Positions 1-64,000 of a stretch of DNA of 64,000 nucleotides are shown piece after piece; position 1 is the first letter of the stretch; each line of letters begins with the position of its first letter. The notes beneath the pieces are model-generated. The model saw only the letters and a list, made by a program, of their open reading frames with translations. It was not told the origin of the DNA and made no database searches. The DNA is taken from NCBI GenBank assembly GCA_905339165.1, contig CAJPFH010000025.1:1-64000 (forward strand). Reading direction: 5' to 3'. The stretch comes from Flavobacteriales bacterium (GTDB lineage Bacteria; Bacteroidota; Bacteroidia; Flavobacteriales_E; Vicingaceae). Both the position numbers and the translations under genes were made by a program.

Positions 1-680
1 TGTATGGTAGCTCCTGCGGGTACTGTCCAGTTATAGTTTTGAGCAAATGGCATTGCAGGCACACTATAGGTTTGTGTGCTGCCTTCACACACTGTGGTGG
101 GGCCGTTCATATTCGGAATAGGGGGGGGAGGGGGGCAGCAATTATAATAAATAATAACTCTTCCAATATTGTACCAAGCTTCTGTCCAAATATTAGCAGG
201 CGGTAAACCAGCCAAATTAAATTGAAAACCGCTTCGAACTAATGTTGTAGGTTGCCCATTGATGGTGGTAGCACAATTGGGATTACCGTAGCTGTTAACA
301 GCATTACCCCTGGAACCATATACGCCAATTACATCACCTTGAGCCACAACAACATTACAAGGAATCATATTATTAGGAACATAATTTTGTTGAAGAAAAA
401 GTTGAACAAAGGCATTGGTGGTTCCCGGCCAGGCTGGAGGGGGTGTATTGTTATTAAAACGAACAATGGCTACACTTTGTGCGGCCATTGACATATTTGT
501 GGGAACATAGATTCCGCAAATTGTAAAATTAACGGGAGATACAAACCAGTAGCCTCTAGTCATCCCTGTAAAACTGTTTAATTGCCCACAGATAGGTACG
601 GGAGTTTGTGCATTTATTTTTTCAACCGAAAAATTAAATGCGATGATGAGCAGAATAAGAATCTTGAATATTCTTGGCAT
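1..680 (-). CDS. Secreted protein with PKD-like domain, C-terminus beyond window edge
   Basis: This gene starts with ATG at 680 and reads off the left edge, so only about 226 N-terminal residues are visible. A signal peptide (MPRIFKILILLIIAFNFSV, ending near NAQ) is followed by a globular stretch of about 150 residues rich in Asn, Pro and aromatic residues. I do not recognise that stretch. It leads through a poly-proline linker (encoded near 121-135) into the start of a PKD/Ig-like domain (VCEGSTQTYSVPA...YNWTVPAGA). Such proteins in Bacteroidota are usually T9SS cargo with a C-terminal sorting domain, but that end is outside the window, so this is inference. It lies 18 bases downstream of the small gene ending at 699 and may be co-transcribed with it. 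Confidence 0.8.
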   Translation of the reverse strand, partial: MPRIFKILILLIIAFNFSVEKINAQTPVPICGQLNSFTGMTRGYWFVSPVNFTICGIYVPTNMSMAAQSVAIVRFNNNTPPPAWPGTTNAFVQLFLQQNYVPNNMIPCNVVVAQGDVIGVYGSRGNAVNSYGNPNCATTINGQPTTLVRSGFQFNLAGLPPANIWTEAWYNIGRVIIYYNCCPPPPPIPNMNGPTTVCEGSTQTYSVPAMPFAQNYNWTVPAGATI

Positions 681-698
681 ATTACAGAAGGTTTTTAT

Positions 699-1094
699 TT
701 ATTCAATATTGTTGTTGATATTTAATTTCTTGTGCAGGGCATCTCTGTCTTTGTAAAGTTGTTGAATGATTTCGGGGTTTGCTTTTATCCAATTTTCCAA
801 CTCTGCATTAAACTTCTTTATCTGTGCCGTTGAATTTCCTGTTTTTTTAGGAAAGTTCGCTTTGTTTAAATAGGGTTTAACATAAGCATTATCAGCCCTG
901 CTAAATTCTATTGCATCGTTGAAAATAGCAATAGTCTCGTTCATATGTGCTTTTTCGTCAAAAGGAATAACCTCTTGGTCGCTAGGAGCTATTTCATTAT
1001 TTAATTTACTAGAACTTATCTGAACCGAGCCGCTTTGTGCTAGACCTATTTTTGTTAAAATAACAAGGGAAAGAATGAATGTTAATTTTTTCAT
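699..1094 (-). CDS. Small exported protein of unknown function
   Basis: A protein of 131 residues with a clear Sec signal peptide (MKKLTFILSLVILTKIGLAQ). The mature part is mostly charged and predicted helical, with repeated Lys, Asn and Glu near the C-terminus (for example AQIKKFNAELENWIKANPE). I recognise no domain. The frame is open up to 1220, but a strong terminator hairpin at 1175-1202 lies inside that extension, and the signal peptide begins exactly at the ATG at 1094, so 1094 is the start chosen. It is followed 18 bases later by the partial PKD-type gene. A periplasmic or surface location is inferred from the signal peptide only. Confidence 0.75.
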   Translation of the reverse strand: MKKLTFILSLVILTKIGLAQSGSVQISSSKLNNEIAPSDQEVIPFDEKAHMNETIAIFNDAIEFSRADNAYVKPYLNKANFPKKTGNSTAQIKKFNAELENWIKANPEIIQQLYKDRDALHKKLNINNNIE

Positions 1095-1174
1095 AGATAT
1101 ATTGTTTTTATCTCGTAATACAAACTGGTTCCAAGACGGTTCAATTTTTATTTGGTTGCTTAAGTTTTTAAAAT

Positions 1175-1202
1175 AAAAAAGGGCGATATATCGCCCTTTT
1201 TT
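1175..1202 (-). terminator. Bidirectional rho-independent terminator
   Basis: A perfect 16-base palindrome (GGGCGATATATCGCCC, 1181-1196) is flanked by A6 on the left and T6 on the right. It lies just downstream of the stop codon of the large minus-strand gene ending at 1220 and works in either direction. Confidence 0.9.
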
Positions 1203-1219
1203 ATTTACTATATTATTCA

Positions 1220-4200
1220 TTATCGAACTAAAGTAACAGTACCTCTAAAGGTGTGCTTTTGTGCATTAGTATCGGTAATTGAAATGGAATATACAAAAGC
1301 TTCAGATTCTAATTTCTTGCCGTTTAATGAGCCATCCCATCCGTTTGCTAAATCATTGGTTTCAAAAATCAATTCACCCCAACGGTCGTAGATTTTCATG
1401 TTGTACTGATTAATATCTGAACTAAGGTCGAATCCAAATCCAATTCCGTTAAAGGTATCATTAATTCCATCTCCGTTTGGAGTAAATGCATTTGGAATGT
1501 AAAACTGGAATTCAGGACGAATTGTTACAGAATATACAACCGTATCGGTACACCCGTGTTCATTTTCTACAACAAGTGTAACATTAAAAGTTCCGGTGTC
1601 TCCGTAGGTATGACTTGGATTAATCAAATCCGAAGTATTTCCATCGCCAAAATGCCAGCTTACTTTATCGTAGCCGTAAGAATGGTTATAAAATTTAAAA
1701 TTTGGATTTAGAATAGTTGTTGCATAAGGATTAAACGTAAACTCAGCAGTAGGTTGAGGGTAAACGTCAACCAAATCTTTTACAATGTAATAACCTTTGC
1801 AACCCAAATTGCTGGTTACAGTTAATTCAACAGAGAATACTTTTTTCTCTGGAGCTCTATTTACAAAACAATGAACTGGATTTTTTTCAATAGAACTGAT
1901 GTTATCTCCGAAATTCCACAAATAATTTTGTATCATGCTATTGTACATGGAATTTATGGTTGTTTGGTCGAAGAAGTTTACACAAAGTGGTGAGCAACCC
2001 ACTAGCTCATCAGAGTATATAAACTCAACTTTTGGTTTTGGAAAAATATCAATCTGTTTAGTTAAAGAGTTTTTACAGCCTTTATCCGAAACCAATGATA
2101 AGGTAACCGTATAGCTTCCGGGTGTATAATAAAAATTAATCGGGTTTTGTTGGTTACTCATAGGAGAACCATTTCCAAATATCCATTCCCAACCTGTAAT
2201 ATTTCCTATCACAATGCTTGACAAATCTGTAAATACAACGGTATCGTTTTCGCAAGTATTATTTAGTGAAAATGCGGGTTCAGGAATAGCCCAAACTTCA
2301 ATGTTTAAAAAGGCTGTATCTACGCAACCGCTATCAGAAACAGACACTAAATAGGGAATAAAGTTTCCGGGTTGCTGATAGGTATGAGTGGTATTATAAT
2401 TATTATCGTTATACCCATCTCCAAAATACCATTGTGCAGTTTGGTTTCCTTGGGGTATGGTAGATAAATTGTTGAACACTGTAGGTTCTCCTAAACAAAC
2501 ATTATTAGCCGTAAACAAAGCGGTTGGTACAGGGTGAACAACTACAACCTTTGTAATAGTGTCTTTGCATCCCTGAGATGATTCTACGATAAGTTGTACT
2601 TGGTAGTTATTGTAGAAAGAATACTGATGAGTAGGATGCTGAACATTTGATGTGTTATTGTCTCCAAAATTCCAATTCCATGTGGTTATTGAAGCATTTC
2701 CTACGGTAGATTGATCAAAGAAATTTACCGCATCGTAAAGACACTTATTGGGGGCATTAAAATTGGCTGAAGGATTTGCGTAAATCTGAATAGTCTTGGT
2801 TAATGAAGTAGTACACCCACTATCTGATGTTACAGTTATTGTTACGTTGTACAATCCAGGACCCGCATATTGGTGAACAGGGTTTACTAAGTTAGAGGTG
2901 TTTCCATCACCAAACTGCCAATCATAAACATCAATAGTTCCGGACAATATATTAGAGGTATTGAAAAAACTTACAGGTAATCCGTCACAAACATTGTTTG
3001 CCGTAAAGTCAGCTATAGGCATTGGGTTTACAACAACGGTTTTACATACTTTATTTGTACATCCGTCTGTTGTAGTTAAGGTTAAACAAGAAGTATAAAT
3101 GCCTGGTATAGCGAAGGTGTGACTGAAATTTGGAACATTATAATCAATTATTCCATCATTATTTATATCCCAACTGTAATTAGCAATGGTGGTTCCATTA
3201 TTATTACTTGTATTCACAAAATTGGTAGGTGTGCCGAAACAAACGTAGGTTGCTGTAAAATTGGCAATAGGAACAGGGCTTACAGTTACGCAAATAACTG
3301 ATGAGTACACTATATTATTACAACCCGATATTTCAGCTTTATAGCAACTACTCATACTAAGGGCAGGTGTTTGGTAGATAGAGTCGGTTGCTCCAGGGAT
3401 TGGGTTCCACGTATTTCCCCCGTCAGTAGAAACCAGCCATTGTATAGAACCAAATGAATTATTAATCGTAACCTTAACAGAATCGCCATTACAGATAGAG
3501 TCGTTTGAAATAGAAACAGGACCCGCCACCGGGAATGCAGGCACATAGGTAATTGTTACAATACCATCGTTAGTATTACCGGTAGAGCAGCTACCGCCAA
3601 AAGGCACAAGGGAAGATCCTCCGCCACCGGCACCGCCCCCGTTAGCACCAATACAACAGCCATCGGCACCTCCACCGCCTCCACCATATAAACCACCGCC
3701 TCCACCTCCACCTGCAGCGTATATAACTATATTATCCATACCTCCTTGACCACCTACTGCAAGAACTCCAGGAAAACCGGCCTGTCCCATTCCCCATCCT
3801 GCTCCTCCTGCCCCTCCTGCAACAGTGGTTCCACCTTGTCCGCCTTGTCCGTATGTGCTTCCGCCAGGTAAACCATTAGGGCAACCGCCATTACCTCCGT
3901 TAATTGAGGTGGCAGTCCAGTTATCTCCACCGGTTCTTCCTCCACCTCCTCCGGCAACTATTACTCTATCAGCTAAAGCATAAGGAGTTATGCGTACATC
4001 AGAAGCTCCACCACCACCACATGCTAACAATTGTCCTCCATAATTTCCTTGTGGGCCACCGGCTCCACCACCGTTCCAACCTGGGGTAGGGCAATTTCCT
4101 TGTCCCCCCACATTTATTTGAAGAACTTGGCCAGGAGTAACAGTCATATTACTCGTTACAGAGGCTCCCCAGCCTCCATTGTTTCCGCCTCCGCCTTTTC

Positions 4201-4357
4201 CGCCTTTTGCAACAACGGTTATGGTGTTTACACATTGTGGCACCGTCCAAGTTTGGGCAGATCCTGTGTAGTTAAAAGTTACAGTGGTTTGGGCTATTGA
4301 ACCTGCTGAATATAAAGTTGCAGCAAGAACAAGGGAAATTAGTTTTATGGATTTCAT
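1220..4357 (-). CDS. Glycine-rich, multi-PKD surface protein with type-B T9SS sorting domain
   Basis: A 1045-residue exported protein. A signal peptide (residues 1-22, ending SIAQ) is followed by a glycine-rich module at about 25-270, with many GGGG runs and the phrase ASDVRITPYALADRVIVAGG. This resembles the glycine-rich domain known from the ALK/LTK receptors and from bacterial secreted proteins. An Ig/PKD-like unit at about 278-360 and seven PKD repeats at about 362-960 follow, recognisable by WxFGDGxTSxxxNPxHxY and by GCxD/T phrases. The last 90 residues (FIPNAFTPNGDGINDTFNG ... YDRWGELIF ... GTVTLVR) match the gliding-motility-associated, type-B sorting domain. It is probably exported by the T9SS and displayed on the surface, as an adhesin or matrix protein. 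The ligand is unknown. The gene is flanked by terminators on both sides and looks monocistronic. Confidence 0.9.
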   Translation of the reverse strand: MKSIKLISLVLAATLYSAGSIAQTTVTFNYTGSAQTWTVPQCVNTITVVAKGGKGGGGNNGGWGASVTSNMTVTPGQVLQINVGGQGNCPTPGWNGGGAGGPQGNYGGQLLACGGGGASDVRITPYALADRVIVAGGGGGRTGGDNWTATSINGGNGGCPNGLPGGSTYGQGGQGGTTVAGGAGGAGWGMGQAGFPGVLAVGGQGGMDNIVIYAAGGGGGGGLYGGGGGGADGCCIGANGGGAGGGGSSLVPFGGSCSTGNTNDGIVTITYVPAFPVAGPVSISNDSICNGDSVKVTINNSFGSIQWLVSTDGGNTWNPIPGATDSIYQTPALSMSSCYKAEISGCNNIVYSSVICVTVSPVPIANFTATYVCFGTPTNFVNTSNNNGTTIANYSWDINNDGIIDYNVPNFSHTFAIPGIYTSCLTLTTTDGCTNKVCKTVVVNPMPIADFTANNVCDGLPVSFFNTSNILSGTIDVYDWQFGDGNTSNLVNPVHQYAGPGLYNVTITVTSDSGCTTSLTKTIQIYANPSANFNAPNKCLYDAVNFFDQSTVGNASITTWNWNFGDNNTSNVQHPTHQYSFYNNYQVQLIVESSQGCKDTITKVVVVHPVPTALFTANNVCLGEPTVFNNLSTIPQGNQTAQWYFGDGYNDNNYNTTHTYQQPGNFIPYLVSVSDSGCVDTAFLNIEVWAIPEPAFSLNNTCENDTVVFTDLSSIVIGNITGWEWIFGNGSPMSNQQNPINFYYTPGSYTVTLSLVSDKGCKNSLTKQIDIFPKPKVEFIYSDELVGCSPLCVNFFDQTTINSMYNSMIQNYLWNFGDNISSIEKNPVHCFVNRAPEKKVFSVELTVTSNLGCKGYYIVKDLVDVYPQPTAEFTFNPYATTILNPNFKFYNHSYGYDKVSWHFGDGNTSDLINPSHTYGDTGTFNVTLVVENEHGCTDTVVYSVTIRPEFQFYIPNAFTPNGDGINDTFNGIGFGFDLSSDINQYNMKIYDRWGELIFETNDLANGWDGSLNGKKLESEAFVYSISITDTNAQKHTFRGTVTLVR

Positions 4358-4424
4358 AACAAGTGTCTTTAACGAAATTTATGCAACTATGACGATAAAT
4401 TGACGATAAGGTTGCCTTTAAATT

Positions 4425-4451
4425 TAAAAACCCTTCAATTGAAGGGTTTTT
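4425..4451 (-). terminator. Terminator downstream of tRNA-Val
   Basis: The palindrome AAAACCCTTCAATTGAAGGG followed by a T-rich tract spans 4427-4450, immediately 3' of the minus-strand tRNA-Val. It also separates the tRNA from the next minus-strand gene, whose start codon is at 4357. Confidence 0.85.
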
Positions 4452-4452
4452 G

Positions 4453-4527
4453 TGGGAGCAACAGGATTCGAACCTGTGACCCTCTGCTTGTAAGGCAGAT
4501 GCTCTGAACCAGCTGAGCTATGCTCCC
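4453..4527 (-). tRNA. tRNA-Val (anticodon UAC)
   Basis: The 75-base minus-strand sequence folds as a complete cloverleaf. The acceptor stem is GGGAGCA/TGCTCCC, the D arm GCTC/GAGC, the anticodon stem TCTGC/GCAGA with loop CTTACAA (anticodon TAC, Val), and the T arm ACAGG-TTCGAAT-CCTGT, with discriminator A. CCA is not encoded. A terminator follows and a good promoter precedes it. Confidence 0.95.
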
Positions 4528-4539
4528 TTTTTGGGACGG

Positions 4540-4569
4540 CAAATATACAGGTTTTTTTATTTCTTCAAA
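4540..4569 (-). promoter_or_regulatory. Bacteroidota-type promoter for tRNA-Val
   Basis: On the minus strand TTTG (4566-4569) and TATATTTG (4540-4547) are separated by 18 bases, matching the TTTG/TAnnTTTG consensus of the Bacteroidota housekeeping sigma factor. Transcription would begin about 4536, only some 9 bases before the tRNA 5' end. The promoter overlaps the 3' end of folC. Confidence 0.7.
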
Positions 4570-5789
4570 AAAATTAATGCATCTGCCACTACAAATGTGC
4601 TACCTCCCATAAAAATCAGGTCGTTAGCTTTTGATTTTTTTATGGCGATTTTCGTAGCCTCTTCGACACTTACGAATGCCTCTCCTTTTAAATTGAACTT
4701 TTCTGCTTCGTGTTTTAATATGTTGCTTTCTAAACCACGGAGAACAGAAGGTTTGCAAAAATAATAGTGAGCTTTTTTGGGTAGTAGTTTCAGAATAGGT
4801 AAAATATCTTTATCATTTACCATTCCGAATACCATGTGTAAATTACGATGCGGGGTTAACCTAATTTGTTTTACGACCTCTTTTATACCTGCACGATTAT
4901 GAGCTGTATCGCATATTATTAAAGGGGAAGTGTTAATGGTTTGCCAGCGACCTTGCAACCCTGTATTCTTAATAACATTTCTAATGCCTAGATCGATGTG
5001 TTTTTCACTGATTACCCATCTTTTTTTTGATACAATTTTACATGTTTTGTAAACAGTTCGAATATTTTTTTGCTGATATAACCCTTTTAATTCGCAGTGG
5101 AATTTTGGTATGGAGAATTGGTCTGCAAAAAAGATAGGTGCGTTTTTTTGTTGGGCTGTTTTTGTAAATATAGGGGCTGTATTTCTTTGCGTTTCTCCAA
5201 TTACTACGGGAATATTTTTTTTTATTATTCCGGCTTTTTCCTGTGCAATTTTTTTTATGGTGTTTCCAAGTAATGCCTGATGATCTAAGCTAATGTTGGT
5301 TATCACCGAAATTTCAGGGGTAATTACATTAGTAGAATCGAGCCTGCCACCAAGCCCTACCTCAATAATAGCAATATCTACTTTTTGTTTCTTAAAGTAA
5401 TAAAAGGCGAGCCCTACAGACCATTCAAAAAAAGATAAATGTATTTTTTTGAATTCAGTTTTGTAACTTCTTACAAAAGAAACTACTTCTTTTTTGCTGA
5501 TGGGATTGCCATTTATTTTTATTCGTTCTCTGAAATCAATTAGGTGTGGGGAGGTGTATAATCCTGTTTTGTATCCAGCTTCTTGAAATATAGAAGCCAA
5601 CATATGAGAAACGGAGCCTTTTCCATTTGTACCGGCTATGTGGATGGTTTTAATTGAGAGTTGTGGATTTTTTAGTATACGGCATAACTCTATTGTGTTG
5701 TTTAAATCGGCTTTGTATGCAATTTTGCCTACCCTTTGATACATGGGTAGTTGAGAGAAAAGATAATCCAACGTTTGTTGGTAATTCAT
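4557..5789 (-). CDS. folC: Folylpolyglutamate synthase / dihydrofolate synthase
   Basis: A 410-residue cytoplasmic Mur-ligase-family enzyme that adds glutamate to dihydropteroate and/or reduced folates using ATP. The N-terminal ATP loop IAGTNGKGSVSHML lies at about 51-64 and is followed by YTSPHL and RERIKINGNPI, the folate-site phrases of FolC. KAGIIKKNIPVVIGE is also typical. A DTAHN motif near residue 315 replaces the more usual DGAHN. The length fits the family (about 420). It begins 3 bases after the tonB-like gene stops (5793), so it is probably the last gene of the exbB-exbD-tonB-folC transcript. Its 3' end overlaps the tRNA-Val promoter. Confidence 0.93.
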   Translation of the reverse strand: MNYQQTLDYLFSQLPMYQRVGKIAYKADLNNTIELCRILKNPQLSIKTIHIAGTNGKGSVSHMLASIFQEAGYKTGLYTSPHLIDFRERIKINGNPISKKEVVSFVRSYKTEFKKIHLSFFEWSVGLAFYYFKKQKVDIAIIEVGLGGRLDSTNVITPEISVITNISLDHQALLGNTIKKIAQEKAGIIKKNIPVVIGETQRNTAPIFTKTAQQKNAPIFFADQFSIPKFHCELKGLYQQKNIRTVYKTCKIVSKKRWVISEKHIDLGIRNVIKNTGLQGRWQTINTSPLIICDTAHNRAGIKEVVKQIRLTPHRNLHMVFGMVNDKDILPILKLLPKKAHYYFCKPSVLRGLESNILKHEAEKFNLKGEAFVSVEEATKIAIKKSKANDLIFMGGSTFVVADALIFLKK

Positions 5790-5792
5790 AGA

Positions 5793-6545
5793 CTAGTTGA
5801 GAATGAAAACAAAGGTCATTTGACCTTTTTGCTCGGGCATATTAGGATTGGTACTAAATTTTGTTTGTAAAGCGGCTTCTTGTGCTTTTTTAAGTAGATG
5901 AGTGCTATTGGTGGTGGAGCCTCTTGCTCCGGCAATGGCTTTAATAACATTTCCATTTTGATCTACCACAATATCCACCACTACTTTTCCTTGCTCTTGA
6001 GAATTGTCTGTAACTTTGGGATATCCTTTTATGGTTCTTCCGGCAAGAGAAAAATCGATACCGTTTCCTCCCTGTCCTCCTGTGTGGCTTTTGCTGTTTT
6101 TATCTCCATCAGACTTTCCTTGATCTCCGGGTGTGCCTGTTTCCCCTTCACTTCCTTTGTCTTTCGATGTATTTTTCCATTTTTCCATTAACTCCTGAAG
6201 TTCCTTGCTTATTTTTTCTTCTTCTTTCGTTTTTGTGTCTTCAGTTGGTTTTTTCTTGGGTGTTTTTGGTTTTTTTATTTCAACGGTTTCTTCGTTTTCT
6301 TGAGTTAAAACTTCTTCTTCGCTTGATTCTTTTTGACTTTGAGGGATAACATTACCCACTTCGTTTTCCGGTTGAATTTGTCCCATGCCCTCATCACTTG
6401 TTCCAAAATTTACTACAATACCTTGCTCCGGAATGGGTACTACATAATTTAGTCCAAGTACAAAAAAAAGGAGTAGAATAAGGGCATGAAAAACAATGGC
6501 TCCTACTAATCCTATTTTTTCTTCTTTATGTTGGAGAGTGCTCAT
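5793..6545 (-). CDS. TonB-family energy transducer
   Basis: With ATG at 6545 this is a 250-residue protein: one N-terminal membrane anchor (about 11-33), a periplasmic spacer rich in Glu, Lys, Pro and Thr (about 45-160, with KKPKTPKKKP), and a C-terminal domain of about 80 residues (GYPKVTDNSQEQGKVVVDIVVDQNGNV). The last part resembles TonB C-terminal domains, which contact outer-membrane receptors. It should transmit proton-motive force from the ExbB/ExbD pair encoded directly upstream. The ATG at 6545 follows the exbD stop codon (6547-6549) by one base. An in-frame ATG at 6566 would overlap exbD and is less likely. A TolA-like role cannot be excluded. Confidence 0.85.
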   Translation of the reverse strand: MSTLQHKEEKIGLVGAIVFHALILLLFFVLGLNYVVPIPEQGIVVNFGTSDEGMGQIQPENEVGNVIPQSQKESSEEEVLTQENEETVEIKKPKTPKKKPTEDTKTKEEEKISKELQELMEKWKNTSKDKGSEGETGTPGDQGKSDGDKNSKSHTGGQGGNGIDFSLAGRTIKGYPKVTDNSQEQGKVVVDIVVDQNGNVIKAIAGARGSTTNSTHLLKKAQEAALQTKFSTNPNMPEQKGQMTFVFILN

Positions 6546-6546
6546 T

Positions 6547-6939
6547 TTAATTAGGGCTGGTAGCAATTACCATTTTAAAATTATTTCGATTGGCGATATC
6601 CATAATTTTTACAACAAAGCCGTGTGGTACCATAACGTCTGCTTTTAGTACAATACCCGGTTTATCTACTCCTTGCATCATTGTTTTTAATTCAGATTCT
6701 ATTTCTTCAATATTAAAAGGTTGTCCGTTTATAAAAAAGTTTTGATCGGAAGTGATAGTAACAGTAACCGTTTTGGGATTATTGTTCCGTTGGTTGCTTT
6801 TCGGAAGAACTACATTTAAACCGTAGGGAGTTATTAAGGTAGAAATAACAATAAAAAAGATTAAAAGCAGAAATACAATATCTGTCATGGAAGCCATGCT
6901 GAATTCTACTTTTGTTTTGTTTCTTGAACGCAATGACAT
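6547..6939 (-). CDS. exbD: ExbD/TolR-family biopolymer transporter
   Basis: A 130-residue protein with a short cytoplasmic N-terminus, one membrane helix (about 18-36) and a periplasmic domain. The helix begins SMTDIVFLLLIFFIV, and Asp20 corresponds to the essential membrane aspartate of ExbD/TolR that takes part in proton movement. The length is normal for the family (about 130-140). It sits between exbB, 6 bases upstream, and the TonB-like gene 1 base downstream, so the three probably form one motor complex in the inner membrane. Confidence 0.93.
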   Translation of the reverse strand: MSLRSRNKTKVEFSMASMTDIVFLLLIFFIVISTLITPYGLNVVLPKSNQRNNNPKTVTVTITSDQNFFINGQPFNIEEIESELKTMMQGVDKPGIVLKADVMVPHGFVVKIMDIANRNNFKMVIATSPN

Positions 6940-6945
6940 GTTTAT

Positions 6946-7659
6946 TTATTTAGCGGGTTCGTGAAGTAAATCCATAAACTCTAAAGTTCTTGCTTCCAAC
7001 TTATAGACCACTTTTTCTACTTTAGCCACCATAATATTGTAGCCCATGTAAGCAACAATTCCAATTACTAATCCTGCTGCTGTGGTTATCATGGCTTGCA
7101 TAATACCCCCTGCTAAGTTTGAAATTTCAACCTGATTTCCAGCGGTACTCATATCGTGGAAAGTGCGAATCATTCCGATTACTGTGCCAAGAAATCCAAT
7201 CATAGGAGCGGCTCCCGCAATGGTACCAAGCCAGGAAAGACCCTTTTCTAAGCGAGCAACTTCGAGCTTCCCTACATTTTCTATAGCGGTATTAATATCG
7301 TTTAGGGGCTTTCCTATTCTAGAAACTCCTTTTTCTATCATTCTAGAAACGGGGTTGTTGGCTACTCTGCACAAATTAACGGCAGATTCTATCTTTCCAT
7401 CGTGGATGTAATCACGAATTTGATTCATGAAATTGGTATCTTCTTTTTGGGCTTTGTTTATGGTAAGCAATCGTTCAATGATAATGTAGATAGCTATAAA
7501 AGAAAGCAGAGCTAAGGGAATCATAATATACCATCCGCCTTGTACTAAAAGCTGAAAAATGGAAAGTGTTTCTTCTTTAGGAACCACAACGGGTAAATTT
7601 AGATTTGAGTTGAGCGAATCGCCAACAACATTAATTTGCAATAGAAAAGAGTTTGTCAT
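6946..7659 (-). CDS. exbB: ExbB/TolQ/MotA-family proton channel
   Basis: A 237-residue inner-membrane protein with three predicted helices (about 40-62, 140-165 and 180-208). The cytoplasmic loop carries the family phrase GLSWLGTIAGAAPMIGFLGT followed by VIGMIRTF, and the last helices contain GGIMQAMITTAAGLVIGI. ExbB forms the pentameric channel around ExbD that uses the proton gradient to drive TonB. It is the first gene of the exbB-exbD-tonB-folC run. The 100 bases upstream, before nhaD ends at 7762, show no clear promoter with both boxes. Confidence 0.93.
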   Translation of the reverse strand: MTNSFLLQINVVGDSLNSNLNLPVVVPKEETLSIFQLLVQGGWYIMIPLALLSFIAIYIIIERLLTINKAQKEDTNFMNQIRDYIHDGKIESAVNLCRVANNPVSRMIEKGVSRIGKPLNDINTAIENVGKLEVARLEKGLSWLGTIAGAAPMIGFLGTVIGMIRTFHDMSTAGNQVEISNLAGGIMQAMITTAAGLVIGIVAYMGYNIMVAKVEKVVYKLEARTLEFMDLLHEPAK

Positions 7660-7761
7660 AAAAAATGATATGTATTTTAGTTGCCTAAATTAAAATCAAT
7701 ACCAACTTAGATTTTACTTAAGCGGGTTTAAATGTTAACAAACTTATGTTAGCTTTATTGT

Positions 7762-9120
7762 TTAAAGTCCGAGATATTCTTCTATTATAAATACCCCGAT
7801 ACCCGCAAAATAGCCTAATAAGGCAAGAAGACTGATGCGTTTAAGATACCAGATAAAATCAATTTTTTCCATACCCATAACAGCAACTCCTGCTGCTGAG
7901 CCTATAATTAAACAGCTACCACCAGTGCCGGCACAGTAGGCCATAAAATGCCAAAAATGATGATCCATAGGAAATTGTGCCAAGCTATACATTCCCTGTG
8001 AAGCGGCCACTAGAGGTACATTATCAACTATAGAAGAAAGCAAGCCTATGGTTATTACAATGAGGTTTTCATTGCCTATAGATTTATCTAGAGAATTTGC
8101 TAAATTGCTTAGTATACCGGTTGCTTGTAGACTTGTTATAGCAACTAATATTCCCAGAAAAAATAATACACTAGAGGTGTCTATTTTTTTTAGCACACTT
8201 ACCACATTGGTGCTGGAAGTGGCGTTATGGTCGGCATTTCGGTTTAGTATTTCCGAAACAATCCATATAATACCCAGGCTGAATATCATTCCCATAAAGG
8301 GAGGTAAATGGGTTATTGTTTTAAAAATAGGAACAAACAATAAGCCTCCTACTCCAACAGCGAAAATTATTTTTTGATGTAGTGGGTTTACATTATGAGA
8401 GGTATCGGAGTGCAAACTCTTAGGCCGTTCTATTGCTCCTTTCATAATAAAACTTAGGTAAAGCAAGGGTACTACTATGCAGACTAAACTAGGTAAGAAT
8501 ATTTCTTTTACAATGCTCAATGCGGAAATTTGCCCTCCTATCCAAAGCATAGTGGTAGTTACATCACCAATAGGCGACCAAGCACCTCCTGCATTAGCAG
8601 CTATAATAACTATGCCAGCAAAAAACATTCGGTCTTTTTTGTCGGAAATTAATTTGCGTAACAGAGAAATTAAAACGATAGAAGTAGTTAAATTGTCTAA
8701 TGCGGCAGACAGAAAAAAAGTTAAAAAACCCACAATCCACAATAGTTTTACTTTGTTTAAGGTTTGAATTTTTGAAGTAATAAGCGAAAAACCTTCGTAA
8801 ACATCAACTAGTTCTACGATAGTCATTGCGCCTAATAGAAAAAATAAAATACTTGCAATTTCTCCTAAATAGTGGAGTAGTTGCCCTTCCACAATGTAAT
8901 GTGTCATTTGCTCATGTGCGGATCCCTCAGGTATTCCTTTGGTTGCGGTAAATTGTGTAAACCATTCAGGAATATCTACATGTTGGGCTAATAAGATGTA
9001 GGCTGTCCAACAAAGTACGCCTGTAACCATGGCCGATGCGGCTTTATCAATTCTAATAGGGTGTTCTAAAGCGATGCATAAATAACCTATTACAAATATG
9101 GCAATCATTAGTGCTTCCAT
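7762..9120 (-). CDS. nhaD: Sodium:proton antiporter NhaD
   Basis: A 452-residue polytopic membrane protein of the ion-transporter superfamily, exchanging Na+ (or Li+) for H+. Signature stretches are ALEHPIRIDKAASAMVTGVL near the N-terminus, LDNLTTSIVLISLLRKL at about 145-160, NAGGAWSPIGDVTTTMLW at about 178-195 and VDNVPLVAASQGMY near 365-378. All are conserved in NhaD proteins of marine and alkaliphilic bacteria. About 11-12 hydrophobic helices are visible. The gene begins 4 bases after the mechanosensitive channel gene, implying co-transcription. That pairing would serve ion and osmotic balance. Confidence 0.9.
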   Translation of the reverse strand: MEALMIAIFVIGYLCIALEHPIRIDKAASAMVTGVLCWTAYILLAQHVDIPEWFTQFTATKGIPEGSAHEQMTHYIVEGQLLHYLGEIASILFFLLGAMTIVELVDVYEGFSLITSKIQTLNKVKLLWIVGFLTFFLSAALDNLTTSIVLISLLRKLISDKKDRMFFAGIVIIAANAGGAWSPIGDVTTTMLWIGGQISALSIVKEIFLPSLVCIVVPLLYLSFIMKGAIERPKSLHSDTSHNVNPLHQKIIFAVGVGGLLFVPIFKTITHLPPFMGMIFSLGIIWIVSEILNRNADHNATSSTNVVSVLKKIDTSSVLFFLGILVAITSLQATGILSNLANSLDKSIGNENLIVITIGLLSSIVDNVPLVAASQGMYSLAQFPMDHHFWHFMAYCAGTGGSCLIIGSAAGVAVMGMEKIDFIWYLKRISLLALLGYFAGIGVFIIEEYLGL

Positions 9121-9124
9121 TGTG

Positions 9125-10225
9125 CTAGTTTTTTGTTTTTTCTATATATACCGATGTAGATGGAAATGCAAAACTGCTATTATTTTTTTCAACAATTTCC
9201 ATTATTTTAAAATTTATTTCTTCTCTTATGTTTAAATAGGTTGGCCAGTCCATGGTGTCTATAAAATAGTTTACAAGTATATCAAGAGAACTGCTGCCAA
9301 ATGCGTGAAATTTTACCACCCCTTCCTGATTAGTATGAGGGTGTTCGTCTATATATTTCTGAATTTCAGTTACTATGTTTTTTATTTGTGAAGCAGAGGT
9401 AGAGTAGGTTACTCCAATATTGAAATTTACTCTGCGAAAGGTTCGGAGAGTTAAATTATCAAGCTCAGAATCAATCATTTTTTTATTGGGAATAGTAACA
9501 AAACTTTTTTCTAATGTTCTTAGTCGAGTGCTTCTTAATCCCACCTTTTCTACAACACCTGTAATTCCGTTTACATTCACTAAGTCGCCCACCGTAAAGG
9601 GCTTGTCCATAAAGATGGTAAAAGATCCGAGTAAATTTTCCAAAGTTTCTTTTGATGCCATTGCGATGGCTAAACCTCCAATACCTAAGCCGGCAACCAA
9701 CGAACCTACATTGATATTAAAAACAGTACTAAGGAGCACCAGTAAGCCGAAAAGAGCAACTATTACTTTTGCAATGTCTTTAGCAAAAGGTATCAACTGG
9801 TCATCCTGCTTCGATTCAGTTTTTTCGGCTTTTTTCATTAGTACTAAACCAAGACAATCAATCAATCTTGTGGAAATACGAATGATAGAAATACCCAATA
9901 AGAGCTGATATAGAGTATGAATAATTTTTTTTAATCCGAATTTTTCTACTGGAGCTAAATTCCATTCACTCGGAAAATTAATGTGAGAGGAGGCTATAAA
10001 AAGAAACAGTACAAAAATAAAAACACGTATGGGTTTACCCAGTAAATCAACAAATTGTTGTGGGTTAATTTCAGAAGTATGTTTTCTAAATATGCGGTGA
10101 ACTAATTTGCTCAGAATTTTAGAAAGGTATCTTTGAAAAAGGAGAGAAAATACAATCCAGCCTACAAACCAGCAATAATCTTCAATTGAATTGCCGAAAT
10201 AAACGTTATTTAATACTTCTTTCAT
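9125..10225 (-). CDS. MscS-family mechanosensitive ion channel
   Basis: A 366-residue inner-membrane protein with four or more hydrophobic N-terminal helices. The pore helix region is VGSLVAGLGIGGLAIAMASK (about 173-192), with the Gly/Ala packing of MscS TM3. The MscS beta domain follows, with FTVGDLVNVNGITGVVEKVG and RTLEKSFVTIPNKK. It opens under membrane tension to release solutes during osmotic downshock. It adjoins the dehydrogenase gene at 10226 with no gap and is followed by nhaD 4 bases later, so gdh-like, mscS and nhaD may share a transcript. Confidence 0.9.
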   Translation of the reverse strand: MKEVLNNVYFGNSIEDYCWFVGWIVFSLLFQRYLSKILSKLVHRIFRKHTSEINPQQFVDLLGKPIRVFIFVLFLFIASSHINFPSEWNLAPVEKFGLKKIIHTLYQLLLGISIIRISTRLIDCLGLVLMKKAEKTESKQDDQLIPFAKDIAKVIVALFGLLVLLSTVFNINVGSLVAGLGIGGLAIAMASKETLENLLGSFTIFMDKPFTVGDLVNVNGITGVVEKVGLRSTRLRTLEKSFVTIPNKKMIDSELDNLTLRTFRRVNFNIGVTYSTSASQIKNIVTEIQKYIDEHPHTNQEGVVKFHAFGSSSLDILVNYFIDTMDWPTYLNIREEINFKIMEIVEKNNSSFAFPSTSVYIEKTKN

Positions 10226-11455
10226 TTATTTGGTAAGTTGCTCTAAAGCAATAGAAAATGCTGTTTTTGAAATATTTGTTTTATCAGAATTTAAATCGTG
10301 TACTTTTTTTAGTGCGTAGTAAATAGTGTTAGATACATCGTTGAAAATAGATGCGTCAGATAAGTCTACGTGGTTTTGCATCATATAGGCAAATACGCGA
10401 GCCATGCCGCAATTTGCAATAAAATCTGGAATTACGCTAACGGCTGAATCGGCATATTCGGATATAGGGCCATAAAAAATTTCGTGGTCGGCAAAAGGAA
10501 CATTGGCTCCGCAAGAAATTACCTCCATTCCTGCATTTTTGAGGGAATCAATATGGTCTTGCGTAATTAATCTGGAGGCGGCTGCCGGAATAAATATCTC
10601 TGCTCCTATACTCCATATTTTTTTATTTATTTCTTCCGAAGGAATAAGGTTGGAGGCGATTAATTCATTCTTGTTTTTTGTATTAAAGAGTGTTTTTATT
10701 TCTTCAAAACTAAAACCATTCGAATTAATTAGGCCTCCGTTTCGGTCAATAATACCCACAATTTTTACATCGTATTGGGCTAGGTAGTATGCTGCTGCAG
10801 AGGCTACATTTCCCCAGCCTTGAATGATTGCTTTTTTTTCTTTGATATTTTTCCCGTAAAGGGAGTAATAGTGTTTTACTGCTTCCGCAACACCGTAACC
10901 GGTAATCATATCGGCCACTACATACTTCCTTTTTAAATCAGGCGAAAAATAAGAGTCTTCTATTATTTTGGAAACACCCATTCTTAGCTGGCCTATTTTG
11001 GTAACCTTTTCAATTTCGCTAGGTTTAAAATGTCCTGTTAGTACGCCTTCCTGAGGATGCCAAATGTTGTATGCTTCCGTTATTGGAATTACTTCGTGTA
11101 TTTCGTCAACATTTAAATCGCCTCCTGTACCGTAATAATTTTTTAGCAGGGGTTTTACAGCTTTAAACCATCTTTCTAATACGCCTTTTTTACGTGGGTC
11201 GTTAGGGTCGAAATTTATACCTGATTTTGCCCCTCCAATGGCAGGCCCGGAAACCGAGAATTTTATTTCCATTGTTTTAGCCAGGGAAATTACTTCGTGC
11301 TTGTCTAATCCTTTTCGCATTCGTGTACCACCACCTGCAGCTCCGCCTCTGAGAGAGTTTATTACAACCCAGCCGATTGCTTCGGTTTCTGCATCGTGCC
11401 ATTCAAATACAATCTCCGGATTTCGTTCTTCAAATTTCTTGAGTAGATTTTTCAT
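10226..11455 (-). CDS. Glu/Leu/Phe/Val dehydrogenase family protein
   Basis: A 409-residue NAD(P)-dependent amino-acid dehydrogenase that deaminates an amino acid to its 2-oxo acid. The N-terminal catalytic domain has SLRGGAAGGGTRMRKGL (about 34-50) and PAIGGAKSGINFDP, with the conserved lysine at about 77. The Rossmann part has AIIQGWGNVASAAAYYLAQ and IDRNGG, and later NCGMARVFAYMM. Substrate choice within the family cannot be read from sequence; glutamate dehydrogenase is likely. A TATATTTG promoter box lies 18 bases before the ATG at 11455. The gene heads the run that includes mscS and nhaD. Confidence 0.87.
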   Translation of the reverse strand: MKNLLKKFEERNPEIVFEWHDAETEAIGWVVINSLRGGAAGGGTRMRKGLDKHEVISLAKTMEIKFSVSGPAIGGAKSGINFDPNDPRKKGVLERWFKAVKPLLKNYYGTGGDLNVDEIHEVIPITEAYNIWHPQEGVLTGHFKPSEIEKVTKIGQLRMGVSKIIEDSYFSPDLKRKYVVADMITGYGVAEAVKHYYSLYGKNIKEKKAIIQGWGNVASAAAYYLAQYDVKIVGIIDRNGGLINSNGFSFEEIKTLFNTKNKNELIASNLIPSEEINKKIWSIGAEIFIPAAASRLITQDHIDSLKNAGMEVISCGANVPFADHEIFYGPISEYADSAVSVIPDFIANCGMARVFAYMMQNHVDLSDASIFNDVSNTIYYALKKVHDLNSDKTNISKTAFSIALEQLTK

Positions 11456-11472
11456 ATCTTTTTTAGGGTGGG

Positions 11473-11480
11473 CAAATATA
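11473..11480 (-). promoter_or_regulatory. -7 promoter box upstream of the amino-acid dehydrogenase
   Basis: The minus strand reads TATATTTG at 11480-11473, an exact fit to TAnnTTTG. No TTTG element was seen at the usual upstream distance. Transcription would start near 11469, leaving a leader of about 14 bases. Confidence 0.45.
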
Positions 11481-11522
11481 AATATTTATGAGAGGGTTTA
11501 ATAAATTATTGAAACTATTGTG

Positions 11523-12593
11523 TTACATGCCATAGACAAGGCCTGCACTATGATTTTTTAGGCTTCCTGTTACGCTCGATAAGATATTGATTTTGTTTTC
11601 AACCTTTAATACTCCTAAGAATGCAAAAATCATCGCTTCCTTATAATCTATGAGTAAGTGATTTGGAATAATGATTTTTGTGTTGGTTTTTTCTTTTATT
11701 AATTCTATTAAAAAGATGTTTTTTGCGCCTCCACCTGTAATGAGAACTTCTCCGTTTTTTAAATGATTGGAAATTTGAATAGAAATATGTTCGTACAAGG
11801 TTCTAAGTACATGGTGTGTTTGTTTATGATATTTTTTGATTAGGGGAAAGATGAAGTGTTCAATATCTTCGCGGGCTAACGATTTTGGATATTTTTGCTG
11901 GTAATAGCTTAACAGATTAAGTGAGTGAAGCAAGGAGGGGATAATTTTGCCCTTTCTGCCTTCTTTTCCATCTTTGTCAAATTCTTTACCCAAACTATTT
12001 ATTACATGGTTTAATAACATATTTGCTGCACAAATATCATAAGCTATTCTTTTGCCGTTTTTCTTAAACGAAATATTTGCAATTCCTCCAATGTTTAAGC
12101 AGTATTTATAGTTGCCAAAGAGGAGTTCATCGCCTATAGGTACTAAGGGGGCTCCTTGCCCTCCTAAAGCAATATCTTGACTGCGGAAATCGCAAATAAC
12201 CGGCCGCTTTGCGGCCGCATATATGCATGCCCCATGGCCTATTTGTAACGTAAATTTACGAGTGGGCTGATGAAAAATGGTGTGCCCGTGTGAAGAGATA
12301 AAATCCGCCTTTTTTTTTCGGGCATAGAGAAAATTGGCTACCATTTTTCCTATAAAAAAACCATATTCAGAATGTGTACTTAATAGTTCTTCACTTTCTT
12401 TTTTACACAAGTCGGCTAATTTTTTTTTCCAGTATTTCGGATAGGGTCTCGTAGTAGCATCTATTATTTTATAATTCCATTTTTTATTTTCATTTTTAAA
12501 TTCGCAGAGAGCAATGTCTAGTCCATCTAAGGAAGTTCCCGACATTACTCCAACTATTTTATAGCTTTTATGTTTGTTTATATAACTCGGCAT
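11523..12593 (-). CDS. anmK: Anhydro-N-acetylmuramic acid kinase
   Basis: A 356-residue cytoplasmic enzyme that phosphorylates and hydrolyses 1,6-anhydro-MurNAc to MurNAc-6-phosphate during peptidoglycan recycling. GVMSGTSLDGLDIALCEF at about 15-32 is the family signature, and SSHGHTIFHQP, ICDFRSQDIALGGQGAPL and LNIGGIANIS are further conserved blocks, with ITGGGAKN in the C-terminal ATP lobe. An ATG 36 bases upstream (12629) keeps the frame, but the ATG at 12593 gives the usual short N-terminus. It also leaves the strong plus-strand promoter at 12593-12623 outside the coding sequence. The gene is divergent from the acyl-CoA dehydrogenase. Confidence 0.9.
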   Translation of the reverse strand: MPSYINKHKSYKIVGVMSGTSLDGLDIALCEFKNENKKWNYKIIDATTRPYPKYWKKKLADLCKKESEELLSTHSEYGFFIGKMVANFLYARKKKADFISSHGHTIFHQPTRKFTLQIGHGACIYAAAKRPVICDFRSQDIALGGQGAPLVPIGDELLFGNYKYCLNIGGIANISFKKNGKRIAYDICAANMLLNHVINSLGKEFDKDGKEGRKGKIIPSLLHSLNLLSYYQQKYPKSLAREDIEHFIFPLIKKYHKQTHHVLRTLYEHISIQISNHLKNGEVLITGGGAKNIFLIELIKEKTNTKIIIPNHLLIDYKEAMIFAFLGVLKVENKINILSSVTGSLKNHSAGLVYGM

Positions 12594-12623
12594 TTGCAAA
12601 ATGTTATTTATGGGGTATATTTG
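12593..12623 (+). promoter_or_regulatory. Consensus Bacteroidota promoter for acyl-CoA dehydrogenase
   Basis: TTTG (12593-12596) and TATATTTG (12616-12623) are spaced by exactly 19 bases, a full match to the TTTG/N19/TAnnTTTG consensus. The expected start is near 12627, giving a leader of about 39 bases before the ATG at 12666. Confidence 0.75.
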
Positions 12624-12665
12624 TTGCACCTCAAATTAACGATATAATATTTTAAATTATAAAAA

Positions 12666-13805
12666 ATGAATATTGAATTTACCGAAGAGCAATTAGCCGT
12701 TAGAGATGCTGCTAGAGATTTCGCACAAAATATACTTAAGCCTGGGGTTATAGAAAGAGACGAGCAGCAGCGTTTTCCAAAAGAAGAAATAAAGCAACTG
12801 GGAGAACTTGGATTTTTAGGTATGATGGTTAACCCTAAATACGGAGGAGGAGGAATGGATACCATCTCGTATGTATTAGCAATGGAAGAAATATCGAAGA
12901 TTGATGCCTCTGTTTCTGTTTGTATGTCGGTAAATAACTCCTTGTATTGCTGGGGTATTGATAAGTTTGGTACAGAAGAACAAAAGCAAAAATACTTGGT
13001 GCCGGCTGCAAAGGGAGAGGTTATTGGGGCATTCTGTTTATCGGAACCGGAAGCGGGCTCTGATGCTACTTCTCAGCGTACCACAGCAATAGATATGGGA
13101 GACTATTATTTGCTGAATGGTACAAAAAACTGGATAACAAATGGAGGATCGGCCTCTTATTACATTGTAATAGCTCAAACCTATCCGGAAAAAAAGCATA
13201 AGGGTATAAATGCTTTTATAGTAGAAAAGGGAATGGATGGTTTTGTTGTAGGGGCAAAAGAAAATAAATTAGGTATCAGGGCATCGGATACGCACACTCT
13301 TCTTTTTAACGATGTAAAAGTGCCAAAAGCGAACAGAATAGGGGAAGATGGATTTGGATTTACTTTTGCCATGAAAGTGCTTTCGGGGGGAAGAATTGGC
13401 ATTGCTTCTCAAGCCTTAGGAATAGCTTCGGGAGCCTATGAATTGGCTTTAGCCTATTCAAAAGAGCGGAAAGCTTTTGGAAAGCCTATATGCGAACATC
13501 AGGCTATTGCTTTCAAACTGGCCGATATGGCTACAAATATTGAAGCCGCTCGCTTATTATGTTTAAAAGCAGCATGGCAAAAGGATATGGGATTAAATTT
13601 TGACCAGTCGAGTGCTATGGCCAAATTGTTTGCCTCTAAAGTTGCGATGGATACTGCTGTAGAAGCGGTACAAATTCACGGTGGATATGGTTTTGTAAAA
13701 GAGTATCATGTAGAGCGTTTAATGCGAGATGCAAAAATTACTCAGATTTATGAGGGCACAAGTGAGGTTCAGAAAATTGTAATATCTCGATCCGTACTTC
13801 AGTAA
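12666..13805 (+). CDS. Acyl-CoA dehydrogenase (short-chain/butyryl type)
   Basis: A 379-residue FAD enzyme that introduces the alpha,beta double bond into acyl-CoA during fatty-acid or amino-acid breakdown, passing electrons to ETF. It has CLSEPEAGSDATSQRTTA (about 137-154) and NGTKNWITNGG (about 152-162), which bind FAD and substrate. HGGYGFVKEYHVERLMRDAK precedes ITQIYEGTSEVQ. Glu363 in IYEGTSE is at the catalytic-base position of short-chain and butyryl-CoA dehydrogenases. The length is typical. A consensus promoter lies upstream. The gene is convergent with murF, their stop codons only 2 bases apart. Confidence 0.93.
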   Translation: MNIEFTEEQLAVRDAARDFAQNILKPGVIERDEQQRFPKEEIKQLGELGFLGMMVNPKYGGGGMDTISYVLAMEEISKIDASVSVCMSVNNSLYCWGIDKFGTEEQKQKYLVPAAKGEVIGAFCLSEPEAGSDATSQRTTAIDMGDYYLLNGTKNWITNGGSASYYIVIAQTYPEKKHKGINAFIVEKGMDGFVVGAKENKLGIRASDTHTLLFNDVKVPKANRIGEDGFGFTFAMKVLSGGRIGIASQALGIASGAYELALAYSKERKAFGKPICEHQAIAFKLADMATNIEAARLLCLKAAWQKDMGLNFDQSSAMAKLFASKVAMDTAVEAVQIHGGYGFVKEYHVERLMRDAKITQIYEGTSEVQKIVISRSVLQ

Positions 13806-13807
13806 TT

Positions 13808-15094
13808 TCAGAGATACTCCAAAATATTTTCGAGTTTTATCCCTCTAGAACCTTTGATCAGTATTGAGTACTTGTCATTTTGTTTGCTCAGGTATGTGCC
13901 GGCCTCTTTGTAATCTTTAAAATGTAAGTAAGGCCTAGTGTTAATAGAACCAAAAATACTGCCCACCAGAATCGCATTATTCAATCCTACTTCTTGCAGT
14001 AGTTGTATAATGTGTTGGTGTTCGCTTATACTCTCGTTACCCAACTCAAGCATATCGCCTAAAACACAAAGTTTGTTTTTGGTATTTAGTTTGCCGAAAC
14101 TTACAATAGCTTCTTTCATACTGCTCGGGTTGGCATTATATGCATCTAGTATAATTGTATGATTATTTTTTTCTATAATCTGAGAACGATTGTTGTTGGG
14201 AATATATTCTTCTAACGCTCCGTTTATTTGGGTATTTTCCAAATTGAAATAAAGACCAATACAAATAGCAGCCATTATATTGTGAAAGTTATATGTGCCA
14301 TAAAGGTTAGTTTTTGTAATATTAGATGCCCCATTGTATTGCCACTCTATTTTCAGAAAAGGAAAATCTTCTATGATTTTTCCCGTACAGTAGGCATCAG
14401 AACTAGTTCCGTAGCTTATTTTTTCTAGCTCTTTAGCATGAGTATTCAATAACTCATCATTTGCGTTTATAAAAACTTTACCATTAACTTCTTTTAAAAA
14501 GCGGTATAATTCGGTTTTTGTTTTTATTACTCCTTCTAAATTTCCGAATCCTTCCAGATGGGCCTTTCCTATATTTGTAATAATACCAAAAGTAGGTTGT
14601 GCTATCCGGCATAAAAAATCTATTTCATTTGGGTGATTGGCTCCCATTTCTATAATAGCGATTTCATCTTTAGGTAAGATGGAAAGAATGGTAAGAGGTA
14701 CTCCGATATGATTATTTAGATTTCCTTTTGTAGATAGTGTTTTGTATTTCTTGGATAAAACTATTTGAATCAGTTCTTTTGTTGTTGTTTTGCCATTGCT
14801 TCCGGTAATTCCAATAATTGGAATACTTAATTTCTTGCGATGAAAAAGAGCTAAATCCTGAAGGCATTTCAGTACATCTTCAACCAAAATAATATTTTCA
14901 GAGGTTTTATAGGAAATTTCGTCAACTATTGAATAGTTGGCACCCTTCAACAGAGCATCTTCTGCAAAAGCATTTCCGTTAAAATTTTCACCTTTTAAAG
15001 CAAAGAAGATGGAATTGGAAAGAATGTTTCTTGTATCGGTGGATATCCTTTGGTTTACCGAAATAAATAAGTCGTAGATTTCTTCAATACTCAT
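13808..15094 (-). CDS. murF: UDP-MurNAc-tripeptide--D-alanyl-D-alanine ligase
   Basis: A 428-residue cytoplasmic Mur ligase that joins D-Ala-D-Ala to the UDP-MurNAc-tripeptide in peptidoglycan synthesis. The ATP loop GITGSNGKTTTKELI lies at about 95-109. NNHIGVPLTIL, IIEMGANHPNEIDFL and ITNIGKAHLEGFG follow, all diagnostic of MurF, and the C-terminal domain has LDAYNANPSSMKEAI and LGDMLELG. The length is normal. A terminator at 15105-15134 separates it from gldJ upstream, so it probably has its own promoter. The gldJ-murF neighbourhood is familiar from flavobacteria. Confidence 0.95.
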   Translation of the reverse strand: MSIEEIYDLFISVNQRISTDTRNILSNSIFFALKGENFNGNAFAEDALLKGANYSIVDEISYKTSENIILVEDVLKCLQDLALFHRKKLSIPIIGITGSNGKTTTKELIQIVLSKKYKTLSTKGNLNNHIGVPLTILSILPKDEIAIIEMGANHPNEIDFLCRIAQPTFGIITNIGKAHLEGFGNLEGVIKTKTELYRFLKEVNGKVFINANDELLNTHAKELEKISYGTSSDAYCTGKIIEDFPFLKIEWQYNGASNITKTNLYGTYNFHNIMAAICIGLYFNLENTQINGALEEYIPNNNRSQIIEKNNHTIILDAYNANPSSMKEAIVSFGKLNTKNKLCVLGDMLELGNESISEHQHIIQLLQEVGLNNAILVGSIFGSINTRPYLHFKDYKEAGTYLSKQNDKYSILIKGSRGIKLENILEYL

Positions 15095-15104
15095 AAAAAC
15101 GAAA

Positions 15105-15134
15105 TAAAAAAAGCCTCTGAGTGAGGCTTTTTTT
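15105..15134 (-). terminator. Bidirectional terminator downstream of gldJ
   Basis: AGCCTC (15112-15117), loop TGAGT, GAGGCT (15123-15128), with an A-rich left flank and a T-rich right flank. It follows the gldJ stop codon (15143) and precedes the murF start (15094) on the minus strand. Confidence 0.88.
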
Positions 15135-15142
15135 AATAAGAT

Positions 15143-16651
15143 TTAACGTCTTCCTAAGCCAATGGGGCTTCCCACTCTTGTCATTGCACAACGAAACCCA
15201 ATATCTGAAGTGCTTTGGTCTTCGTCTAGATACCTTCGTGTACCAGGAGCTAGCCAATAAGCTCGGTCTTTCCAAGAACCTCCTTTGTACACTTTTGTGC
15301 GGTTACTTATCAAGGTGTTAAAGTTTCCATCGCCTTCGCTGGGATTATGGTACATTGCTCTGTTCGCAATTTCGGCAAAGTTGTCTGCACTTTCATAAAA
15401 GATGCTAGACTCTCTGTCTCCGTCTAAATAGTTAATATTATCTGATTGTCTGTAATTTCTTCTTTGGGCTAAATTATCTAACTCGGGGGTTACATCTCTG
15501 TAAATTATTTTTCCTAAGCTATCTTTTTCAGCAATGGCACCATCTTCATCTAACAATTTAGTTTGGAAAACATTTCCTCTAAAAGGGCGGAAGTCATCAT
15601 TGTCTTCTAAAGATAGAGGGCGGTAAGTATCCATAACCCATTCAGAGACGTTTCCCGCCATATTGTATAATCCATAATCATTAGGCCAATAGGAAAATAC
15701 TGGGGTTGTAACATCTCCGGCATCATTTAATTTTCCGGCTACGCCCATATTGTCGCCACGGTCTCGTTTAAAATTGGCTAAAATTTGTCCCATGTATTTA
15801 TTGTCGGCATTTCTTACAGCATGTCCTGTCCAAGGATACAACTTGCGTTCGGTAATCAATTCTGCGGTTGTGTTACCAATTAAACTGAAAGCGGCATATT
15901 CCCATTCGGCCTCTGTTGGTAGTCTATATTTTGGAAGTAATATACCATCTTCCATTCTTACATTTCTGTATTCATTGTTAGGGTTATAGTCGGGAAGCCC
16001 ATCAATTCTTTTTCCGCTTTCATACTGCCCAAGCATATATGCTTCAGTATTAAAGTTATCTTCGTTAATTTGGTTCGAGTTCCATTCAAATAAACCCTCG
16101 CGGATAAGAATTAACTCGTTTACCCTGTCGGTACGCCAAGCACAAAAATTGTTTGCCTGTAACCAATTTACTCCCACTACAGGATAATCTCTGTATGCGG
16201 GGTGACGTAAATAATACTCTACATAGGGTTCGTTAAAAGCTAGTTTTTCTCTCCAAACAAGCGTATCCGGTAGGGCTTGCTTAAATACCTCAGGATAATC
16301 TGCCGAGTACACTCTATTTAGCCAATACAAATATTCTAGGTAAAAGAAATTGGTTATCTCTACTTCATCCATATAAAACGAAGACACAGTAACGGTTCTT
16401 GGTATATTGTTCCATTCGTAAGTTACATCTTGTTCGGTTCTACCCATTGTAAATCTACCCCCTTCAATTAAAACCAAGCCGGGTCCGGTTTCTTGCTCTA
16501 AATAAGGGGCCTTTTGGAAGCCTCCGTTTTTAGGATCATTATAATTCCAACCAGTAGCTCCAGATCTTTCTTTTTTACAAGACGTAAAAGCGGTAGGTGC
16601 TGTTAAAAAAGCTACTAATAATAGTTTAGAAATGTTTCCTTTCAACCTCAT
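15143..16651 (-). CDS. gldJ: Gliding motility / T9SS lipoprotein GldJ
   Basis: A 502-residue outer-membrane lipoprotein. The signal peptide ends in AFTSC with the acylated cysteine at residue 25. The rest is a formylglycine-generating-enzyme-like (SUMF1) fold: GGRFTMGRTEQDV near 62-74, FYMDEVEITNFFYLEYLYWL, YLRHPAYRDYPVVGVNW, YRLPTEAEWEYAA near 240, NVSEWVMDTYRP and GFRCAMTR at the end. The early phrase GWNYNDPKNGGFQK and the WRTDRVNE segment fit GldJ better than its paralogue GldK. GldJ is a non-enzymatic part of the gliding motor track and stabilises T9SS components. The gene is 24 bases after a porP/sprF gene and ends at a terminator, so porP-gldJ is a two-gene operon, divergent from porU-porV. 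Confidence 0.92.
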   Translation of the reverse strand: MRLKGNISKLLLVAFLTAPTAFTSCKKERSGATGWNYNDPKNGGFQKAPYLEQETGPGLVLIEGGRFTMGRTEQDVTYEWNNIPRTVTVSSFYMDEVEITNFFYLEYLYWLNRVYSADYPEVFKQALPDTLVWREKLAFNEPYVEYYLRHPAYRDYPVVGVNWLQANNFCAWRTDRVNELILIREGLFEWNSNQINEDNFNTEAYMLGQYESGKRIDGLPDYNPNNEYRNVRMEDGILLPKYRLPTEAEWEYAAFSLIGNTTAELITERKLYPWTGHAVRNADNKYMGQILANFKRDRGDNMGVAGKLNDAGDVTTPVFSYWPNDYGLYNMAGNVSEWVMDTYRPLSLEDNDDFRPFRGNVFQTKLLDEDGAIAEKDSLGKIIYRDVTPELDNLAQRRNYRQSDNINYLDGDRESSIFYESADNFAEIANRAMYHNPSEGDGNFNTLISNRTKVYKGGSWKDRAYWLAPGTRRYLDEDQSTSDIGFRCAMTRVGSPIGLGRR

Positions 16652-16675
16652 AACTTTTGAATTTTTATTTTATAA

Positions 16676-17644
16676 CTAAAATGATGGACAACTTATTGTT
16701 CTGAATCTTCGTTTTTTAGGTTTACAGTCGAAATTTAAACCAACTGAAATTTCATGAGAACCTGCCGTTTTATTGGTTAGTTTAGACGTAGTTATGTCAT
16801 AACTGTATCCAAACTTAAATACATCAGCCTGAAAGCCTAGAAGCGCGATAAAAGAATCTTGGTTCCTGTACCATAAGCCTCCAACAATAGGCCCTTTGGT
16901 AAAATACATCCCGAAAAGAATTTGCTGAAAATCTTGTTGCTTTTGAAATAATAAGTTAGGCGATAAGGTGGCCGGTTCCCCTCTGCTTTCTAAAGGAATT
17001 ATAGCTCCTCCATGAAAGGTGTATTTCCTAGGTAATTTGGTAGTTGGATTTTGAATAACGGTTTCATTTGGCTGAGTAAGGTGGTGTACGGCAAATCCTG
17101 CAAAGTACCTTTCACTGTAGCCTAGAATGCCGGCAGAAAAATCAACAAAATTTCCAGGTTGAGCTCTCGGTATTTCCTGAGAGGTATAAACAAAACCCCT
17201 TCTAGGGTCAATCATATCACCAAAGGTTAATTTATCCCAATCTACCTTTTTTTGCCCCCACATTGCCTGTAAACCAAATTTCATTGAAAATCTTCTGTTT
17301 ACAGGTAAGTGATAGGAATACATTCCGCTAACATGAGTAGTGGTAAGTGTTCCGGTTCCGGCTCTATCTGTAAGTACATGTAAACCAAGTCCGCCCGCAA
17401 GAGCATCAACGTGCTGATCGTAAGAAGCACTGTAAGTTACAAAATTCCCTGAAATACCTGGCCATTGGTTGCGATAGTTAAGGTTTACCCTTGGACAACG
17501 AATGGTGCCTGCCATGGCAGGATTTAAGTATAACGGATTAGCATAAAACTGGGTAAACTCAGGGTCTTGTGCCCATACCTCAGAGGTTGTTAAAAAGCAC
17601 GAAGTGAGTGCTATTAATATAACTTTTAGTCCTTTTTTTAACAT
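16676..17644 (-). CDS. Type IX secretion system membrane protein, PorP/SprF family
   Basis: A 322-residue outer-membrane beta-barrel protein. From the ATG at 17644 it has a signal peptide (MLKKGLKVILIALTSCFL, cleaved after EVWAQ), then the PorP/SprF opening DPEFTQFYANPLYLNPAMAG, alternating strand-like segments, and a C-terminus in Cys-Pro-Ser-Phe. A start 30 bases upstream would put non-signal residues first. PorP/SprF proteins work with the T9SS, and SprF-like members assist export of type-B sorting-domain cargo. It is upstream of gldJ on the same strand, recalling the porP-gldK order of the core T9SS operon. Here the partner lipoprotein is GldJ. Confidence 0.9.
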   Translation of the reverse strand: MLKKGLKVILIALTSCFLTTSEVWAQDPEFTQFYANPLYLNPAMAGTIRCPRVNLNYRNQWPGISGNFVTYSASYDQHVDALAGGLGLHVLTDRAGTGTLTTTHVSGMYSYHLPVNRRFSMKFGLQAMWGQKKVDWDKLTFGDMIDPRRGFVYTSQEIPRAQPGNFVDFSAGILGYSERYFAGFAVHHLTQPNETVIQNPTTKLPRKYTFHGGAIIPLESRGEPATLSPNLLFQKQQDFQQILFGMYFTKGPIVGGLWYRNQDSFIALLGFQADVFKFGYSYDITTSKLTNKTAGSHEISVGLNFDCKPKKRRFRTISCPSF

Positions 17645-17708
17645 AGGTAGCCTAATTGTATGCTTCGTTGGCAAAACTGCTTTAACGAAGGTTTAATATT
17701 CAAAGTTT

Positions 17709-17716
17709 CAAATGTA
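17709..17716 (-). promoter_or_regulatory. Possible -7 box for the porP-gldJ operon
   Basis: The minus strand reads TACATTTG (17716-17709), matching TAnnTTTG. No TTTG was seen at the expected distance upstream. It would give a leader of about 60 bases. Confidence 0.35.
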
Positions 17717-17821
17717 TGAAAATATCTGTTAAGAAAAATGCAATAACTACAAAATTGTTTCGTTATAATTGTGCTTGTGTTAAGTTTCTCCATTTTCGAA
17801 TTATAACGCAATTTTATAAAA

Positions 17822-17829
17822 TATATTTG
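17822..17829 (+). promoter_or_regulatory. -7 promoter box just upstream of porU
   Basis: TATATTTG at 17822-17829 matches the -7 consensus and ends only 5 bases before the porU ATG. The expected transcription start (about 17833) would leave almost no leader. No good TTTG is seen 19 bases upstream. Confidence 0.45.
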
Positions 17830-17834
17830 TAATA

Positions 17835-20800
17835 ATGAAGAATTCCCCCAATTTATTATTTTTCCTTTTTTTCTTTTTTGCGTTTATTGTTGTTGGGCAA
17901 AACCCAGAACAGCCAATATTTCTTAATTGGCAGCAACCCATCGTTAATAAAATTTCAGAGAATAAAAGTTTAAGATTCTTGTATTTTGAGGGTGCTTATT
18001 TTGCTTCAGAGTACAATTATTTGCCTTACTACCTTGAGGAGGTAAATCTTAAGAAAGGTCAAGAACTAGGGGGGGTAAGTTTAAAAGAGGTTGAAGTGTC
18101 TGATATTGATTATAATACAGCTGATATAGTGGGGGTAGAAAGTATAGAAACAGAGTTTAAGATAACTTACAAGACAAGTTATTTCAAAAAGGAACCTAAG
18201 GGTTACATCTTAGTTTTTCCGGTTAGAAAAAATGTTTCCACAGGAAAAGTTGAAGTGTTGACGAAGTTTTCGATTTCATTCAAGGAGCAGACCATAAAAC
18301 AACCGCCAGTTACAAATAATAAAACAGCTACCACTTCTGTATTGGCATCAGGCGATTGGTACAAAATAGGGGTAACATCATCAGGAGTTTTTAAGTTAAC
18401 ATATAACTTTCTTAAAAGTGCAGACATAGACGTAGATAATATTGAACCTAAAAATATTCGTGTTTTTGGAGGACAACAAGGAATGCTCCCGGGTAAAAAT
18501 AATGTGCAGAGAGTAGATGATTTGCAAGAGATGGCTATTGCTGTTTATGGCGAAAATGATGGAAAATTTAATAAATCAGATTACATTCTGTTTTACGGAA
18601 ACTCTCCTAATGTGTGGGCTTTTGATGCAATAACGCAACGTTTTATTCATAAAATACATGAATTTTCGGATACTACTTTTTATTTTATTACATTCAATAA
18701 CGGAGCGGGAAAAAGGATTCTAAATCAACCATCAACTCAACTTACTCCAACCCATTTTACAACTACTTTCGATGATTATCTGTATTATGAAAAAGATAAT
18801 ACAAATCTTATTAAATCCGGCAGAGTATGGTTGGGCGAAAAATTTGATGTGATAAATGAACATAATTTTAGTTTCAACTTTTCGGATATTGTAAGTGGAA
18901 GTACCATTTACCTGAAATCGAGTGTTTATGCTAGGTCGGCTAGCGTTTCTACATTCACTATATCTTCCGGAAATAATGTTTTTAGCCAAATGGTTCAGGG
19001 TACACAAGTAAATAATTATTATGATAGTTATGCCCAACCATCAATCAGTGAATACAACTTTGCAGCCAGTAATTCACTTGTAAACATCAAAATGAAATTT
19101 AATAAGAATTCAGCTCAGGATATGGGTTGGCTCAATTATTTAGCCTTAAATGTGAGGCGAAACCTAAAACTATCGGGCAATCAAATTGTTTTTAGAGATA
19201 GAACTACCGTAGACATTGGAAATATCACCCAATTTACACTTAGCGGAGTTAATAACCAAACCTCTGTTTGGGACATAAGCGATTTTTTTAATATTAAAAA
19301 CCAAGAGGGCATGTTGAGCGGAAACACTTTCGTATACAGTTTGTCAACACCTTTTCTAAGAGAATTCATTGTTTTTAATACCCCCGACTCTTTAGGAATT
19401 ACTTACAAAGGGCAAGTGAAAAATCAAAACTTACATGCAATGTTGCAATCAGATCTAATTATTGTAACACATCCAAATTTTTTGTCGGCTGCTAACGATT
19501 TAGCTTCATATAGAAAGGGCCAAGGAATGAGTGTTAATGTGGCAAGTACTCAAGATATATACAATGAGTTTTCTGGGGGGGCTACAGATATAGTGGCCAT
19601 TAGAGATTTTGTGAGAATGTTTTACGAACGAGCTACCAACCAATCGGAAATGCCCAAGTATCTTTTATTATTTGGCGATGGTTCTTATGATAATAAAAAC
19701 AGAATTAATGCCAATAGCAACTTTATTCCAACACATCAGTCGGCCAATTCGCATAGCCCTACCGATTCTTACGTTTCAGACGATTATTTTGGCATGCTCG
19801 ATGTAACCGAAGGCGAATGGAAAACAACAGATAACGATATAGCCGATGTAGGTATTGGTCGTTTACCTGCAAAATCATTAGAAGAAGCTAATGCCATGGT
19901 AAAAAAAATAAAACACTATGAAAGTGTGGCAACTATGAAAGATTGGAGAAACATACTGACCTTCGTAGCCGATGATGAAGACGGAGTGTTGCACATGGAT
20001 CAGGCAAACAAGTTATCTGTAATGGTTGATACAACCGAAAAAGCGTATAACTTAGAAAAAATATTTTTTGATGCCTATAGGCAGGAATCTACGCCCGGAG
20101 GAAGTCGATATCCTGATGTGAATAAAGCAATAAACGAAAGAACAGAAAAAGGAGCTTTAATTGTAAATTATACAGGACACGGAGGGGAAATAGGTTGGGC
20201 TCACGAAAGAGTTTTAGGTATTCCCGATATAAAAAGTTGGAATAATTTAGACAATATGCCCTTGTTTTTTACGGCAACTTGTGAATTTAGTCGCTTTGAT
20301 GACCCAGAGAGGACATCGGCAGGCGAACTCATCATGCTTCATCCTAATGGTGCTGGTATAGGGCTTTTTACCACAGTGCGTTTGGTTTATTCCTCTCCGA
20401 ACTTATCCTTAAATCAAAGTTTTTATAAAAATGTATTCAAGCCAATTAATGGAAAAATGCCATGCATCGGAGATGTATTCAGAATTGTAAAAGCTTCGCA
20501 AGGAGGAAGTGTAAATACTAGAAATTTTACCCTCCTGGCCGACCCTTCCATGCAATTAGCTTATCCGAAGCATTTGGTTGAAAGCATCGAGATCAACGGA
20601 AAACCCGCTGCACAAGGGGATACCATACGAGCCTTAAGCAAAGTAACCATAAAAGGTTTTGTAAAAGACAAAGCTGGCCAGAAGATAACCAACTTTAATG
20701 GCGTAATATACCCAACGGTTTATGATAAACTTAGCGAAATAGCCACTCTAAATAATGATGGAGATGGAGTGTTCAACTTTAAAGTAAGAAATAGTAAGCT

Positions 20801-21641
20801 TTTTAAGGGGAAAGCAAGTGTTATAAACGGAGACTTTTCTTTCTCATTTGTAGTCCCTAAAGATATAGCCTATACGTACGGAACAGGGAGAGCTAGCTAT
20901 TACGCAGAAAACGGACAGGAAGATGCACATGGATACTACGAAGGGTTTATTGTTGGGGGAACCAGCTCTAATTACGCACAAGATAATACCGGCCCGGAAG
21001 TAAAACTCTATATGAATGATGACAATTTTGTTTTCGGAGGCATTACAGACGAGAACCCTGTTTTTTACACAAATGTTTTCGATGAATATGGAATCAACAT
21101 GACGGGAAATGGAGTAGGGCACGATATTACTGCTGTATTAGACGGAAATGTAAACGATGTGCTGATTTTAAACGACTTTTATGAGTCGGAACAAGATAGT
21201 TACCAAAAAGGAAAAATTAAATACCCTTTTAAAAATCTAAGCGAAGGAAAGCATTCTCTTACTCTCAAATTGTGGGACGTTTACAATAATTCAACCGAAG
21301 CCAGCTTAGATTTTACAGTAGTAAAAAACAAAGAAATAGCATTAGATAAAGTGTATAACTACCCTAATCCGTTTACCACCCATACTGAATTTTGGTTTGA
21401 ACACAACCAGGCAGGAAAATATTTAAACACACAAATCCAAATTTATACCATTTCCGGAAAACTTGTAAAAACCATACAGCAAGATTTATATGCAGAAGGA
21501 TACAGAGAAGATGCTATTGTATGGAATGGATTAGATGATTTTGGTGATAAACTGGCCAGAGGAGTTTACATTTACCGTTTAAAAGTTCGCTCTTCGAACG
21601 GAACAATTGCTGAGAAATACGAAAAACTAGTAATATTGTAA
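17835..21641 (+). CDS. porU: T9SS signal peptidase PorU (C25 gingipain-like family)
   Basis: A 1268-residue exported protein that cleaves the C-terminal sorting domain from T9SS cargo and links the cargo to the surface. The signal peptide covers about residues 1-22 (ending VVGQN). The catalytic C25 domain contains LLLFGDGSYDNKNR, then YTGHGGEIGWAHERVL with His782 and TATCEFSRFDDPERTSAGE with Cys816, the expected His/Cys pair. The C-terminus has a sorting-domain-like fold (YNYPNPFTTHTEFWFE ... GVYIYRLKVRS), which in PorU helps it dock on PorV. The length fits the family. It lies 20 bases upstream of porV and diverges from porP-gldJ. Confidence 0.95.
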   Translation: MKNSPNLLFFLFFFFAFIVVGQNPEQPIFLNWQQPIVNKISENKSLRFLYFEGAYFASEYNYLPYYLEEVNLKKGQELGGVSLKEVEVSDIDYNTADIVGVESIETEFKITYKTSYFKKEPKGYILVFPVRKNVSTGKVEVLTKFSISFKEQTIKQPPVTNNKTATTSVLASGDWYKIGVTSSGVFKLTYNFLKSADIDVDNIEPKNIRVFGGQQGMLPGKNNVQRVDDLQEMAIAVYGENDGKFNKSDYILFYGNSPNVWAFDAITQRFIHKIHEFSDTTFYFITFNNGAGKRILNQPSTQLTPTHFTTTFDDYLYYEKDNTNLIKSGRVWLGEKFDVINEHNFSFNFSDIVSGSTIYLKSSVYARSASVSTFTISSGNNVFSQMVQGTQVNNYYDSYAQPSISEYNFAASNSLVNIKMKFNKNSAQDMGWLNYLALNVRRNLKLSGNQIVFRDRTTVDIGNITQFTLSGVNNQTSVWDISDFFNIKNQEGMLSGNTFVYSLSTPFLREFIVFNTPDSLGITYKGQVKNQNLHAMLQSDLIIVTHPNFLSAANDLASYRKGQGMSVNVASTQDIYNEFSGGATDIVAIRDFVRMFYERATNQSEMPKYLLLFGDGSYDNKNRINANSNFIPTHQSANSHSPTDSYVSDDYFGMLDVTEGEWKTTDNDIADVGIGRLPAKSLEEANAMVKKIKHYESVATMKDWRNILTFVADDEDGVLHMDQANKLSVMVDTTEKAYNLEKIFFDAYRQESTPGGSRYPDVNKAINERTEKGALIVNYTGHGGEIGWAHERVLGIPDIKSWNNLDNMPLFFTATCEFSRFDDPERTSAGELIMLHPNGAGIGLFTTVRLVYSSPNLSLNQSFYKNVFKPINGKMPCIGDVFRIVKASQGGSVNTRNFTLLADPSMQLAYPKHLVESIEINGKPAAQGDTIRALSKVTIKGFVKDKAGQKITNFNGVIYPTVYDKLSEIATLNNDGDGVFNFKVRNSKLFKGKASVINGDFSFSFVVPKDIAYTYGTGRASYYAENGQEDAHGYYEGFIVGGTSSNYAQDNTGPEVKLYMNDDNFVFGGITDENPVFYTNVFDEYGINMTGNGVGHDITAVLDGNVNDVLILNDFYESEQDSYQKGKIKYPFKNLSEGKHSLTLKLWDVYNNSTEASLDFTVVKNKEIALDKVYNYPNPFTTHTEFWFEHNQAGKYLNTQIQIYTISGKLVKTIQQDLYAEGYREDAIVWNGLDDFGDKLARGVYIYRLKVRSSNGTIAEKYEKLVIL

Positions 21642-21661
21642 ATTCGCTTAATGTATAATTA

Positions 21662-22897
21662 ATGAGAAAACTTTTTATAATACTGCTTACCATAGGATTT
21701 GTTAATACAACATCCTTTGCACAGTTTGCTACCAACCGAGATCGATTTACCGATTCCACCCTGCAACTCAATACCATTACCACGGCTGTTCCTTTTTTAT
21801 TAATTACTCCCGATTCTCGTGCCGGTGCAATGGGCGATGCCGGAGTGGCTATGTCGGCCGATGCCAATTCAATACATTGGAATCCTGCAAAGTTGGCTTT
21901 TGTAGATAAAGAAATGGGTTTTGCTATTTCGTATGCACCATGGCTAAGGCAGTTAGTTCCAGATATTAATTTATCGTACTTAAGTGGGTTTAAACGCCTC
22001 GATGATATGTCAACCCTAGCAGCCTCTCTTAGGTATTTCTCTTTAGGTGATATCACATTTACTGATAATGTTGGAAATACTATAGGTCAATTTAGGCCAA
22101 ACGAGTTTGCCTTAGATGTTGCTTATGGAAGAAAACTTGCCGACAATTTTTCAGGCGGAATAGCACTACGTTATATCTACTCAAATTTAACCGGTGGTAT
22201 TTCTGCTAACGGTACAGCTACTACAGCAGGAAATTCTGTGGCTGTTGATGTATCAGGGTTTTACAATAATCAAGATATGGAAATATTAGGTAAAGACGGA
22301 GGGTTTGCAGCCGGAATAAATATTTCAAATATTGGTGCCAAAATGTCGTATACCGAAAATGCACAAAAAGATTTTATTCCAATTAATTTACGTATGGGGC
22401 AATCCACTACCATCCGATTCGATGATTACAATAGCCTCTCTTTCCTTCTTGATTTTAATAAACTCTTAGTACCAACTCCTCCGCAATATTTAAGAGATTC
22501 AGCCACCGGAGCTTTGGTGTACGATTCTAACGGTGAAAAAATTATCTCTAAGGGTAGAAGCTCTAATGTTTCTGTTGCTTCCGGTATGTTTGGCTCATTC
22601 TCCGATGCTCCTGAAGGTTTTAAAGAAGAGTTGAGGGAATTTAATATTTCGGCAGGTATGGAATATTGGTACAATAAACTCTTAGCCCTTCGAATGGGAT
22701 ATTTTAACGAGCATATAACCAAAGGAAATAGAAAATATTTAACTTTCGGAGCCGGTTTGCGATTAAGCGTATTTGGTTTAGACATAGCTTATTTAGTAGC
22801 TACTACACAACAAAACCCATTGGCAAACACCATCCGATTTACGCTTTCTTTTAATTTCGATGATTTTAAAAAGCAGAATAAAGATACTAACGAGTGA
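21662..22897 (+). CDS. porV: T9SS outer-membrane protein PorV
   Basis: A 411-residue outer-membrane barrel (also called LptO) that carries T9SS cargo from the translocon to PorU. A signal peptide (about 1-20, ending TSFAQ) is followed by the family block PDSRAGAMGDAGVAMSADAN, then SIHWNPAKLAF and YAPWLRQLVPDINLSY. Further on are regular barrel strands and a C-terminus ending in an aromatic-rich strand (IRFTLSFNFDDF). It is next to porU, its known partner, and overlaps the ispF start by 4 bases (GTGA), so translation of the two is probably coupled. Confidence 0.95.
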   Translation: MRKLFIILLTIGFVNTTSFAQFATNRDRFTDSTLQLNTITTAVPFLLITPDSRAGAMGDAGVAMSADANSIHWNPAKLAFVDKEMGFAISYAPWLRQLVPDINLSYLSGFKRLDDMSTLAASLRYFSLGDITFTDNVGNTIGQFRPNEFALDVAYGRKLADNFSGGIALRYIYSNLTGGISANGTATTAGNSVAVDVSGFYNNQDMEILGKDGGFAAGINISNIGAKMSYTENAQKDFIPINLRMGQSTTIRFDDYNSLSFLLDFNKLLVPTPPQYLRDSATGALVYDSNGEKIISKGRSSNVSVASGMFGSFSDAPEGFKEELREFNISAGMEYWYNKLLALRMGYFNEHITKGNRKYLTFGAGLRLSVFGLDIAYLVATTQQNPLANTIRFTLSFNFDDFKKQNKDTNE

Positions 22898-23376
22898 TTT
22901 CTTTTAGAATAGGTTTTGGTTTCGATGTACATCGTCTAGAAAAAGATTATCCGCTTTGGTTGGGTGGTATTCGCTTAGAACATACTAAAGGAGCCGTAGG
23001 GCATTCTGATGCCGATGTACTCATACATGCTATTTGTGATGCTTTGTTAGGAGCAGCCAATTTGCGAGATATTGGTTTTCATTTTCCTCCCGATAATTTA
23101 AAATATAAAGGAATAGACAGTAAAATACTCTTAGGCGAAGTGATTCAGTTATTAAATGAACACAATTATCTAGTAGTAAATATTGATGCTACGGTTTGTG
23201 CCGAACGGCCTAAAATAAATCCTTTTATTCCCCAAATGCAGCAAATATTATCTGAAGTAATCGGCATAAATGCTTCGGAAATTTCTATAAAGGCTACCAC
23301 TAACGAGAAACTTGGATTTATTGGCCAAGAAGAAGGAATAACCGCTTATGCAGTGGTGCTGATAAACAAAAACTAA
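22894..23376 (+). CDS. ispF: 2-C-methyl-D-erythritol 2,4-cyclodiphosphate synthase
   Basis: A 160-residue enzyme of the non-mevalonate isoprenoid pathway that cyclises CDP-ME 2-phosphate to MEcPP. The metal ligands are in place: Asp11 and His13 in GFGFDVHRL, and His45 after GHSDADVLIH. AERPKINPF, KATTNEKLGF and GQEEGITAYAVVL are further family blocks. The start is GTG at 22894, within the porV stop (GTGA overlap). The protein begins ISFRIGFGFDVH, the normal distance from the start to the first ligand, and no ATG fits. The stop codon overlaps the stop of the convergent DUF2490 gene. Confidence 0.95.
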   Translation: MISFRIGFGFDVHRLEKDYPLWLGGIRLEHTKGAVGHSDADVLIHAICDALLGAANLRDIGFHFPPDNLKYKGIDSKILLGEVIQLLNEHNYLVVNIDATVCAERPKINPFIPQMQQILSEVIGINASEISIKATTNEKLGFIGQEEGITAYAVVLINKN

Positions 23377-24035
23377 AGTTTGTAGTATAAGCCAATAGAT
23401 ACGATGTAATCTTTCGGTGGATTGGAGACGCCTACTGATTTCTGAAATATAAATGCCGATGAAACCGAAATCTTTTTACTCGCCTTTAATTCGTTAGAAA
23501 TACCAAGTCTATATCTGTCTATTATTCCTGCCGCATCAGAACCTAAATTCAATGGGGAGTAGAAATCAGCGTAAATGGAAGGGTTGATGTAATTGTTTAC
23601 ACTGTATGCAAACGCTATTTTGTTTCTGCTGTAAATAGCATTTTCCCTATCTCCTCTGTTATCGCTAGTGTTTTGAAAACGAGTGCGAAATGTGAATGCC
23701 ATTTTTTTTATCTTATACCGATAAGAAGCATCAATGCTGTAACGATTGCGCATATAGTGCCCAACCCTTTCATTGAACCGATTGGATAGGCGGTAACTTC
23801 CGGCAAGTTTAAATTCTTTGGTTAGTTTGTATGATACGCTAAGTTCTGTAAATGCATTGTTGAGGTAAGAGTAGTTTTCTATAAAACGAAATTGTTGTTC
23901 GAGTTCTGCATTAATTCTTTCGTTTATTTTTTTTTCAATACCCAATGATGACCACAATACAGCATCCTTACTGTTTTGTGCATACACATTAAGAATGCCA
24001 ATAAATACGATGGGTAAAAGTATAAATGGTTTCAT
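23373..24035 (-). CDS. DUF2490 outer-membrane barrel protein
   Basis: A 220-residue protein with a signal peptide (MKPFILLPIVFIGILNVYAQ) and a mature part made of alternating polar/hydrophobic strands, ending in the aromatic strand YIVSIGLYYKL as in outer-membrane barrels. The opening AVLWSSLGIEKKINERINAELEQQFRF fits the DUF2490 family, whose function is not known. It is the last gene of the six-gene CotH-VTC operon, 3 bases after the DUF4956 gene. Its barrel could pass or anchor a product of that operon at the outer membrane, which is inference. Its stop overlaps the ispF stop from the other strand. Confidence 0.83.
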   Translation of the reverse strand: MKPFILLPIVFIGILNVYAQNSKDAVLWSSLGIEKKINERINAELEQQFRFIENYSYLNNAFTELSVSYKLTKEFKLAGSYRLSNRFNERVGHYMRNRYSIDASYRYKIKKMAFTFRTRFQNTSDNRGDRENAIYSRNKIAFAYSVNNYINPSIYADFYSPLNLGSDAAGIIDRYRLGISNELKASKKISVSSAFIFQKSVGVSNPPKDYIVSIGLYYKL

Positions 24036-24038
24036 GAA

Positions 24039-24701
24039 TTATTGGTTGGAGTTTTCATAAAACTCTTCCGACTCACGGAATTCATTCTCAAAATAAAAGA
24101 TACGTATAGAGGCCGTATCTCTCAAAAAATCAATTTTCCCAATTTCTACACGGTGTATTTCAAGTCCGGTTCTAGCTTTTAAATCTTCTATTAGTTCTAC
24201 TCTTTTTTCGGGTGTAATTAATTCAATCCGTTCGTATAAAACGGTTTTTCTCGATTCGTGTTTTATCAAAAAAACTTTCTCTAGTAAGTAGGTAACTAAT
24301 AGAATGATTCCGTTTGTAAAAACAATTTCTGCTATACTTATTTTTTTATTGGTTAATGAATTTAAAACAGCAACAGCAATAACCATAAAAAGATAGGTCA
24401 TTTCGCGAATAGGAACGGCTTCGGTACGGTATCTAAGAATACCAAAAATGGCAAATAATCCAAAGGCAAAGCCTATGCTTAGTTTTATATTACTTAAAAG
24501 ATAACAAAGCAGAAAAATGAGAATGTTGAATAGAAAATAAGTGAACAGATAATCTTTCCTTTTTTGCGAAGGGTAGTATAGCAAGCGAATAACAACAAAG
24601 GCAACGAAGATATTTATTGAGAATCGGAAAAACAATTCAAAAAAATCTTTAGAATCGAAAAGTTCGCTACCGAATATTTTAACAAGCAGGGCGTAGTTCA
24701 T
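24039..24701 (-). CDS. DUF4956 membrane protein, VTC partner
   Basis: A 220-residue inner-membrane protein with about four hydrophobic helices (roughly 24-44, 50-70, 74-88 and 101-118, with a further one at 128-146) and a cytoplasmic C-terminal domain of about 70 residues. The phrase ILRYRTEAVPIREMTYLF (88-105) is the hallmark of DUF4956. The family is often encoded beside VTC polyphosphate-polymerase-like proteins and is thought to supply their membrane part. Here the start overlaps the 3' end of the VTC gene by 23 bases, so the two are almost surely translated together. The conserved Arg-rich loop could contact a polyanion, which is inference. Confidence 0.87.
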   Translation of the reverse strand: MNYALLVKIFGSELFDSKDFFELFFRFSINIFVAFVVIRLLYYPSQKRKDYLFTYFLFNILIFLLCYLLSNIKLSIGFAFGLFAIFGILRYRTEAVPIREMTYLFMVIAVAVLNSLTNKKISIAEIVFTNGIILLVTYLLEKVFLIKHESRKTVLYERIELITPEKRVELIEDLKARTGLEIHRVEIGKIDFLRDTASIRIFYFENEFRESEEFYENSNQ

Positions 24702-25467
24702 GGTGTATAATTTTTTCTATTAATCTTAGTTGTTCTTTAAAGTTGTTGTGTTTAATGTATGGTTTTAGTAAAATCGTTCCTAAGCAATATTTACTAATAC
24801 CTTGTGGGGTAATATGGTTTAATCGCATGGCGTCTAAAAAAGAAGAAGCCGCATTTAACTTGTCTTTTTTTACTTCTGCAATAATAAGTTCTTCAATAAA
24901 AACTTGTTTTTCATTGTATGAGAAAGATACCCCTATATCAACGGTAACGCGTTCAGGAGATGTTTTGTTTACTAGGGTTAAGCGATGGAAATGGTTAGAA
25001 AGCATAGGCTTTAATTCTGTTAAGTCAGAAATTTCCAGTTCTTTTTTCAGGAACTCTAGCGAATTTTCAGAGAGGGTATTTTCAATCTCTTTTGCTTTTA
25101 TTCTGGTTTTTATAGTTCTCCCCTTATTGTTTTTTTTCTTTACCTCTAAGAAAGTAAGAATAGAATTTACATAATTCCTGAAGCGTATTTTATAACGATG
25201 TGTTCTGCCATTTTGGTGTAATTTAAAGAGTTTTAAATCTTCGGTATCGTAATAGAGGGTGTTGTATTCTGCTACGCGTGTATTGTTTATTTCTAAAATT
25301 TTGTAGTTATTTTTTATTTGAGAAAGTATGGGTGGGAGCAAGTCTGCACTGAAAACAAATTTTGTATCGGTACGGTTTAGTAGTTTTACTTCGTCCATTT
25401 CGGCCAAGGAAATAGGAAGGAAAGAGGCTACTTCTGATTTTATTTTTTCAATAAAGGTCGTATCCAT
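24679..25467 (-). CDS. VTC-domain protein (polyphosphate polymerase-like)
   Basis: A 262-residue cytoplasmic protein with the tunnel-type VTC fold that, in the yeast Vtc4 catalytic subunit, makes polyphosphate from ATP. Basic and acidic residues lining that tunnel are recognisable: LLNRTDTKFVFS (29-40), LYYDTEDLKLF (71-81), RYKIRFRNY (91-99), FLEVKKKNNKGRTIKTR (106-122), and VDIGVSFSY near 175-185. It lacks the SPX sensor domain of the yeast protein, as bacterial members do. The upstream repeat-protein gene ends one base before its ATG and the DUF4956 gene overlaps its end. Polymer synthesis is inferred from the family; a related nucleotide or triphosphatase activity remains possible. Confidence 0.88.
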   Translation of the reverse strand: MDTTFIEKIKSEVASFLPISLAEMDEVKLLNRTDTKFVFSADLLPPILSQIKNNYKILEINNTRVAEYNTLYYDTEDLKLFKLHQNGRTHRYKIRFRNYVNSILTFLEVKKKNNKGRTIKTRIKAKEIENTLSENSLEFLKKELEISDLTELKPMLSNHFHRLTLVNKTSPERVTVDIGVSFSYNEKQVFIEELIIAEVKKDKLNAASSFLDAMRLNHITPQGISKYCLGTILLKPYIKHNNFKEQLRLIEKIIHHELRPAC

Positions 25468-26049
25468 TTAGCGGTACTTATATTCAAAAGTGCGTTTTTC
25501 TTTTATTTTTCCTTTGGAATCGTACTCTGTTCTTTCCGACTTGTAACCTTCAGCATTGTACTTAAACTCTAACTTACTTAATATATTTCCTTTGGCATCT
25601 TTTGTAGTTTCTGAAATTTTTCTTCCGTCCTCGTTAAATGTGCTTGTTTTATGTTCTATTAGAGAGTTTCCTTTGTATTTTTTTTCGTCCGTTAATTTTC
25701 CTTTGTCGTTGTATACATTCACTTCTTTTTCTAGTACAACATTTTTTCCGTCTGTTTTAATCATTTCTGTAATCTTTCCTTTGGGATTGTATTTGTAAGT
25801 TGTCTTACTTTTTATAGTACCTTCTTTTGTGTACTTTACTACCTCGGTTTCATCGCCATTTTCGTTAAAAGTGGTTACTGTTTTTCTTTCTCCACTTGGT
25901 TTTCCTAACTCGTAGGGAGTAATTTTTTCTGTGGTGCTTTTAATTTTTTTCCGTTTCTCTTTTGTATCCGAATCATCCTCTTGTGCTTTGCAGTAAAACG
26001 AGGTGAATACTAAAGCGATGATGAGAAGAGGGTATGACAACTTTATCAT
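25468..26049 (-). CDS. Exported YD/MORN-like repeat protein
   Basis: A 193-residue protein with a signal peptide (MIKLSYPLLIIALVFTSFYC, cleaved near CKAQ), a short Asp/Lys-rich start, and about five tandem units of roughly 30 residues. The unit pattern is (K/V)YNxKGKxxExxxxDxKGxxxEK, for example YKYNPKGKITEMIKTDGK and VYNDKGKLTDEKKYKG. The repeats resemble wall-associated YD and YwqK-like repeats and are very rich in Lys and Glu (pI probably high). Its function is unknown. A basic surface repeat could bind polyphosphate, but that is speculation. Its start overlaps the stop of the upstream lipoprotein gene by 4 bases and it ends directly at the VTC start. Confidence 0.8.
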   Translation of the reverse strand: MIKLSYPLLIIALVFTSFYCKAQEDDSDTKEKRKKIKSTTEKITPYELGKPSGERKTVTTFNENGDETEVVKYTKEGTIKSKTTYKYNPKGKITEMIKTDGKNVVLEKEVNVYNDKGKLTDEKKYKGNSLIEHKTSTFNEDGRKISETTKDAKGNILSKLEFKYNAEGYKSERTEYDSKGKIKEKRTFEYKYR

Positions 26050-26453
26050 TCTGTAAATATTTTAAAATCGGGCAGAACAACTACTTCATTTTTTCCTGTA
26101 ATTTCAACTGTTTGCTTTATTGGTACCAATTTTTGATAATTTTTTTCTACCGTATCAATACTATATGTGTAAATGGTATAAGTGCCTTTTCTTAAATAAT
26201 TAAATTCGTAAGTTCCGTTGTAGTCGGTGTCAGAATCATCATCGTACATACTATTTTCTGTGCCATACACAATGTAAACTCTGTAATCCGGAATGTAATA
26301 TTCGCCCTGAATTTTGGTGTATTCTTTATTAAAATCGGTTGCAAATACTTTGCCTGTTATAGTGTTAGAGCCTCCGGTACCGGCTTCTTTTTTGCAGGCA
26401 TATAAAGCAAGAAGAGTAAACAGCAGTAAGGAAAAGGTTTTTAGGAATTTCAT
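26046..26453 (-). CDS. Small lipoprotein with carboxypeptidase-regulatory-like fold
   Basis: A 135-residue protein with a lipoprotein signal (LLFTLLALYAC, acylated Cys at 20) and a short linker (KKEAGTGGSN). A single beta-sandwich follows, of the type seen in carboxypeptidase-regulatory and SdrD B-like domains: TITGKVFATDFN, IPDYRVYIVYG, YNGTYEFNYLRKGTYTIYTYS. An acidic loop (MYDDDSDTDYN) could bind calcium. It is probably in the outer membrane or periplasm. It lies 53 bases after the cotH-like gene and overlaps the next gene by 4 bases, so it belongs to the same operon. No enzymatic residues are seen. Confidence 0.8.
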   Translation of the reverse strand: MKFLKTFSLLLFTLLALYACKKEAGTGGSNTITGKVFATDFNKEYTKIQGEYYIPDYRVYIVYGTENSMYDDDSDTDYNGTYEFNYLRKGTYTIYTYSIDTVEKNYQKLVPIKQTVEITGKNEVVVLPDFKIFTE

Positions 26454-26506
26454 TGGATTGTTATTTATGTGTTATTTTTTTGTAAATTGTTTGCTAAAAT
26501 ACAATT

Positions 26507-28060
26507 TTAAAATTTAATAAGTTTTGAGGTATTTATTTTTCCATTGCTTGTGGTTTTTACAAAATACAGGCCATTTCTGAGGGTTTGAATATCTACGGTG
26601 TGTGTGTAGGGCTGAATGTCGTTAAATGGAAAGCAAAATACCACTTTTCCAATGCAGTCGGTAATTTCAATATTTTCAATTGAACTATTTTCGCTTTCTA
26701 TCGTTAATAAAGCGTTAGCCGGATTCGGATAAATTTTTAGGGTGTTATCTGCTATAATTTCTGTAACGGAAACATTCGGATAACCTAACTGCATGAGTTG
26801 TGTGTTTACACAGTTTCTTCGGTTGGTAATAAACGATTTTAATCCGGCAATATTCCCTCCTCCAGGTCCACCACCTACACTTATGTTTTGATTTATATTA
26901 TCTTCGAAATGCTGATTGGTATACATTTTCTTTGTGTCGGCATATACGTAACTTTTAATTTTGTTGTATAAGCTGTCAATAGTGGGAAACAAATAGTTTT
27001 CAGAAAAATAATATTGTATAAAATCGTTCATATGCCAAGTATATTCCAACTTTAGTGCTGCATTATCGAGTGTGTTTTTTGCGAGTGGGCTGTTTGTTTG
27101 CGGATTTGGAATGTAAAAAATATCCAAGCACTCAAGCTGGGGTATCGTCATACCCATATTAAAATTCCCAAACGCTTCATTTACATCCCATGGTAACCAT
27201 TCAAAGCGGTCACCTAGTGTGTCATGGTACAGATAGTAGTTATGTTTTGAGCCATCGTATGAATCTAGGTTGGCAAATAAAATATTCATGGCTCTGTTGC
27301 GTATATAACTACCCATATTCAATACGTTTTTCATTTCGTTGTAATAATTGGTTGGCCCGGAATTATTTATTTTATCTATAAGGTTTATTAAATCCGACCA
27401 ATCGTTTAATGTTTCATTATTTTTTAATTCATATTTCGGATAATAAGAAGCGGCTAAATATCCAAAGAATTGGAGAGAGCCTTGGGGGTCTCCTTTAAAT
27501 AAATTGCCATCTTTATTGCTAAAACGATTTTTTAAAAAGGTAGCATCTATTTCCTCAACGGCAACGTAAAGTCCCCAGTTTTCATTGTTTATATAAAGGT
27601 TTGCGTAGGTGCATCTGGGCGAGTTTATCCATACATTTCGGCAAAAATCGTAGGCTAATTTTTCTCGCATCATGGTAGGGTCTTTAAACGAGTTGTTTAA
27701 ATTCATTTTTTTTACGCCATCGTACTTTTGCCCCGATTTGTATTCGTTAAAATCTAATTTAAAAGGTTTTTTATTGGTTGGATAAGAGTTGTAAGAAGAA
27801 TTGCCTTTTAGTCGCACTCCAATAGAGTCTAAAACATTGCCATCAATTTCTACTTTAGCAACCATGTAGTAGTAGGTTCCGCTTAAATCGCCTTGTTGTT
27901 TATAGGTGGTTAGCGAATCCCAAAAAGAGGGTTGATTAAAAGTAAGTTTAATTGTATGTACATTTGACGAGTTAAAGAAATTATCTCCGGGTGCTTGTTG
28001 TGCGGAAATATTGTGTAATAAGAAACAAACTAAAGAAGTTGCCCAAACTATATTTTTCAT
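26507..28060 (-). CDS. CotH-family kinase with type-A T9SS sorting domain
   Basis: A 517-residue exported protein. The signal peptide (1-20, ending NISA) is followed by the CotH domain: GVRLKGNSSYNSYPT (81-95), MREKLAYDF (131-139), NLYINNENWGLYVAVEEID (154-172), KHNYYLYHD (272-280) and WDVNEAFGNF (291-300). CotH of Bacillus spores is an atypical kinase that phosphorylates coat proteins, and Asp292 lies in the metal-binding WD motif. The last 80 residues (IYPNPANALLTIES ... GLYFVKTTSNG ... KLIKF) form a type-A sorting domain, so the kinase should reach the cell surface. It heads the operon with the lipoprotein, repeat protein, VTC, DUF4956 and DUF2490 genes. Substrate and phosphate donor outside the cell are unknown. 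Confidence 0.88.
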   Translation of the reverse strand: MKNIVWATSLVCFLLHNISAQQAPGDNFFNSSNVHTIKLTFNQPSFWDSLTTYKQQGDLSGTYYYMVAKVEIDGNVLDSIGVRLKGNSSYNSYPTNKKPFKLDFNEYKSGQKYDGVKKMNLNNSFKDPTMMREKLAYDFCRNVWINSPRCTYANLYINNENWGLYVAVEEIDATFLKNRFSNKDGNLFKGDPQGSLQFFGYLAASYYPKYELKNNETLNDWSDLINLIDKINNSGPTNYYNEMKNVLNMGSYIRNRAMNILFANLDSYDGSKHNYYLYHDTLGDRFEWLPWDVNEAFGNFNMGMTIPQLECLDIFYIPNPQTNSPLAKNTLDNAALKLEYTWHMNDFIQYYFSENYLFPTIDSLYNKIKSYVYADTKKMYTNQHFEDNINQNISVGGGPGGGNIAGLKSFITNRRNCVNTQLMQLGYPNVSVTEIIADNTLKIYPNPANALLTIESENSSIENIEITDCIGKVVFCFPFNDIQPYTHTVDIQTLRNGLYFVKTTSNGKINTSKLIKF

Positions 28061-28111
28061 AAATCGCGATTTTAAGTTTTTGTAGATAATAAATAATCAA
28101 AAAGGTTCAAC

Positions 28112-28119
28112 CAAAGTTA
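28112..28119 (-). promoter_or_regulatory. Possible -7 box for the cotH-VTC operon
   Basis: The minus strand reads TAACTTTG (28119-28112), matching TAnnTTTG, about 52 bases before the cotH-like ATG at 28060. No TTTG is visible at the normal upstream spacing, so the call is weak. Confidence 0.35.
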
Positions 28120-28135
28120 AGAAAATGTTAAAGTT

Positions 28136-28630
28136 ATGAATAAAAAGACATTGGAAATTATACTAGAAGAATATCATTCTGTTTCAGAATTACAAGAAAT
28201 TGAAAAATCTCTTGTGCTGTTAGCAAAAAATGCAGCGGAAAATGCATACGCCCCTTATTCAAAATTTAAAGTGGGTTGTGCTGTGTTACTAGATAATGGC
28301 AGTATTATCACCGGAAATAATCAAGAAAATATGGCCTATCCATCGGGCTTATGTGCCGAAAGGGTAGCTCTTTTTTCAGCGATTGCTTTACACCCCGATA
28401 AAAAAATTATTTCGTTGGCAGTGGTTAGTGCAAGCAAAGAGTTAAATAAGAACGATGTATTCTCTCCTTGTGGAGCATGCAGGCAGGTAATGCTAGAGTA
28501 CGAACAAAAGCAAAACAGCCCCATCATTGTGCTGATGCAACAAGCGGATAAAAAAATTATTAAGTTTCATTCGGCTTCTATCTTATTGCCATTTTCATTT
28601 CAAATTTCAACACTTCAAAAAAAGGGATAA
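28136..28630 (+). CDS. cdd: Cytidine deaminase
   Basis: A 164-residue zinc enzyme converting cytidine and deoxycytidine to uridine forms in pyrimidine salvage. The zinc and proton-shuttle motifs are complete: GLCAERVAL with Cys73 and Glu75, and PCGACRQV with Cys112 and Cys115. NAYAPYSKFKVGCAVL near the N-terminus is the usual opening of the family. The ligand set (three Cys) is that of the small tetrameric class. The length is slightly above the 130-residue norm because of an N-terminal extension of about 25 residues. It is followed by pdhA, a gene order typical of flavobacteria near porU-porV. Confidence 0.93.
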   Translation: MNKKTLEIILEEYHSVSELQEIEKSLVLLAKNAAENAYAPYSKFKVGCAVLLDNGSIITGNNQENMAYPSGLCAERVALFSAIALHPDKKIISLAVVSASKELNKNDVFSPCGACRQVMLEYEQKQNSPIIVLMQQADKKIIKFHSASILLPFSFQISTLQKKG

Positions 28631-28647
28631 ACTTTTTAGTCGCTCGC

Positions 28648-28674
28648 TTGTTTTGGCTTTAAATCATAAATTTG
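28648..28674 (+). promoter_or_regulatory. Likely promoter for pdhA-pdhC
   Basis: TAAATTTG (28667-28674) matches the -7 consensus, with a TTG at 28648-28650 sixteen bases upstream. Transcription would start near 28678, downstream of the possible start codon at 28653, which supports the ATG at 28695 as the true pdhA start. Confidence 0.5.
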
Positions 28675-28694
28675 CAGACTATTTAGGAATTTGT

Positions 28695-29729
28695 ATGGCA
28701 ATCAAAACAGCAACAACAAAAAAGAGCAAAAAGGTAACTACAGAACTTTCGAAAGAAACATATTTGTTTTGGTACGAAAAGATGTTACTCATGCGGAAAC
28801 TGGAAGAAAAAGCCGCACAATACTATATACAACAAAAAATAAGAGGCTTCCTTCATTTGTATAACGGGCAGGAAGCAATAGTTGCAGGATCTGTAACAGC
28901 CACAATGCCTAGTGATAACATGATAACAGCCTACCGTTGCCATGCACATCCTATTGGAAAAGGTTTACACCCTAAATACATTATGGCCGAACTTTTTGGA
29001 AAAGTTACCGGTTGTTCTAAAGGAAAAGGAGGCTCAATGCATATGTTTGATGCCTCTCTTCACTTTTATGGAGGGCATGGCATTGTGGGGGGGCAAATAC
29101 CACTAGGGGCGGGGCTTGCTTTTGCCGATAAATACAAGGGCAATAATAATGTAACCCTTTGTTTTATGGGCGATGGAGCCATTAGGCAAGGTTCTTTTCA
29201 CGAAACGTTGAATATGGCCATGAACTGGAAACTACCTGTAATTTTTATTATAGAAAATAATAATTATGCAATGGGAACATCGGTTGAAAGAGTATCTAAT
29301 GTTCATGATTTGTACAAATTGGGATATGCTTACGAAATGCCCTCGTTTCCGGTGGACGGAATGAGCTGTGAAGCGGTTCATTACGCAATTTTAGAAGCAG
29401 CCGAAAGAGCTAGAAAGGGTGAAGGCCCCACTTTATTGGAAATAAAAACGTATCGATATAAAGGTCACTCCATGTCGGACCCTAGGAAATACCGAACCAA
29501 GGAAGAAGAAGAAAAATACATTCAAGAAGACCCTATTTTGAAGGTAATGAATACTATCAGAAAAAATAAATTTGCGAGCGATAAGGAACTAGAGGCCATA
29601 GAAACTCGCCTCGACTCAGAAATTCAAGAAGCAATTCAATTTGCAGAAGAATCGCCTTTTCCTTCTCCAGAAGATTTATACAACGATGTATATGTTCAAA
29701 ATGATTACCCTTACATAAAAGAATTTTAA
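28695..29729 (+). CDS. pdhA: Pyruvate dehydrogenase E1 component, alpha subunit
   Basis: A 344-residue thiamine-diphosphate protein, half of the alpha2beta2 E1 that decarboxylates pyruvate. LMRKLEEKAAQYY and GFLHLYNGQEAI open the fold. YRCHAHPIGKG and GCSKGKGGSMHMFD follow, and the cofactor motif GDGAIRQGSFHETLNMA ... IFIIENNNYAMGTS is complete, with RYKGHSMSDP near the end. The ATG at 28695 is preferred to an in-frame one at 28653 because a promoter box lies between them. It runs 2 bases into the E2 gene. The E1 beta subunit is not in the window and must be elsewhere. Confidence 0.93.
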   Translation: MAIKTATTKKSKKVTTELSKETYLFWYEKMLLMRKLEEKAAQYYIQQKIRGFLHLYNGQEAIVAGSVTATMPSDNMITAYRCHAHPIGKGLHPKYIMAELFGKVTGCSKGKGGSMHMFDASLHFYGGHGIVGGQIPLGAGLAFADKYKGNNNVTLCFMGDGAIRQGSFHETLNMAMNWKLPVIFIIENNNYAMGTSVERVSNVHDLYKLGYAYEMPSFPVDGMSCEAVHYAILEAAERARKGEGPTLLEIKTYRYKGHSMSDPRKYRTKEEEEKYIQEDPILKVMNTIRKNKFASDKELEAIETRLDSEIQEAIQFAEESPFPSPEDLYNDVYVQNDYPYIKEF

Positions 29730-29731
29730 CC

Positions 29732-30985
29732 ATGGCCGAAGTAATTAAAATGCCTCGTTTAAGCGATACCATGACAGAGGGCGTAGTAGCCAAATGGCAT
29801 AAAAAAATAGGTGACACTGTAAAATCGGGCGAACTTTTAGCTGATATAGAAACGGATAAAGCTACCATGGAATTTGAATCATTTAGCAATGGGGTGCTTC
29901 TGCATATTGGCGTTCAAGAAGGAGCTAAAGCGGCTGTAGATTCGATTCTGGCAGTATTGGGAGAAAAAGGAGAAGATGTAACTTCGCTTCTTGCTGCAAA
30001 TTCTCAAAAAGAAGTTATTTCAGAAACAAAAATTGAAAAACAGCCAGTTCCTGAGAATAAAGAAAAAAATACGTCTATTCCTGCAATATTACCCACAACA
30101 CAGAATAATACGCCAAGTTCTAAAATCGCTACGAGTGGAAAATATAAAGCCTCGCCACTAGCAAGAAAACTAGCTGCCGAAAAAGGATTAAATATATCTT
30201 TTGTAAAAGGTAGCGGAGAGGCCGGTAGAATAGTAAAACGGGATATAGATAGCTTTTCGGGAGGAAATGCTTCTTCTTTTTATGCGAGCACCGAAAGTTA
30301 CGTGGAAGAAGAGGTTTCACAAATGCGAAAAACCATAGCCAAAAGACTTTCGGAAAGCAAATTTTCTTCTCCCCATTTTTACCTCACTATGGAGGTAGAT
30401 ATGGACGGAGTTATAGAAGCTCGTAAGATTATTAATGAGACAAACCATACTAAAATATCTTTCAACGATTTTGTTATTAAAGCCACAGCGGCAGCCTTGC
30501 GTCAACACCCGAATGTAAATTCTTCTTGGTTGGGAGATAAAATAAGAAGAAATAATCATATTCATATAGGCGTGGCAGTTGCGGTAACCGATGGGTTACT
30601 TGTACCCGTAATACGTTTTTCCGATGGAAAAACGTTGAGTCAAATAGCAGAAGAAGTTAAACAATTGGCCGAAAAAGCAAAGCAAAAACTATTACAACCT
30701 AAAGATTGGGAAGGAAATACTTTTACCATTTCCAACTTAGGTATGTATGGAATAGAAGAGTTTACGGCTATTATAAACCCTCCCGATGCGTGCATTTTGG
30801 CCGTAGGTGGTATAAAGCAAAAACCAGTGGTTAAGAATGGATCGGTTGTTCCCGGAAATGTAATGAAAGTAACTCTATCGTGCGACCATAGGGTGGTTGA
30901 CGGTGCAACAGGCTCGGAATTTTTAAATACATTTAAGCGGTTAATAGAAAACCCAGTATTACTACTGGGTTCTCAAAACATTTAA
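29732..30985 (+). CDS. pdhC: Pyruvate dehydrogenase E2, dihydrolipoamide acetyltransferase
   Basis: A 417-residue core subunit that takes the acetyl group from E1 on a lipoyl arm and passes it to CoA. The lipoyl domain (about 1-78) has the acceptor lysine at Lys43 in ETDKATMEFES. A flexible linker rich in Asn, Thr and Pro (about 90-130) leads to the peripheral-subunit-binding domain (KASPLARKLAAEKGL ... GEAGRIVKRDI, about 135-170). The acyltransferase domain then ends with CDHRVVDGATG, where His386 and Asp390 are catalytic. A single lipoyl domain is present. The gene is 2 bases after pdhA. Its last codons contain a hairpin that can act as terminator for the opposite strand. Confidence 0.94.
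   Translation: MAEVIKMPRLSDTMTEGVVAKWHKKIGDTVKSGELLADIETDKATMEFESFSNGVLLHIGVQEGAKAAVDSILAVLGEKGEDVTSLLAANSQKEVISETKIEKQPVPENKEKNTSIPAILPTTQNNTPSSKIATSGKYKASPLARKLAAEKGLNISFVKGSGEAGRIVKRDIDSFSGGNASSFYASTESYVEEEVSQMRKTIAKRLSESKFSSPHFYLTMEVDMDGVIEARKIINETNHTKISFNDFVIKATAAALRQHPNVNSSWLGDKIRRNNHIHIGVAVAVTDGLLVPVIRFSDGKTLSQIAEEVKQLAEKAKQKLLQPKDWEGNTFTISNLGMYGIEEFTAIINPPDACILAVGGIKQKPVVKNGSVVPGNVMKVTLSCDHRVVDGATGSEFLNTFKRLIENPVLLLGSQNI
30944..30971 (-). terminator. Terminator-like hairpin inside the 3' end of pdhC
   Basis: A 9-base stem (AACCCAGTA at 30950-30958, TACTGGGTT at 30963-30971, loop TTAC) is followed on the minus strand by a T-rich tract (TTTTCTATT). It would stop transcripts of the minus-strand gene ending at 31001. 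On the plus strand no T run follows. Confidence 0.6.
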
Positions 30986-31000
30986 GAATTAGGTAAATAA

Positions 31001-32149
31001 TTACTTCACTAGTTTTGAAACATGGTAAACTTCTCCGTTTTTATAAATTCTACAGAAATAGATACCTGCACTTAGTTCAAAGTTTAGCGAGTTCACACCA
31101 TTTTGTAAGGGAACAAAAATTAATTCTTGTCCTGTAACATCAAATATTCGAACGGAAAGATTTCCTTGTTCAACGATGGAGATATTTAACTGTTGCTCAA
31201 AAGGAATTGGGTATATCTTAACTTCTGTTTGTTTTTCTAATTCTATTTCACCTACATTACAATTGGTATTGCAGTAAGTAACTGTTCCGGCTATTGTGCC
31301 GGAATTGGCATCAATATTTCCACCGGTTTTATCACAAAAATCAAGTGTTCCGGTAATGTTTCCCGAGTTGGCCGTATAGTTTGCAATGCAAAACTGACCG
31401 GTTCCGTTAACATCCTCTGAATTAAACCAGTTGTTTCCTACAGATACCAATCCATTGTTAATAAATTCAGCAGTATTCATTAAACTGTCTCCATTATAAA
31501 AATTTTGTTTAATATCCATAATCATGTTATTCGTAGCATCTCCAGAATTTAAAAAATCAAGATTAACCGTAACCCATCCATTATTATTAAATACGGTATT
31601 GGTGTATAATATTGACGAAACATACAAGTTGCCATTGGTATTGTTATCATACGTTCCGGCATTTAAAAATGTAGCCACATTAATGGTTCCTGCATTGTTG
31701 CTTATAGTTCCTTGAATTCCGAGTGTATCGGAAATATTAATTAATGAGGAATTGGAGAAAGTGGAACCGGTTGTAACAAGTAAATTGGCGGTAACGCCTA
31801 TGGTTCCGGTGTTAGAAAGCGAACCGCTACTGGCTAATAATAAATTTCTTATAGTTAAAGTTCCTTTATTGTTTAGCACACCGGTACCCCCCACAGAAAT
31901 ATTTCTGGTGGTTAAATCTTGGGTAAGAGAGGCTCCCTGATTGATGGTTAGAGAACCGGACAAATACCCCCAGTCTACATCTAGTACTACATTGTGGTTA
32001 ATTATCAAATGTTCTCCGGGTTGAGGTAAACAAGTGCAATCCCAAATAAGAGGATTGGTTGCATTTCCGTTAGAAACAGTTGTTCGGGTTGATTGCGAAT
32101 AAGAACCAAGCATTGATGTTAAAAAGGCAAAGAGTAATAGTTTTTTCAT
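31001..32149 (-). CDS. Exported repeat protein with type-A T9SS sorting domain
   Basis: A 382-residue protein. A signal peptide (1-18, ending GSYSQ) is followed by a long region of Asn-, Gly-, Ser- and Thr-rich short repeats (about 60-290) with hydrophobic residues at regular spacing: SLTINQGASL, GTLTIRNLLL, SGSLSNTGTIGV, GTISNNAGTINV. These look like rungs of a right-handed beta-helix. The C-terminal 75 residues (KIYPIPFEQQLNISIVEQG ... GIYFCRIYKNGEVYHVSKLVK) are a type-A sorting domain for export and surface anchoring. No catalytic motif is seen. A binding or structural surface role is likely. It lies convergent to pdhC and 110 bases after the next T9SS cargo gene. Confidence 0.83.
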   Translation of the reverse strand: MKKLLLFAFLTSMLGSYSQSTRTTVSNGNATNPLIWDCTCLPQPGEHLIINHNVVLDVDWGYLSGSLTINQGASLTQDLTTRNISVGGTGVLNNKGTLTIRNLLLASSGSLSNTGTIGVTANLLVTTGSTFSNSSLINISDTLGIQGTISNNAGTINVATFLNAGTYDNNTNGNLYVSSILYTNTVFNNNGWVTVNLDFLNSGDATNNMIMDIKQNFYNGDSLMNTAEFINNGLVSVGNNWFNSEDVNGTGQFCIANYTANSGNITGTLDFCDKTGGNIDANSGTIAGTVTYCNTNCNVGEIELEKQTEVKIYPIPFEQQLNISIVEQGNLSVRIFDVTGQELIFVPLQNGVNSLNFELSAGIYFCRIYKNGEVYHVSKLVK

Positions 32150-32258
32150 AGTTGTAATGTTTTTAATGGTTTATAAAAGTTTAACAATTAAAAAAAAAGA
32201 TGAGTTACATAATTAGATATAAAAAAGCATTTCCGTTTGTTTTTCATAAGCGAAACAT

Positions 32259-34808
32259 TTATTCAATTATAATTTTTTCTGCCTTCTTCCCTTCTTTTGT
32301 AGACAAAATAATAAAATACATGCCTCGATTAAAATTAGATAAATCTAAATCAGTACGAATGCCTGAATGAGTAGGAGTAACGTGTTGTGCAAAAACGATT
32401 CTTCCGGTAATATCGGCTATTTCTATTAAAATTGGATTATTATCTTTTGCGGTAAATTGAACCGAAATGAATCCGTGGCTAGGATTTGGGTAGACAGTTA
32501 AATCAGAAAAAAGAGAATTTTCACCAATGGAACTCAAACAATTTTTTACCAAAACCGAGTCTATTGCTGTATCGGAGCATGTTGCATTTATGGCAACAAG
32601 CGTTATAACAAAAGTACCAGTAGAAGAGTAAGTATGGTTTGCATTTAACGAGGTTGAAGAATTACCATCTCCAAAATACCATATTCTAGAGGTGCTGTTC
32701 AAACTGGTGTTCAACAAGCCTAAGTTGGGATTTATGTCTAAACAAAGCGTGTCACTTGTTTTTAAGAAACTGGAAGTAGGCGTAACCTTTACGGTTACAT
32801 ATACCGAATCTGTTTTAGAACAGTTATTGTTATCTGTTCCGGTAACAAAATATTTGGTGCTGCTTAAAGGTCCAGCCAATGGATTAGGGCAATTAGTACA
32901 ACTTAAGCCTAAAGCTGGAGTCCAAATATAATTAGAGGCTCCCGTTGCATTTAATTGAACATTAGAATTGTAGCACACATTAGTATCAAGACCTGCATCT
33001 ACATTAGGTAGAGGGTTTACTGTTACCGTTTGTTGTGCAGAAGCAGAGCAATTGTTAATGTTTGTTACAATAAGGGTATAAGTTCCCGAAGTGGATACTA
33101 CGATAGATTGTGTTGTTTCGTTTGTAGGCAGCCACAACCAGTTCATATTATTGGGCCCTGTAAGTGAAACAGAACCGCCTTGGCAAAAGGTAGTAGGTCC
33201 GTTAGCTACAATACTGTTAATTGGAAGTGAATTTACAGTGATGGTAATGGTATCGCTATCAGTACAGCCAGAATTATTCGTTGAAGTAATTACATACGTA
33301 GTAGTTACCAATGGTTTTGCCCACGGATTAGGGCAGGTTGTACAACTAAGTCCTAAAGAGGGAGACCAAGAATAGCTAATGCCTCCAACTGCATTCAGTT
33401 GAATACTGTCGCCTACGCAAATAGCAGTATCTTGTCCTGCTGAGGTTTCGAACTGGCACCATTTTATGGTATTAAAATCGAATCCGTTCCCCGGAAACTT
33501 GCTTCCTCCGGTAACGTATATATTCTCGTTTGCATCTAAGTCCATAGAATAAGCTTGGTCTGCATCATTGGCAGGACCGTTGTAGCGTGCTTCCCAAACG
33601 ATATTTCCATTTGAAGTATCATACTTCAATGTTATATAATCGTTATTGGTTCCAAATATGGCAGAGGTTCCATTTACGTACAAAGCACCACTGTTTCCTA
33701 GCATTATATTTCTTCCTTCATCAAAACCATTTCCCGGACCGTTGTACGTATTTAACCATTTTGGAGCACCTCCATTGGAACCGTACTTTATGGTAGTAAT
33801 ATTTTGTCCGTTGCCAATACCTTTACTTCTTCCGGTTACGTACACGTTTCCGTTGTTATCAATTGTTAAATCGTAGGCATTGTCTTCTTCACTTAGTGGT
33901 CCATTGTACCTTTCTGCCCACTGTTGCACACCCGAGTTGTTGTACTTTATAGTGGCATAATCATTATCCAATAACTGGCCGCCATAACTGAATCCCGTTA
34001 TATACACATTTCCGGAGCCATCTACCTTAACTTTTGTAGGACTATCGAAACTATTTACAGGGCCATTGTAAGAGGTAGCCCATTGCTGCACTCCGCTATT
34101 GTTGTACATAACAGTTCTGTAGTTTAGGTCTTGTCCGGTTTGAAAACTTCGTCCGGTAACAAATACATTTCCATTTGCATCAAGGGCAATGGCTGTAGCC
34201 GCATCAATATTGTTAGATACACCATTGTGCTGAACACCCCAAACCATATTTCCGTTCGAAGCATCGTACTTAATCGTATAATAATCACTTCCGGCAGCAA
34301 CGAAATCGGAACCTCCGGTTACATAAACAAATCCTGTATTATCAACGGCAATAGCATACGCTTCATCGTAAGAGCCCGCCAGAGGGCCATTATGTTGTAC
34401 CGCCCATTGTTGAGTCAGAGAATTGTTATATTTTATGGTGATGTAGTTTACATTACCTCCTGTTGCTGTTGTTAATCCTGTAATGTACACGTTGCCCATA
34501 TTATCAATAGCGAGGTCTCTCACTTCATCTATTCCGTTTCCTGAGCCATTAAAAATAGCAGGAGATCCTATTTGAAAACCATTGTTATCATACTTTACGG
34601 TAACGATATCATAACTATTAGAACCCGTTTGGAATGAGGTGCCAGAAACAAAAACATTTCCTGAGCCATCTAATTTAACAATTGATGCAATATCCTGATT
34701 TAAACTGGAACTAGTATACTGTGCATCCCATAATACATTGATTTGGGCATTCAGAATAACCGAAAAAAAGACCCCTAGACCTAAAAATTTTAACTTTAAA
34801 CTATTCAT
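32259..34808 (-). CDS. SBBP-repeat beta-propeller T9SS cargo protein
   Basis: An 849-residue exported protein. After a signal peptide (about 1-21, ending NAQ) come eight units of about 50 residues with the pattern GNVYVTGxS ... DYxTIKYNxxGxxxWxxxYNGPxxxxDxAxxLxxDxxG (about 45-450), the beta-propeller repeat called SBBP. The first half-unit and the last half-unit would close the ring. Three Ig/PKD-like domains follow (about 455-690), with ICVGDSIQLNAVGGISYSW and WYFGDGNSSTS. The C-terminal 80 residues (LTVYPNPSHGFISVQF ... GMYFIILSTKEGKKAEKIIIE) are a type-A sorting domain. A surface binding protein is inferred. A promoter with both boxes lies upstream. Confidence 0.87.
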   Translation of the reverse strand: MNSLKLKFLGLGVFFSVILNAQINVLWDAQYTSSSLNQDIASIVKLDGSGNVFVSGTSFQTGSNSYDIVTVKYDNNGFQIGSPAIFNGSGNGIDEVRDLAIDNMGNVYITGLTTATGGNVNYITIKYNNSLTQQWAVQHNGPLAGSYDEAYAIAVDNTGFVYVTGGSDFVAAGSDYYTIKYDASNGNMVWGVQHNGVSNNIDAATAIALDANGNVFVTGRSFQTGQDLNYRTVMYNNSGVQQWATSYNGPVNSFDSPTKVKVDGSGNVYITGFSYGGQLLDNDYATIKYNNSGVQQWAERYNGPLSEEDNAYDLTIDNNGNVYVTGRSKGIGNGQNITTIKYGSNGGAPKWLNTYNGPGNGFDEGRNIMLGNSGALYVNGTSAIFGTNNDYITLKYDTSNGNIVWEARYNGPANDADQAYSMDLDANENIYVTGGSKFPGNGFDFNTIKWCQFETSAGQDTAICVGDSIQLNAVGGISYSWSPSLGLSCTTCPNPWAKPLVTTTYVITSTNNSGCTDSDTITITVNSLPINSIVANGPTTFCQGGSVSLTGPNNMNWLWLPTNETTQSIVVSTSGTYTLIVTNINNCSASAQQTVTVNPLPNVDAGLDTNVCYNSNVQLNATGASNYIWTPALGLSCTNCPNPLAGPLSSTKYFVTGTDNNNCSKTDSVYVTVKVTPTSSFLKTSDTLCLDINPNLGLLNTSLNSTSRIWYFGDGNSSTSLNANHTYSSTGTFVITLVAINATCSDTAIDSVLVKNCLSSIGENSLFSDLTVYPNPSHGFISVQFTAKDNNPILIEIADITGRIVFAQHVTPTHSGIRTDLDLSNFNRGMYFIILSTKEGKKAEKIIIE

Positions 34809-34850
34809 AATTCGTGCAACGAAATTTGTATTACATTAGTCTTTAATTTC

Positions 34851-34883
34851 CAAATGTAATAACAAAGCATAATATAAAACAAA
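34851..34883 (-). promoter_or_regulatory. Promoter of the SBBP-repeat gene
   Basis: On the minus strand TTTG (34880-34883) and TACATTTG (34851-34858) are spaced by 21 bases, a good Bacteroidota match. The expected start is near 34847, with a leader of about 39 bases before the ATG at 34808. Confidence 0.6.
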
Positions 34884-34983
34884 CAAAAGCTATATTTTTT
34901 AAGATTAAGGCTTATTTTTTTTCGATGTATGATGCTGTTTCTATATTATTTTATAAATTTACCGTCTTAAATTTTTGTCCATT

Positions 34984-37900
34984 ATGAAGATACTTACCAA
35001 TTGGCGATTAAAAATTTTATTATTGTTACTTATTGTTCCTGCATTTGTTAGTGCAACTCATATCGTGGGGGGATCGTTAACCTATGAACATATTTCAGGA
35101 GCAACCTATAGAATTACTGTAAAGTTATACAGAGACTGTAAGCCAGGTAATGCAGCTTTTCCAAATCCATTAACAGTAGAAGTAAGAAATGGGTTAAATG
35201 GTAATACATTTTCCCCAACTAAAAATGTTAGTATTCCACTCACTAGTACTTATATCTTAGATCCTCCAATTGATACCTGTGCCTTTAATCCTGGAATTTG
35301 TGTTCAGGAAGCTATATATACAAAAATTGTAAATAACTTGCCACCTAATTTAGGAGGCTATCACTTATATTATGGGTTTTGTTGTAGAAACGGTACTATT
35401 ACAAATCTTACCAATCCACTTAGTCAAACAGAAAGTTTTTATACTTACATTCCTGATAACAATATCTATTTAACCAACAGTAGTCCGCAGTGGAAAAATT
35501 ATACTCCGGTGTTTATTTGTCAGGGGCAACAACTAACCTTTGATCATGGAGCAACTGATAAAGACGGTGATTCCTTAGTGTATTCATTATATCGTCCATT
35601 TCAACAAGGGCCAACTTGGGGTCCTTGGCCAAATTTTCCTACCTTCCCCTTAGTAAACTATGCCGGAGCATACACCTATTTAGATCCATTAGATCCTGCT
35701 CAAATGGGTAATTTTGGTATAGACCCTCAAACGGGTGTGTTTTTTGGAGTGCCTCCTATTTTAGGGCAGTTTGTTGTTGGAGTAAAGTGTACAGAATACC
35801 GAAATGGCCAATTATTAAATACAATTTATCGAGATTTCCAATTCAACGTGGTAAACTGTCCACCTATTCCCATTGCAGATATTGGTCCTGTTAATGCTTG
35901 TGCCGGAACTACAATTCAGTTTGATAACCAAAGTGTGCCCTTAAACAATAATAGTTTTTATTGGGATTTTGGCGATGGATCTCCCCCTTCAACGCAAATT
36001 AATCCAACGCATACTTATCCGGGTTTAGGAACATATACCATTATGCTTATCGCACAATATGGAACACCTTGTGCCGATACGGTTTATAAAACGATTACTC
36101 TTTCGTGGGCAAATGCCGATTTTACATATAGCGATTCAACGTGCGTTAACACCATAGAGCAATTTTTAGATGCTTCCACAACGGCTCCGGGTAGTTCAAT
36201 CAACTCATGGCAGTGGAATTTTGGGAATGGAAATACAAGTAATACACAGAATCCTACCAATGCGTGGAGTGTGGGGGGAACATACAATGTTACATTAATA
36301 GTTTCCAACACCGATGGATGCGTTGATACGGTTACAAAAAACATGTTTATACAGGCTATGCCCAAAGCCAACGCAGGTATTGACACTTTTTCTTGTATTA
36401 GCAACCCTATCATAAACTTAAATGGTTCGGTACAAAATTGTGGAGGAGGAATATGGCAGGGAGCAGGAACATTTATCCCTAATAATACAACCTTAAATGC
36501 AGGGTACAACCCTACTCCGGGTGAGTTATCCAATGGGTTTGCACAACTTATTTTATTTACTACCCAAAATGGTTTCTGTCCGGGGCATTCCGATACGGTA
36601 ATTATAAACTATACCACAGGAATTGAAGTAACGGTAGGGCCAGATTTATTCGTATGCAAAGATTCTACAAATATCCCTATCAGTGGTACTGTTGTTACAG
36701 CTACCGGAGGGCAATGGAGCACTAGCGGAACAGGTTATTTTTTACCAAACTCTTTTGCCTTAAACGGATTTTACATGCCTAGTTCAGCTGATACGGCTGC
36801 TGGTTGGGTAATGCTGATACTTAATTCTATAGGAAATGGTAACTGTGTACCTGATGCGGATACATTGTTCATATATTTTTCTTCTACTCCTTCAGTAAAT
36901 ATATTATCGGGAGATACAGCTTGTGCCGGAACGCAACTTATTCCCATTAGTGCTACCTCAACTACAGGAACAGGTTATTGGACAACCAACGGAGATGGCT
37001 ATTTTACCCCCGATGACAGTTTGCTTATAACCAATTATGTGGCAGGCTCGAACGACAATACAAATGGTTATGTTACTTTGTATTTTACCTCTACCGGAAA
37101 TGGAGGTTGCAAGGCACAAGTTGATTCAGTAACCATATTGCTAATACCTCCGCCTATTGCCGATTTCAGTTTTATAAGCGTATGTCCCAGAGATTCTTTA
37201 TTTTTCTCCGATAGCACAACATCTTCAGCTCCTATTGTAGGATGGAGTTGGAATTTTGGCGATGGCAATACCAGCAATTTACAGAATCCATTCCATCTTT
37301 ATGGTAGTTCTGGTATCTATAATGTAACCCTTATTGTTACGTCAAGTAATGGTTGTGTAGATAGTGTAACCAAGCAAGTAGAGGTGTATCCGTTTCCAAA
37401 TGCAAATTTTGGTGTAGACGGTATTTGTGTTGATGTGGAAAGCCAGTTTAATGACAGTACTACTATAGGAAGTGGCTCAATTGCCTCATGGTATTGGACA
37501 TTTGGAGATGGAAGTAATTCTACCAGCCAAAACCCTATACATACTTACGCTAATTCGGGAACATATACCGTAACACTTATAGTAACATCCATTCATGGAT
37601 GTTCGGATACTATCACAAAAACCATTTTTATCAACCCTCCTCCTGTTGCTGATTTTGAAAGTTCTCCGGCATCGGTTAAAGTGTTTGAAAAATTCTCGTT
37701 TACCGATAAATCGTACGATGATATTATGGCTTGGTTTTGGGATTTTGGCGATAATATTGGAACTTCAAACGAACAAAACCCTCAATACGGTTATGCTTCT
37801 TCGGGTAATTTTACGGTTTGTCTTCGTGTTACCGATATAGCCGGGTGTGAAGATAGTGTATGCAAAGAGGTAATCGTATTTATGCCTCCGAGTGTGCCAA

Positions 37901-38154
37901 ATGCTTTATCGCCAAACGGAGATGGAGTTAATGATATTCTATACGTTTTAGGTGGACCTTTTAAAGAGTTAGAGTTTAATATATACAATAATTGGGGCGA
38001 ATTAATTTTTACCTCTAACGACCAAAAATATGGTTGGGATGGGAAACGAAAAGGAGTAGAGCAGCCTCTTGGGGTATATGTTTACACCGTAAAAGCCACT
38101 ACACTTGATGATGTTAAACACGAAATAAAAGGAGATGTAACCCTTTTAAGATAA
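34984..38154 (+). CDS. Large multi-PKD surface protein with type-B T9SS sorting domain
   Basis: A 1056-residue protein from ATG 34984; a TTG nine bases upstream also fits but gives a poor signal peptide. After the signal (ending FVSA) comes THIVGGSLTYEHISGATYRI, an N-terminal region of about 290 residues widely seen in Bacteroidota PKD proteins. Next are two PKD domains (about 295-465), three units of about 85 residues with GxWxxxGxGxFxP and GNGxC phrases (about 465-715), and three more PKD domains (about 720-965). The end is a type-B sorting domain (VPNALSPNGDGVNDILYVL ... WGELIF ... GDVTLLR). It heads a run with a PorP/SprF gene and a PorE-like gene and is likely their secreted client, a surface adhesin. 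Confidence 0.88.
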   Translation: MKILTNWRLKILLLLLIVPAFVSATHIVGGSLTYEHISGATYRITVKLYRDCKPGNAAFPNPLTVEVRNGLNGNTFSPTKNVSIPLTSTYILDPPIDTCAFNPGICVQEAIYTKIVNNLPPNLGGYHLYYGFCCRNGTITNLTNPLSQTESFYTYIPDNNIYLTNSSPQWKNYTPVFICQGQQLTFDHGATDKDGDSLVYSLYRPFQQGPTWGPWPNFPTFPLVNYAGAYTYLDPLDPAQMGNFGIDPQTGVFFGVPPILGQFVVGVKCTEYRNGQLLNTIYRDFQFNVVNCPPIPIADIGPVNACAGTTIQFDNQSVPLNNNSFYWDFGDGSPPSTQINPTHTYPGLGTYTIMLIAQYGTPCADTVYKTITLSWANADFTYSDSTCVNTIEQFLDASTTAPGSSINSWQWNFGNGNTSNTQNPTNAWSVGGTYNVTLIVSNTDGCVDTVTKNMFIQAMPKANAGIDTFSCISNPIINLNGSVQNCGGGIWQGAGTFIPNNTTLNAGYNPTPGELSNGFAQLILFTTQNGFCPGHSDTVIINYTTGIEVTVGPDLFVCKDSTNIPISGTVVTATGGQWSTSGTGYFLPNSFALNGFYMPSSADTAAGWVMLILNSIGNGNCVPDADTLFIYFSSTPSVNILSGDTACAGTQLIPISATSTTGTGYWTTNGDGYFTPDDSLLITNYVAGSNDNTNGYVTLYFTSTGNGGCKAQVDSVTILLIPPPIADFSFISVCPRDSLFFSDSTTSSAPIVGWSWNFGDGNTSNLQNPFHLYGSSGIYNVTLIVTSSNGCVDSVTKQVEVYPFPNANFGVDGICVDVESQFNDSTTIGSGSIASWYWTFGDGSNSTSQNPIHTYANSGTYTVTLIVTSIHGCSDTITKTIFINPPPVADFESSPASVKVFEKFSFTDKSYDDIMAWFWDFGDNIGTSNEQNPQYGYASSGNFTVCLRVTDIAGCEDSVCKEVIVFMPPSVPNALSPNGDGVNDILYVLGGPFKELEFNIYNNWGELIFTSNDQKYGWDGKRKGVEQPLGVYVYTVKATTLDDVKHEIKGDVTLLR

Positions 38155-38167
38155 AGAAAAGAGAAGA

Positions 38168-39169
38168 ATGAGAAAGACAGTTTTAATTAGTTTGTTTGCG
38201 GTATTCTGCATATGTGCAGAAATAAAATCACAAGATTTCCACCTTTCGCAATTCGATGCAAACGCGATGTATTTTAACCCCGCATTGGCAGGTAAGTTTA
38301 ATGGCGAATTTAGATTGCATGGGCATTACCGAACCCAATGGTCTGCAATTGCAACAAAGCCTTTTACCACAGCTGCATTAGCCTTTGATATGCCTCTTAA
38401 AAATAAAAAGTGGGCGGTAGGAGCAATGGTAATGAATAACAGAGCGGGTGCCGGTTTATATAACGTATTAAGCGTTATGCTAAACGGAGCATACGATTTT
38501 GCTGTTGATAAAAATAAATTTCATCATATTTCACTAGGCCTTCAGGCTGGTATTATACAAAAAAGCATAGACGAAGAGAAGCTATACTTTGCCTCACAAT
38601 ACACGCCCTTTGGAGGGGGTACATTTGATCAGGCTATTCCTAGCGGAGAAAATTTAGGAGGTGCAAGTTTTATAATTCACGGGGTAAATGCAGGGTTGTT
38701 GTATTATTATGCGAACGAGCAAAGTCGTATCAATCCTTTTGTTGGATTTACTACATACCATTTAACCGAACCCAAAGAAACATTTTACAATACCAGTAAC
38801 AAAATACCCATGCGGCATGTGTTACAAGTAGGAACCAAAGTAAATATTACAGAAAGAATACAGGTAATACCTAAAATTCTTAACATGTATCAAACTAATG
38901 CAAAAGAACTTTTGTACAGCGTTATAGGTCATTATTATCTTAAAAATAGTGATACCTATTTAATATTTGGCCCTACATTCCGATCTAAAGATGCTGCTGT
39001 AGTAGAAGCCGGCATTAGGGTGGGAGCCTATACAGGAAGGATTAGTTACGACATAAACACATCGTCATTAAAGCCCTATACCGACAGTAGAGGAGGTTTT
39101 GAAATTTCATTAACTTACATACCCCGAAAAATAAATCCAAATCCAATTTCTAATTGCCCCAGGTTATGA
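38168..39169 (+). CDS. Type IX secretion system membrane protein, PorP/SprF family
   Basis: A 333-residue outer-membrane barrel. Signal peptide MRKTVLISLFAVFCICAEIK, cleaved before SQDF. Then QDFHLSQFDANAMYFNPALAGKF and HGHYRTQWSAIATKPFTTA, the PorP/SprF opening, followed by strand-like segments and a C-terminus ending Asn-Cys-Pro-Arg-Leu, similar to the other copy at 16676. SprF-like proteins are needed for surface export of type-B sorting-domain proteins. This one follows the large PKD gene by 13 bases, which suggests it serves that cargo. Its stop codon overlaps the ATG of the PorE-like gene (ATGA). Confidence 0.9.
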   Translation: MRKTVLISLFAVFCICAEIKSQDFHLSQFDANAMYFNPALAGKFNGEFRLHGHYRTQWSAIATKPFTTAALAFDMPLKNKKWAVGAMVMNNRAGAGLYNVLSVMLNGAYDFAVDKNKFHHISLGLQAGIIQKSIDEEKLYFASQYTPFGGGTFDQAIPSGENLGGASFIIHGVNAGLLYYYANEQSRINPFVGFTTYHLTEPKETFYNTSNKIPMRHVLQVGTKVNITERIQVIPKILNMYQTNAKELLYSVIGHYYLKNSDTYLIFGPTFRSKDAAVVEAGIRVGAYTGRISYDINTSSLKPYTDSRGGFEISLTYIPRKINPNPISNCPRL

Positions 39170-41304
39170 TACGTTCGAGAGCAGGAATATTTTTTAGTTT
39201 TTTACTACTATTTTCTTCGTTACTTTTTTCTCAAAGCAGAAGAGAATTAATACACCTTGGAGATGCGGCTTTCAAAAATGAAAATTTTGCATCGGCAGCG
39301 CATTTTTACCGTTTGGTTGTAGAAAGAAATACATCGGAAAATACTCAGAATACCTTTCCATACGAAATCAGATATTGGAAAGGTAACGGAAAACAAAAAA
39401 CAACCGATACAACTTCGGTTAAAAGTGAGGAAGATAAAAACGAAAAGAAAACAGAAATTTCTCTAGAGGATCATTACGTATATCACCAAATAGCCGAATC
39501 ATACAGAAGAAATAGTGATTACAAGAATGCTGAGATATGGTACGAAAAAATAAAGCATTTAAAATCGGAACAATTTCCGGCAGAGAGGGTATGGTATGCA
39601 GACTGTTTAATGAAAAATGGCAAGTACGACCATGCTATAGAACAAATAGAACTCTTCAGGGAAGACACATCCTCTTCCATTACACCTGAATTAAGCCTCA
39701 TAGCCGAAAAGTTAATGATGGGCTGTTATTTTGCCAATGACCCGGAATCCGATAATCCCAATATGCGAGCTAACTTGCTAGACTCATTAATTAATTCTGG
39801 TACCGCTTCATACAGCATTAATTACTTTGGCGATGAGAGGAAAATAATTTTTTCATCGGCCAGACAGGGAAATGTTACCGGAGAGAACGAACTCAACAAT
39901 CCTTCTTTCCTTAGTGATTTTTATTTGGGCGAATTTAATGACGGAAAATTAGAGTATGTTACCAATATGGGTTCGCCCATTAATTCTGAAAACATAGAAG
40001 GAGCAGGTGTGTTATCGCCCGATAGAAGCACTTTTTATTTTACACGAAAGTCAAATCTCAATTCAAGCGAATGTGCCATATACGTTAGCAAGTTTTTTAA
40101 CAATCAATGGCTACAGCCTATGAAGTTAGACAACAAGGTAAATGCAGAGGGTTTTAAATCCATGCACCCAACACTAAGTGAAAAAGGAGATATCCTGTTT
40201 TATTCATCAAACCGTCCGGGAGGGCAGGGAGGGATGGATATATGGTACTGCACCATAGATGAGTATGGCAGTATGGAGGGACCTTATAATTTAGGATTTG
40301 TAGTAAACTCTCCACGCGATGAGGTTTCTCCTTTCTATCACCATAATACAAAAGTGTTATTTTTTAGTTCAAATGGACATATTGGTATAGGGGGATTTGA
40401 TGTTTTTCAAACCCAATTTAATGAAGACGATGAAACATGGGCGATGCCAAAAAATGCAGGAAGGCCCATCAATTCAAGCAAAGACGATGCATTTTTTGTA
40501 ATGAACAAAGAATTATCGGGCGGATATTTTTCATCAGATAGAGATGTATGTAAAGATTGCGGAGAAGATTACAAAGGTTCCGAATACTGTTACAAAGTGT
40601 ATTCTTTTGGTAAAGCACAAATGGAGTTTAGTGTTAGTGGAGTGGTGTACAATGCCGAAACAGATGAGGTAATACCCAACGCCCTCATAACTTTTAAAGA
40701 TGTGAAAGGGAATTTTGAACCCTTCTTTATTACTACCGATGAAGAAGGAGCTTATTACCAAGAATTACAGCATAACTGGCAAATTTTTATAAAAGCTCAA
40801 AAAGTAAAATTCTTTGGCGATGCAGCTACCGTATCTACTATGGGATTAACAGAATCGCAGCATATTATTCAAGATTTTTATTTAACACCCATACCTGCCG
40901 GTGAAATTGAAATTCCGGGAATTGAATACGATTACGATAAGGCCACGCTACGTCCTGAATCTAAAAAAATACTTGATGATTTGATTGAATTCTTAAAACT
41001 AAATGATAACCTTACCATAGAAATACGCTCGCATACAGACCAACGCGGTAATGATGATTACAATCTCAGATTATCTAAAGAAAGAGCGAAGTCTGTGGTT
41101 GATTACTTAATGGCTAATGGTATAGAAAAAGACAGATTGTTTCCAATTGGATTGGGAGAAACGGAATTGTTAGACGATTGTTTTAAAGACCATCCAGAGT
41201 GCGGAGAAACAGGAAAAACCGATTGTGATTGTCATCAGAGAAACCGCAGAACGGCATTTAAACCTATTTCGCAAGATTATAATAATATATTTAAGGGTAA
41301 ATAA
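39166..41304 (+). CDS. PorE-like OmpA-family protein (TPR, PD40, OmpA domains)
   Basis: A 712-residue exported protein with the domain order of the T9SS component PorE. A signal peptide (about 1-24) leads to TPR-like helices (about 28-185; AAFKNENFASAAHFYRLVVE, AESYRRNSDYKNAEIWYEK) and a WD40-like PD40 beta-propeller (about 210-450; SPDRSTFYFTRKSN, LFYSSNRPGGQGGMDIWYC, LFFSSNGHIGIGGFDVF). A carboxypeptidase-regulatory sandwich comes next (about 485-560). Last is an OmpA domain (about 590-705; EYDYDKATLRPESKKILDDL, IRSHTDQRGNDDYNLRLSKERA) that should bind peptidoglycan. The ATG at 39166 overlaps the porP stop; a TTG at 39154 is unlikely. It may anchor the module of PKD cargo and PorP/SprF to the cell wall. 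A terminator follows. Confidence 0.88.
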   Translation: MIRSRAGIFFSFLLLFSSLLFSQSRRELIHLGDAAFKNENFASAAHFYRLVVERNTSENTQNTFPYEIRYWKGNGKQKTTDTTSVKSEEDKNEKKTEISLEDHYVYHQIAESYRRNSDYKNAEIWYEKIKHLKSEQFPAERVWYADCLMKNGKYDHAIEQIELFREDTSSSITPELSLIAEKLMMGCYFANDPESDNPNMRANLLDSLINSGTASYSINYFGDERKIIFSSARQGNVTGENELNNPSFLSDFYLGEFNDGKLEYVTNMGSPINSENIEGAGVLSPDRSTFYFTRKSNLNSSECAIYVSKFFNNQWLQPMKLDNKVNAEGFKSMHPTLSEKGDILFYSSNRPGGQGGMDIWYCTIDEYGSMEGPYNLGFVVNSPRDEVSPFYHHNTKVLFFSSNGHIGIGGFDVFQTQFNEDDETWAMPKNAGRPINSSKDDAFFVMNKELSGGYFSSDRDVCKDCGEDYKGSEYCYKVYSFGKAQMEFSVSGVVYNAETDEVIPNALITFKDVKGNFEPFFITTDEEGAYYQELQHNWQIFIKAQKVKFFGDAATVSTMGLTESQHIIQDFYLTPIPAGEIEIPGIEYDYDKATLRPESKKILDDLIEFLKLNDNLTIEIRSHTDQRGNDDYNLRLSKERAKSVVDYLMANGIEKDRLFPIGLGETELLDDCFKDHPECGETGKTDCDCHQRNRRTAFKPISQDYNNIFKGK

Positions 41305-41321
41305 AAGGATTGTAGAGTGGC

Positions 41322-41362
41322 AAAAAAAAAAGCCCTTTCAAATGGAAAGGGCTTTTTTTTTT
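41322..41362. terminator. Strong bidirectional terminator
   Basis: AGCCCTTTC (41331-41339), loop AAATG, GAAAGGGCT (41345-41353), with A9 on the left and a long T run on the right. It ends both the PorE-like operon (plus) and the saccharopine dehydrogenase-like gene (minus, ending 41392). Confidence 0.93.
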
Positions 41363-41391
41363 ATAAGTATAGAATCGTTTAAAATAAAGCA

Positions 41392-42732
41392 TTACCGTGA
41401 AATTATTTTTTCATTGAACGTAATTCCATATTTTTCAAGTTCAGCAAGTACAGGAATATAAATATCGCTTGTAATAGGAATATGCACTCCGGGTTCAGTA
41501 ATTTTTTCTTCTAAAATTAATTTAGCAGCAATACCTACCGGAAGGCCTACTGTTTTTGCCATTGCAGTATCAATATGGTCATCGCCTTTAATAACCATAG
41601 AACTTTGTATCTCACGTATTTCATCATCCATCCAAAAAACAAATTTATGCCACATCACAATCATATCTTTATCTGAGGCCTCTATTTTCCATTTTTGTTC
41701 TAATATGTGCTGAAGAATTTGTGCGGGACTAGCATTTGGTAATCCTATTTTTTTATTGCTAAAAAGGTCGAGCCACTCTAATTTTTCCATTAAGGCAGTA
41801 TCATCTTGGTGTAGGCCTAGATACTGCATAACTTTTATTTCTACACGGTCGAAAGGGTGATAGGCTAAAAAGGAATTTAAGTATTGCCTGTAAGTCATGT
41901 TTTCGGTATTTTCCATTTTATACGAATCGTCTGTAAGACCTAGCTGAACGAATAAATCCCATGCACGACAAAAGCCGGGACGCCTCAATGTTCCTCTGTA
42001 AAGAGTAAGAATATCTTGTAAGTTATAGATTTCTCTGTATTTTAAGGAATCGCGGTTGGCATATCCCTCGAATTTTCCGTATCCTTCAACTTCAATAATT
42101 TCGGTTCTTCTAAAAAGTTTTTGATAGGGAATGTATTTGTATTGGCCTTCTTGAATAAATTTAACGGGGCCTCCACTACCAGCTAATACCACATTCCGAG
42201 GGTTCCATGTAAATTTATAATTCCAAGGGTTGTTGTCGCTTTCGGGAGCAACCAACCCTCCAGTAAAAGTTTCAAACTCTCGCATTTTGCCTCCTTGGTG
42301 GCGAATGGTATCAATTACCCGCATTGCCGAAAGATGGTCTAGCCCAGGGTCTACTCCAATTTCATTCATAAAAACGAGTCCTCGTTTTTTTACCTCTTTT
42401 TCTAAACCTTTCATTTCTTCAGAAACATAAGAGGCGGTAACCATATGTTTGTTAAACTCAACACATTCCTTTGCTACCTCATGGTGCATAAATGCAGGAA
42501 GCATAGAAATTACCAAATCGGATTTTTTTATTTCTTCTTGCCTTTGTTCTTTGTTATTTATATCAAATAGAAACAGGCGAATATGTTCGTTTTCTTCAAC
42601 TACTTTCTTTGCTAAATCAAGGTTAACATCACCAATAGAAAGGTGATGATTATTTTCTTTCGTTTGTTTTGCAAGGTATTTTATCAGAGTACTAGCTGAA
42701 CGCCCGGCACCGATTAAAAATATTTTTTTCAT
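41392..42732 (-). CDS. Saccharopine dehydrogenase family protein
   Basis: A 446-residue protein. The N-terminal Rossmann fold opens with KKIFLIGAGRSASTLIKYLA (glycine motif at 8-12) and DVNLDLAKK. LVISMLPAFMHHEVAKECVE and FMNEIGVDPGLDHLSAMRVID are typical of saccharopine reductase-like enzymes, as is the long inserted catalytic domain. These oxidoreductases act on saccharopine or related amino-acid adducts in lysine metabolism. The exact substrate is not readable here. The length is normal for the C-terminal half of the fungal type. The gene stands alone between a terminator and the divergent DUF423 gene. Confidence 0.87.
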   Translation of the reverse strand: MKKIFLIGAGRSASTLIKYLAKQTKENNHHLSIGDVNLDLAKKVVEENEHIRLFLFDINNKEQRQEEIKKSDLVISMLPAFMHHEVAKECVEFNKHMVTASYVSEEMKGLEKEVKKRGLVFMNEIGVDPGLDHLSAMRVIDTIRHQGGKMREFETFTGGLVAPESDNNPWNYKFTWNPRNVVLAGSGGPVKFIQEGQYKYIPYQKLFRRTEIIEVEGYGKFEGYANRDSLKYREIYNLQDILTLYRGTLRRPGFCRAWDLFVQLGLTDDSYKMENTENMTYRQYLNSFLAYHPFDRVEIKVMQYLGLHQDDTALMEKLEWLDLFSNKKIGLPNASPAQILQHILEQKWKIEASDKDMIVMWHKFVFWMDDEIREIQSSMVIKGDDHIDTAMAKTVGLPVGIAAKLILEEKITEPGVHIPITSDIYIPVLAELEKYGITFNEKIISR

Positions 42733-42797
42733 GGCAGATTAATCTTTTCAAGGCTAAATTAGCATAATATTAAACGAAAAAAAGGAATTGATTTATT

Positions 42798-43199
42798 ATG
42801 AAAAACAGAATACTGGTTTTTGCTGCCTTGTGTGCTTTTATTGCCGTTACCACCGGAGCCTTGGGTGCCCACGCGTTAAAAGACCATTTATCATCTGAGT
42901 CTCTTAAAAGTTTTGAAACAGCTTCTCGCTACTTAATGTATCACGCATTGTATCTGCTATTTTTATCCGTAATACTAAATGACGTAAATCGAAAAAAAAT
43001 AAAAGTTTTATTGTATTTAACGGGTACAGGTATATTGCTTTTTTCGGGAAGTATTTTCTTGTTAAGCACTATACACATCACTAAAATGGAAACATTTAAA
43101 GTGTTAGGGCCTATTACCCCTGTTGGCGGTGTTTTATTAATAGCCAATTGGGGTTTATTATGTTATTATGCATTGAGGGTAAAAGTGTTTAAAGAATAA
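42798..43199 (+). CDS. DUF423 membrane protein
   Basis: A 133-residue inner-membrane protein with four predicted helices. MKNRILVFAALCAFIAVTTGALGAHALKD and SFETASRYLMYHALYLLFLS are the characteristic DUF423 (YgdD-like) phrases, with the conserved GAHAL near residue 24 and the YHALYLL block. The function of the family is not established. A purine-rich AAAGGA lies 13 bases before the ATG. It ends 12 bases from the convergent phosphatase gene, with no terminator visible between them. Confidence 0.9.
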   Translation: MKNRILVFAALCAFIAVTTGALGAHALKDHLSSESLKSFETASRYLMYHALYLLFLSVILNDVNRKKIKVLLYLTGTGILLFSGSIFLLSTIHITKMETFKVLGPITPVGGVLLIANWGLLCYYALRVKVFKE

Positions 43200-43211
43200 A
43201 ACGCATGGGGT

Positions 43212-45233
43212 TTATACCCTAACGCCTATTACGCAAACATCATCAACTTGTTCTAAGTTGCCTTTCCAGTTTTCGAAAGTGTCTGTAATTATTTGTTGTT
43301 GTTCTGCAAGCGATTTGCTACTAATAGAAGAAAGGAGTGTTCTAAAGTTTTCGTACTTAAATTTCTTTCCTTTTTCACCGCCAAATTGGTCGGCAAAGCC
43401 ATCGGAAAACAAGTATATTATATCGTTTTTTTGTAGCTGATAAGAGTGCAATTTAAAAGGTTTAAGTTTGCTTTCGATAAAAGCACCTACAGGTTGAATG
43501 TCGGCCTTACAGGTTATCAGATTTTGATTTTGAATGAAATACAATGGGCAGTTTGCCCCTGCATATTCTAGTATAAGCGTTTTTGTATCGAGGCTGCATA
43601 GGGCAATATCCATACCATCGTAAACATTCGTATTATTTTGTTTATGTTGGCTTAAGGCATTGCGTATAATATTTCCGAGTGCATCTAGTATTTCGTTGGG
43701 TTTGGTAAGGCCATATTCACCAATGCAGCGGTTAAGGCCGTTGTATCCGATGATACTCATAAAAGCTCCCGGCACGCCATGACCGGTGCAATCTACTACT
43801 GCAAATTGTATTTTGTTGGCGGTTTTATTAATCCAGTAAAAATCTCCACTTACAATATCTCTGGGTTTATAAAAAATAAAAGAATCGGGTAAACAATCCT
43901 TAATAAAATTATCATCGGGTAGTAGGGCTTCTTGAATACGCTGTGCATAGCGTATACTATCTAAAATTTCTTTGTTTTTTTCCTGTACTATTTCTTTTTG
44001 AGATTCTACTTCTGTTTTTTGTTTGGTAATCATTTCATTTGCTTTCTTTTTAGTGTTGTACCCTCGGTACAACACTACAGCAAGTACAATCATTAATAGA
44101 AAACCGGCAATACCGGAGTATGTATAAAGTTTTTGTCGTTTTAATTCTTCTTCTTTTTTTAGTTCTTCTTTTTGTAATTCCAGTTCTTTTACTTTTTGTT
44201 GTTCTGTTCTTCTCATACTGTCTACATACATTTGGCGGGTAAAGTCGAGTAACATTTCCTGTCTGGTAATATCTTGTAGCTTTTGGGTATTTACTACACT
44301 ATCTCTATATACAATATATTCTTTAAAATAGAAGTATGCATTTTTATTGTCTTTCATTTTGTCGTAAGCCACATATAAACATTCGCAGTTGTACTGAATT
44401 CCTTCCAGATGGCCTAACTCTTTCGATTCTTCGAGTGATTTTTGACAAAGCTCAATTCCCTTTTTATGATTCCCTGTTAATACATTCACAAACCCCAAAT
44501 TATTTTCGGCTCGCATAATGCCTACAGGGTCGTTCAGTTCTTGTTTTAGTTTAAGGGCTCTATCAAAATAGGCCAAAGCAATATTGTAATTTTTTTTAAG
44601 GGTGTAGATGCCGCCTAAATTTAATAAGGTAGCCGAAATTCCTTTTATGTCGTTTAGTTCTTCAAAAATATTTAGGGCTTTTTCGTAGGCTTCTAGGGCG
44701 GCCGAAATGTTTTCCTGTTTTTCGTAAATGCGGCCTACGTTGTTTAGTGTGTTGGCAATACCTTTTTTGTCTTTTAACTTTTCTTTTATTTCTATAGAGC
44801 TGCTGTAATATTCATTTGCTTTTTCAAACATACTAAGGTAAACGTAGATGTTGGCAATATTGGTGTAAGCAGAAGATATTTTGGGTTCATCTTTGGCATC
44901 TTCCGAAAGTTTTAGTGCCTGCTGAAAATATTTTAATGCATTCAGATAATCGGAATGAGTTGCAGAGAGTATTCCCATTTTACTTTTAATGTCTATCATT
45001 AAACTGTATTGCCCATATTTTACAGCATATTGGTACGCCTCCTGCAATATTTTAATGGCCGAATCGGGCATTTGCGATAATGAGGTGGCGGCATGTTTTA
45101 AAAGAATAGCAGCTTTTATTGAATCGTTTGCACTTTGGGCAATTACAACACTGAGTGAATCGGGGGGGTGAGAAAAAGTAGGGGAATTACTAATTGCGGT
45201 TAATAGAAGGAATATGACAACTAGTTGTTTCAC
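43212..45233 (-). CDS. TPR sensor protein with C-terminal SpoIIE-type PP2C phosphatase
   Basis: A 673-residue protein. A signal peptide or N-terminal helix (1-21) is followed by about seven tetratricopeptide repeats (about 40-310; KISSAYTNIANIYVYLSMFEKANEYY, GIANTLNNVGRIYEKQENISAALEAYEKAL). Then come a charged coiled coil, one membrane helix (about 372-392), a second coiled coil and a SpoIIE phosphatase domain (about 430-673; FYKPRDIVSGDFYWINKT, AVVDCTGHGVPGAFMSIIGY, LFSDGFADQFGG). Its aspartates should bind the two metal ions. The layout suggests periplasmic protein sensing coupled to Ser/Thr dephosphorylation in the cytoplasm, perhaps of an anti-sigma-factor antagonist. No partner kinase is next to it. 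Confidence 0.9.
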   Translation of the reverse strand: MKQLVVIFLLLTAISNSPTFSHPPDSLSVVIAQSANDSIKAAILLKHAATSLSQMPDSAIKILQEAYQYAVKYGQYSLMIDIKSKMGILSATHSDYLNALKYFQQALKLSEDAKDEPKISSAYTNIANIYVYLSMFEKANEYYSSSIEIKEKLKDKKGIANTLNNVGRIYEKQENISAALEAYEKALNIFEELNDIKGISATLLNLGGIYTLKKNYNIALAYFDRALKLKQELNDPVGIMRAENNLGFVNVLTGNHKKGIELCQKSLEESKELGHLEGIQYNCECLYVAYDKMKDNKNAYFYFKEYIVYRDSVVNTQKLQDITRQEMLLDFTRQMYVDSMRRTEQQKVKELELQKEELKKEEELKRQKLYTYSGIAGFLLMIVLAVVLYRGYNTKKKANEMITKQKTEVESQKEIVQEKNKEILDSIRYAQRIQEALLPDDNFIKDCLPDSFIFYKPRDIVSGDFYWINKTANKIQFAVVDCTGHGVPGAFMSIIGYNGLNRCIGEYGLTKPNEILDALGNIIRNALSQHKQNNTNVYDGMDIALCSLDTKTLILEYAGANCPLYFIQNQNLITCKADIQPVGAFIESKLKPFKLHSYQLQKNDIIYLFSDGFADQFGGEKGKKFKYENFRTLLSSISSKSLAEQQQIITDTFENWKGNLEQVDDVCVIGVRV

Positions 45234-45302
45234 TTTATTTTTTGGATACTTGTAAATAAAGGTAATATTATTTCCTGAATAATTGAAAAAACAGATATTT
45301 AT

Positions 45303-46403
45303 TTAAACATTAAATCGGAAGTGCATAATATCTCCGTCTTGTACAACGTACTCTTTTCCTTCTATGCTTAATTTACCGTTATCGCGACAGGCCGCTTCCG
45401 ATTTGTAAAAAATAAAATCTTCGAATTTTATCACTTCAGCACGAATAAATCCTTTTTCAAAATCAGAATGTATTACACCTGCAGCTTGTGGGGCTGTCCA
45501 GCCTTTTTCTATAGTCCAAGCACGCACTTCTTTTACTCCGGCTGTAAAATAAGTTTGTAGATTTAAAAGTTGATACGCTGTTTTTATTAGTTTGTTTACA
45601 CCGGGTTCGTCTAGGCCTAAATCTTGTAAAAAAAGTTTTCGTTCTTCGTATGTTTCAAGAGCTGCAATTTCGGCTTCCATAGCAGCTGTAATAACTAACA
45701 CTTGAGCATTTTCGTTTTTAACGGTTTCTTTAACGGTTTCTACATATTTATTTCCAACAGCCACAGAAGCCTCGTCTACATTACAAACATACATTACCGG
45801 TTTTTGTGTTAAAAGGCATAAATCGGCAATGTGTATCCAATCTTCTTTGGCTACATTGGCTGAACGGGCAGAAAGACCTTTTTCCAGATGTTCTTTAACA
45901 ATACTTAATATCTCAAATTTTTTCTTTGCGTCTTTATCGTTACCGGTTTTGGCTTGTTTTTCTACTTTTTGAATGGCTTTGGAAACACTATCTAAGTCTT
46001 TTAGTTGCAGTTCTGTATCAATAATTTCTTTATCTCTAACAGGATTTACAGAACCGTCAACGTGTACTACGTTAGGGTCGTCAAAACATCGTAATACGTG
46101 CAGTATGGCATCAGTTTCTCTAATATTGGCTAAAAATTGATTTCCTAGTCCTTCGCCTTTACTGGCCCCTTTTACTAGTCCGGCTATATCTACTATTTCT
46201 ACTGTAGTGGGTAAGATGCGTTGTGGGTTTACAATTTCGGCAAGGTGAGTAAGTCTTTCATCGGGTACAGTAATTACTCCAATATTGGGTTCAATTGTAC
46301 AAAACGGAAAGTTAGCAGCTTGGGCTTTTGCGTTGGTAAGGCAATTAAACAAGGTAGATTTTCCAACATTTGGCAGACCAACAATTCCGCATTTTAACGA
46401 CAT
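45303..46403 (-). CDS. ychF: Redox-regulated ATPase YchF
   Basis: A 366-residue cytoplasmic P-loop protein of the Obg family that hydrolyses ATP better than GTP and associates with ribosomes. From ATG 46403 it begins [19 protein letters not shown] with the P-loop at 8-16. [46 protein letters not shown] and the C-terminal TGS-like domain ([35 protein letters not shown]) are all diagnostic. A longer frame to 46466 would contain the promoter (46427-46461), so the shorter start is used. It is downstream of moxR by 82 bases but has its own promoter. Confidence 0.95.
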
Positions 46404-46426
46404 ATTTTTTATATTTTTAAGGGCTG

Positions 46427-46461
46427 CAAATATATTAGAAAATTTGGTCGTAACTTTCAAA
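46427..46461 (-). promoter_or_regulatory. Promoter of ychF
   Basis: The minus strand has TTTG (46458-46461) and TATATTTG (46427-46434), 23 bases apart. Transcription would begin near 46423, about 20 bases before the ATG at 46403. This decides the ychF start. Confidence 0.6.
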
Positions 46462-46485
46462 TCCAAAAAAGCAAGAAAAAGAGGG

Positions 46486-47463
46486 CTATTCGTTTAATAA
46501 TTTTTGGATAATGGCATCTATGGAATACCCTTCGGCTTCGGCTTTATAGTTTTTTACGAGTCTATGGCGGAGTATGGGCATGGCAACTGCTTTTACATCG
46601 GCAATATCGGGAGAAAATTTGCCATTAAGAAGTGCATGGCATTTGGCTCCAATAATCAGATATTGAGAAGCTCTTGGGCCAGCTCCCCAGGCAATATAGT
46701 CGTTAATAAAAGTAGGTGTTGCAGGAGTGTTTGGTCGAGTTTTGGTAACTAGTTTTACTGCGTATTCATATACGTTGTCCGGTACAGGAACTTTTCTAAC
46801 GAGTTGTTGAAAAAATAAAATTTCTTCGGCAGTTAAAATTTTGTTTAATGTTTTTGTTTCTCCTCCGGTGGTGGCTTTTACAATAGCCAGTTCTTCTTCG
46901 TATGCAGGGTAATCTACCCAAATATTAAACATAAAGCGGTCTAACTGGGCTTCCGGCAAAGGGTATGTTCCCTCTTGTTCTATTGGGTTTTGTGTGGCTA
47001 ATACAAAAAATGGGAGGGGTAAAGGGTATCTTTTTCCTCCGGTGGTTACGGCTTTTTCTTGCATGGCTTCTAGTAATGCCGATTGAGTTTTGGGTGGGGT
47101 ACGGTTTATTTCGTCTGCCAAAATAATGTTTGAAAAAAGGGGGCCTTTTACAAATTTGAATTCTCTTTTCTCGTCAAGAATCTCCGCACCGATAATATCC
47201 GATGGCATTAAGTCCGGAGTAAATTGTATTCTGTTAAAAGAAAGGCCTAGTGCATCGGAAATGGTATTTACCAAAAGGGTTTTGGCTAACCCCGGAACCC
47301 CTACTAATAAACAGTGCCCATTGCTGAAAATGGAAATTAACACATTTTTTACTACCTCGTTTTGCCCAACAATTACTTTGCTTATTTCTTGCTGAAGTTG
47401 GGTGTATTTAGTTAGCAGTATTTTAACCGCTTCCACATCGGAGGGAATATTGGTTTGGCTCAT
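46486..47463 (-). CDS. MoxR-family AAA+ ATPase
   Basis: A 325-residue ATPase, probably a chaperone that helps insert cofactors or assemble partner proteins. The Walker A motif GVPGLAKT lies at 55-62, Walker [15 protein letters not shown] at about 114-127, then [25 protein letters not shown] with the sensor 1 and arginine-finger features of MoxR proteins. The C-terminal lid has [15 protein letters not shown]. The usual neighbours (DUF58 and VWA-domain genes) are not beside it; it lies between surA-type and ychF genes. It starts 33 bases after the surA-like gene stops. Confidence 0.93.
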
Positions 47464-47496
47464 TATTTTAATAATTAGGCAACGAATTTACTAAAT

Positions 47497-48858
47497 TTAT
47501 TTGCGGTGTTCTATTATCCAAGGGTTAGTAAACTTACAATCGGTATAATCTTCGTTTATGCGAATATGGGTTACATTAATTTTGTCGGTAATCCATTTAT
47601 TGATTATTTTATTTTGTTTTTCGGACAGAGCAAAATTTTGTATGCGGGCATAATCATCTTTAAGGGTGGCACGGTGTGGTTCTGTTCTTGATTTTAGCAA
47701 CAAAAGTCGGTACCCCTCTCTGCCATCAGGGGTTTTAAAGGGTACGGGTTGTGAAATTTCTCCCACTTTCATTTTGTCTATTACAAAAAATACCGAGGGC
47801 TCTAATTGTTCTATTTCAAATTGGGGAGAACTGCTGGTTGGGTTAACAATCACTCCTCCGTTGTTTTTGGTGGTTTTATCATCCGAATATAACTGCGCTG
47901 CCAATGAAAAAGTAAGAGTGTCGTGTGTTAAGATGTCTTTGTGTACTTTTTCTAATCGTTCTTTGGCTTTAAGAATTTCATCGGGTGAGGTAGCGGGTTT
48001 TATGAGGATATGTCTTACGTTAATTTGATTTCCTTTTCGGTCTATTAATTGAATGATATGGTAACCATATTCGCTCTCTACAATATCACTCACTTCGTTT
48101 CCTTTAAGTTTAAAGGCGGCTGCCGAAAATTCAGGAACTAAGTCTGCTTTAGAAACAAAGCCTAATTCTCCACCTCGTTTGGCAGAGCCTTGGTCTTCGG
48201 AGTAAAGAACGGCTAAGGTAGAAAAATTTTCGCCTTTTATAATTCGTTCTCTCAGGTTTGTTATTTTCTCTAAGGCCATTTCTTTTAGTTCCCTTGGTAT
48301 AGAAGCATAAGCTACAATTTGAGCCACTTCTATTTCTGAGCTAATCAAAGGCAAGCTATCGGCAGGAATGGAATGGTAAAATTCTTTTACTTCGGCAGGG
48401 CTAATTTTAACTCCTTCGGTAATTTTAGCCTGCATGCTTTGAATAAGCAATTGCTCTTTCACTAAATCACGAAATTCATTTTTAATTTCGGCTATACTTT
48501 TTTTGTAGTACTCTTCCAGTTTTTTTTCGGAGCCGATTTGATTTATAAAATAGCGCAACCTACGTTGAAGTTCTGATTCTACCTGAGCATCGGTAATTTT
48601 AATGCTATCTAACTCGGCCTGGTTGGTTAGTAGTGTTTGGTAAAGAAGCTCTTCTAACACAAAACATTGCATATCTTCTTTTACATCATAACCCTGATTA
48701 AGATACTGAAGGTATTGATTTTCTAAATCCGATTGCAAAATAGCTTTACCTCCTATTACCGCAATAATTCGGTCTATGGCTACTCCGTTTTGCGAATAAA
48801 GTGTAATGGCAGAATAAAACAAAATCAAGGTTAGTAGTATATGTTTAGTTATTCTCAT
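47497..48858 (-). CDS. SurA-type periplasmic peptidyl-prolyl isomerase
   Basis: A 453-residue exported chaperone for outer-membrane proteins. From ATG 48858 there is a signal peptide (MRITKHILLTLILFYSAITLYSQ). The SurA-like N-terminal chaperone domain follows (IDRIIAVIGGKAILQSDLENQ, about 28-165). There are two parvulin domains at about 165-270 (EIEVAQIVAYAS ... RGGELGFVSKADLVPEFSAAAFKLKGNEVSDIVESEYGYHIIQLI) and about 280-385 (NVRHILIKPATSPDE ... KTTKNNGGVI). A longer frame to 48906 would delete the signal. The first 14 bases overlap the end of the upstream lipoprotein gene, indicating coupled translation. Both should act in barrel-protein folding. Confidence 0.9.
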   Translation of the reverse strand: MRITKHILLTLILFYSAITLYSQNGVAIDRIIAVIGGKAILQSDLENQYLQYLNQGYDVKEDMQCFVLEELLYQTLLTNQAELDSIKITDAQVESELQRRLRYFINQIGSEKKLEEYYKKSIAEIKNEFRDLVKEQLLIQSMQAKITEGVKISPAEVKEFYHSIPADSLPLISSEIEVAQIVAYASIPRELKEMALEKITNLRERIIKGENFSTLAVLYSEDQGSAKRGGELGFVSKADLVPEFSAAAFKLKGNEVSDIVESEYGYHIIQLIDRKGNQINVRHILIKPATSPDEILKAKERLEKVHKDILTHDTLTFSLAAQLYSDDKTTKNNGGVIVNPTSSSPQFEIEQLEPSVFFVIDKMKVGEISQPVPFKTPDGREGYRLLLLKSRTEPHRATLKDDYARIQNFALSEKQNKIINKWITDKINVTHIRINEDYTDCKFTNPWIIEHRK

Positions 48859-49747
48859 CTTTTTTTCGATTAAAGTAGATTTCAAACTGCTTTTTTGCCA
48901 GTGCATTTTCGTAAAGTTCGTTTCGTACCTGCGAAATAAGTTTTAGCTTTCGTTGATTAATGATGATATTTCGAATATCATCGGCAACAAAACTCAAAGG
49001 CGAAATGCTGTTCTTAATTTTATAATTTTCTGTTTTAACAAAGTAGAAGTGGGTTTCGTTTTCTAGTTCTGTTATTTTACTTTGTTTCAGAAATTTTTCT
49101 ACATCGTAGATTTCTACCGGTAATAATTGTAATAAGTCGTTTAGTAAAAACCAAGTGGTGGTATCTAAATGATAGGTTTCGGCATGCTGAATGCAGTACG
49201 TTCGTAATTTGTTTTGACTGTCTTCATCGCTTAATTTAAGGAGTTTGCGAAATTTATCGAGCTGAGGGGCTTTTTTATGTAGTTTAATAAACAACGCTTT
49301 TACAATGGTTTCTTTCAGTTCAAAATTGCTTTTGTGCTTTTCGTAATACTCGCTTATTTCATTTTCGCTTACAGTGGTGTCTAAGGTTTGGTTAATAAGT
49401 TCTCGTTCGTAGGCATAAATGAGCAACGATTTTCTGTATTCCTCTAGTTGTTTTTCAAAATTTTTAATTTCAGAAGTTAAGTTTAACTCTGCTTTTGACA
49501 GTAAAAGATTTTCTCTAATCCAGTTATTAATGTATGATTCAATAATGGTAATGCTATCTTCAAGGGTAGAATTAAGAGGAATAATACTTTGAATATCCTC
49601 CATATACAATTTTTTATCCAACACGGTAGCAATAGGTTGTTTGGTATTTTCCTCGTTTTTGCTTGTTTTACACGAGTTCGTGAGTAGAAAAATGGCAAAG
49701 CAAACAAGTAAAAAGAGCTTGAGAATATATTGTTTTTGTGCTATCAC
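48845..49747 (-). CDS. Peptidyl-prolyl isomerase-like lipoprotein
   Basis: A 300-residue protein with a lipoprotein signal (LLVCFAIFLLTNSCKTSK; acylated Cys at about 26) and a SurA-type helical chaperone region (about 40-160; RENLLLSKAELN, YAYERELINQTLDTTVSENEISEYYEKH). A divergent parvulin-like segment follows (about 125-240, VKALFIKLHKKAP ... THFYFVKTENYKI), then a return to helices. The key parvulin residues are not clear, so it may be a pure chaperone. The start is GTG at 49747; no ATG is available before the signal. A TAnnTTTG box ends 4 bases upstream. It is followed by, and overlaps, the surA-type gene. Confidence 0.82.
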   Translation of the reverse strand: MIAQKQYILKLFLLVCFAIFLLTNSCKTSKNEENTKQPIATVLDKKLYMEDIQSIIPLNSTLEDSITIIESYINNWIRENLLLSKAELNLTSEIKNFEKQLEEYRKSLLIYAYERELINQTLDTTVSENEISEYYEKHKSNFELKETIVKALFIKLHKKAPQLDKFRKLLKLSDEDSQNKLRTYCIQHAETYHLDTTTWFLLNDLLQLLPVEIYDVEKFLKQSKITELENETHFYFVKTENYKIKNSISPLSFVADDIRNIIINQRKLKLISQVRNELYENALAKKQFEIYFNRKKDENN

Positions 49748-49751
49748 AAGG

Positions 49752-49759
49752 CAAATCTA
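49752..49759 (-). promoter_or_regulatory. -7 box at the start of the PPIase-like lipoprotein gene
   Basis: The minus strand reads TAGATTTG (49759-49752), matching TAnnTTTG, and ends 4 bases before the GTG at 49747. If used, the mRNA would have almost no leader. No upstream TTTG was found. Confidence 0.4.
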
Positions 49760-49869
49760 AGCAAAAGGCGTTAGAGTATTTTGGCTAACAACCACTTGTT
49801 TTCCTTTTTAACTTTTTTTTAAAGAATAGGCTAAAAGGCTACATATCGTTTCAGCATGTTTAATTGTGT

Positions 49870-49877
49870 TAAATTTG
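49870..49877 (+). promoter_or_regulatory. -7 box of the flavin reductase gene
   Basis: TAAATTTG at 49870-49877 matches the consensus, with a partial TTTC at 49849-49852. The start would be near 49881, so the ATG at 49889 must be used and the one at 49856 excluded. Confidence 0.45.
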
Positions 49878-49888
49878 TAAAAAAAAGT

Positions 49889-50773
49889 ATGATAGAAATT
49901 AACCCGAATGCTACGCCTATTCCTCAATTACATGCCTATTTACTCGGGGCGGTTGGACCAAGGCCTATTGCGTTTGCAAGTACTATTGACGAAAACGGAA
50001 ATGTTAATTTAGCTCCCTTTAGTTTTTTTAATGTTTTTAGTGCAAATCCTCCAATACTCATTTTTTCACCAGCCCGTAGCGGAAGAACCAATGCCACCAA
50101 ACATACATACGATAATGTAAAAGTTGTACCCGAAGTAGTAATAAATATTGTAAATCATAGCATGGTGCATCAGGTTTCTTTGGCTAGTGCAGAGTACCCC
50201 AAAGGAGTAAGCGAGTTTGAGAAATCGGGTTTTACTCCTTTGGAGTCAAAAAAAATAAAACCCTTTAGAGTAAAAGAAAGTCCGGTTCAAATAGAGTGCA
50301 AAGTAAATCAGGTAATAGAGCTTGGAACTGGAGGAGGAGCCGGAAATCTAATTATTTGTGAGGTATTGTTATTGCACCTCAATGAGGAAATATTGAATGA
50401 AAGCAGAATGATTGACCCACATAAAATAGATTTGGTGGCACGTATGGGCGGCAACTGGTACTGCAGGGCATCTGGAAATGCTCTTTTTGAAATAGATAAA
50501 CCTCTTTCTAAAATGGGAATTGGAGTAGATGCTATTCCGTCCGAAATTAAAAACAGTGCTATTTTAACAGGTAATCATTTGGGGCAATTAGGGAATGTGG
50601 AAAAACTTCCAAGCCAAACCGAAGTAGAGGAGTATAAAAAGCAACAAGAATTATTTTTTCAGGAACTAAAAAAAAGTACAAATGCGAAAGAAGAAGTTCA
50701 CAGAAAAGCTACGGTACTCTTAAATTTAAACAGAGTAGAAGAGGCTTGGAAACTTTTGCTTGCCTTAAAATAG
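49889..50773 (+). CDS. Flavin reductase-like (FMN-binding split barrel) protein
   Basis: A 294-residue cytoplasmic protein. The N-terminal half (about 1-200) is the flavin-reductase domain: LLGAVGPRPIAFASTIDENGNVNLAPFSFFNVFSANPP (phosphate- and FMN-binding surface), then SGRTNATKHTYDN, FVVNIVNHSM-like VVINIVNHSMVHQVS and ESPVQIECKVNQVIELGTGG. The C-terminal 95 residues are helical and rich in Lys and Glu. It probably reduces or binds FMN in an oxygenase or another redox pathway; the partner is not evident. ATG 49889 is chosen because a promoter box lies at 49870-49877. The gene is convergent with the cytochrome gene, with one base between them. Confidence 0.87.
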   Translation: MIEINPNATPIPQLHAYLLGAVGPRPIAFASTIDENGNVNLAPFSFFNVFSANPPILIFSPARSGRTNATKHTYDNVKVVPEVVINIVNHSMVHQVSLASAEYPKGVSEFEKSGFTPLESKKIKPFRVKESPVQIECKVNQVIELGTGGGAGNLIICEVLLLHLNEEILNESRMIDPHKIDLVARMGGNWYCRASGNALFEIDKPLSKMGIGVDAIPSEIKNSAILTGNHLGQLGNVEKLPSQTEVEEYKKQQELFFQELKKSTNAKEEVHRKATVLLNLNRVEEAWKLLLALK

Positions 50774-50774
50774 A

Positions 50775-51803
50775 CTATTCCCCGGATTGTTTTTTAATAA
50801 AAGCAACCAAATCTTCAGTCTGTTGGTTGCTCATGCGGCTTATGGTATAATGCGGCATATAGGGTCTTTTGCCGGGTACGGGTTTTGTGCCGTATCGTAT
50901 TGCCTGATACACCGACTTTTCATTATGTAGAGTAAGGTTTTTTGTTAACAGTTTAAACGTAGCTTTTTCATAGTCTAAATTCAAATTACTAAGCCGTTTT
51001 TCATCATGGCAAAACATGCAACTTTTTTCGTAAATCCATGCACCGTGCGTGGCATTGCCAGTAATATTCTCGTACCCTTTCTTTTTATCGTAGGGAGCAT
51101 CTCCAAAAAGAGCCGGTGATTTTTGAGCATATTTACTTTTGAGAAGTTTGATTAAGGAAGCATCTTTTCTTTTTTCTTTAATCGCCTTATTCAGCAGCTC
51201 ATACTCTTTTTCGTTAAGTCCCAACTCACCTAATGAATAGTCTAAACTCCAGAAGTAGTGTAGTACGGCTTCTATTTCCCATTTTTCAAACTTTCGTCCC
51301 TGAGAACATTCAGTGGCACAAAGTTGAATGGCGTTGATTAGCGTATCTCTACTACTTTCTACAGCCTTGCCGTATTTTTTATAATAATCATCATTGTACC
51401 ATGTTTCTCTGTTTACTATTCCTTTAAATGTGGTTCCTTGCAAAAATGGCAAGTTGTTTTGTATGGCAAATGCCAAGCGAGGTTCAGGTTCAGGCAAGAA
51501 TAAAGAAGGATCTTCTATTTTCGTATTATGGCAATCGGTACAAACGAAATATTTACTTTGCCGTTTTGTTTTTTTATTCCTAGCGTTAGTGGTTCGCCCG
51601 TAAAAAATAATTTCTTTTCCTTTTTTAACCAATTCGGCATTTTTATGCTGAATGTAATGAAGCGGAAATGGCTCTCCTAATGTAAACAGCACATCAGATA
51701 AATTGGTTTGAATATTCCACTCGTTTACCTCTACATTTTTTGTTTTAAACGAGAAAATGGTTACAGTAACCAATATAAAAACTATAAAACCTGTTTTCTT
51801 CAT
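50775..51803 (-). CDS. Diheme c-type cytochrome
   Basis: A 342-residue protein with an N-terminal membrane or signal helix (MKKTGFIVFILVTVTIFSF) and two heme-binding motifs, CTDCH at 88-92 and CMFCH at 262-266. The first heme domain (about 55-180) includes the probable Met/Pro loop before LPFLQGTTFKGI; the second (about 250-342) ends with an ISRMSNQQTEDLVAFI helix typical of class I cytochromes. An electron-transfer role on the periplasmic side is likely, perhaps toward an oxidase or a thiosulfate- or methanol-type dehydrogenase. The longer frame up to 52013 runs through two tRNA genes and is rejected. Confidence 0.87.
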   Translation of the reverse strand: MKKTGFIVFILVTVTIFSFKTKNVEVNEWNIQTNLSDVLFTLGEPFPLHYIQHKNAELVKKGKEIIFYGRTTNARNKKTKRQSKYFVCTDCHNTKIEDPSLFLPEPEPRLAFAIQNNLPFLQGTTFKGIVNRETWYNDDYYKKYGKAVESSRDTLINAIQLCATECSQGRKFEKWEIEAVLHYFWSLDYSLGELGLNEKEYELLNKAIKEKRKDASLIKLLKSKYAQKSPALFGDAPYDKKKGYENITGNATHGAWIYEKSCMFCHDEKRLSNLNLDYEKATFKLLTKNLTLHNEKSVYQAIRYGTKPVPGKRPYMPHYTISRMSNQQTEDLVAFIKKQSGE

Positions 51804-51818
51804 TAAAGAAAGAGTTAG

Positions 51819-51890
51819 TAGTCCCATCAGGAATCGAACCTGAATCTTAAGCTCCGGAGGCTTACGTACTATCCATTGTACTACGGGACC
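51819..51890 (-). tRNA. tRNA-Arg (anticodon CCG)
   Basis: A 72-base minus-strand cloverleaf: acceptor GGTCCCG with TGGGACT (G-U pairs at the first and last positions), D arm GTAC/GTAC, anticodon stem TAAGC/GCTTA with loop CTCCGGA (anticodon CCG, reading CGG), and T arm TCAGG-TTCGATT-CCTGA, discriminator A. It lies 16 bases upstream of the cytochrome ATG. Confidence 0.93.
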
Positions 51891-51914
51891 CAATAGGTGC
51901 ACACAAAAATAAAG

Positions 51915-51940
51915 AAAGCCTCGCATATTTGCGAGGCTTT
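51915..51940 (-). terminator. Terminator between tRNA-fMet and tRNA-Arg
   Basis: AAAGCCTCGC (51915-51924), loop ATATTT, GCGAGGCTTT (51931-51940), followed on the minus strand by a T-rich tract. It should end most tRNA-fMet transcripts, so the tRNA-Arg needs read-through or a promoter of its own, though none is obvious. Confidence 0.8.
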
Positions 51941-51946
51941 CGGAAG

Positions 51947-52019
<73 letters not shown>

Positions 52020-52053
52020 ATATATTTTTATTTATTTGTTCAGAACTTCAACA

Positions 52054-52078
52054 ATAAGTGCAGTGAAATACTGCTTAT
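52054..52078. other. Stem-loop in the tRNA-fMet leader
   Basis: ATAAG-tg-CAGT, loop GAAAT, ACTG-CTTAT forms a 9-pair stem with a two-base bulge. It lies between the minus-strand promoter (52086-52119) and the 5' end of tRNA-fMet, so it would be in the transcript leader. Its role is unknown. Confidence 0.4.
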
Positions 52079-52085
52079 CGGGGTG

Positions 52086-52119
52086 CAAATATAATATTTA
52101 GTTACTTTGCAAATACAAA
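52086..52119 (-). promoter_or_regulatory. Promoter for tRNA-fMet
   Basis: TATATTTG on the minus strand (52093-52086) has two candidate TTTG elements upstream, at 52110-52113 (16-base spacing) and 52116-52119 (22-base spacing). The start would be near 52082, about 60 bases before the tRNA. The sequence also overlaps the 5' region of era on the other strand. Confidence 0.5.
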
Positions 52120-52133
52120 AGTAATAAAAAATA

Positions 52134-53018
52134 GTGCATAAATCGGGCTTTGTAAATATTATTGGAAACCCCAATGCGGGTAAATCAACGCTTATAAATT
52201 TATTGGTAGGCGAAAAAATTAGCATTATCAATGCAAAGGCTCAAACAACCCGCCACCGAATTATGGGCATTGTAAACGACACAGATTTTCAGATTATCTA
52301 TTCCGATACTCCGGGCTTACTTAAGCCGGCCTATAAGTTACAAGAAGGCATGATGCGTTTTGTAAATAATGCCTTACAAGATGCCGATTTGTTTCTACTT
52401 GTTGTTGATATAAACGAAAAAGAACTCAATGACGAAAAAATTCTGGAAACTTTAAGAACATCTAGCACACCTGTTTTTGTACTGCTTAATAAAGTAGATA
52501 CATCAAGAGCAAATAAAACGGAAGAAATGTTAGCGTATTGGAAAGGTTTATTGCCCAATGCAGAAATATTTCCTATTTCCGCATTGCACCATTTTAATAT
52601 GGAGGTGGTAAAGGAAAAAATAATTAAAGTGTTGCCGGAACATCCTCCTTTTTTTCCTAAAGAGGATAATGAAATAACCGATAAAACAGAACGGTTTTTA
52701 GTGTCTGAAATTATTCGCGAAAAAGTGTTAGACCTTTATCATAAAGAAATTCCTTATAGTACAGAAATTGTAATAGTTGAATTTAAAGAGAAAGAAAAAC
52801 TATTTTCTATACGGGCAGAAATTAGGGTAGAACGGGATTCTCAAAAGGGAATAATTATAGGGCATAAAGGAGAGGCATTAAAAAAATTAGGAACCATAGC
52901 CCGCGAAGAAATCGAAACATTTTTAGGAAAAAAAGTTTTTTTAGACTTGCATGTTAAAGTAGATAAAAACTGGCGAAACGAAGAGCAGAAGTTAAAAAGA
53001 TACGGATACTGGACATAA
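52134..53018 (+). CDS. era: GTPase Era
   Basis: A 294-residue ribosome-assembly GTPase that binds the 3' end of 16S rRNA. The P-loop GNPNAGKST lies at 11-19, switch phrases [11 protein letters not shown] and YSDTPGL follow, and NKVD is the G4 motif. The C-terminal KH RNA-binding domain (about 205-290; [44 protein letters not shown]) contains the GxxG loop GHKG. The start is GTG at 52134, which gives the usual N-terminus ([10 protein letters not shown]). der follows 1 base later, so the two are co-transcribed. Confidence 0.95.
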
Positions 53019-53019
53019 A

Positions 53020-54327
53020 ATGGCAAACATCGTAGCAATAGTAGGAAGACCCAATGTGGGCAAATCAACATTATTTAACCGATTAACAGAAAGCCGCTCG
53101 GCAATAGTTGATGAAATAAGCGGAGTTACCCGAGATAGGCACTACGGGTTATCCGAATGGGGAGGTAAACAGTTTAGTGTAATAGATACCGGTGGATACA
53201 TTTCCGGTTCTGATGATATTTTTGAAGAAGAAATTCGTAAGCAAGTGCAACTTGCCGTAGAAGAATGTGATGTAATTATTTTTGTGGTAGATGTTAATAC
53301 AGGAATAACAGACCTTGACGAAAAGGTAGCCGATTTATTGAGAAAATCAAAAAAGAAAATAGTTGTAGTTTCAAACAAAGTAGATAATTCTGAACGGCAG
53401 GTTTATTCCAACGAATTTTATTCCTTGGGTTTAGGAGAAGTGTACAGCATTTCGGCAATTAATGGCAGTGGCACAGGAGAATTACTAGATGAGTTAACCA
53501 AAGAATTCAGTGCTCCCACCGAAAAAGAAGATGATTTTGGAGTACCTTATTTTGCTGTAATAGGCAGACCAAACGTAGGAAAATCATCACTTACCAATAT
53601 GCTGCTCGGTAATGAAAGGAATATTGTAACACCGATTGCTGGCACTACCCGAGATTCTATCAGCACACGGTATAAAGCATTTGGCTTCGATTTTTATCTG
53701 GTAGATACAGCCGGTTTAAGAAAGAAAGCCAAGGTAAACGAAGACCTTGAGTTTTATTCGGTAATGAGAACCGTGCGGGCTATAGAAAATAGTGATGTGT
53801 GTATTATGATGATAGATGCACAGGAAGGAATTCAACAACAAGATTTAAGCATCATCAGTTTGGTGCTAAAAAATAATAAAGGAATAGTTATTGCCGTTAA
53901 CAAATGGGATTTAATTGAAAAAAGCACAAAAACCGCTATCGAATTTGAAACCGCTCTAAAAAGCAAACTAGCCCCTTTTACCGATGTACAAGTTATTTTT
54001 ACCAGTGTATTGGAGAAACAGCGTGTTTTAAAAACATTAGAAGCTGCTCTTCAGGTTTATGAAAATAGAAAAACAAGAATTCCAACCCACCGGTTAAATG
54101 AAGAAATGTTACCCATCATTGAGGCCTTTCCTCCTCCTGCATTAAAAGGTAAATACATAAAAATTAAATTTTGCATGCAACTTCCCATGCATTATCCGGC
54201 ATTTGTATTCTTCTGCAATTTGCCTCAATATGTAAAAGAACCCTATAAAAGATTTTTAGAAAATAAGTTGCGAGAAAAATATAATTTTACAGGTGTACCC
54301 ATTAAAATATTTATGCGAAAAAAATAA
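53020..54327 (+). CDS. der: GTPase Der (EngA)
   Basis: A 435-residue double GTPase for 50S ribosomal subunit assembly. The first G domain has [15 protein letters not shown] at 9-23 and DTGG; the second has [15 protein letters not shown] near 182-196 and [12 protein letters not shown] supplies the second G4 motif. A KH-like C-terminal domain (about 350-435) ends PIKIFMRKK. It begins 1 base after era stops and 6 bases before the DUF2147 gene, an arrangement that suggests one transcript of ribosome-assembly genes. Confidence 0.96.
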
Positions 54328-54333
54328 ATAAGT

Positions 54334-54762
54334 ATGTTCAAATTCTATTTGTTTTTCAGTTTCTGTTTTTCGGTTGTACTTCTCTCTGCTCAAAACACCA
54401 TTGTGGGCAAGTGGAAAACAATTGATGATGATACGGGAAAACCAAAATCTATTGTAGAAATAGTTAAAAAGCCCGATGGTAAATACGTTGGTAAAGTAAT
54501 AAAACTTTTTCGCGAACCTAACGAAGATCAAGACCCGGTTTGCGAGGATTGCTCTGATGACCGAAAAAACAAAAAGGTGTTGGGAATGGAAATTATTAGA
54601 GGAATGGTTGCTTCGGGTAGTGAGTATAAATCGGGTACTATTTGCGATCCCAAAAACGGAAAGGTGTACGATTGCAAAATGTGGATTGAAGGAGACAAGT
54701 TGCAGGTAAGGGGTTATTTGTTATTCTTTTTTCGCACACAAACTTGGGAACGTATTCAGTAA
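54334..54762 (+). CDS. DUF2147 exported protein
   Basis: A 142-residue protein with a signal peptide (MFKFYLFFSFCFSVVLLSAQ) and a DUF2147 beta-barrel-like domain: IVGKWKTIDDDTGKPKSIVEI, GKYVGKVIKLF, CEDCSDDRKNKKVLGMEIIRGM, GTICDPKNGKVYDCKMWIEGDKLQVRGYL. The family has no fixed function but resembles small ligand-binding (lipocalin/FABP-like) barrels. It follows der by 6 bases and is convergent with the PLP-enzyme gene, 2 bases apart. Confidence 0.88.
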   Translation: MFKFYLFFSFCFSVVLLSAQNTIVGKWKTIDDDTGKPKSIVEIVKKPDGKYVGKVIKLFREPNEDQDPVCEDCSDDRKNKKVLGMEIIRGMVASGSEYKSGTICDPKNGKVYDCKMWIEGDKLQVRGYLLFFFRTQTWERIQ

Positions 54763-54764
54763 AT

Positions 54765-55922
54765 CTACATTTTTTCCAACGCTTGCTTTAAATCTTCAAC
54801 CAGCACATCGGCATCTTCCAAACCAATGTAAAGCCTCACAAAATTCCATGGTAGCTCGGTGGTATAGTTCTCCGAATTGTATAATGCACAAATAGGAAAC
54901 TGCAACGATTCATAACCTCCCCAAGAGCAGGCAATAATAAAATATTTTAAATGGTTGCAAAATCTTTCTACAGCAGCTATATCATCGGCTTTTAACTCAA
55001 TAGAAATTAATCCGCCACAAGGTTTCATTTGTTTTTTTGCTAAATCGATTTGTGGATTCTTTTCTGAAAACGGAAAATATATTTTTTTAATCTTTGGGTG
55101 ATTTTCTAAAAAATGCAATACTTTAAAACTGTTTTCGGTTACTTGTTTTACCCGAATGGGTAGGGTGCGAAGCCCTTTAATTAAAAGCCATGCATCGTTT
55201 GGAGATATTGCAGCTCCAAGTGTCATAAATTCCTGTTCAAATATTTTTTTTATTCTTTCTTTAGTGCTGCACAATACACCTGCTACCACATCGCTGTGAC
55301 CACTTATAAATTTTGTTGCAGAGTGAACAACTATATCAATTCCCATTTCTATGGGGTTTTGATTTATTGGAGAGGCATAACTGTTATCGCAAATGGTAAG
55401 TATGTTATTTTTTTTTGCAAGCTTGGCTACTTCTTTTAAGTCTTGCATTTCAAACGTCATAGAGTTTGGGCTTTCCAAATAAATAAGTGTAGTATTTTTT
55501 TGAATAGCTTTTTCAAAGTTTGATACTTCACATCCGTCAATCATGCTGCACTCAACACCAAATTTAGCAAGCATATTGGTAAGTAAATTATTTGTCCAGC
55601 TGTAAGGTTTTTTCACACAAATTACATGGTCGCCCTGTTTTACCGAACTTATTACCGCAGCCGAAATAGCTGCACTTCCGCTTGAAAAAATAAGAGCATC
55701 TTCGGCTTTTTCTAAGGCAGCAATTTTTTTGCGTAAAATACCCACGGTAGGGTTAAAGCCTCGTGTATAAAAAGGTGTTTCAAACTCGTTTTTCAGTCCG
55801 ATTCTCAGGGCTTCTACATTTTTAAAGCAAAAGTTGCTCGATTGAAAAATTGGCGGAGTTACGGCATTAAAATAATTTTCGCGTTCCTCTCCTAAGTGGT
55901 TTAGTATATAAGATTGTTCCAT
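54765..55922 (-). CDS. Cystathionine gamma-synthase-like PLP enzyme
   Basis: A 385-residue Cys/Met metabolism enzyme (trans-sulfuration PLP family). The substrate- and cofactor-binding block YTRGFNPTVGILRKKIAALE lies at 52-71, ALIFSSGSAAISAAV at 77-91, and DNSYASP at 179-185 includes the cofactor-binding Asp. HSATKFISGHSDVVAG has the PLP lysine at 204. It may be cystathionine beta- or gamma-lyase, cystathionine synthase or methionine gamma-lyase; the sequence read here does not decide. A TTACTTTG sequence, one base short of the -7 consensus, lies just upstream. Confidence 0.85.
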   Translation of the reverse strand: MEQSYILNHLGEERENYFNAVTPPIFQSSNFCFKNVEALRIGLKNEFETPFYTRGFNPTVGILRKKIAALEKAEDALIFSSGSAAISAAVISSVKQGDHVICVKKPYSWTNNLLTNMLAKFGVECSMIDGCEVSNFEKAIQKNTTLIYLESPNSMTFEMQDLKEVAKLAKKNNILTICDNSYASPINQNPIEMGIDIVVHSATKFISGHSDVVAGVLCSTKERIKKIFEQEFMTLGAAISPNDAWLLIKGLRTLPIRVKQVTENSFKVLHFLENHPKIKKIYFPFSEKNPQIDLAKKQMKPCGGLISIELKADDIAAVERFCNHLKYFIIACSWGGYESLQFPICALYNSENYTTELPWNFVRLYIGLEDADVLVEDLKQALEKM

Positions 55923-56039
55923 AATTTGCCAAAGTAAATAAATACAATGAGAATATTAAAATCTGATTTAATTTATATTTATTTTAATGCAACTAAGTTT
56001 TCAATAAATTCGTATTGTGTTGGAGTGAGTATATTTACC

Positions 56040-57743
56040 ATGAAACAATTTTTTAATTTTTCAATCTTTATTGCATCATCTTTAATTTTTATTTCTGTTG
56101 AAACCTACACACAAAATAGCTTGGTAGGTGATGGTTTTGGCGGAAGACTTTGGTACAAACCAAGCAACTATACGGTAGGTTCATACTCTGCTTACAGTAT
56201 TTGTTACACCGGTTTATGCAGTGATGGCCCTAATGAGTTAAGAGGTTGGGGAAGTAACAATTATAATCAATTAGGTTTGGGTATTTCAGTTCTCGGAACA
56301 AATACTCCTGTTCCTATACCTAATATGGATAATGTGTACTATTACAGCACCGGGTATATTATGGGAGCAATTAAAAAGGATTTTACCGGTTGGGTTTGGG
56401 GCGAAGCAGGAGTTACAAATTTTAACACCCCTATGCAAGTAATTAATGATGTAAAGTTTTTAGATGCCAGCATTTCTGTGGTAAGTTTTGTAAAAAATGA
56501 TGGTACTGTTTGGAGTGTAGGTGATGGAGATTATGGAAATTTTGGTAACGGATTAAATGCCACAAGTTCGGCTGTTCCCGTAAAAATGCTAAATATTACC
56601 AATGCCGTAAGGGTGGCAAACGGATTTTATGTAACCCATGTGCTTTTAAACGATGGTACCGTATGGGCTGTAGGCAGTGATTATGCGATAGGGGCACTAG
56701 GCATAGGAACCCTAAATGGTATCGCCTACACGCCTGTTCAGGTACAAGGTTTATCAAATATTGTAGATATAAAATCATGTACATATGGAAGTGCAGCTCT
56801 CGATAATGACGGAAATGTATTTGTATGGGGAGATATGTCTTTAGGATTAATGGGGCCAATAGAATCCTCACCTGTAAAGGTGCCCAATTTAAGTAAAATA
56901 GTAGCTATCTCTGGTTGTGCTGATGGCTATCATTTTATGGCCCTAGATGAGAATAAAAATTGTTTTGCATGGGGGGCAGATCCGGGATATTTTGGGTATA
57001 TTGAACCAAGTGGGAATAAACCAATTTATTCTCCTGTAAAAGTAGCCAGTGATGTAATTGATATAATGGCAGGAGAGTTATTTTCATATATTTTAAAATC
57101 AGATGCCACCTTGTGGTGTTCCGGTATTAGCAATGGAGGCTCTATTTGGTTAAATCTATCAAATGAAGAAAGAGATGAATTTACAAAACTTACTCCCGAA
57201 GATGTTCCGGGTGCATGCGGGGTGTTGGCTACCAATGCTGCTTATACTCCTGTTAAAGATTGTAAGGAAAAAGGAAGTATTACCATCTATTCCAGTGGTG
57301 GAAAACCGCCTTACCAATATAGTATTGGTGATGGATTTCAAACAAGTAATGTATTTTACGGAGTAAATGAGGGAACATATTATATAACTGTGCTGGATGC
57401 AAATAATTGCGAAACCAATACTACCGTAGATGTAAGCTCTTTGCTGAACGAACCTTGTATAAAGCCTGTTATTACAGTGCCCAATGTTTTTACACCTAAT
57501 GAAGACGAACTGAATAATGTTTTTAAAATAAAAACCGAAAATATAAAATATTTGTATTGTCAAATATACAATCGTTGGGGTACTAAGGTGTACGAGTGGG
57601 AAGGTATTGATGGCTCTTGGAACGGAAAAAATCTGAATGAAAAAGATTGTTCGGCAGGAACGTATTATTATGTTGTAAGGTATATTGATTTATTAGATAA
57701 TACAGAAAGCTTATCGGGTTACATTACCCTGCTAAGAAACTAA
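56040..57743 (+). CDS. RCC1-repeat T9SS cargo with type-B sorting domain
   Basis: A 567-residue exported protein. The longer frame to 55947 is rejected because the signal peptide (MKQFFNFSIFIASSLIFIS) begins at the ATG at 56040. About six RCC1-type beta-propeller repeats follow (about 45-390; LRGWGSNNYNQLGLG, VKNDGTVWSVGDGDYGNFGNGLNA, LNDGTVWAVGSDYAIGALGIG, LDNDGNVFVWGDMSLGLMG). Then come a short PKD/SprB-like domain (YTPVKDCKEKGSITIYSSGG, about 400-470) and a type-B sorting domain (VPNVFTPNEDELNNVFKI ... WGTKVYEW ... GYITLLRN). Such propellers often bind ligands, and a surface adhesive role is possible. It overlaps the convergent small gene by 12 bases. Confidence 0.85.
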   Translation: MKQFFNFSIFIASSLIFISVETYTQNSLVGDGFGGRLWYKPSNYTVGSYSAYSICYTGLCSDGPNELRGWGSNNYNQLGLGISVLGTNTPVPIPNMDNVYYYSTGYIMGAIKKDFTGWVWGEAGVTNFNTPMQVINDVKFLDASISVVSFVKNDGTVWSVGDGDYGNFGNGLNATSSAVPVKMLNITNAVRVANGFYVTHVLLNDGTVWAVGSDYAIGALGIGTLNGIAYTPVQVQGLSNIVDIKSCTYGSAALDNDGNVFVWGDMSLGLMGPIESSPVKVPNLSKIVAISGCADGYHFMALDENKNCFAWGADPGYFGYIEPSGNKPIYSPVKVASDVIDIMAGELFSYILKSDATLWCSGISNGGSIWLNLSNEERDEFTKLTPEDVPGACGVLATNAAYTPVKDCKEKGSITIYSSGGKPPYQYSIGDGFQTSNVFYGVNEGTYYITVLDANNCETNTTVDVSSLLNEPCIKPVITVPNVFTPNEDELNNVFKIKTENIKYLYCQIYNRWGTKVYEWEGIDGSWNGKNLNEKDCSAGTYYYVVRYIDLLDNTESLSGYITLLRN

Positions 57744-57977
57744 GCTTTTAGCGTTAATAATATCTTCCAGTTTAATTGGTTGTCCCATTTTAAAAAGAAG
57801 TTCTTCGTTATCGGCATTTGTTTGTTTTAATATTTCGTGTTCGCGGGCACTGGCAAAAAAATAACTTGTTTTGTTTCCCGAAAAAACTTCCCAAATAACA
57901 CCGAAAACTTCTTTGCCTGTTTTTAGTTTAAAAATACAGTGTTTGTTAAGAAATTGCTTTGCCTCTGTCGTTGTCAT
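57732..57977 (-). CDS. Small conserved protein of unknown function
   Basis: An 81-residue, mostly soluble protein. The core FKLKTGKEVFGVIWEVFSG followed by YFFASAREHEIL and the C-terminal PIKLEDIINAK have the look of an Sm/LSm-like or SH3-like barrel (KTGKEVxGxIxE), but this is a weak resemblance. No signal peptide. Its last codons overlap the end of the RCC1 gene on the other strand. It may be a stand-alone unit; no operon partner is close on its strand. Confidence 0.65.
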   Translation of the reverse strand: MTTTEAKQFLNKHCIFKLKTGKEVFGVIWEVFSGNKTSYFFASAREHEILKQTNADNEELLFKMGQPIKLEDIINAKSLVS

Positions 57978-58059
57978 AAGGAGTAAATAAAAACCAATGT
58001 TACGAATATATAACGCCTGTTAAAAGCATAAATTATTAACACCTGTTTATTACTTTCTG

Positions 58060-59460
58060 TTATACTTCGTATGTGTCGTTTAATGCAGGAATTAGAATGT
58101 TTTTAAAACCTTTTCCGGACAGAAAGTTTTTGAATTTTTCCTGAGATTCAATGTTTCCATGAACTAAAAAAACTGTTTCAACCTCGTTAACACATTGGCA
58201 TTTTAAATATCTTTCCATTTCTAAATAATCAGCATGTGCACTGTAGGAGTCTATAACAATAATTTGTGCTTTAACCGGAAACATTTCTCCAAAAATACTT
58301 ACTTCGGTTTCACCATTTCTTAATTTACCTGCTAAGGAATGTGGTTCAGCATAACCTACAATAAGAATAGTATTTTTTTCATTTATAATATTATGCATTA
58401 TATGGTGTTTCACTCGGCCGGCTTCTGCCATACCCGAAGCTGAAATAATTATGCAAGGTTTATCCGATTTATTAAGGGCTTGCGAATCGGTTTTTTCGGT
58501 TATGTATTTTAATCCGCTAAAACCAAATGGGTCGGGGCGAGATTCTATAAATTCCTGCACATTTTCATTGAGTAATGGAAGATGTTTACGCATCACTTCG
58601 GTAGCATCAGCCGATAAAGGACTATCTACATAGATGGGTATTTTAGGTAGAAGCCCGTGTAACTGAAGTTTGTTGAGGGTAAAAACAATTTCCTGTGTTC
58701 TTCCTAAGCTAAATGACGGTATAATGAGTTTTCCTTTTTTATTGATACAAGTGTTTATCACGGTATCCAGTAGTATTTGTTCGGCATGTTGTTGGTCATC
58801 GTGCAAGCGATTTCCGTAGGTCGATTCGCAAATAATAACATCGGATTGAGGAAACGATTCGGGGTTTTTCATTAGGGTAGAATCGTACCGGCCAATGTCA
58901 CTCGTGTAAGTAATAACTTTTTTGTTAGGGCCATCTTGCACACTAAGGGTAATGGCGGCACTGCCTAATATATGTCCGTTGTTTGTAAAAATAAATTCGG
59001 TATTTTTTCCTATTTTATAAGGTTTGTTATAAGGTATAGGGAAGAAAAAGTTTAAAGAAATTTCTGCGTCTTTTTGGGTATAAATTGGCTTTAATAAATC
59101 TTTGCCTTGTTTAATTTTTCTTTTGTTTACAAAGCGAACATCGGCTTCCTGAATAAAAGCACTGTCCATGAGCATTATTTTACATAAATCGTAGGTAGCT
59201 TCGGTGCAATATATTTTTCCTCTAAATCCTTCTTTTACAATTCGGGGTATTAGTCCGGAGTGATCTATGTGAGCGTGCGAGAGAATAATGTAATCGAGTT
59301 CCTGAATGGAAAATCCAAAATGCCGATTCAATAAATGGGTTTCAGCACCCAATCCTTGAAACATGCCACAATCGAGCAAAACACGGGTATTGTCGGGTAG
59401 TGTAATAAGATGTTTACTTCCGGTTACCGTTTGTGCGGCACCATGAAACGCAATTTCCAT
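58060..59460 (-). CDS. Beta-CASP metallo-beta-lactamase fold nuclease
   Basis: A 466-residue protein. The metal site HAHIDH lies at 62-67 (SHAHIDHSGLIPRI), and the N-terminal GAAQTVTGSKHLI is the usual opening. Beta-CASP motifs include ITYTSDIGR, CESTYGNRLHDD (motif 4 region), IIPSFSLGRTQEIVF, DSPLSADATEV, IIISASGMAEAGRVKHH (motif B) and DSYSAHADYLEM (motif C). The domain order matches RNA-processing exonucleases such as the archaeal and bacterial CPSF/RNase J relatives. The gene starts 10 bases after paaE, so it may be co-transcribed. A direct link to phenylacetate use is not obvious. Confidence 0.9.
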   Translation of the reverse strand: MEIAFHGAAQTVTGSKHLITLPDNTRVLLDCGMFQGLGAETHLLNRHFGFSIQELDYIILSHAHIDHSGLIPRIVKEGFRGKIYCTEATYDLCKIMLMDSAFIQEADVRFVNKRKIKQGKDLLKPIYTQKDAEISLNFFFPIPYNKPYKIGKNTEFIFTNNGHILGSAAITLSVQDGPNKKVITYTSDIGRYDSTLMKNPESFPQSDVIICESTYGNRLHDDQQHAEQILLDTVINTCINKKGKLIIPSFSLGRTQEIVFTLNKLQLHGLLPKIPIYVDSPLSADATEVMRKHLPLLNENVQEFIESRPDPFGFSGLKYITEKTDSQALNKSDKPCIIISASGMAEAGRVKHHIMHNIINEKNTILIVGYAEPHSLAGKLRNGETEVSIFGEMFPVKAQIIVIDSYSAHADYLEMERYLKCQCVNEVETVFLVHGNIESQEKFKNFLSGKGFKNILIPALNDTYEV

Positions 59461-59469
59461 ACAATCAAA

Positions 59470-60534
59470 TTAAAATATTTCGTCATAATCTACCCGAACA
59501 TGGTCTGTTTCCGGAAAGGCCTGACAGGTAAGAATAAACCCTTTTTCAACTTCTTCATCGCTTAAAGAGTAATTCATTTCCATGCCTGCTTTTCCTTCTG
59601 TTACTTTTGCTTTACAGGTACAGCAAACGGCTCCTTTACACGAAAAGGGAGCGTCTACTCCATTTTCAATAGCCATATCCAGTATGTTTTTTCCCGAGCG
59701 TGGCATTTCAAAATAGGTTTCTATTCCATCCATGACTATTGTTACGCTGGCTGTCCGAATTTCAGTAGTTTCCGTTTTTTTATTTTCGGTTTCAAAAGAA
59801 GAAAAGTATTCGTAATGAATCTGATTTTTTTCTACACCTGCAGTTTCCAGTTTTTCTTTTATACTTTTAATCATTTGGTTTGGACCGCAAATAAAATAAT
59901 GAGTGGTTTTATCATTTATTTTTGCCGCATGTAAAAGTTGCATGGCTTTTTCTCCGTCTATTCGGCCATGATACAAATCGTTGCCGGTATCTTCTTGTGT
60001 AAAAATATAAGCTAAATGAAATGTGGTAGCATATTTTTCAGATAATTTGTTTAGTTCTTCTTTAAAAATGATGTCTTCATTTTTTTTGTTACAGTAGTAG
60101 AGGTAAAAGGTGCTGTGGGGTTCGTTTTTTAAAACCTCCTTCAGCATAGAAAAAATGGGTGTAATACCACTTCCTGCTGCAAATGCTACATATGTGTTGT
60201 TATTTTTAGGTTGTGTAGAGATTAAGAATTTTCCGGCCGGGGGCATTAATTCAACGATATCGTTTACCTTTAATTTTTCAGTTAAATAAGTAGAAACTCT
60301 TCCACCCCGCACTTTTTTTACGGCAATACGAAAGTCATTTTCAGAAGGGCTGCTGCATAAACTGTAAGCTCTTCTTAGTTTTTCTTTATTTATTTCCATT
60401 GAAAGTGTGATGTATTGCCCCGCTTGATAAGAAAAAAGAGGCTTTACATTTTCCGGAATTTCAAAACCAATCGATACAGAATCAGATGTTTCTTTTCTAA
60501 CATCTTTTACTTTGATTTGATAAAATTTAGACAT
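59470..60534 (-). CDS. paaE: Phenylacetyl-CoA epoxidase reductase subunit PaaE
   Basis: A 354-residue electron-transfer subunit that passes electrons from NADPH to the PaaABCD epoxidase. The N-terminal FAD-binding barrel and NAD(P) domain (YQAGQYITLSMEIN, RRAYSLCSSP, FAAGSGITPIFSMLKE) occupy about 1-240, and the 2Fe-2S domain about 265-354. There SCKGAVCCTCKAKV supplies three Cys ligands and LTCQAFP the last one. The length and order match PaaE/PaaK reductases. It is divergent from paaA (154 bases between starts), suggesting shared regulation. The beta-CASP nuclease gene follows in the same direction. Confidence 0.93.
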   Translation of the reverse strand: MSKFYQIKVKDVRKETSDSVSIGFEIPENVKPLFSYQAGQYITLSMEINKEKLRRAYSLCSSPSENDFRIAVKKVRGGRVSTYLTEKLKVNDIVELMPPAGKFLISTQPKNNNTYVAFAAGSGITPIFSMLKEVLKNEPHSTFYLYYCNKKNEDIIFKEELNKLSEKYATTFHLAYIFTQEDTGNDLYHGRIDGEKAMQLLHAAKINDKTTHYFICGPNQMIKSIKEKLETAGVEKNQIHYEYFSSFETENKKTETTEIRTASVTIVMDGIETYFEMPRSGKNILDMAIENGVDAPFSCKGAVCCTCKAKVTEGKAGMEMNYSLSDEEVEKGFILTCQAFPETDHVRVDYDEIF

Positions 60535-60574
60535 ATGGTATAAAAAGCAAAAGTGATACTCGGGTTCAACTTTG

Positions 60575-60582
60575 CAAACCTA
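60575..60582 (-). promoter_or_regulatory. -7 box of paaE
   Basis: The minus strand reads TAGGTTTG (60582-60575), matching TAnnTTTG; the start would be near 60571, with a leader of about 36 bases. No TTTG is seen at the expected spacing upstream. No clear regulator operator (palindrome) was recognised in the paaE-paaA gap. Confidence 0.35.
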
Positions 60583-60688
60583 TGAATAAAACATTTATTT
60601 TAGTTATTTGTTAAGATTACAAACGCTGATTATTAAATTATTTATTTTAAAATTTTATAGTTAAACTTGTAGCCCCAATCATTGAACC

Positions 60689-61630
60689 ATGGAGAAAAAG
60701 AACCCCGAAGATAGCTTTCAGGTTAAAATAGATGCCGAAGAGAAAATAGAGCCTAAAGACTGGATGCCAGATGAGTATAGGAGAAATCTAATCAGGCAAA
60801 TTTCTCAACATGCCCATTCGGAAGTAATTGGTATGCAACCCGAAGGAAATTGGATTACTCGTGCTCCAAGTTTAAGAGCAAAAGCGGTATTGCTGGCAAA
60901 AATTCAAGACGAAGGAGGACATGGCTTATATTTGTACAGTGCGTGTGAAACCTTAGGAATAAGTCGCGATGAATTGATAGAACAACTGCACTCCGGAAAA
61001 GCTAAATATTCCAGCATTTTTAATTATCCAACATTAACATGGGCCGATATTGGTGCAGTGGGTTGGCTGGTAGATGGGGCAGCCATTGTAAATCAAGTTT
61101 CTTTGCAGCGTACTTCTTATGGGCCGTACTCTAGAGCCATGATTCGGATTTGTAAAGAAGAAAGTTTTCATCAACGCCAAGGCTACGAAATTATGGCCAA
61201 TATGGCCAAAGGAACAGCAGAACAAAAACAAATGGCACAAGATGCTTTAAACCGCTGGTGGTGGCCTTCTTTAATGATGTTTGGTCCACACGATACAGAA
61301 TCGGCTCATTCGGCAAAATCGATGAAATGGAAAATAAAAAGAGAAAGCAACGATGAGCTACGCCAACGCTTTATAGATAAAACAGTGCAGCAAGCAGAGG
61401 TGATTGGGCTTAGCATTCCAGATCCCGATTTGAAATGGAACGAACAACGAAAACATTACGATTTTGGTAAAATAAACTGGGAAGAATTTACCAATGTGCT
61501 GAATGGAAATGGCCCTTGTAACAAGCAACGAATGGCAAACCATATACAGGCTCACCAAAATGGAAAATGGGTAAGGGAAGCCGCCATAGCCTATGCCGAA
61601 AAACAAAAAAATAAAAAAGTACCTGCATAA
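60689..61630 (+). CDS. paaA: Phenylacetyl-CoA epoxidase catalytic subunit PaaA
   Basis: A 313-residue di-iron subunit that inserts oxygen into phenylacetyl-CoA. [38 protein letters not shown] (about 31-68) and [17 protein letters not shown] (about 71-87) contain the Glu and His iron ligands (EVIG, EGGH). [13 protein letters not shown] (about 156-168) adds the second EXXH site, and [11 protein letters not shown] follows. The length agrees with the family (about 310-320). paaB begins 10 bases downstream and the run continues paaB-paaC-paaD, in the usual order. Confidence 0.95.
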
Positions 61631-61640
61631 AAAACAAAAC

Positions 61641-61931
61641 ATGAGTAAAGAAAAACAATGGCCTCTATGGGAGGTTTTTATACAAAGTAAAACAGGTTTG
61701 CCCTACAAACATGCCGGAAGCGTTCATGCCCCCGATGCCGAAATGGCCTTACAAAACGCAAGAGATACTTATACCAGACGTGGAGAAGGAAATAGTATTT
61801 GGGTAGTTCCTTCCGATGCAATCATTGCATCTAATCCGGCCGATGCCGAAAGTTTTTATGAACCTAGTAACGATAAAATATACAGGCATCCTACATTTTA
61901 CGTAATGCCAGAAGGGGCTAAACATATTTAA
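61641..61931 (+). CDS. paaB: Phenylacetyl-CoA epoxidase subunit PaaB
   Basis: A 96-residue small subunit of the epoxidase complex. The start at 61641 gives MSKEKQWPLWEVFIQSKTGLPYKHAGSVHAPDAEMALQNARDTYTRRGEGNSIWVVPSDAI, which covers the whole PaaB domain; a longer frame to 61593 adds only basic residues and overlaps paaA. PaaB stabilises the catalytic PaaA-PaaC core in known systems. It lies between paaA and paaC with short spacers. Confidence 0.92.
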   Translation: MSKEKQWPLWEVFIQSKTGLPYKHAGSVHAPDAEMALQNARDTYTRRGEGNSIWVVPSDAIIASNPADAESFYEPSNDKIYRHPTFYVMPEGAKHI

Positions 61932-61949
61932 TATTTATAAATAAAAGAA

Positions 61950-62708
61950 ATGACAGTAAATGAAGCATTGTTTAACTATTGCCTTCGATTAGGAGATAAT
62001 AGTTTAATCCTTAGTCACCGACTTTCAGAGTGGACAGGAAAAGCCCCCATACTCGAAGAGGATTTAGCCATTACCAATATTGCACTAGATAAATTAGGGC
62101 AAGCACGATTTTTACTTCAATATGCGGCACAATTAGAAGGAAAAGGAAAAACCGAAGATGATTTAGCATATAAAAGAAGCGAAAGAGAATTTTATAACTC
62201 GCTCTTGGTAGAGCAACCAAACGGAGACTTTTCTTTTACAATGGCAAGGCAGTTGCTAAATGACGTGTTCGATTTTTTTTTATACGAAGAATTAACAAAA
62301 AGCACCAACGAACCATTGGCCTCTTTGGCTGCAAAATCATTAAAAGAAATAAAATATCATCTTCGTCATTGTAGTGAATGGATTATTCGCTTAGGCGATG
62401 GTACCGAAGAAAGTCATAGCAGAATTCAAAATTCCTTGAATGAATTATGGGCGTACACCGGAGAGCTTTTTGAAATGAATGAAATAGATTCCGTTCTAAT
62501 AAAGGAAAATAGTGTGCCCGATGTATCTAAACTAAAACCCAAATGGAATAACATGCTTTGCGAAATTTTTGAAAAAGCAACTCTAAAAAAACCGGAAGAT
62601 GGGTTTATGCATACCGGAAGCCGAAAAGGAATTCATTCGGAATATTTAGGTTTTATTCTAGCCGAAATGCAATATTTACCCCGTGCTTATCCAAGTGCTA
62701 CATGGTAA
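61950..62708 (+). CDS. paaC: Phenylacetyl-CoA epoxidase structural subunit PaaC
   Basis: A 252-residue non-catalytic ferritin-like partner of PaaA. The N-terminus NEALFNYCLRLGDNSLILSHRLSEWTGKAPILEEDLAITNIALDKLGQAR is highly characteristic. RSEREFYNSLLVEQPNGDFSFTMARQLLNDVFDFFLYEEL and LKEIKYHLRHCSEWIIRLGDGTEESH follow. Some residues equivalent to the PaaA ligands are replaced, as is normal in PaaC. The length matches the family. It overlaps paaD by 7 bases, so the two are translated together. Confidence 0.94.
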   Translation: MTVNEALFNYCLRLGDNSLILSHRLSEWTGKAPILEEDLAITNIALDKLGQARFLLQYAAQLEGKGKTEDDLAYKRSEREFYNSLLVEQPNGDFSFTMARQLLNDVFDFFLYEELTKSTNEPLASLAAKSLKEIKYHLRHCSEWIIRLGDGTEESHSRIQNSLNELWAYTGELFEMNEIDSVLIKENSVPDVSKLKPKWNNMLCEIFEKATLKKPEDGFMHTGSRKGIHSEYLGFILAEMQYLPRAYPSATW

Positions 62709-63196
62709 AGAAAACAATAACGAAAGACGAATTATTTAATATAATTGCACAAATTCCGGATCCCGAAATTCCTGTTCTTTCTATCGGAGAGCTTGGTGTA
62801 TTGCGTAATATAGAAATGCACCAAGATAAAGTGGTAGTAGTTATTACACCCACCTATTCGGGCTGTCCGGCAATGAAGTTTTTTGAACAAGAAATTTTAT
62901 CTGTTGCAAAAGAAGCGGGGGTAAACTATGTGGAAATAAAAACCATTTATTCGCCCGTATGGACTACCGATTGGATTAGTGATACCGCAAAAATGAAACT
63001 AAAAGAATATGGTATTGCACCCCCTCAGGGAACTTCAGATAAAAGTTTTTTATTTGGCCAACCTAAAAAAATTAATTGCCCCAAGTGCCACTCGGAAAAT
63101 ACCGAGTTAAAAAGCCAGTTTGGCTCTACCTCCTGCAAAGCTCTTTATTTTTGTAAACAATGCACAGAACCTTTTGAATACTTTAAATGCATTTAA
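62702..63196 (+). CDS. paaD: Phenylacetate degradation protein PaaD (MIP18-like, with zinc ribbon)
   Basis: A 164-residue protein needed for epoxidase maturation, probably through iron-sulfur or iron insertion. The MIP18/DUF59 domain (about 1-105) has IPDPEIPVLSIGELGVLRNIE and PTYSGCPAMKFFEQEI, including the conserved Cys in SGCPAM. A C-terminal zinc ribbon (about 125-162) carries CPKCHSE and FCKQCTEPF. Both parts are standard for PaaD. It overlaps paaC at its start and runs close to the paaG-like gene. Confidence 0.93.
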   Translation: MVKKTITKDELFNIIAQIPDPEIPVLSIGELGVLRNIEMHQDKVVVVITPTYSGCPAMKFFEQEILSVAKEAGVNYVEIKTIYSPVWTTDWISDTAKMKLKEYGIAPPQGTSDKSFLFGQPKKINCPKCHSENTELKSQFGSTSCKALYFCKQCTEPFEYFKCI

Positions 63197-63198
63197 AT

Positions 63199-63981
63199 AT
63201 GGAATACACCTCTATTAAATTTTCTATAGAAAAAAACGTAGGAATCATAAAACTAAATCGGCCCGATGTGCTTAATAGTTTTAACCGAGATATGGCTTTA
63301 GCATTTCAGCATGTTTTAGATGAGTGTACCCATAATCCATTGGTAAGGGCCATTTTAATAACAGGAGAGGGAAGGGCTTTTTGTGCAGGGCAAGATTTAG
63401 CCGAAGTAATATCGTCAGAGGGTCCCGAACTCCAGCGAATTGTAAAAGAACATTACAATCCCATTGTTTTAAAAATAAGAACCGTAGAAAAGCCGGTAGT
63501 TTGTGCAGTAAATGGAGTGGCAGCAGGTGCGGGTGCTAATATTGCACTAGCATGCGATATTACGTTAGCCGGTAAATCAGCCTCATTTATTCAGGCTTTT
63601 AGTAAAATAGGTTTAATACCAGATAGTGGAGGAACATTTACGTTACCTCGTTTAGTGGGTATTCAAAAAGCGAGTGCCCTCATGATGCTTGGTGAAAAAA
63701 TTTCAGCCTCTGATGCGGAAAAAATGAATATGATTTATAAATCTATTGACGATGACCAATTAATGAATGAAGCGGTTTTACTTGCTCAAAAACTTGCTGC
63801 AATGCCTACTAAGGCTATAGGTTTAACAAAACGGGCATTAAATAAATCAATGATAAATAACTTAAATTCTCAATTAGATTTGGAAGAAGAGTTACAAACC
63901 GAAGCAGGAAAATCATTCGATTATAATGAGGGAGTAAAGGCCTTTCTCAAGAAAAGACCTCCTATTTTTAAAGGCGAGTAA
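63199..63981 (+). CDS. paaG: Enoyl-CoA hydratase/isomerase, PaaG-like
   Basis: A 260-residue crotonase-fold protein. From ATG 63199 it reads MEYTSIKFSIEKNVGIIKLNRPDVLNSFN. ITGEGRAFCAGQDL and VCAVNGVAAGAGANIALACDI form the CoA and oxyanion-hole region, and FIQAFSKIGLIPDSGGTFTLPRLVG is close to PaaG, which converts the ring epoxide to the oxepin-CoA form. A PaaF-type hydratase is the alternative. An in-frame ATG at 63187 lies inside the paaD stop region and is less likely; if used, it would add four residues. The gene ends 19 bases before the window edge, and downstream paa genes are expected. Confidence 0.88.
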   Translation: MEYTSIKFSIEKNVGIIKLNRPDVLNSFNRDMALAFQHVLDECTHNPLVRAILITGEGRAFCAGQDLAEVISSEGPELQRIVKEHYNPIVLKIRTVEKPVVCAVNGVAAGAGANIALACDITLAGKSASFIQAFSKIGLIPDSGGTFTLPRLVGIQKASALMMLGEKISASDAEKMNMIYKSIDDDQLMNEAVLLAQKLAAMPTKAIGLTKRALNKSMINNLNSQLDLEEELQTEAGKSFDYNEGVKAFLKKRPPIFKGE

Positions 63982-64000
63982 TTGATTAACAACTATTAAC

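Follow-up and report, generated by a model that had tools for sequence, protein, structure and literature searches.

A conserved trio of type-B cargo, PorP/SprF carrier and PorE-like protein with matching cysteines in the carrier tail and its partner

Introduction

One carrier family, PorP/SprF, sends some surface proteins of the T9SS to a track that moves and others to fixed places. We take up this difference in routing through three adjoining genes in a 64,000-nucleotide stretch of Flavobacteriales DNA (the window), which encode a type-B cargo, a PorP/SprF carrier and a PorE-like protein. A sequence-only reading of this locus had taken the trio for a self-contained display unit with a dedicated export route.

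Several related systems have been described. In P. gingivalis there is a PorE-PorP-PG1035 complex, of which PorP-PG1035 also assembles without PorE, and in F. johnsoniae six porP-like genes adjoin porE-like genes (PMC9143113). Five operons combine a PorE homolog, a type-B substrate and a shuttle, and one such substrate is static (PMC12618676). On the moving track, Cys326 of SprF forms a disulfide with the invariant Cys343 of GldK, and for P. gingivalis PorG a single Cys is enough (PMC12635249).

Results

The trio is compact and lies entirely on the forward strand. The cargo (34984..38154, +) is a 1056-residue PKD-repeat protein with a Sec signal, identified from the open reading frame list, Pfam and TIGRFAM matches and its relatives; its ATG is at 34984 and its stop at 38154. 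The type-B sorting domain (TIGR04131; 37894..38151, +) scored 43.6 and 48.1 bits in two profile searches, the first value being above the cut-off of 35, and CHU_C (59.9, cut-off 27) and Pfam PKD were also above their cut-offs. The carrier (38168..39169, +) starts 13 bases downstream and matches both TIGR03519 (172.9 bits, cut-off 90.55) and PF11751 (136.3, cut-off 22.3). Its end shares an ATGA overlap with the ATG, at 39166, of the PorE-like gene (39166..41304, +), the stop of which is at 41304. These coordinates and family matches confirm the layout given in the sequence-only reading. Beyond the trio, ahead of a convergent gene, an intrinsic-terminator-like hairpin with a T run (41331..41362, +) was read directly from the sequence and is absent from the listing of the scan, and a promoter scan gave results at chance level.

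The predicted structure of the carrier is a barrel of 14 strands, for which Foldseek returned FadL and two chains from T9SS structures, 8gl6_F and 6h3i_F, which we take to be PorV. A search for PDB chains similar to the carrier by sequence found none.

The arrangement is beyond chance, since a PorE-like gene lies directly 3′ of the orthologous carrier in 16/16 relatives that have this carrier. The cargo itself shares 49-63% identity, across its length, with 12 non-congeneric relatives, and its conservation equals that of its carrier. In the genome as a whole, 10/12 PorP genes have a cargo gene directly upstream, which fits the proposed dedicated route, but 39 of the 49 type-B cargo genes have no adjoining carrier gene, so that the word ‘dedicated’ is too strong. 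‘Self-contained’ is not supported, as the shared translocon is still needed and PorP-PG1035 forms without PorE (PMC9143113); the PorE-like protein is therefore more likely an anchor than a part of the export route. What the linkage, its conservation and published work do support is that cargo, carrier and wall-binding protein function as a trio. As both the three-gene set and the wall-anchored complex are already reported (PMC9143113, PMC12618676), this reading is plausible and not new. The gene order is the same in the F. johnsoniae operon Fjoh_3952-3951-3950 and similar operons, where the cargo is static (PMC12618676).

The PorE-like protein has the domain order that had been claimed for it, i.e. 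TPR, propeller, sandwich and OmpA, on the basis of Pfam, predicted structure and Foldseek matches to TolB, Pal and 6top (the C-terminal domain of PorE). OmpA, PD40 and TPR_2 are above their Pfam cut-offs, while the regulatory sandwich is recognized from predicted strands at residues 488-573 and a Pfam match of 18.8 bits, below the cut-off of 32.3. It falls short of PorE proper (NF052230), scoring 315.5 bits where the cut-off is 600, and having no Cys after its signal peptide it lacks a lipobox and is not classed as a lipoprotein. A separate PorE at C4:77144-79063 in the same genome scores 613.9 bits, above this curated cut-off. In the OmpA domain (40921..41178, +; Pfam and alignment to 6top), D625, N633 and R640 align with Asp576, Asn584 and Arg591, the peptidoglycan-contacting residues of the lipoprotein PorE (PMC7192894), and peptidoglycan binding is accordingly predicted. 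The trio thus resembles the P. gingivalis PorE-PorP-PG1035 complex in its type-B cargo, PorP barrel, domain composition and conserved contact residues. It differs in that PorE of P. gingivalis is a lipoprotein and the sole one there (PMC9143113), whereas the window protein has no lipobox, does not reach the PorE cut-off and shares its operon with a carrier gene.

The carrier ends in -C330-P-R-L (39155..39166, +), of which C330 and P331 are near-invariant over 23 rows. C330 is the sole Cys beyond the first 16 residues, hence the sole Cys of the mature window barrel, and the tail, NPISNCPRL, has one Cys rather than the CxC of SprF. Carriers of the window lineage end in -NCPR[L/I], and most PorE-linked carriers end in a short -PR[FYL]-. 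In Flavobacterium, 11/11 PorE-linked carriers of F. johnsoniae CI04 and sp. Leaf82, at loci that are not equated with the Fjoh tags, end in [ST]PRFF without Cys, unlike the window pair with its NCPRL tail and partner Cys loop. Among 93 tail-Cys carriers the Cys is 4 or 5 residues from the end in every case and is the only Cys past residue 40 in 71. With a tail Cys so fixed and mostly solitary, any disulfide would have to be intermolecular. The window also encodes a further carrier, linked to GldJ, with two Cys in its tail.

A C-terminal motif, fixed ahead of the test, was found in 36/45 PorE-linked and 6/84 unlinked carriers, after 5 of 134 rows had been dropped (3 fusions and 2 with too little downstream sequence). 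The carrier loci fetched were taken in listed order, leaving out the window's own genome, from the best-scoring matches listed, and comprise the first 80 of those rows that lacked a locus. Motif and linkage follow clades: of 8 independent pairs, 4.5 go the same way and 0.2 the opposite way (median p 0.125). Tree-based tests of motif and linkage, and of the cysteines, did not reach significance, and because the rows are related we do not accept Fisher p values as proof. A simpler rule, that a tail Cys marks PorE linkage, was rejected, as any tail Cys is rarer in linked (1/45) than in unlinked carriers (43/84); the two are combined in Cys-type lineages only. Tails of SprF type have CxC and sit away from PorE genes, and CxC occurs in 0/45 of the PorE-linked carriers sampled. 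Natural fusions also exist, in which PorP is joined to OmpA or SPOR domains.

The feature that looks new here, as judged from sequence comparison, is that the C-terminal Cys of the carrier appears to be matched by Cys in a loop of its partner. The loop, in the last propeller blade of the PorE-like protein (40549..40590, +), contains C462, C465 and C475, and has Cys in 17/17 of clade II and 0/30 of clade I. Among 146 scorable carrier/PorE-like pairs, 88 have both the tail and the loop Cys, 58 have neither and none is discordant; the other 5 of 151 pairs, at loci ending near the loop, went unscored, though their printed loops also carry Cys. Newly fetched pairs have both in 46/46 and 16/16 cases, with no negatives because the search that yielded them used likeness to Cys-type PorE proteins, and locus L161, earlier incomplete at its end, carries a loop CC. 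Where a carrier and a CC-type PorE are encoded apart, both are still present (3/3 and 6/6 genomes). Equal occurrence of PorE-like proteins elsewhere, which would refute the sequence-only reading, is seen in part, as a scan of six genomes covered 34 stand-alone PorE-family proteins. The loop Cys, however, is in none of them (0/34), and the Cys-loop type is tied to Cys-tailed carriers. In genome G069, unlinked carriers end in CPKF and CPRF and the single full-length PorE has no loop Cys.

This concordance is a strong pattern with weak statistics, since it reflects one or two evolutionary changes. The loop Cys underwent a single change on the PorE tree; on the carrier tree it changed twice, as did the tail Cys, and sign tests on these changes are not significant. 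Locus L040, with a PorE match of 37 bits, was left out of the trees, for which the threshold was 100 bits.

Discussion

We favour, with confidence just short of even, a static surface complex of cargo, carrier and PorE-like protein, in which the carrier tail is docked on the propeller and, in the window lineage, locked by a disulfide. What has been observed is the gene order and its conservation, the domains, and the joint presence of Cys in tail and loop. The cargo would leave through the shared T9SS translocon, and the linked carrier would take it up by its type-B domain and keep it. The OmpA domain of the PorE-like protein would grip peptidoglycan; by analogy with the relatives described in the literature, both the complex and its hold on the wall can be expected here. 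We infer that the complex is immobile and that the short periplasmic C-tail of the carrier docks on the propeller, where a disulfide from C330 to C462, C465 or C475 may lock it. Such a stapled complex would be the immobile counterpart of the SprF-GldK disulfide. That bond serves as a precedent, and the natural fusions of PorP to OmpA or SPOR domains also speak for the complex. Against it speak genome G069, the formation of PorP-PG1035 in the absence of PorE (PMC9143113), and the clade II loops, whose two or three Cys could pair with each other. The likeness to SprB-SprF-GldK lies in the Cys chemistry of the periplasmic carrier tail; the difference is that SprF has CxC and a bond to a moving track (PMC12635249), whereas here one tail Cys goes with two or three Cys in the loop of the PorE-like partner, and the trio is not known to be linked to the track.

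An unlikely, though serious, rival is the published static PorE-PorP-type-B complex with no covalent bond, the cysteines being inherited from one ancestor and structural, metal-binding or idle. The few changes behind the Cys pattern are in its favour. Furthermore, clade I trios, including the 11 Flavobacterium PorE-linked carriers, have neither Cys and are presumably functional. Against it are the near-invariance of C330 and the presence of a single mature carrier Cys at a set position near the end, and also loci L038 and L305b, where both cysteines are lacking even though the carriers fall with clade II and only the PorE-like proteins with clade I.

That the tail Cys instead bonds GldK/PorK of the moving track, leaving the cargo mobile and the PorE-like protein to serve otherwise, is improbable. 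The SprF-GldK bond, the sufficiency of one Cys in PorG (PMC12635249) and the two-Cys tail of the GldJ-linked window carrier speak for this, but SprF-type CxC tails lie away from PorE genes and are absent from the 45 linked carriers. Moreover, with a GldK Cys that is invariant (PMC12635249), the tracking of the tail Cys by the loop Cys is left unexplained. Least credible is that the PorE-like protein has a general role in the envelope or the T9SS core and sits in this operon by chance: PorE-family proteins are indeed many per genome and most have no adjoining carrier, but this genome has its separate PorE and the gene is kept at all 16 orthologous loci.

More doubtful than the static complex, and less likely than not, is a general address code in PorP/SprF tails that would be read in the periplasm. 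CxC would direct cargo to the track that moves, tails with two Cys and the ending CPSF would mark carriers co-encoded with GldJ, and -VRFL would mark the PorK-operon carrier. A tail of -PR[FY]F would dock on a wall anchor of PorE-like type, whereas tails of -CPR[L/I] or -CPx[FYLI]x would dock on the same propeller with a disulfide lock added, making the window trio a covalent, wall-stapled version. A short tail motif would then predict the neighbouring partner gene and a Cys pair a covalent lock, both of which lend themselves to single-residue experiments. If true, Bacteroidota would use intermolecular disulfides both for moving and for immobilising surface proteins.

The PorE-like protein also recalls TolB-Pal, as a propeller beside a Pal-like OmpA domain in the Foldseek matches. 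This is a likeness at the level of fold only, and TolB and Pal are separate proteins, whereas in the window the two folds belong to a single chain.

The three-gene locus

The sequence-only reading had placed a cargo gene, an outer-membrane carrier gene and a gene for a wall-binding protein in one tight unit. The open reading frames bear this out. A type-B cargo (a PKD protein, 34984-38154) is followed after 13 bases by a PorP/SprF carrier (38168-39169), which overlaps the third gene (39166-41304) by ATGA. Family searches uphold the type-B sorting domain, the PorP/SprF assignment and the TPR, PD40 and OmpA domains. With the PorE model the third protein scores 315.5, about half the curated cut-off of 600, and inspection of its sequence found no lipobox; we therefore call it PorE-like. 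One separate protein above the PorE cut-off is encoded elsewhere in the same genome (contig C4, 77144-79063). A hairpin and then a T run, read from the sequence at 41331-41362, lie between the trio and a convergent gene. Two divergent type-A sorting-domain proteins are encoded immediately upstream (31001-34808, reverse strand).

A carrier search over 60 related genomes, in which matches of at least 48% identity were kept, was positive in 16, not counting the window's own carrier. The three-gene order recurs in all of them, with a PorE-like gene directly after the carrier (16/16) and a type-B domain ahead of it (16/16, with a score of just 18 bits in one, L037/L305). Among non-congeneric members, identity to the window is 49-63% for the cargo (12 rows), 47-59% for the carrier (15 rows) and 43-56% for the PorE-like protein (15 rows). 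The cargo thus evolves no faster than its partners. Such conservation suits a variable adhesin no better than it suits a structural surface protein.

The trio as such, and its interpretation as a route from cargo to wall anchor, is known. One paper describes a PorE-PorP-PG1035 complex, notes that six porP-like genes of F. johnsoniae adjoin porE-like genes and puts forward static anchoring via PorP-PorE (PMC9143113). In another, all three genes occur together in five operons; SprB and Fjoh_4750 are mobile, but the cargo of one of these operons, Fjoh_3952, is static (PMC12618676). Both the trio and the reading given to it are therefore already in print. The clustering of type-B cargo and PorP/SprF genes is also called usual in a review (PMC10202324). 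For the tail motif, the cysteine pair and the PorP-SPOR fusions described below, we found no report in a search mostly confined to the open-access literature.

Predicted structures and a proposed link to the wall

The predicted structure of the PorE-like protein (mean pLDDT 81.9) consists of TPR helices (residues 25-191), propeller strands (200-483), a sandwich (488-573) and an OmpA domain (597-702). Foldseek matches it to TolB, to Pal/OmpA and to 6top, the C-terminal domain of PorE, and D625, N633 and R640 align with the three side chains by which 6top holds peptidoglycan (PMC7192894). In the carrier model (score 79.6), the last of 14 strands is followed by a tail (318-333), which is hence placed, by inference, on the N-terminal, periplasmic side. 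This model resembles FadL and the T9SS translocon barrels 8gl6_F and 6h3i_F, chains which we take to be PorV. Natural fusions join PorP to OmpA (loci L042 and L248) or to SPOR (L005, in the same genome at C5:188785-189654; L278; and L241, just under the Pfam cut-off). These fusions to peptidoglycan-binding domains are independent support for a carrier-to-wall link.

Carrier tails and partner genes

In SprF, a CxC forms a disulfide with GldK that drives SprB movement (PMC12635249). In the genomes of F. johnsoniae CI04 and Flavobacterium sp. Leaf82, all 11 PorE-linked carriers end in [ST]PRFF and have no Cys, and CxC is found in 5/9 unlinked carriers. We fixed a tail motif before testing it on 134 carriers sampled among the matches listed, 129 of them usable. 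It was present in 36/45 PorE-linked versus 6/84 unlinked carriers; a looser motif, devised after the test, gave 41/45 versus 5/84 in the same sample. Kinship among carriers is strong, PorE linkage switching 10 times on their tree, and a paired test of motif against linkage on this tree gave 4.5 changes the same way versus 0.2, with a median p of 0.125. Other tails in the sample go with other neighbours, e.g. a GldJ-like gene follows 20/32 carriers with CPxF-type tails and a PorK-like gene follows 6/6 with -VRFL-type tails.

At L177 (1477..2400) a carrier inside lineage I, with no PorE in reach, has a CxC-type tail (CSCYSF), as if its partner had been switched. Near an SprF-type locus, L138 (223..5961) encodes a 1912-aa, presumably SprD-like protein whose N-terminal domain is PorP-like.

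A cysteine pair shared by carrier and partner

Separate lineages can be told apart among PorE-linked carriers: in I the tail is -PR[FYL]- and lacks Cys, II includes the window carrier with its C-terminus NCPRL, and III has the tail -CPxFx. In the window's PorE-like protein, C462, C465 and C475 occupy a loop of the last propeller blade, between strands 452-457 and 477-483 in a low-confidence part of the model. All three are present in 17/17 clade II versus 0/30 clade I partners, only two are kept in some further clade II members, and CC stands in this loop in 4/4 clade III proteins. The carriers of L038 and L305b group with clade II; their tails lack Cys and their partners lack the loop Cys. 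L161, a locus at first incomplete, combines the tail PCGRF with a loop CC.

After the rule that tail Cys and loop Cys go together had been written down, both Cys were found in 46/46 new pairs (of 54, 8 seen before) and in 16/16 additional pairs, all retrieved by similarity to Cys-type PorE proteins, which made negatives hardly possible. Overall, 88 pairs have both Cys, 58 have neither and none is discordant (5 unscored). The tail Cys stands 4 or 5 residues from the C-terminal end in 93/93 carriers, and in 71 of these no other Cys follows residue 40.

The co-occurrence extends to unlinked genes. Ten CC-type PorE proteins have no carrier directly upstream, and the six genomes searched, drawn from these ten, all encode a Cys-tailed carrier elsewhere; likewise, in a single genus, 3/3 genomes whose CPNYI carrier is unlinked encode a CC-type PorE elsewhere. 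Among stand-alone PorE-family proteins of six genomes, none of 34 has Cys in the aligned loop (L323 has no propeller and L336 is shortened there), and the 8 carrier-adjacent proteins of the same genomes obey the rule, 2 with Cys and 6 without.

Other findings tell against the pairing of the two Cys. The pattern reflects a single change on the PorE tree, and on that of the carriers two. One genome (G069) has unlinked carriers that are Cys-tailed, yet its sole full-length PorE lacks the loop Cys. Within half of the carrier family the tail Cys appears ancestral and is also present there in GldJ-linked carriers.

We propose that the carrier tail docks on the PorE-like propeller, that a disulfide would join the tail Cys (C330) to the loop, and that the cargo assembly may be anchored to the wall in this organism. 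In relatives, complex formation, peptidoglycan binding and a static cargo are described in three papers (PMC9143113, PMC7192894, PMC12618676). The two or three loop Cys could serve as the donor disulfide. In SprF-GldK two tail Cys on SprF bond one GldK Cys (PMC12635249), whereas here the roles would be swapped, with one Cys on the carrier and two or three in the PorE-like loop.

Cargo and carrier genes across the genome

Of 51 type-B domain matches in the window's own genome, 49 lie above the cut-off; PorP genes number 12. A cargo lies directly upstream of 10/12 PorP genes; 39/49 type-B domains belong to cargos with no adjoining carrier gene, none lying directly downstream. A PorE-like gene follows PorP in three cases, in the window and on contigs C1 and C38. 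The two PorP genes without cargo lie in a PorK-L-M operon and, in the window, just before GldJ (15143-17674, reverse strand), the latter with a two-Cys tail, C..CPSF. Beside this PorP-GldJ pair are a PorU sortase (NF033707, 1371.6 bits) and PorV (NF033710, 505.1 bits; together 17835-22897, forward strand), so that several T9SS parts lie within the window.
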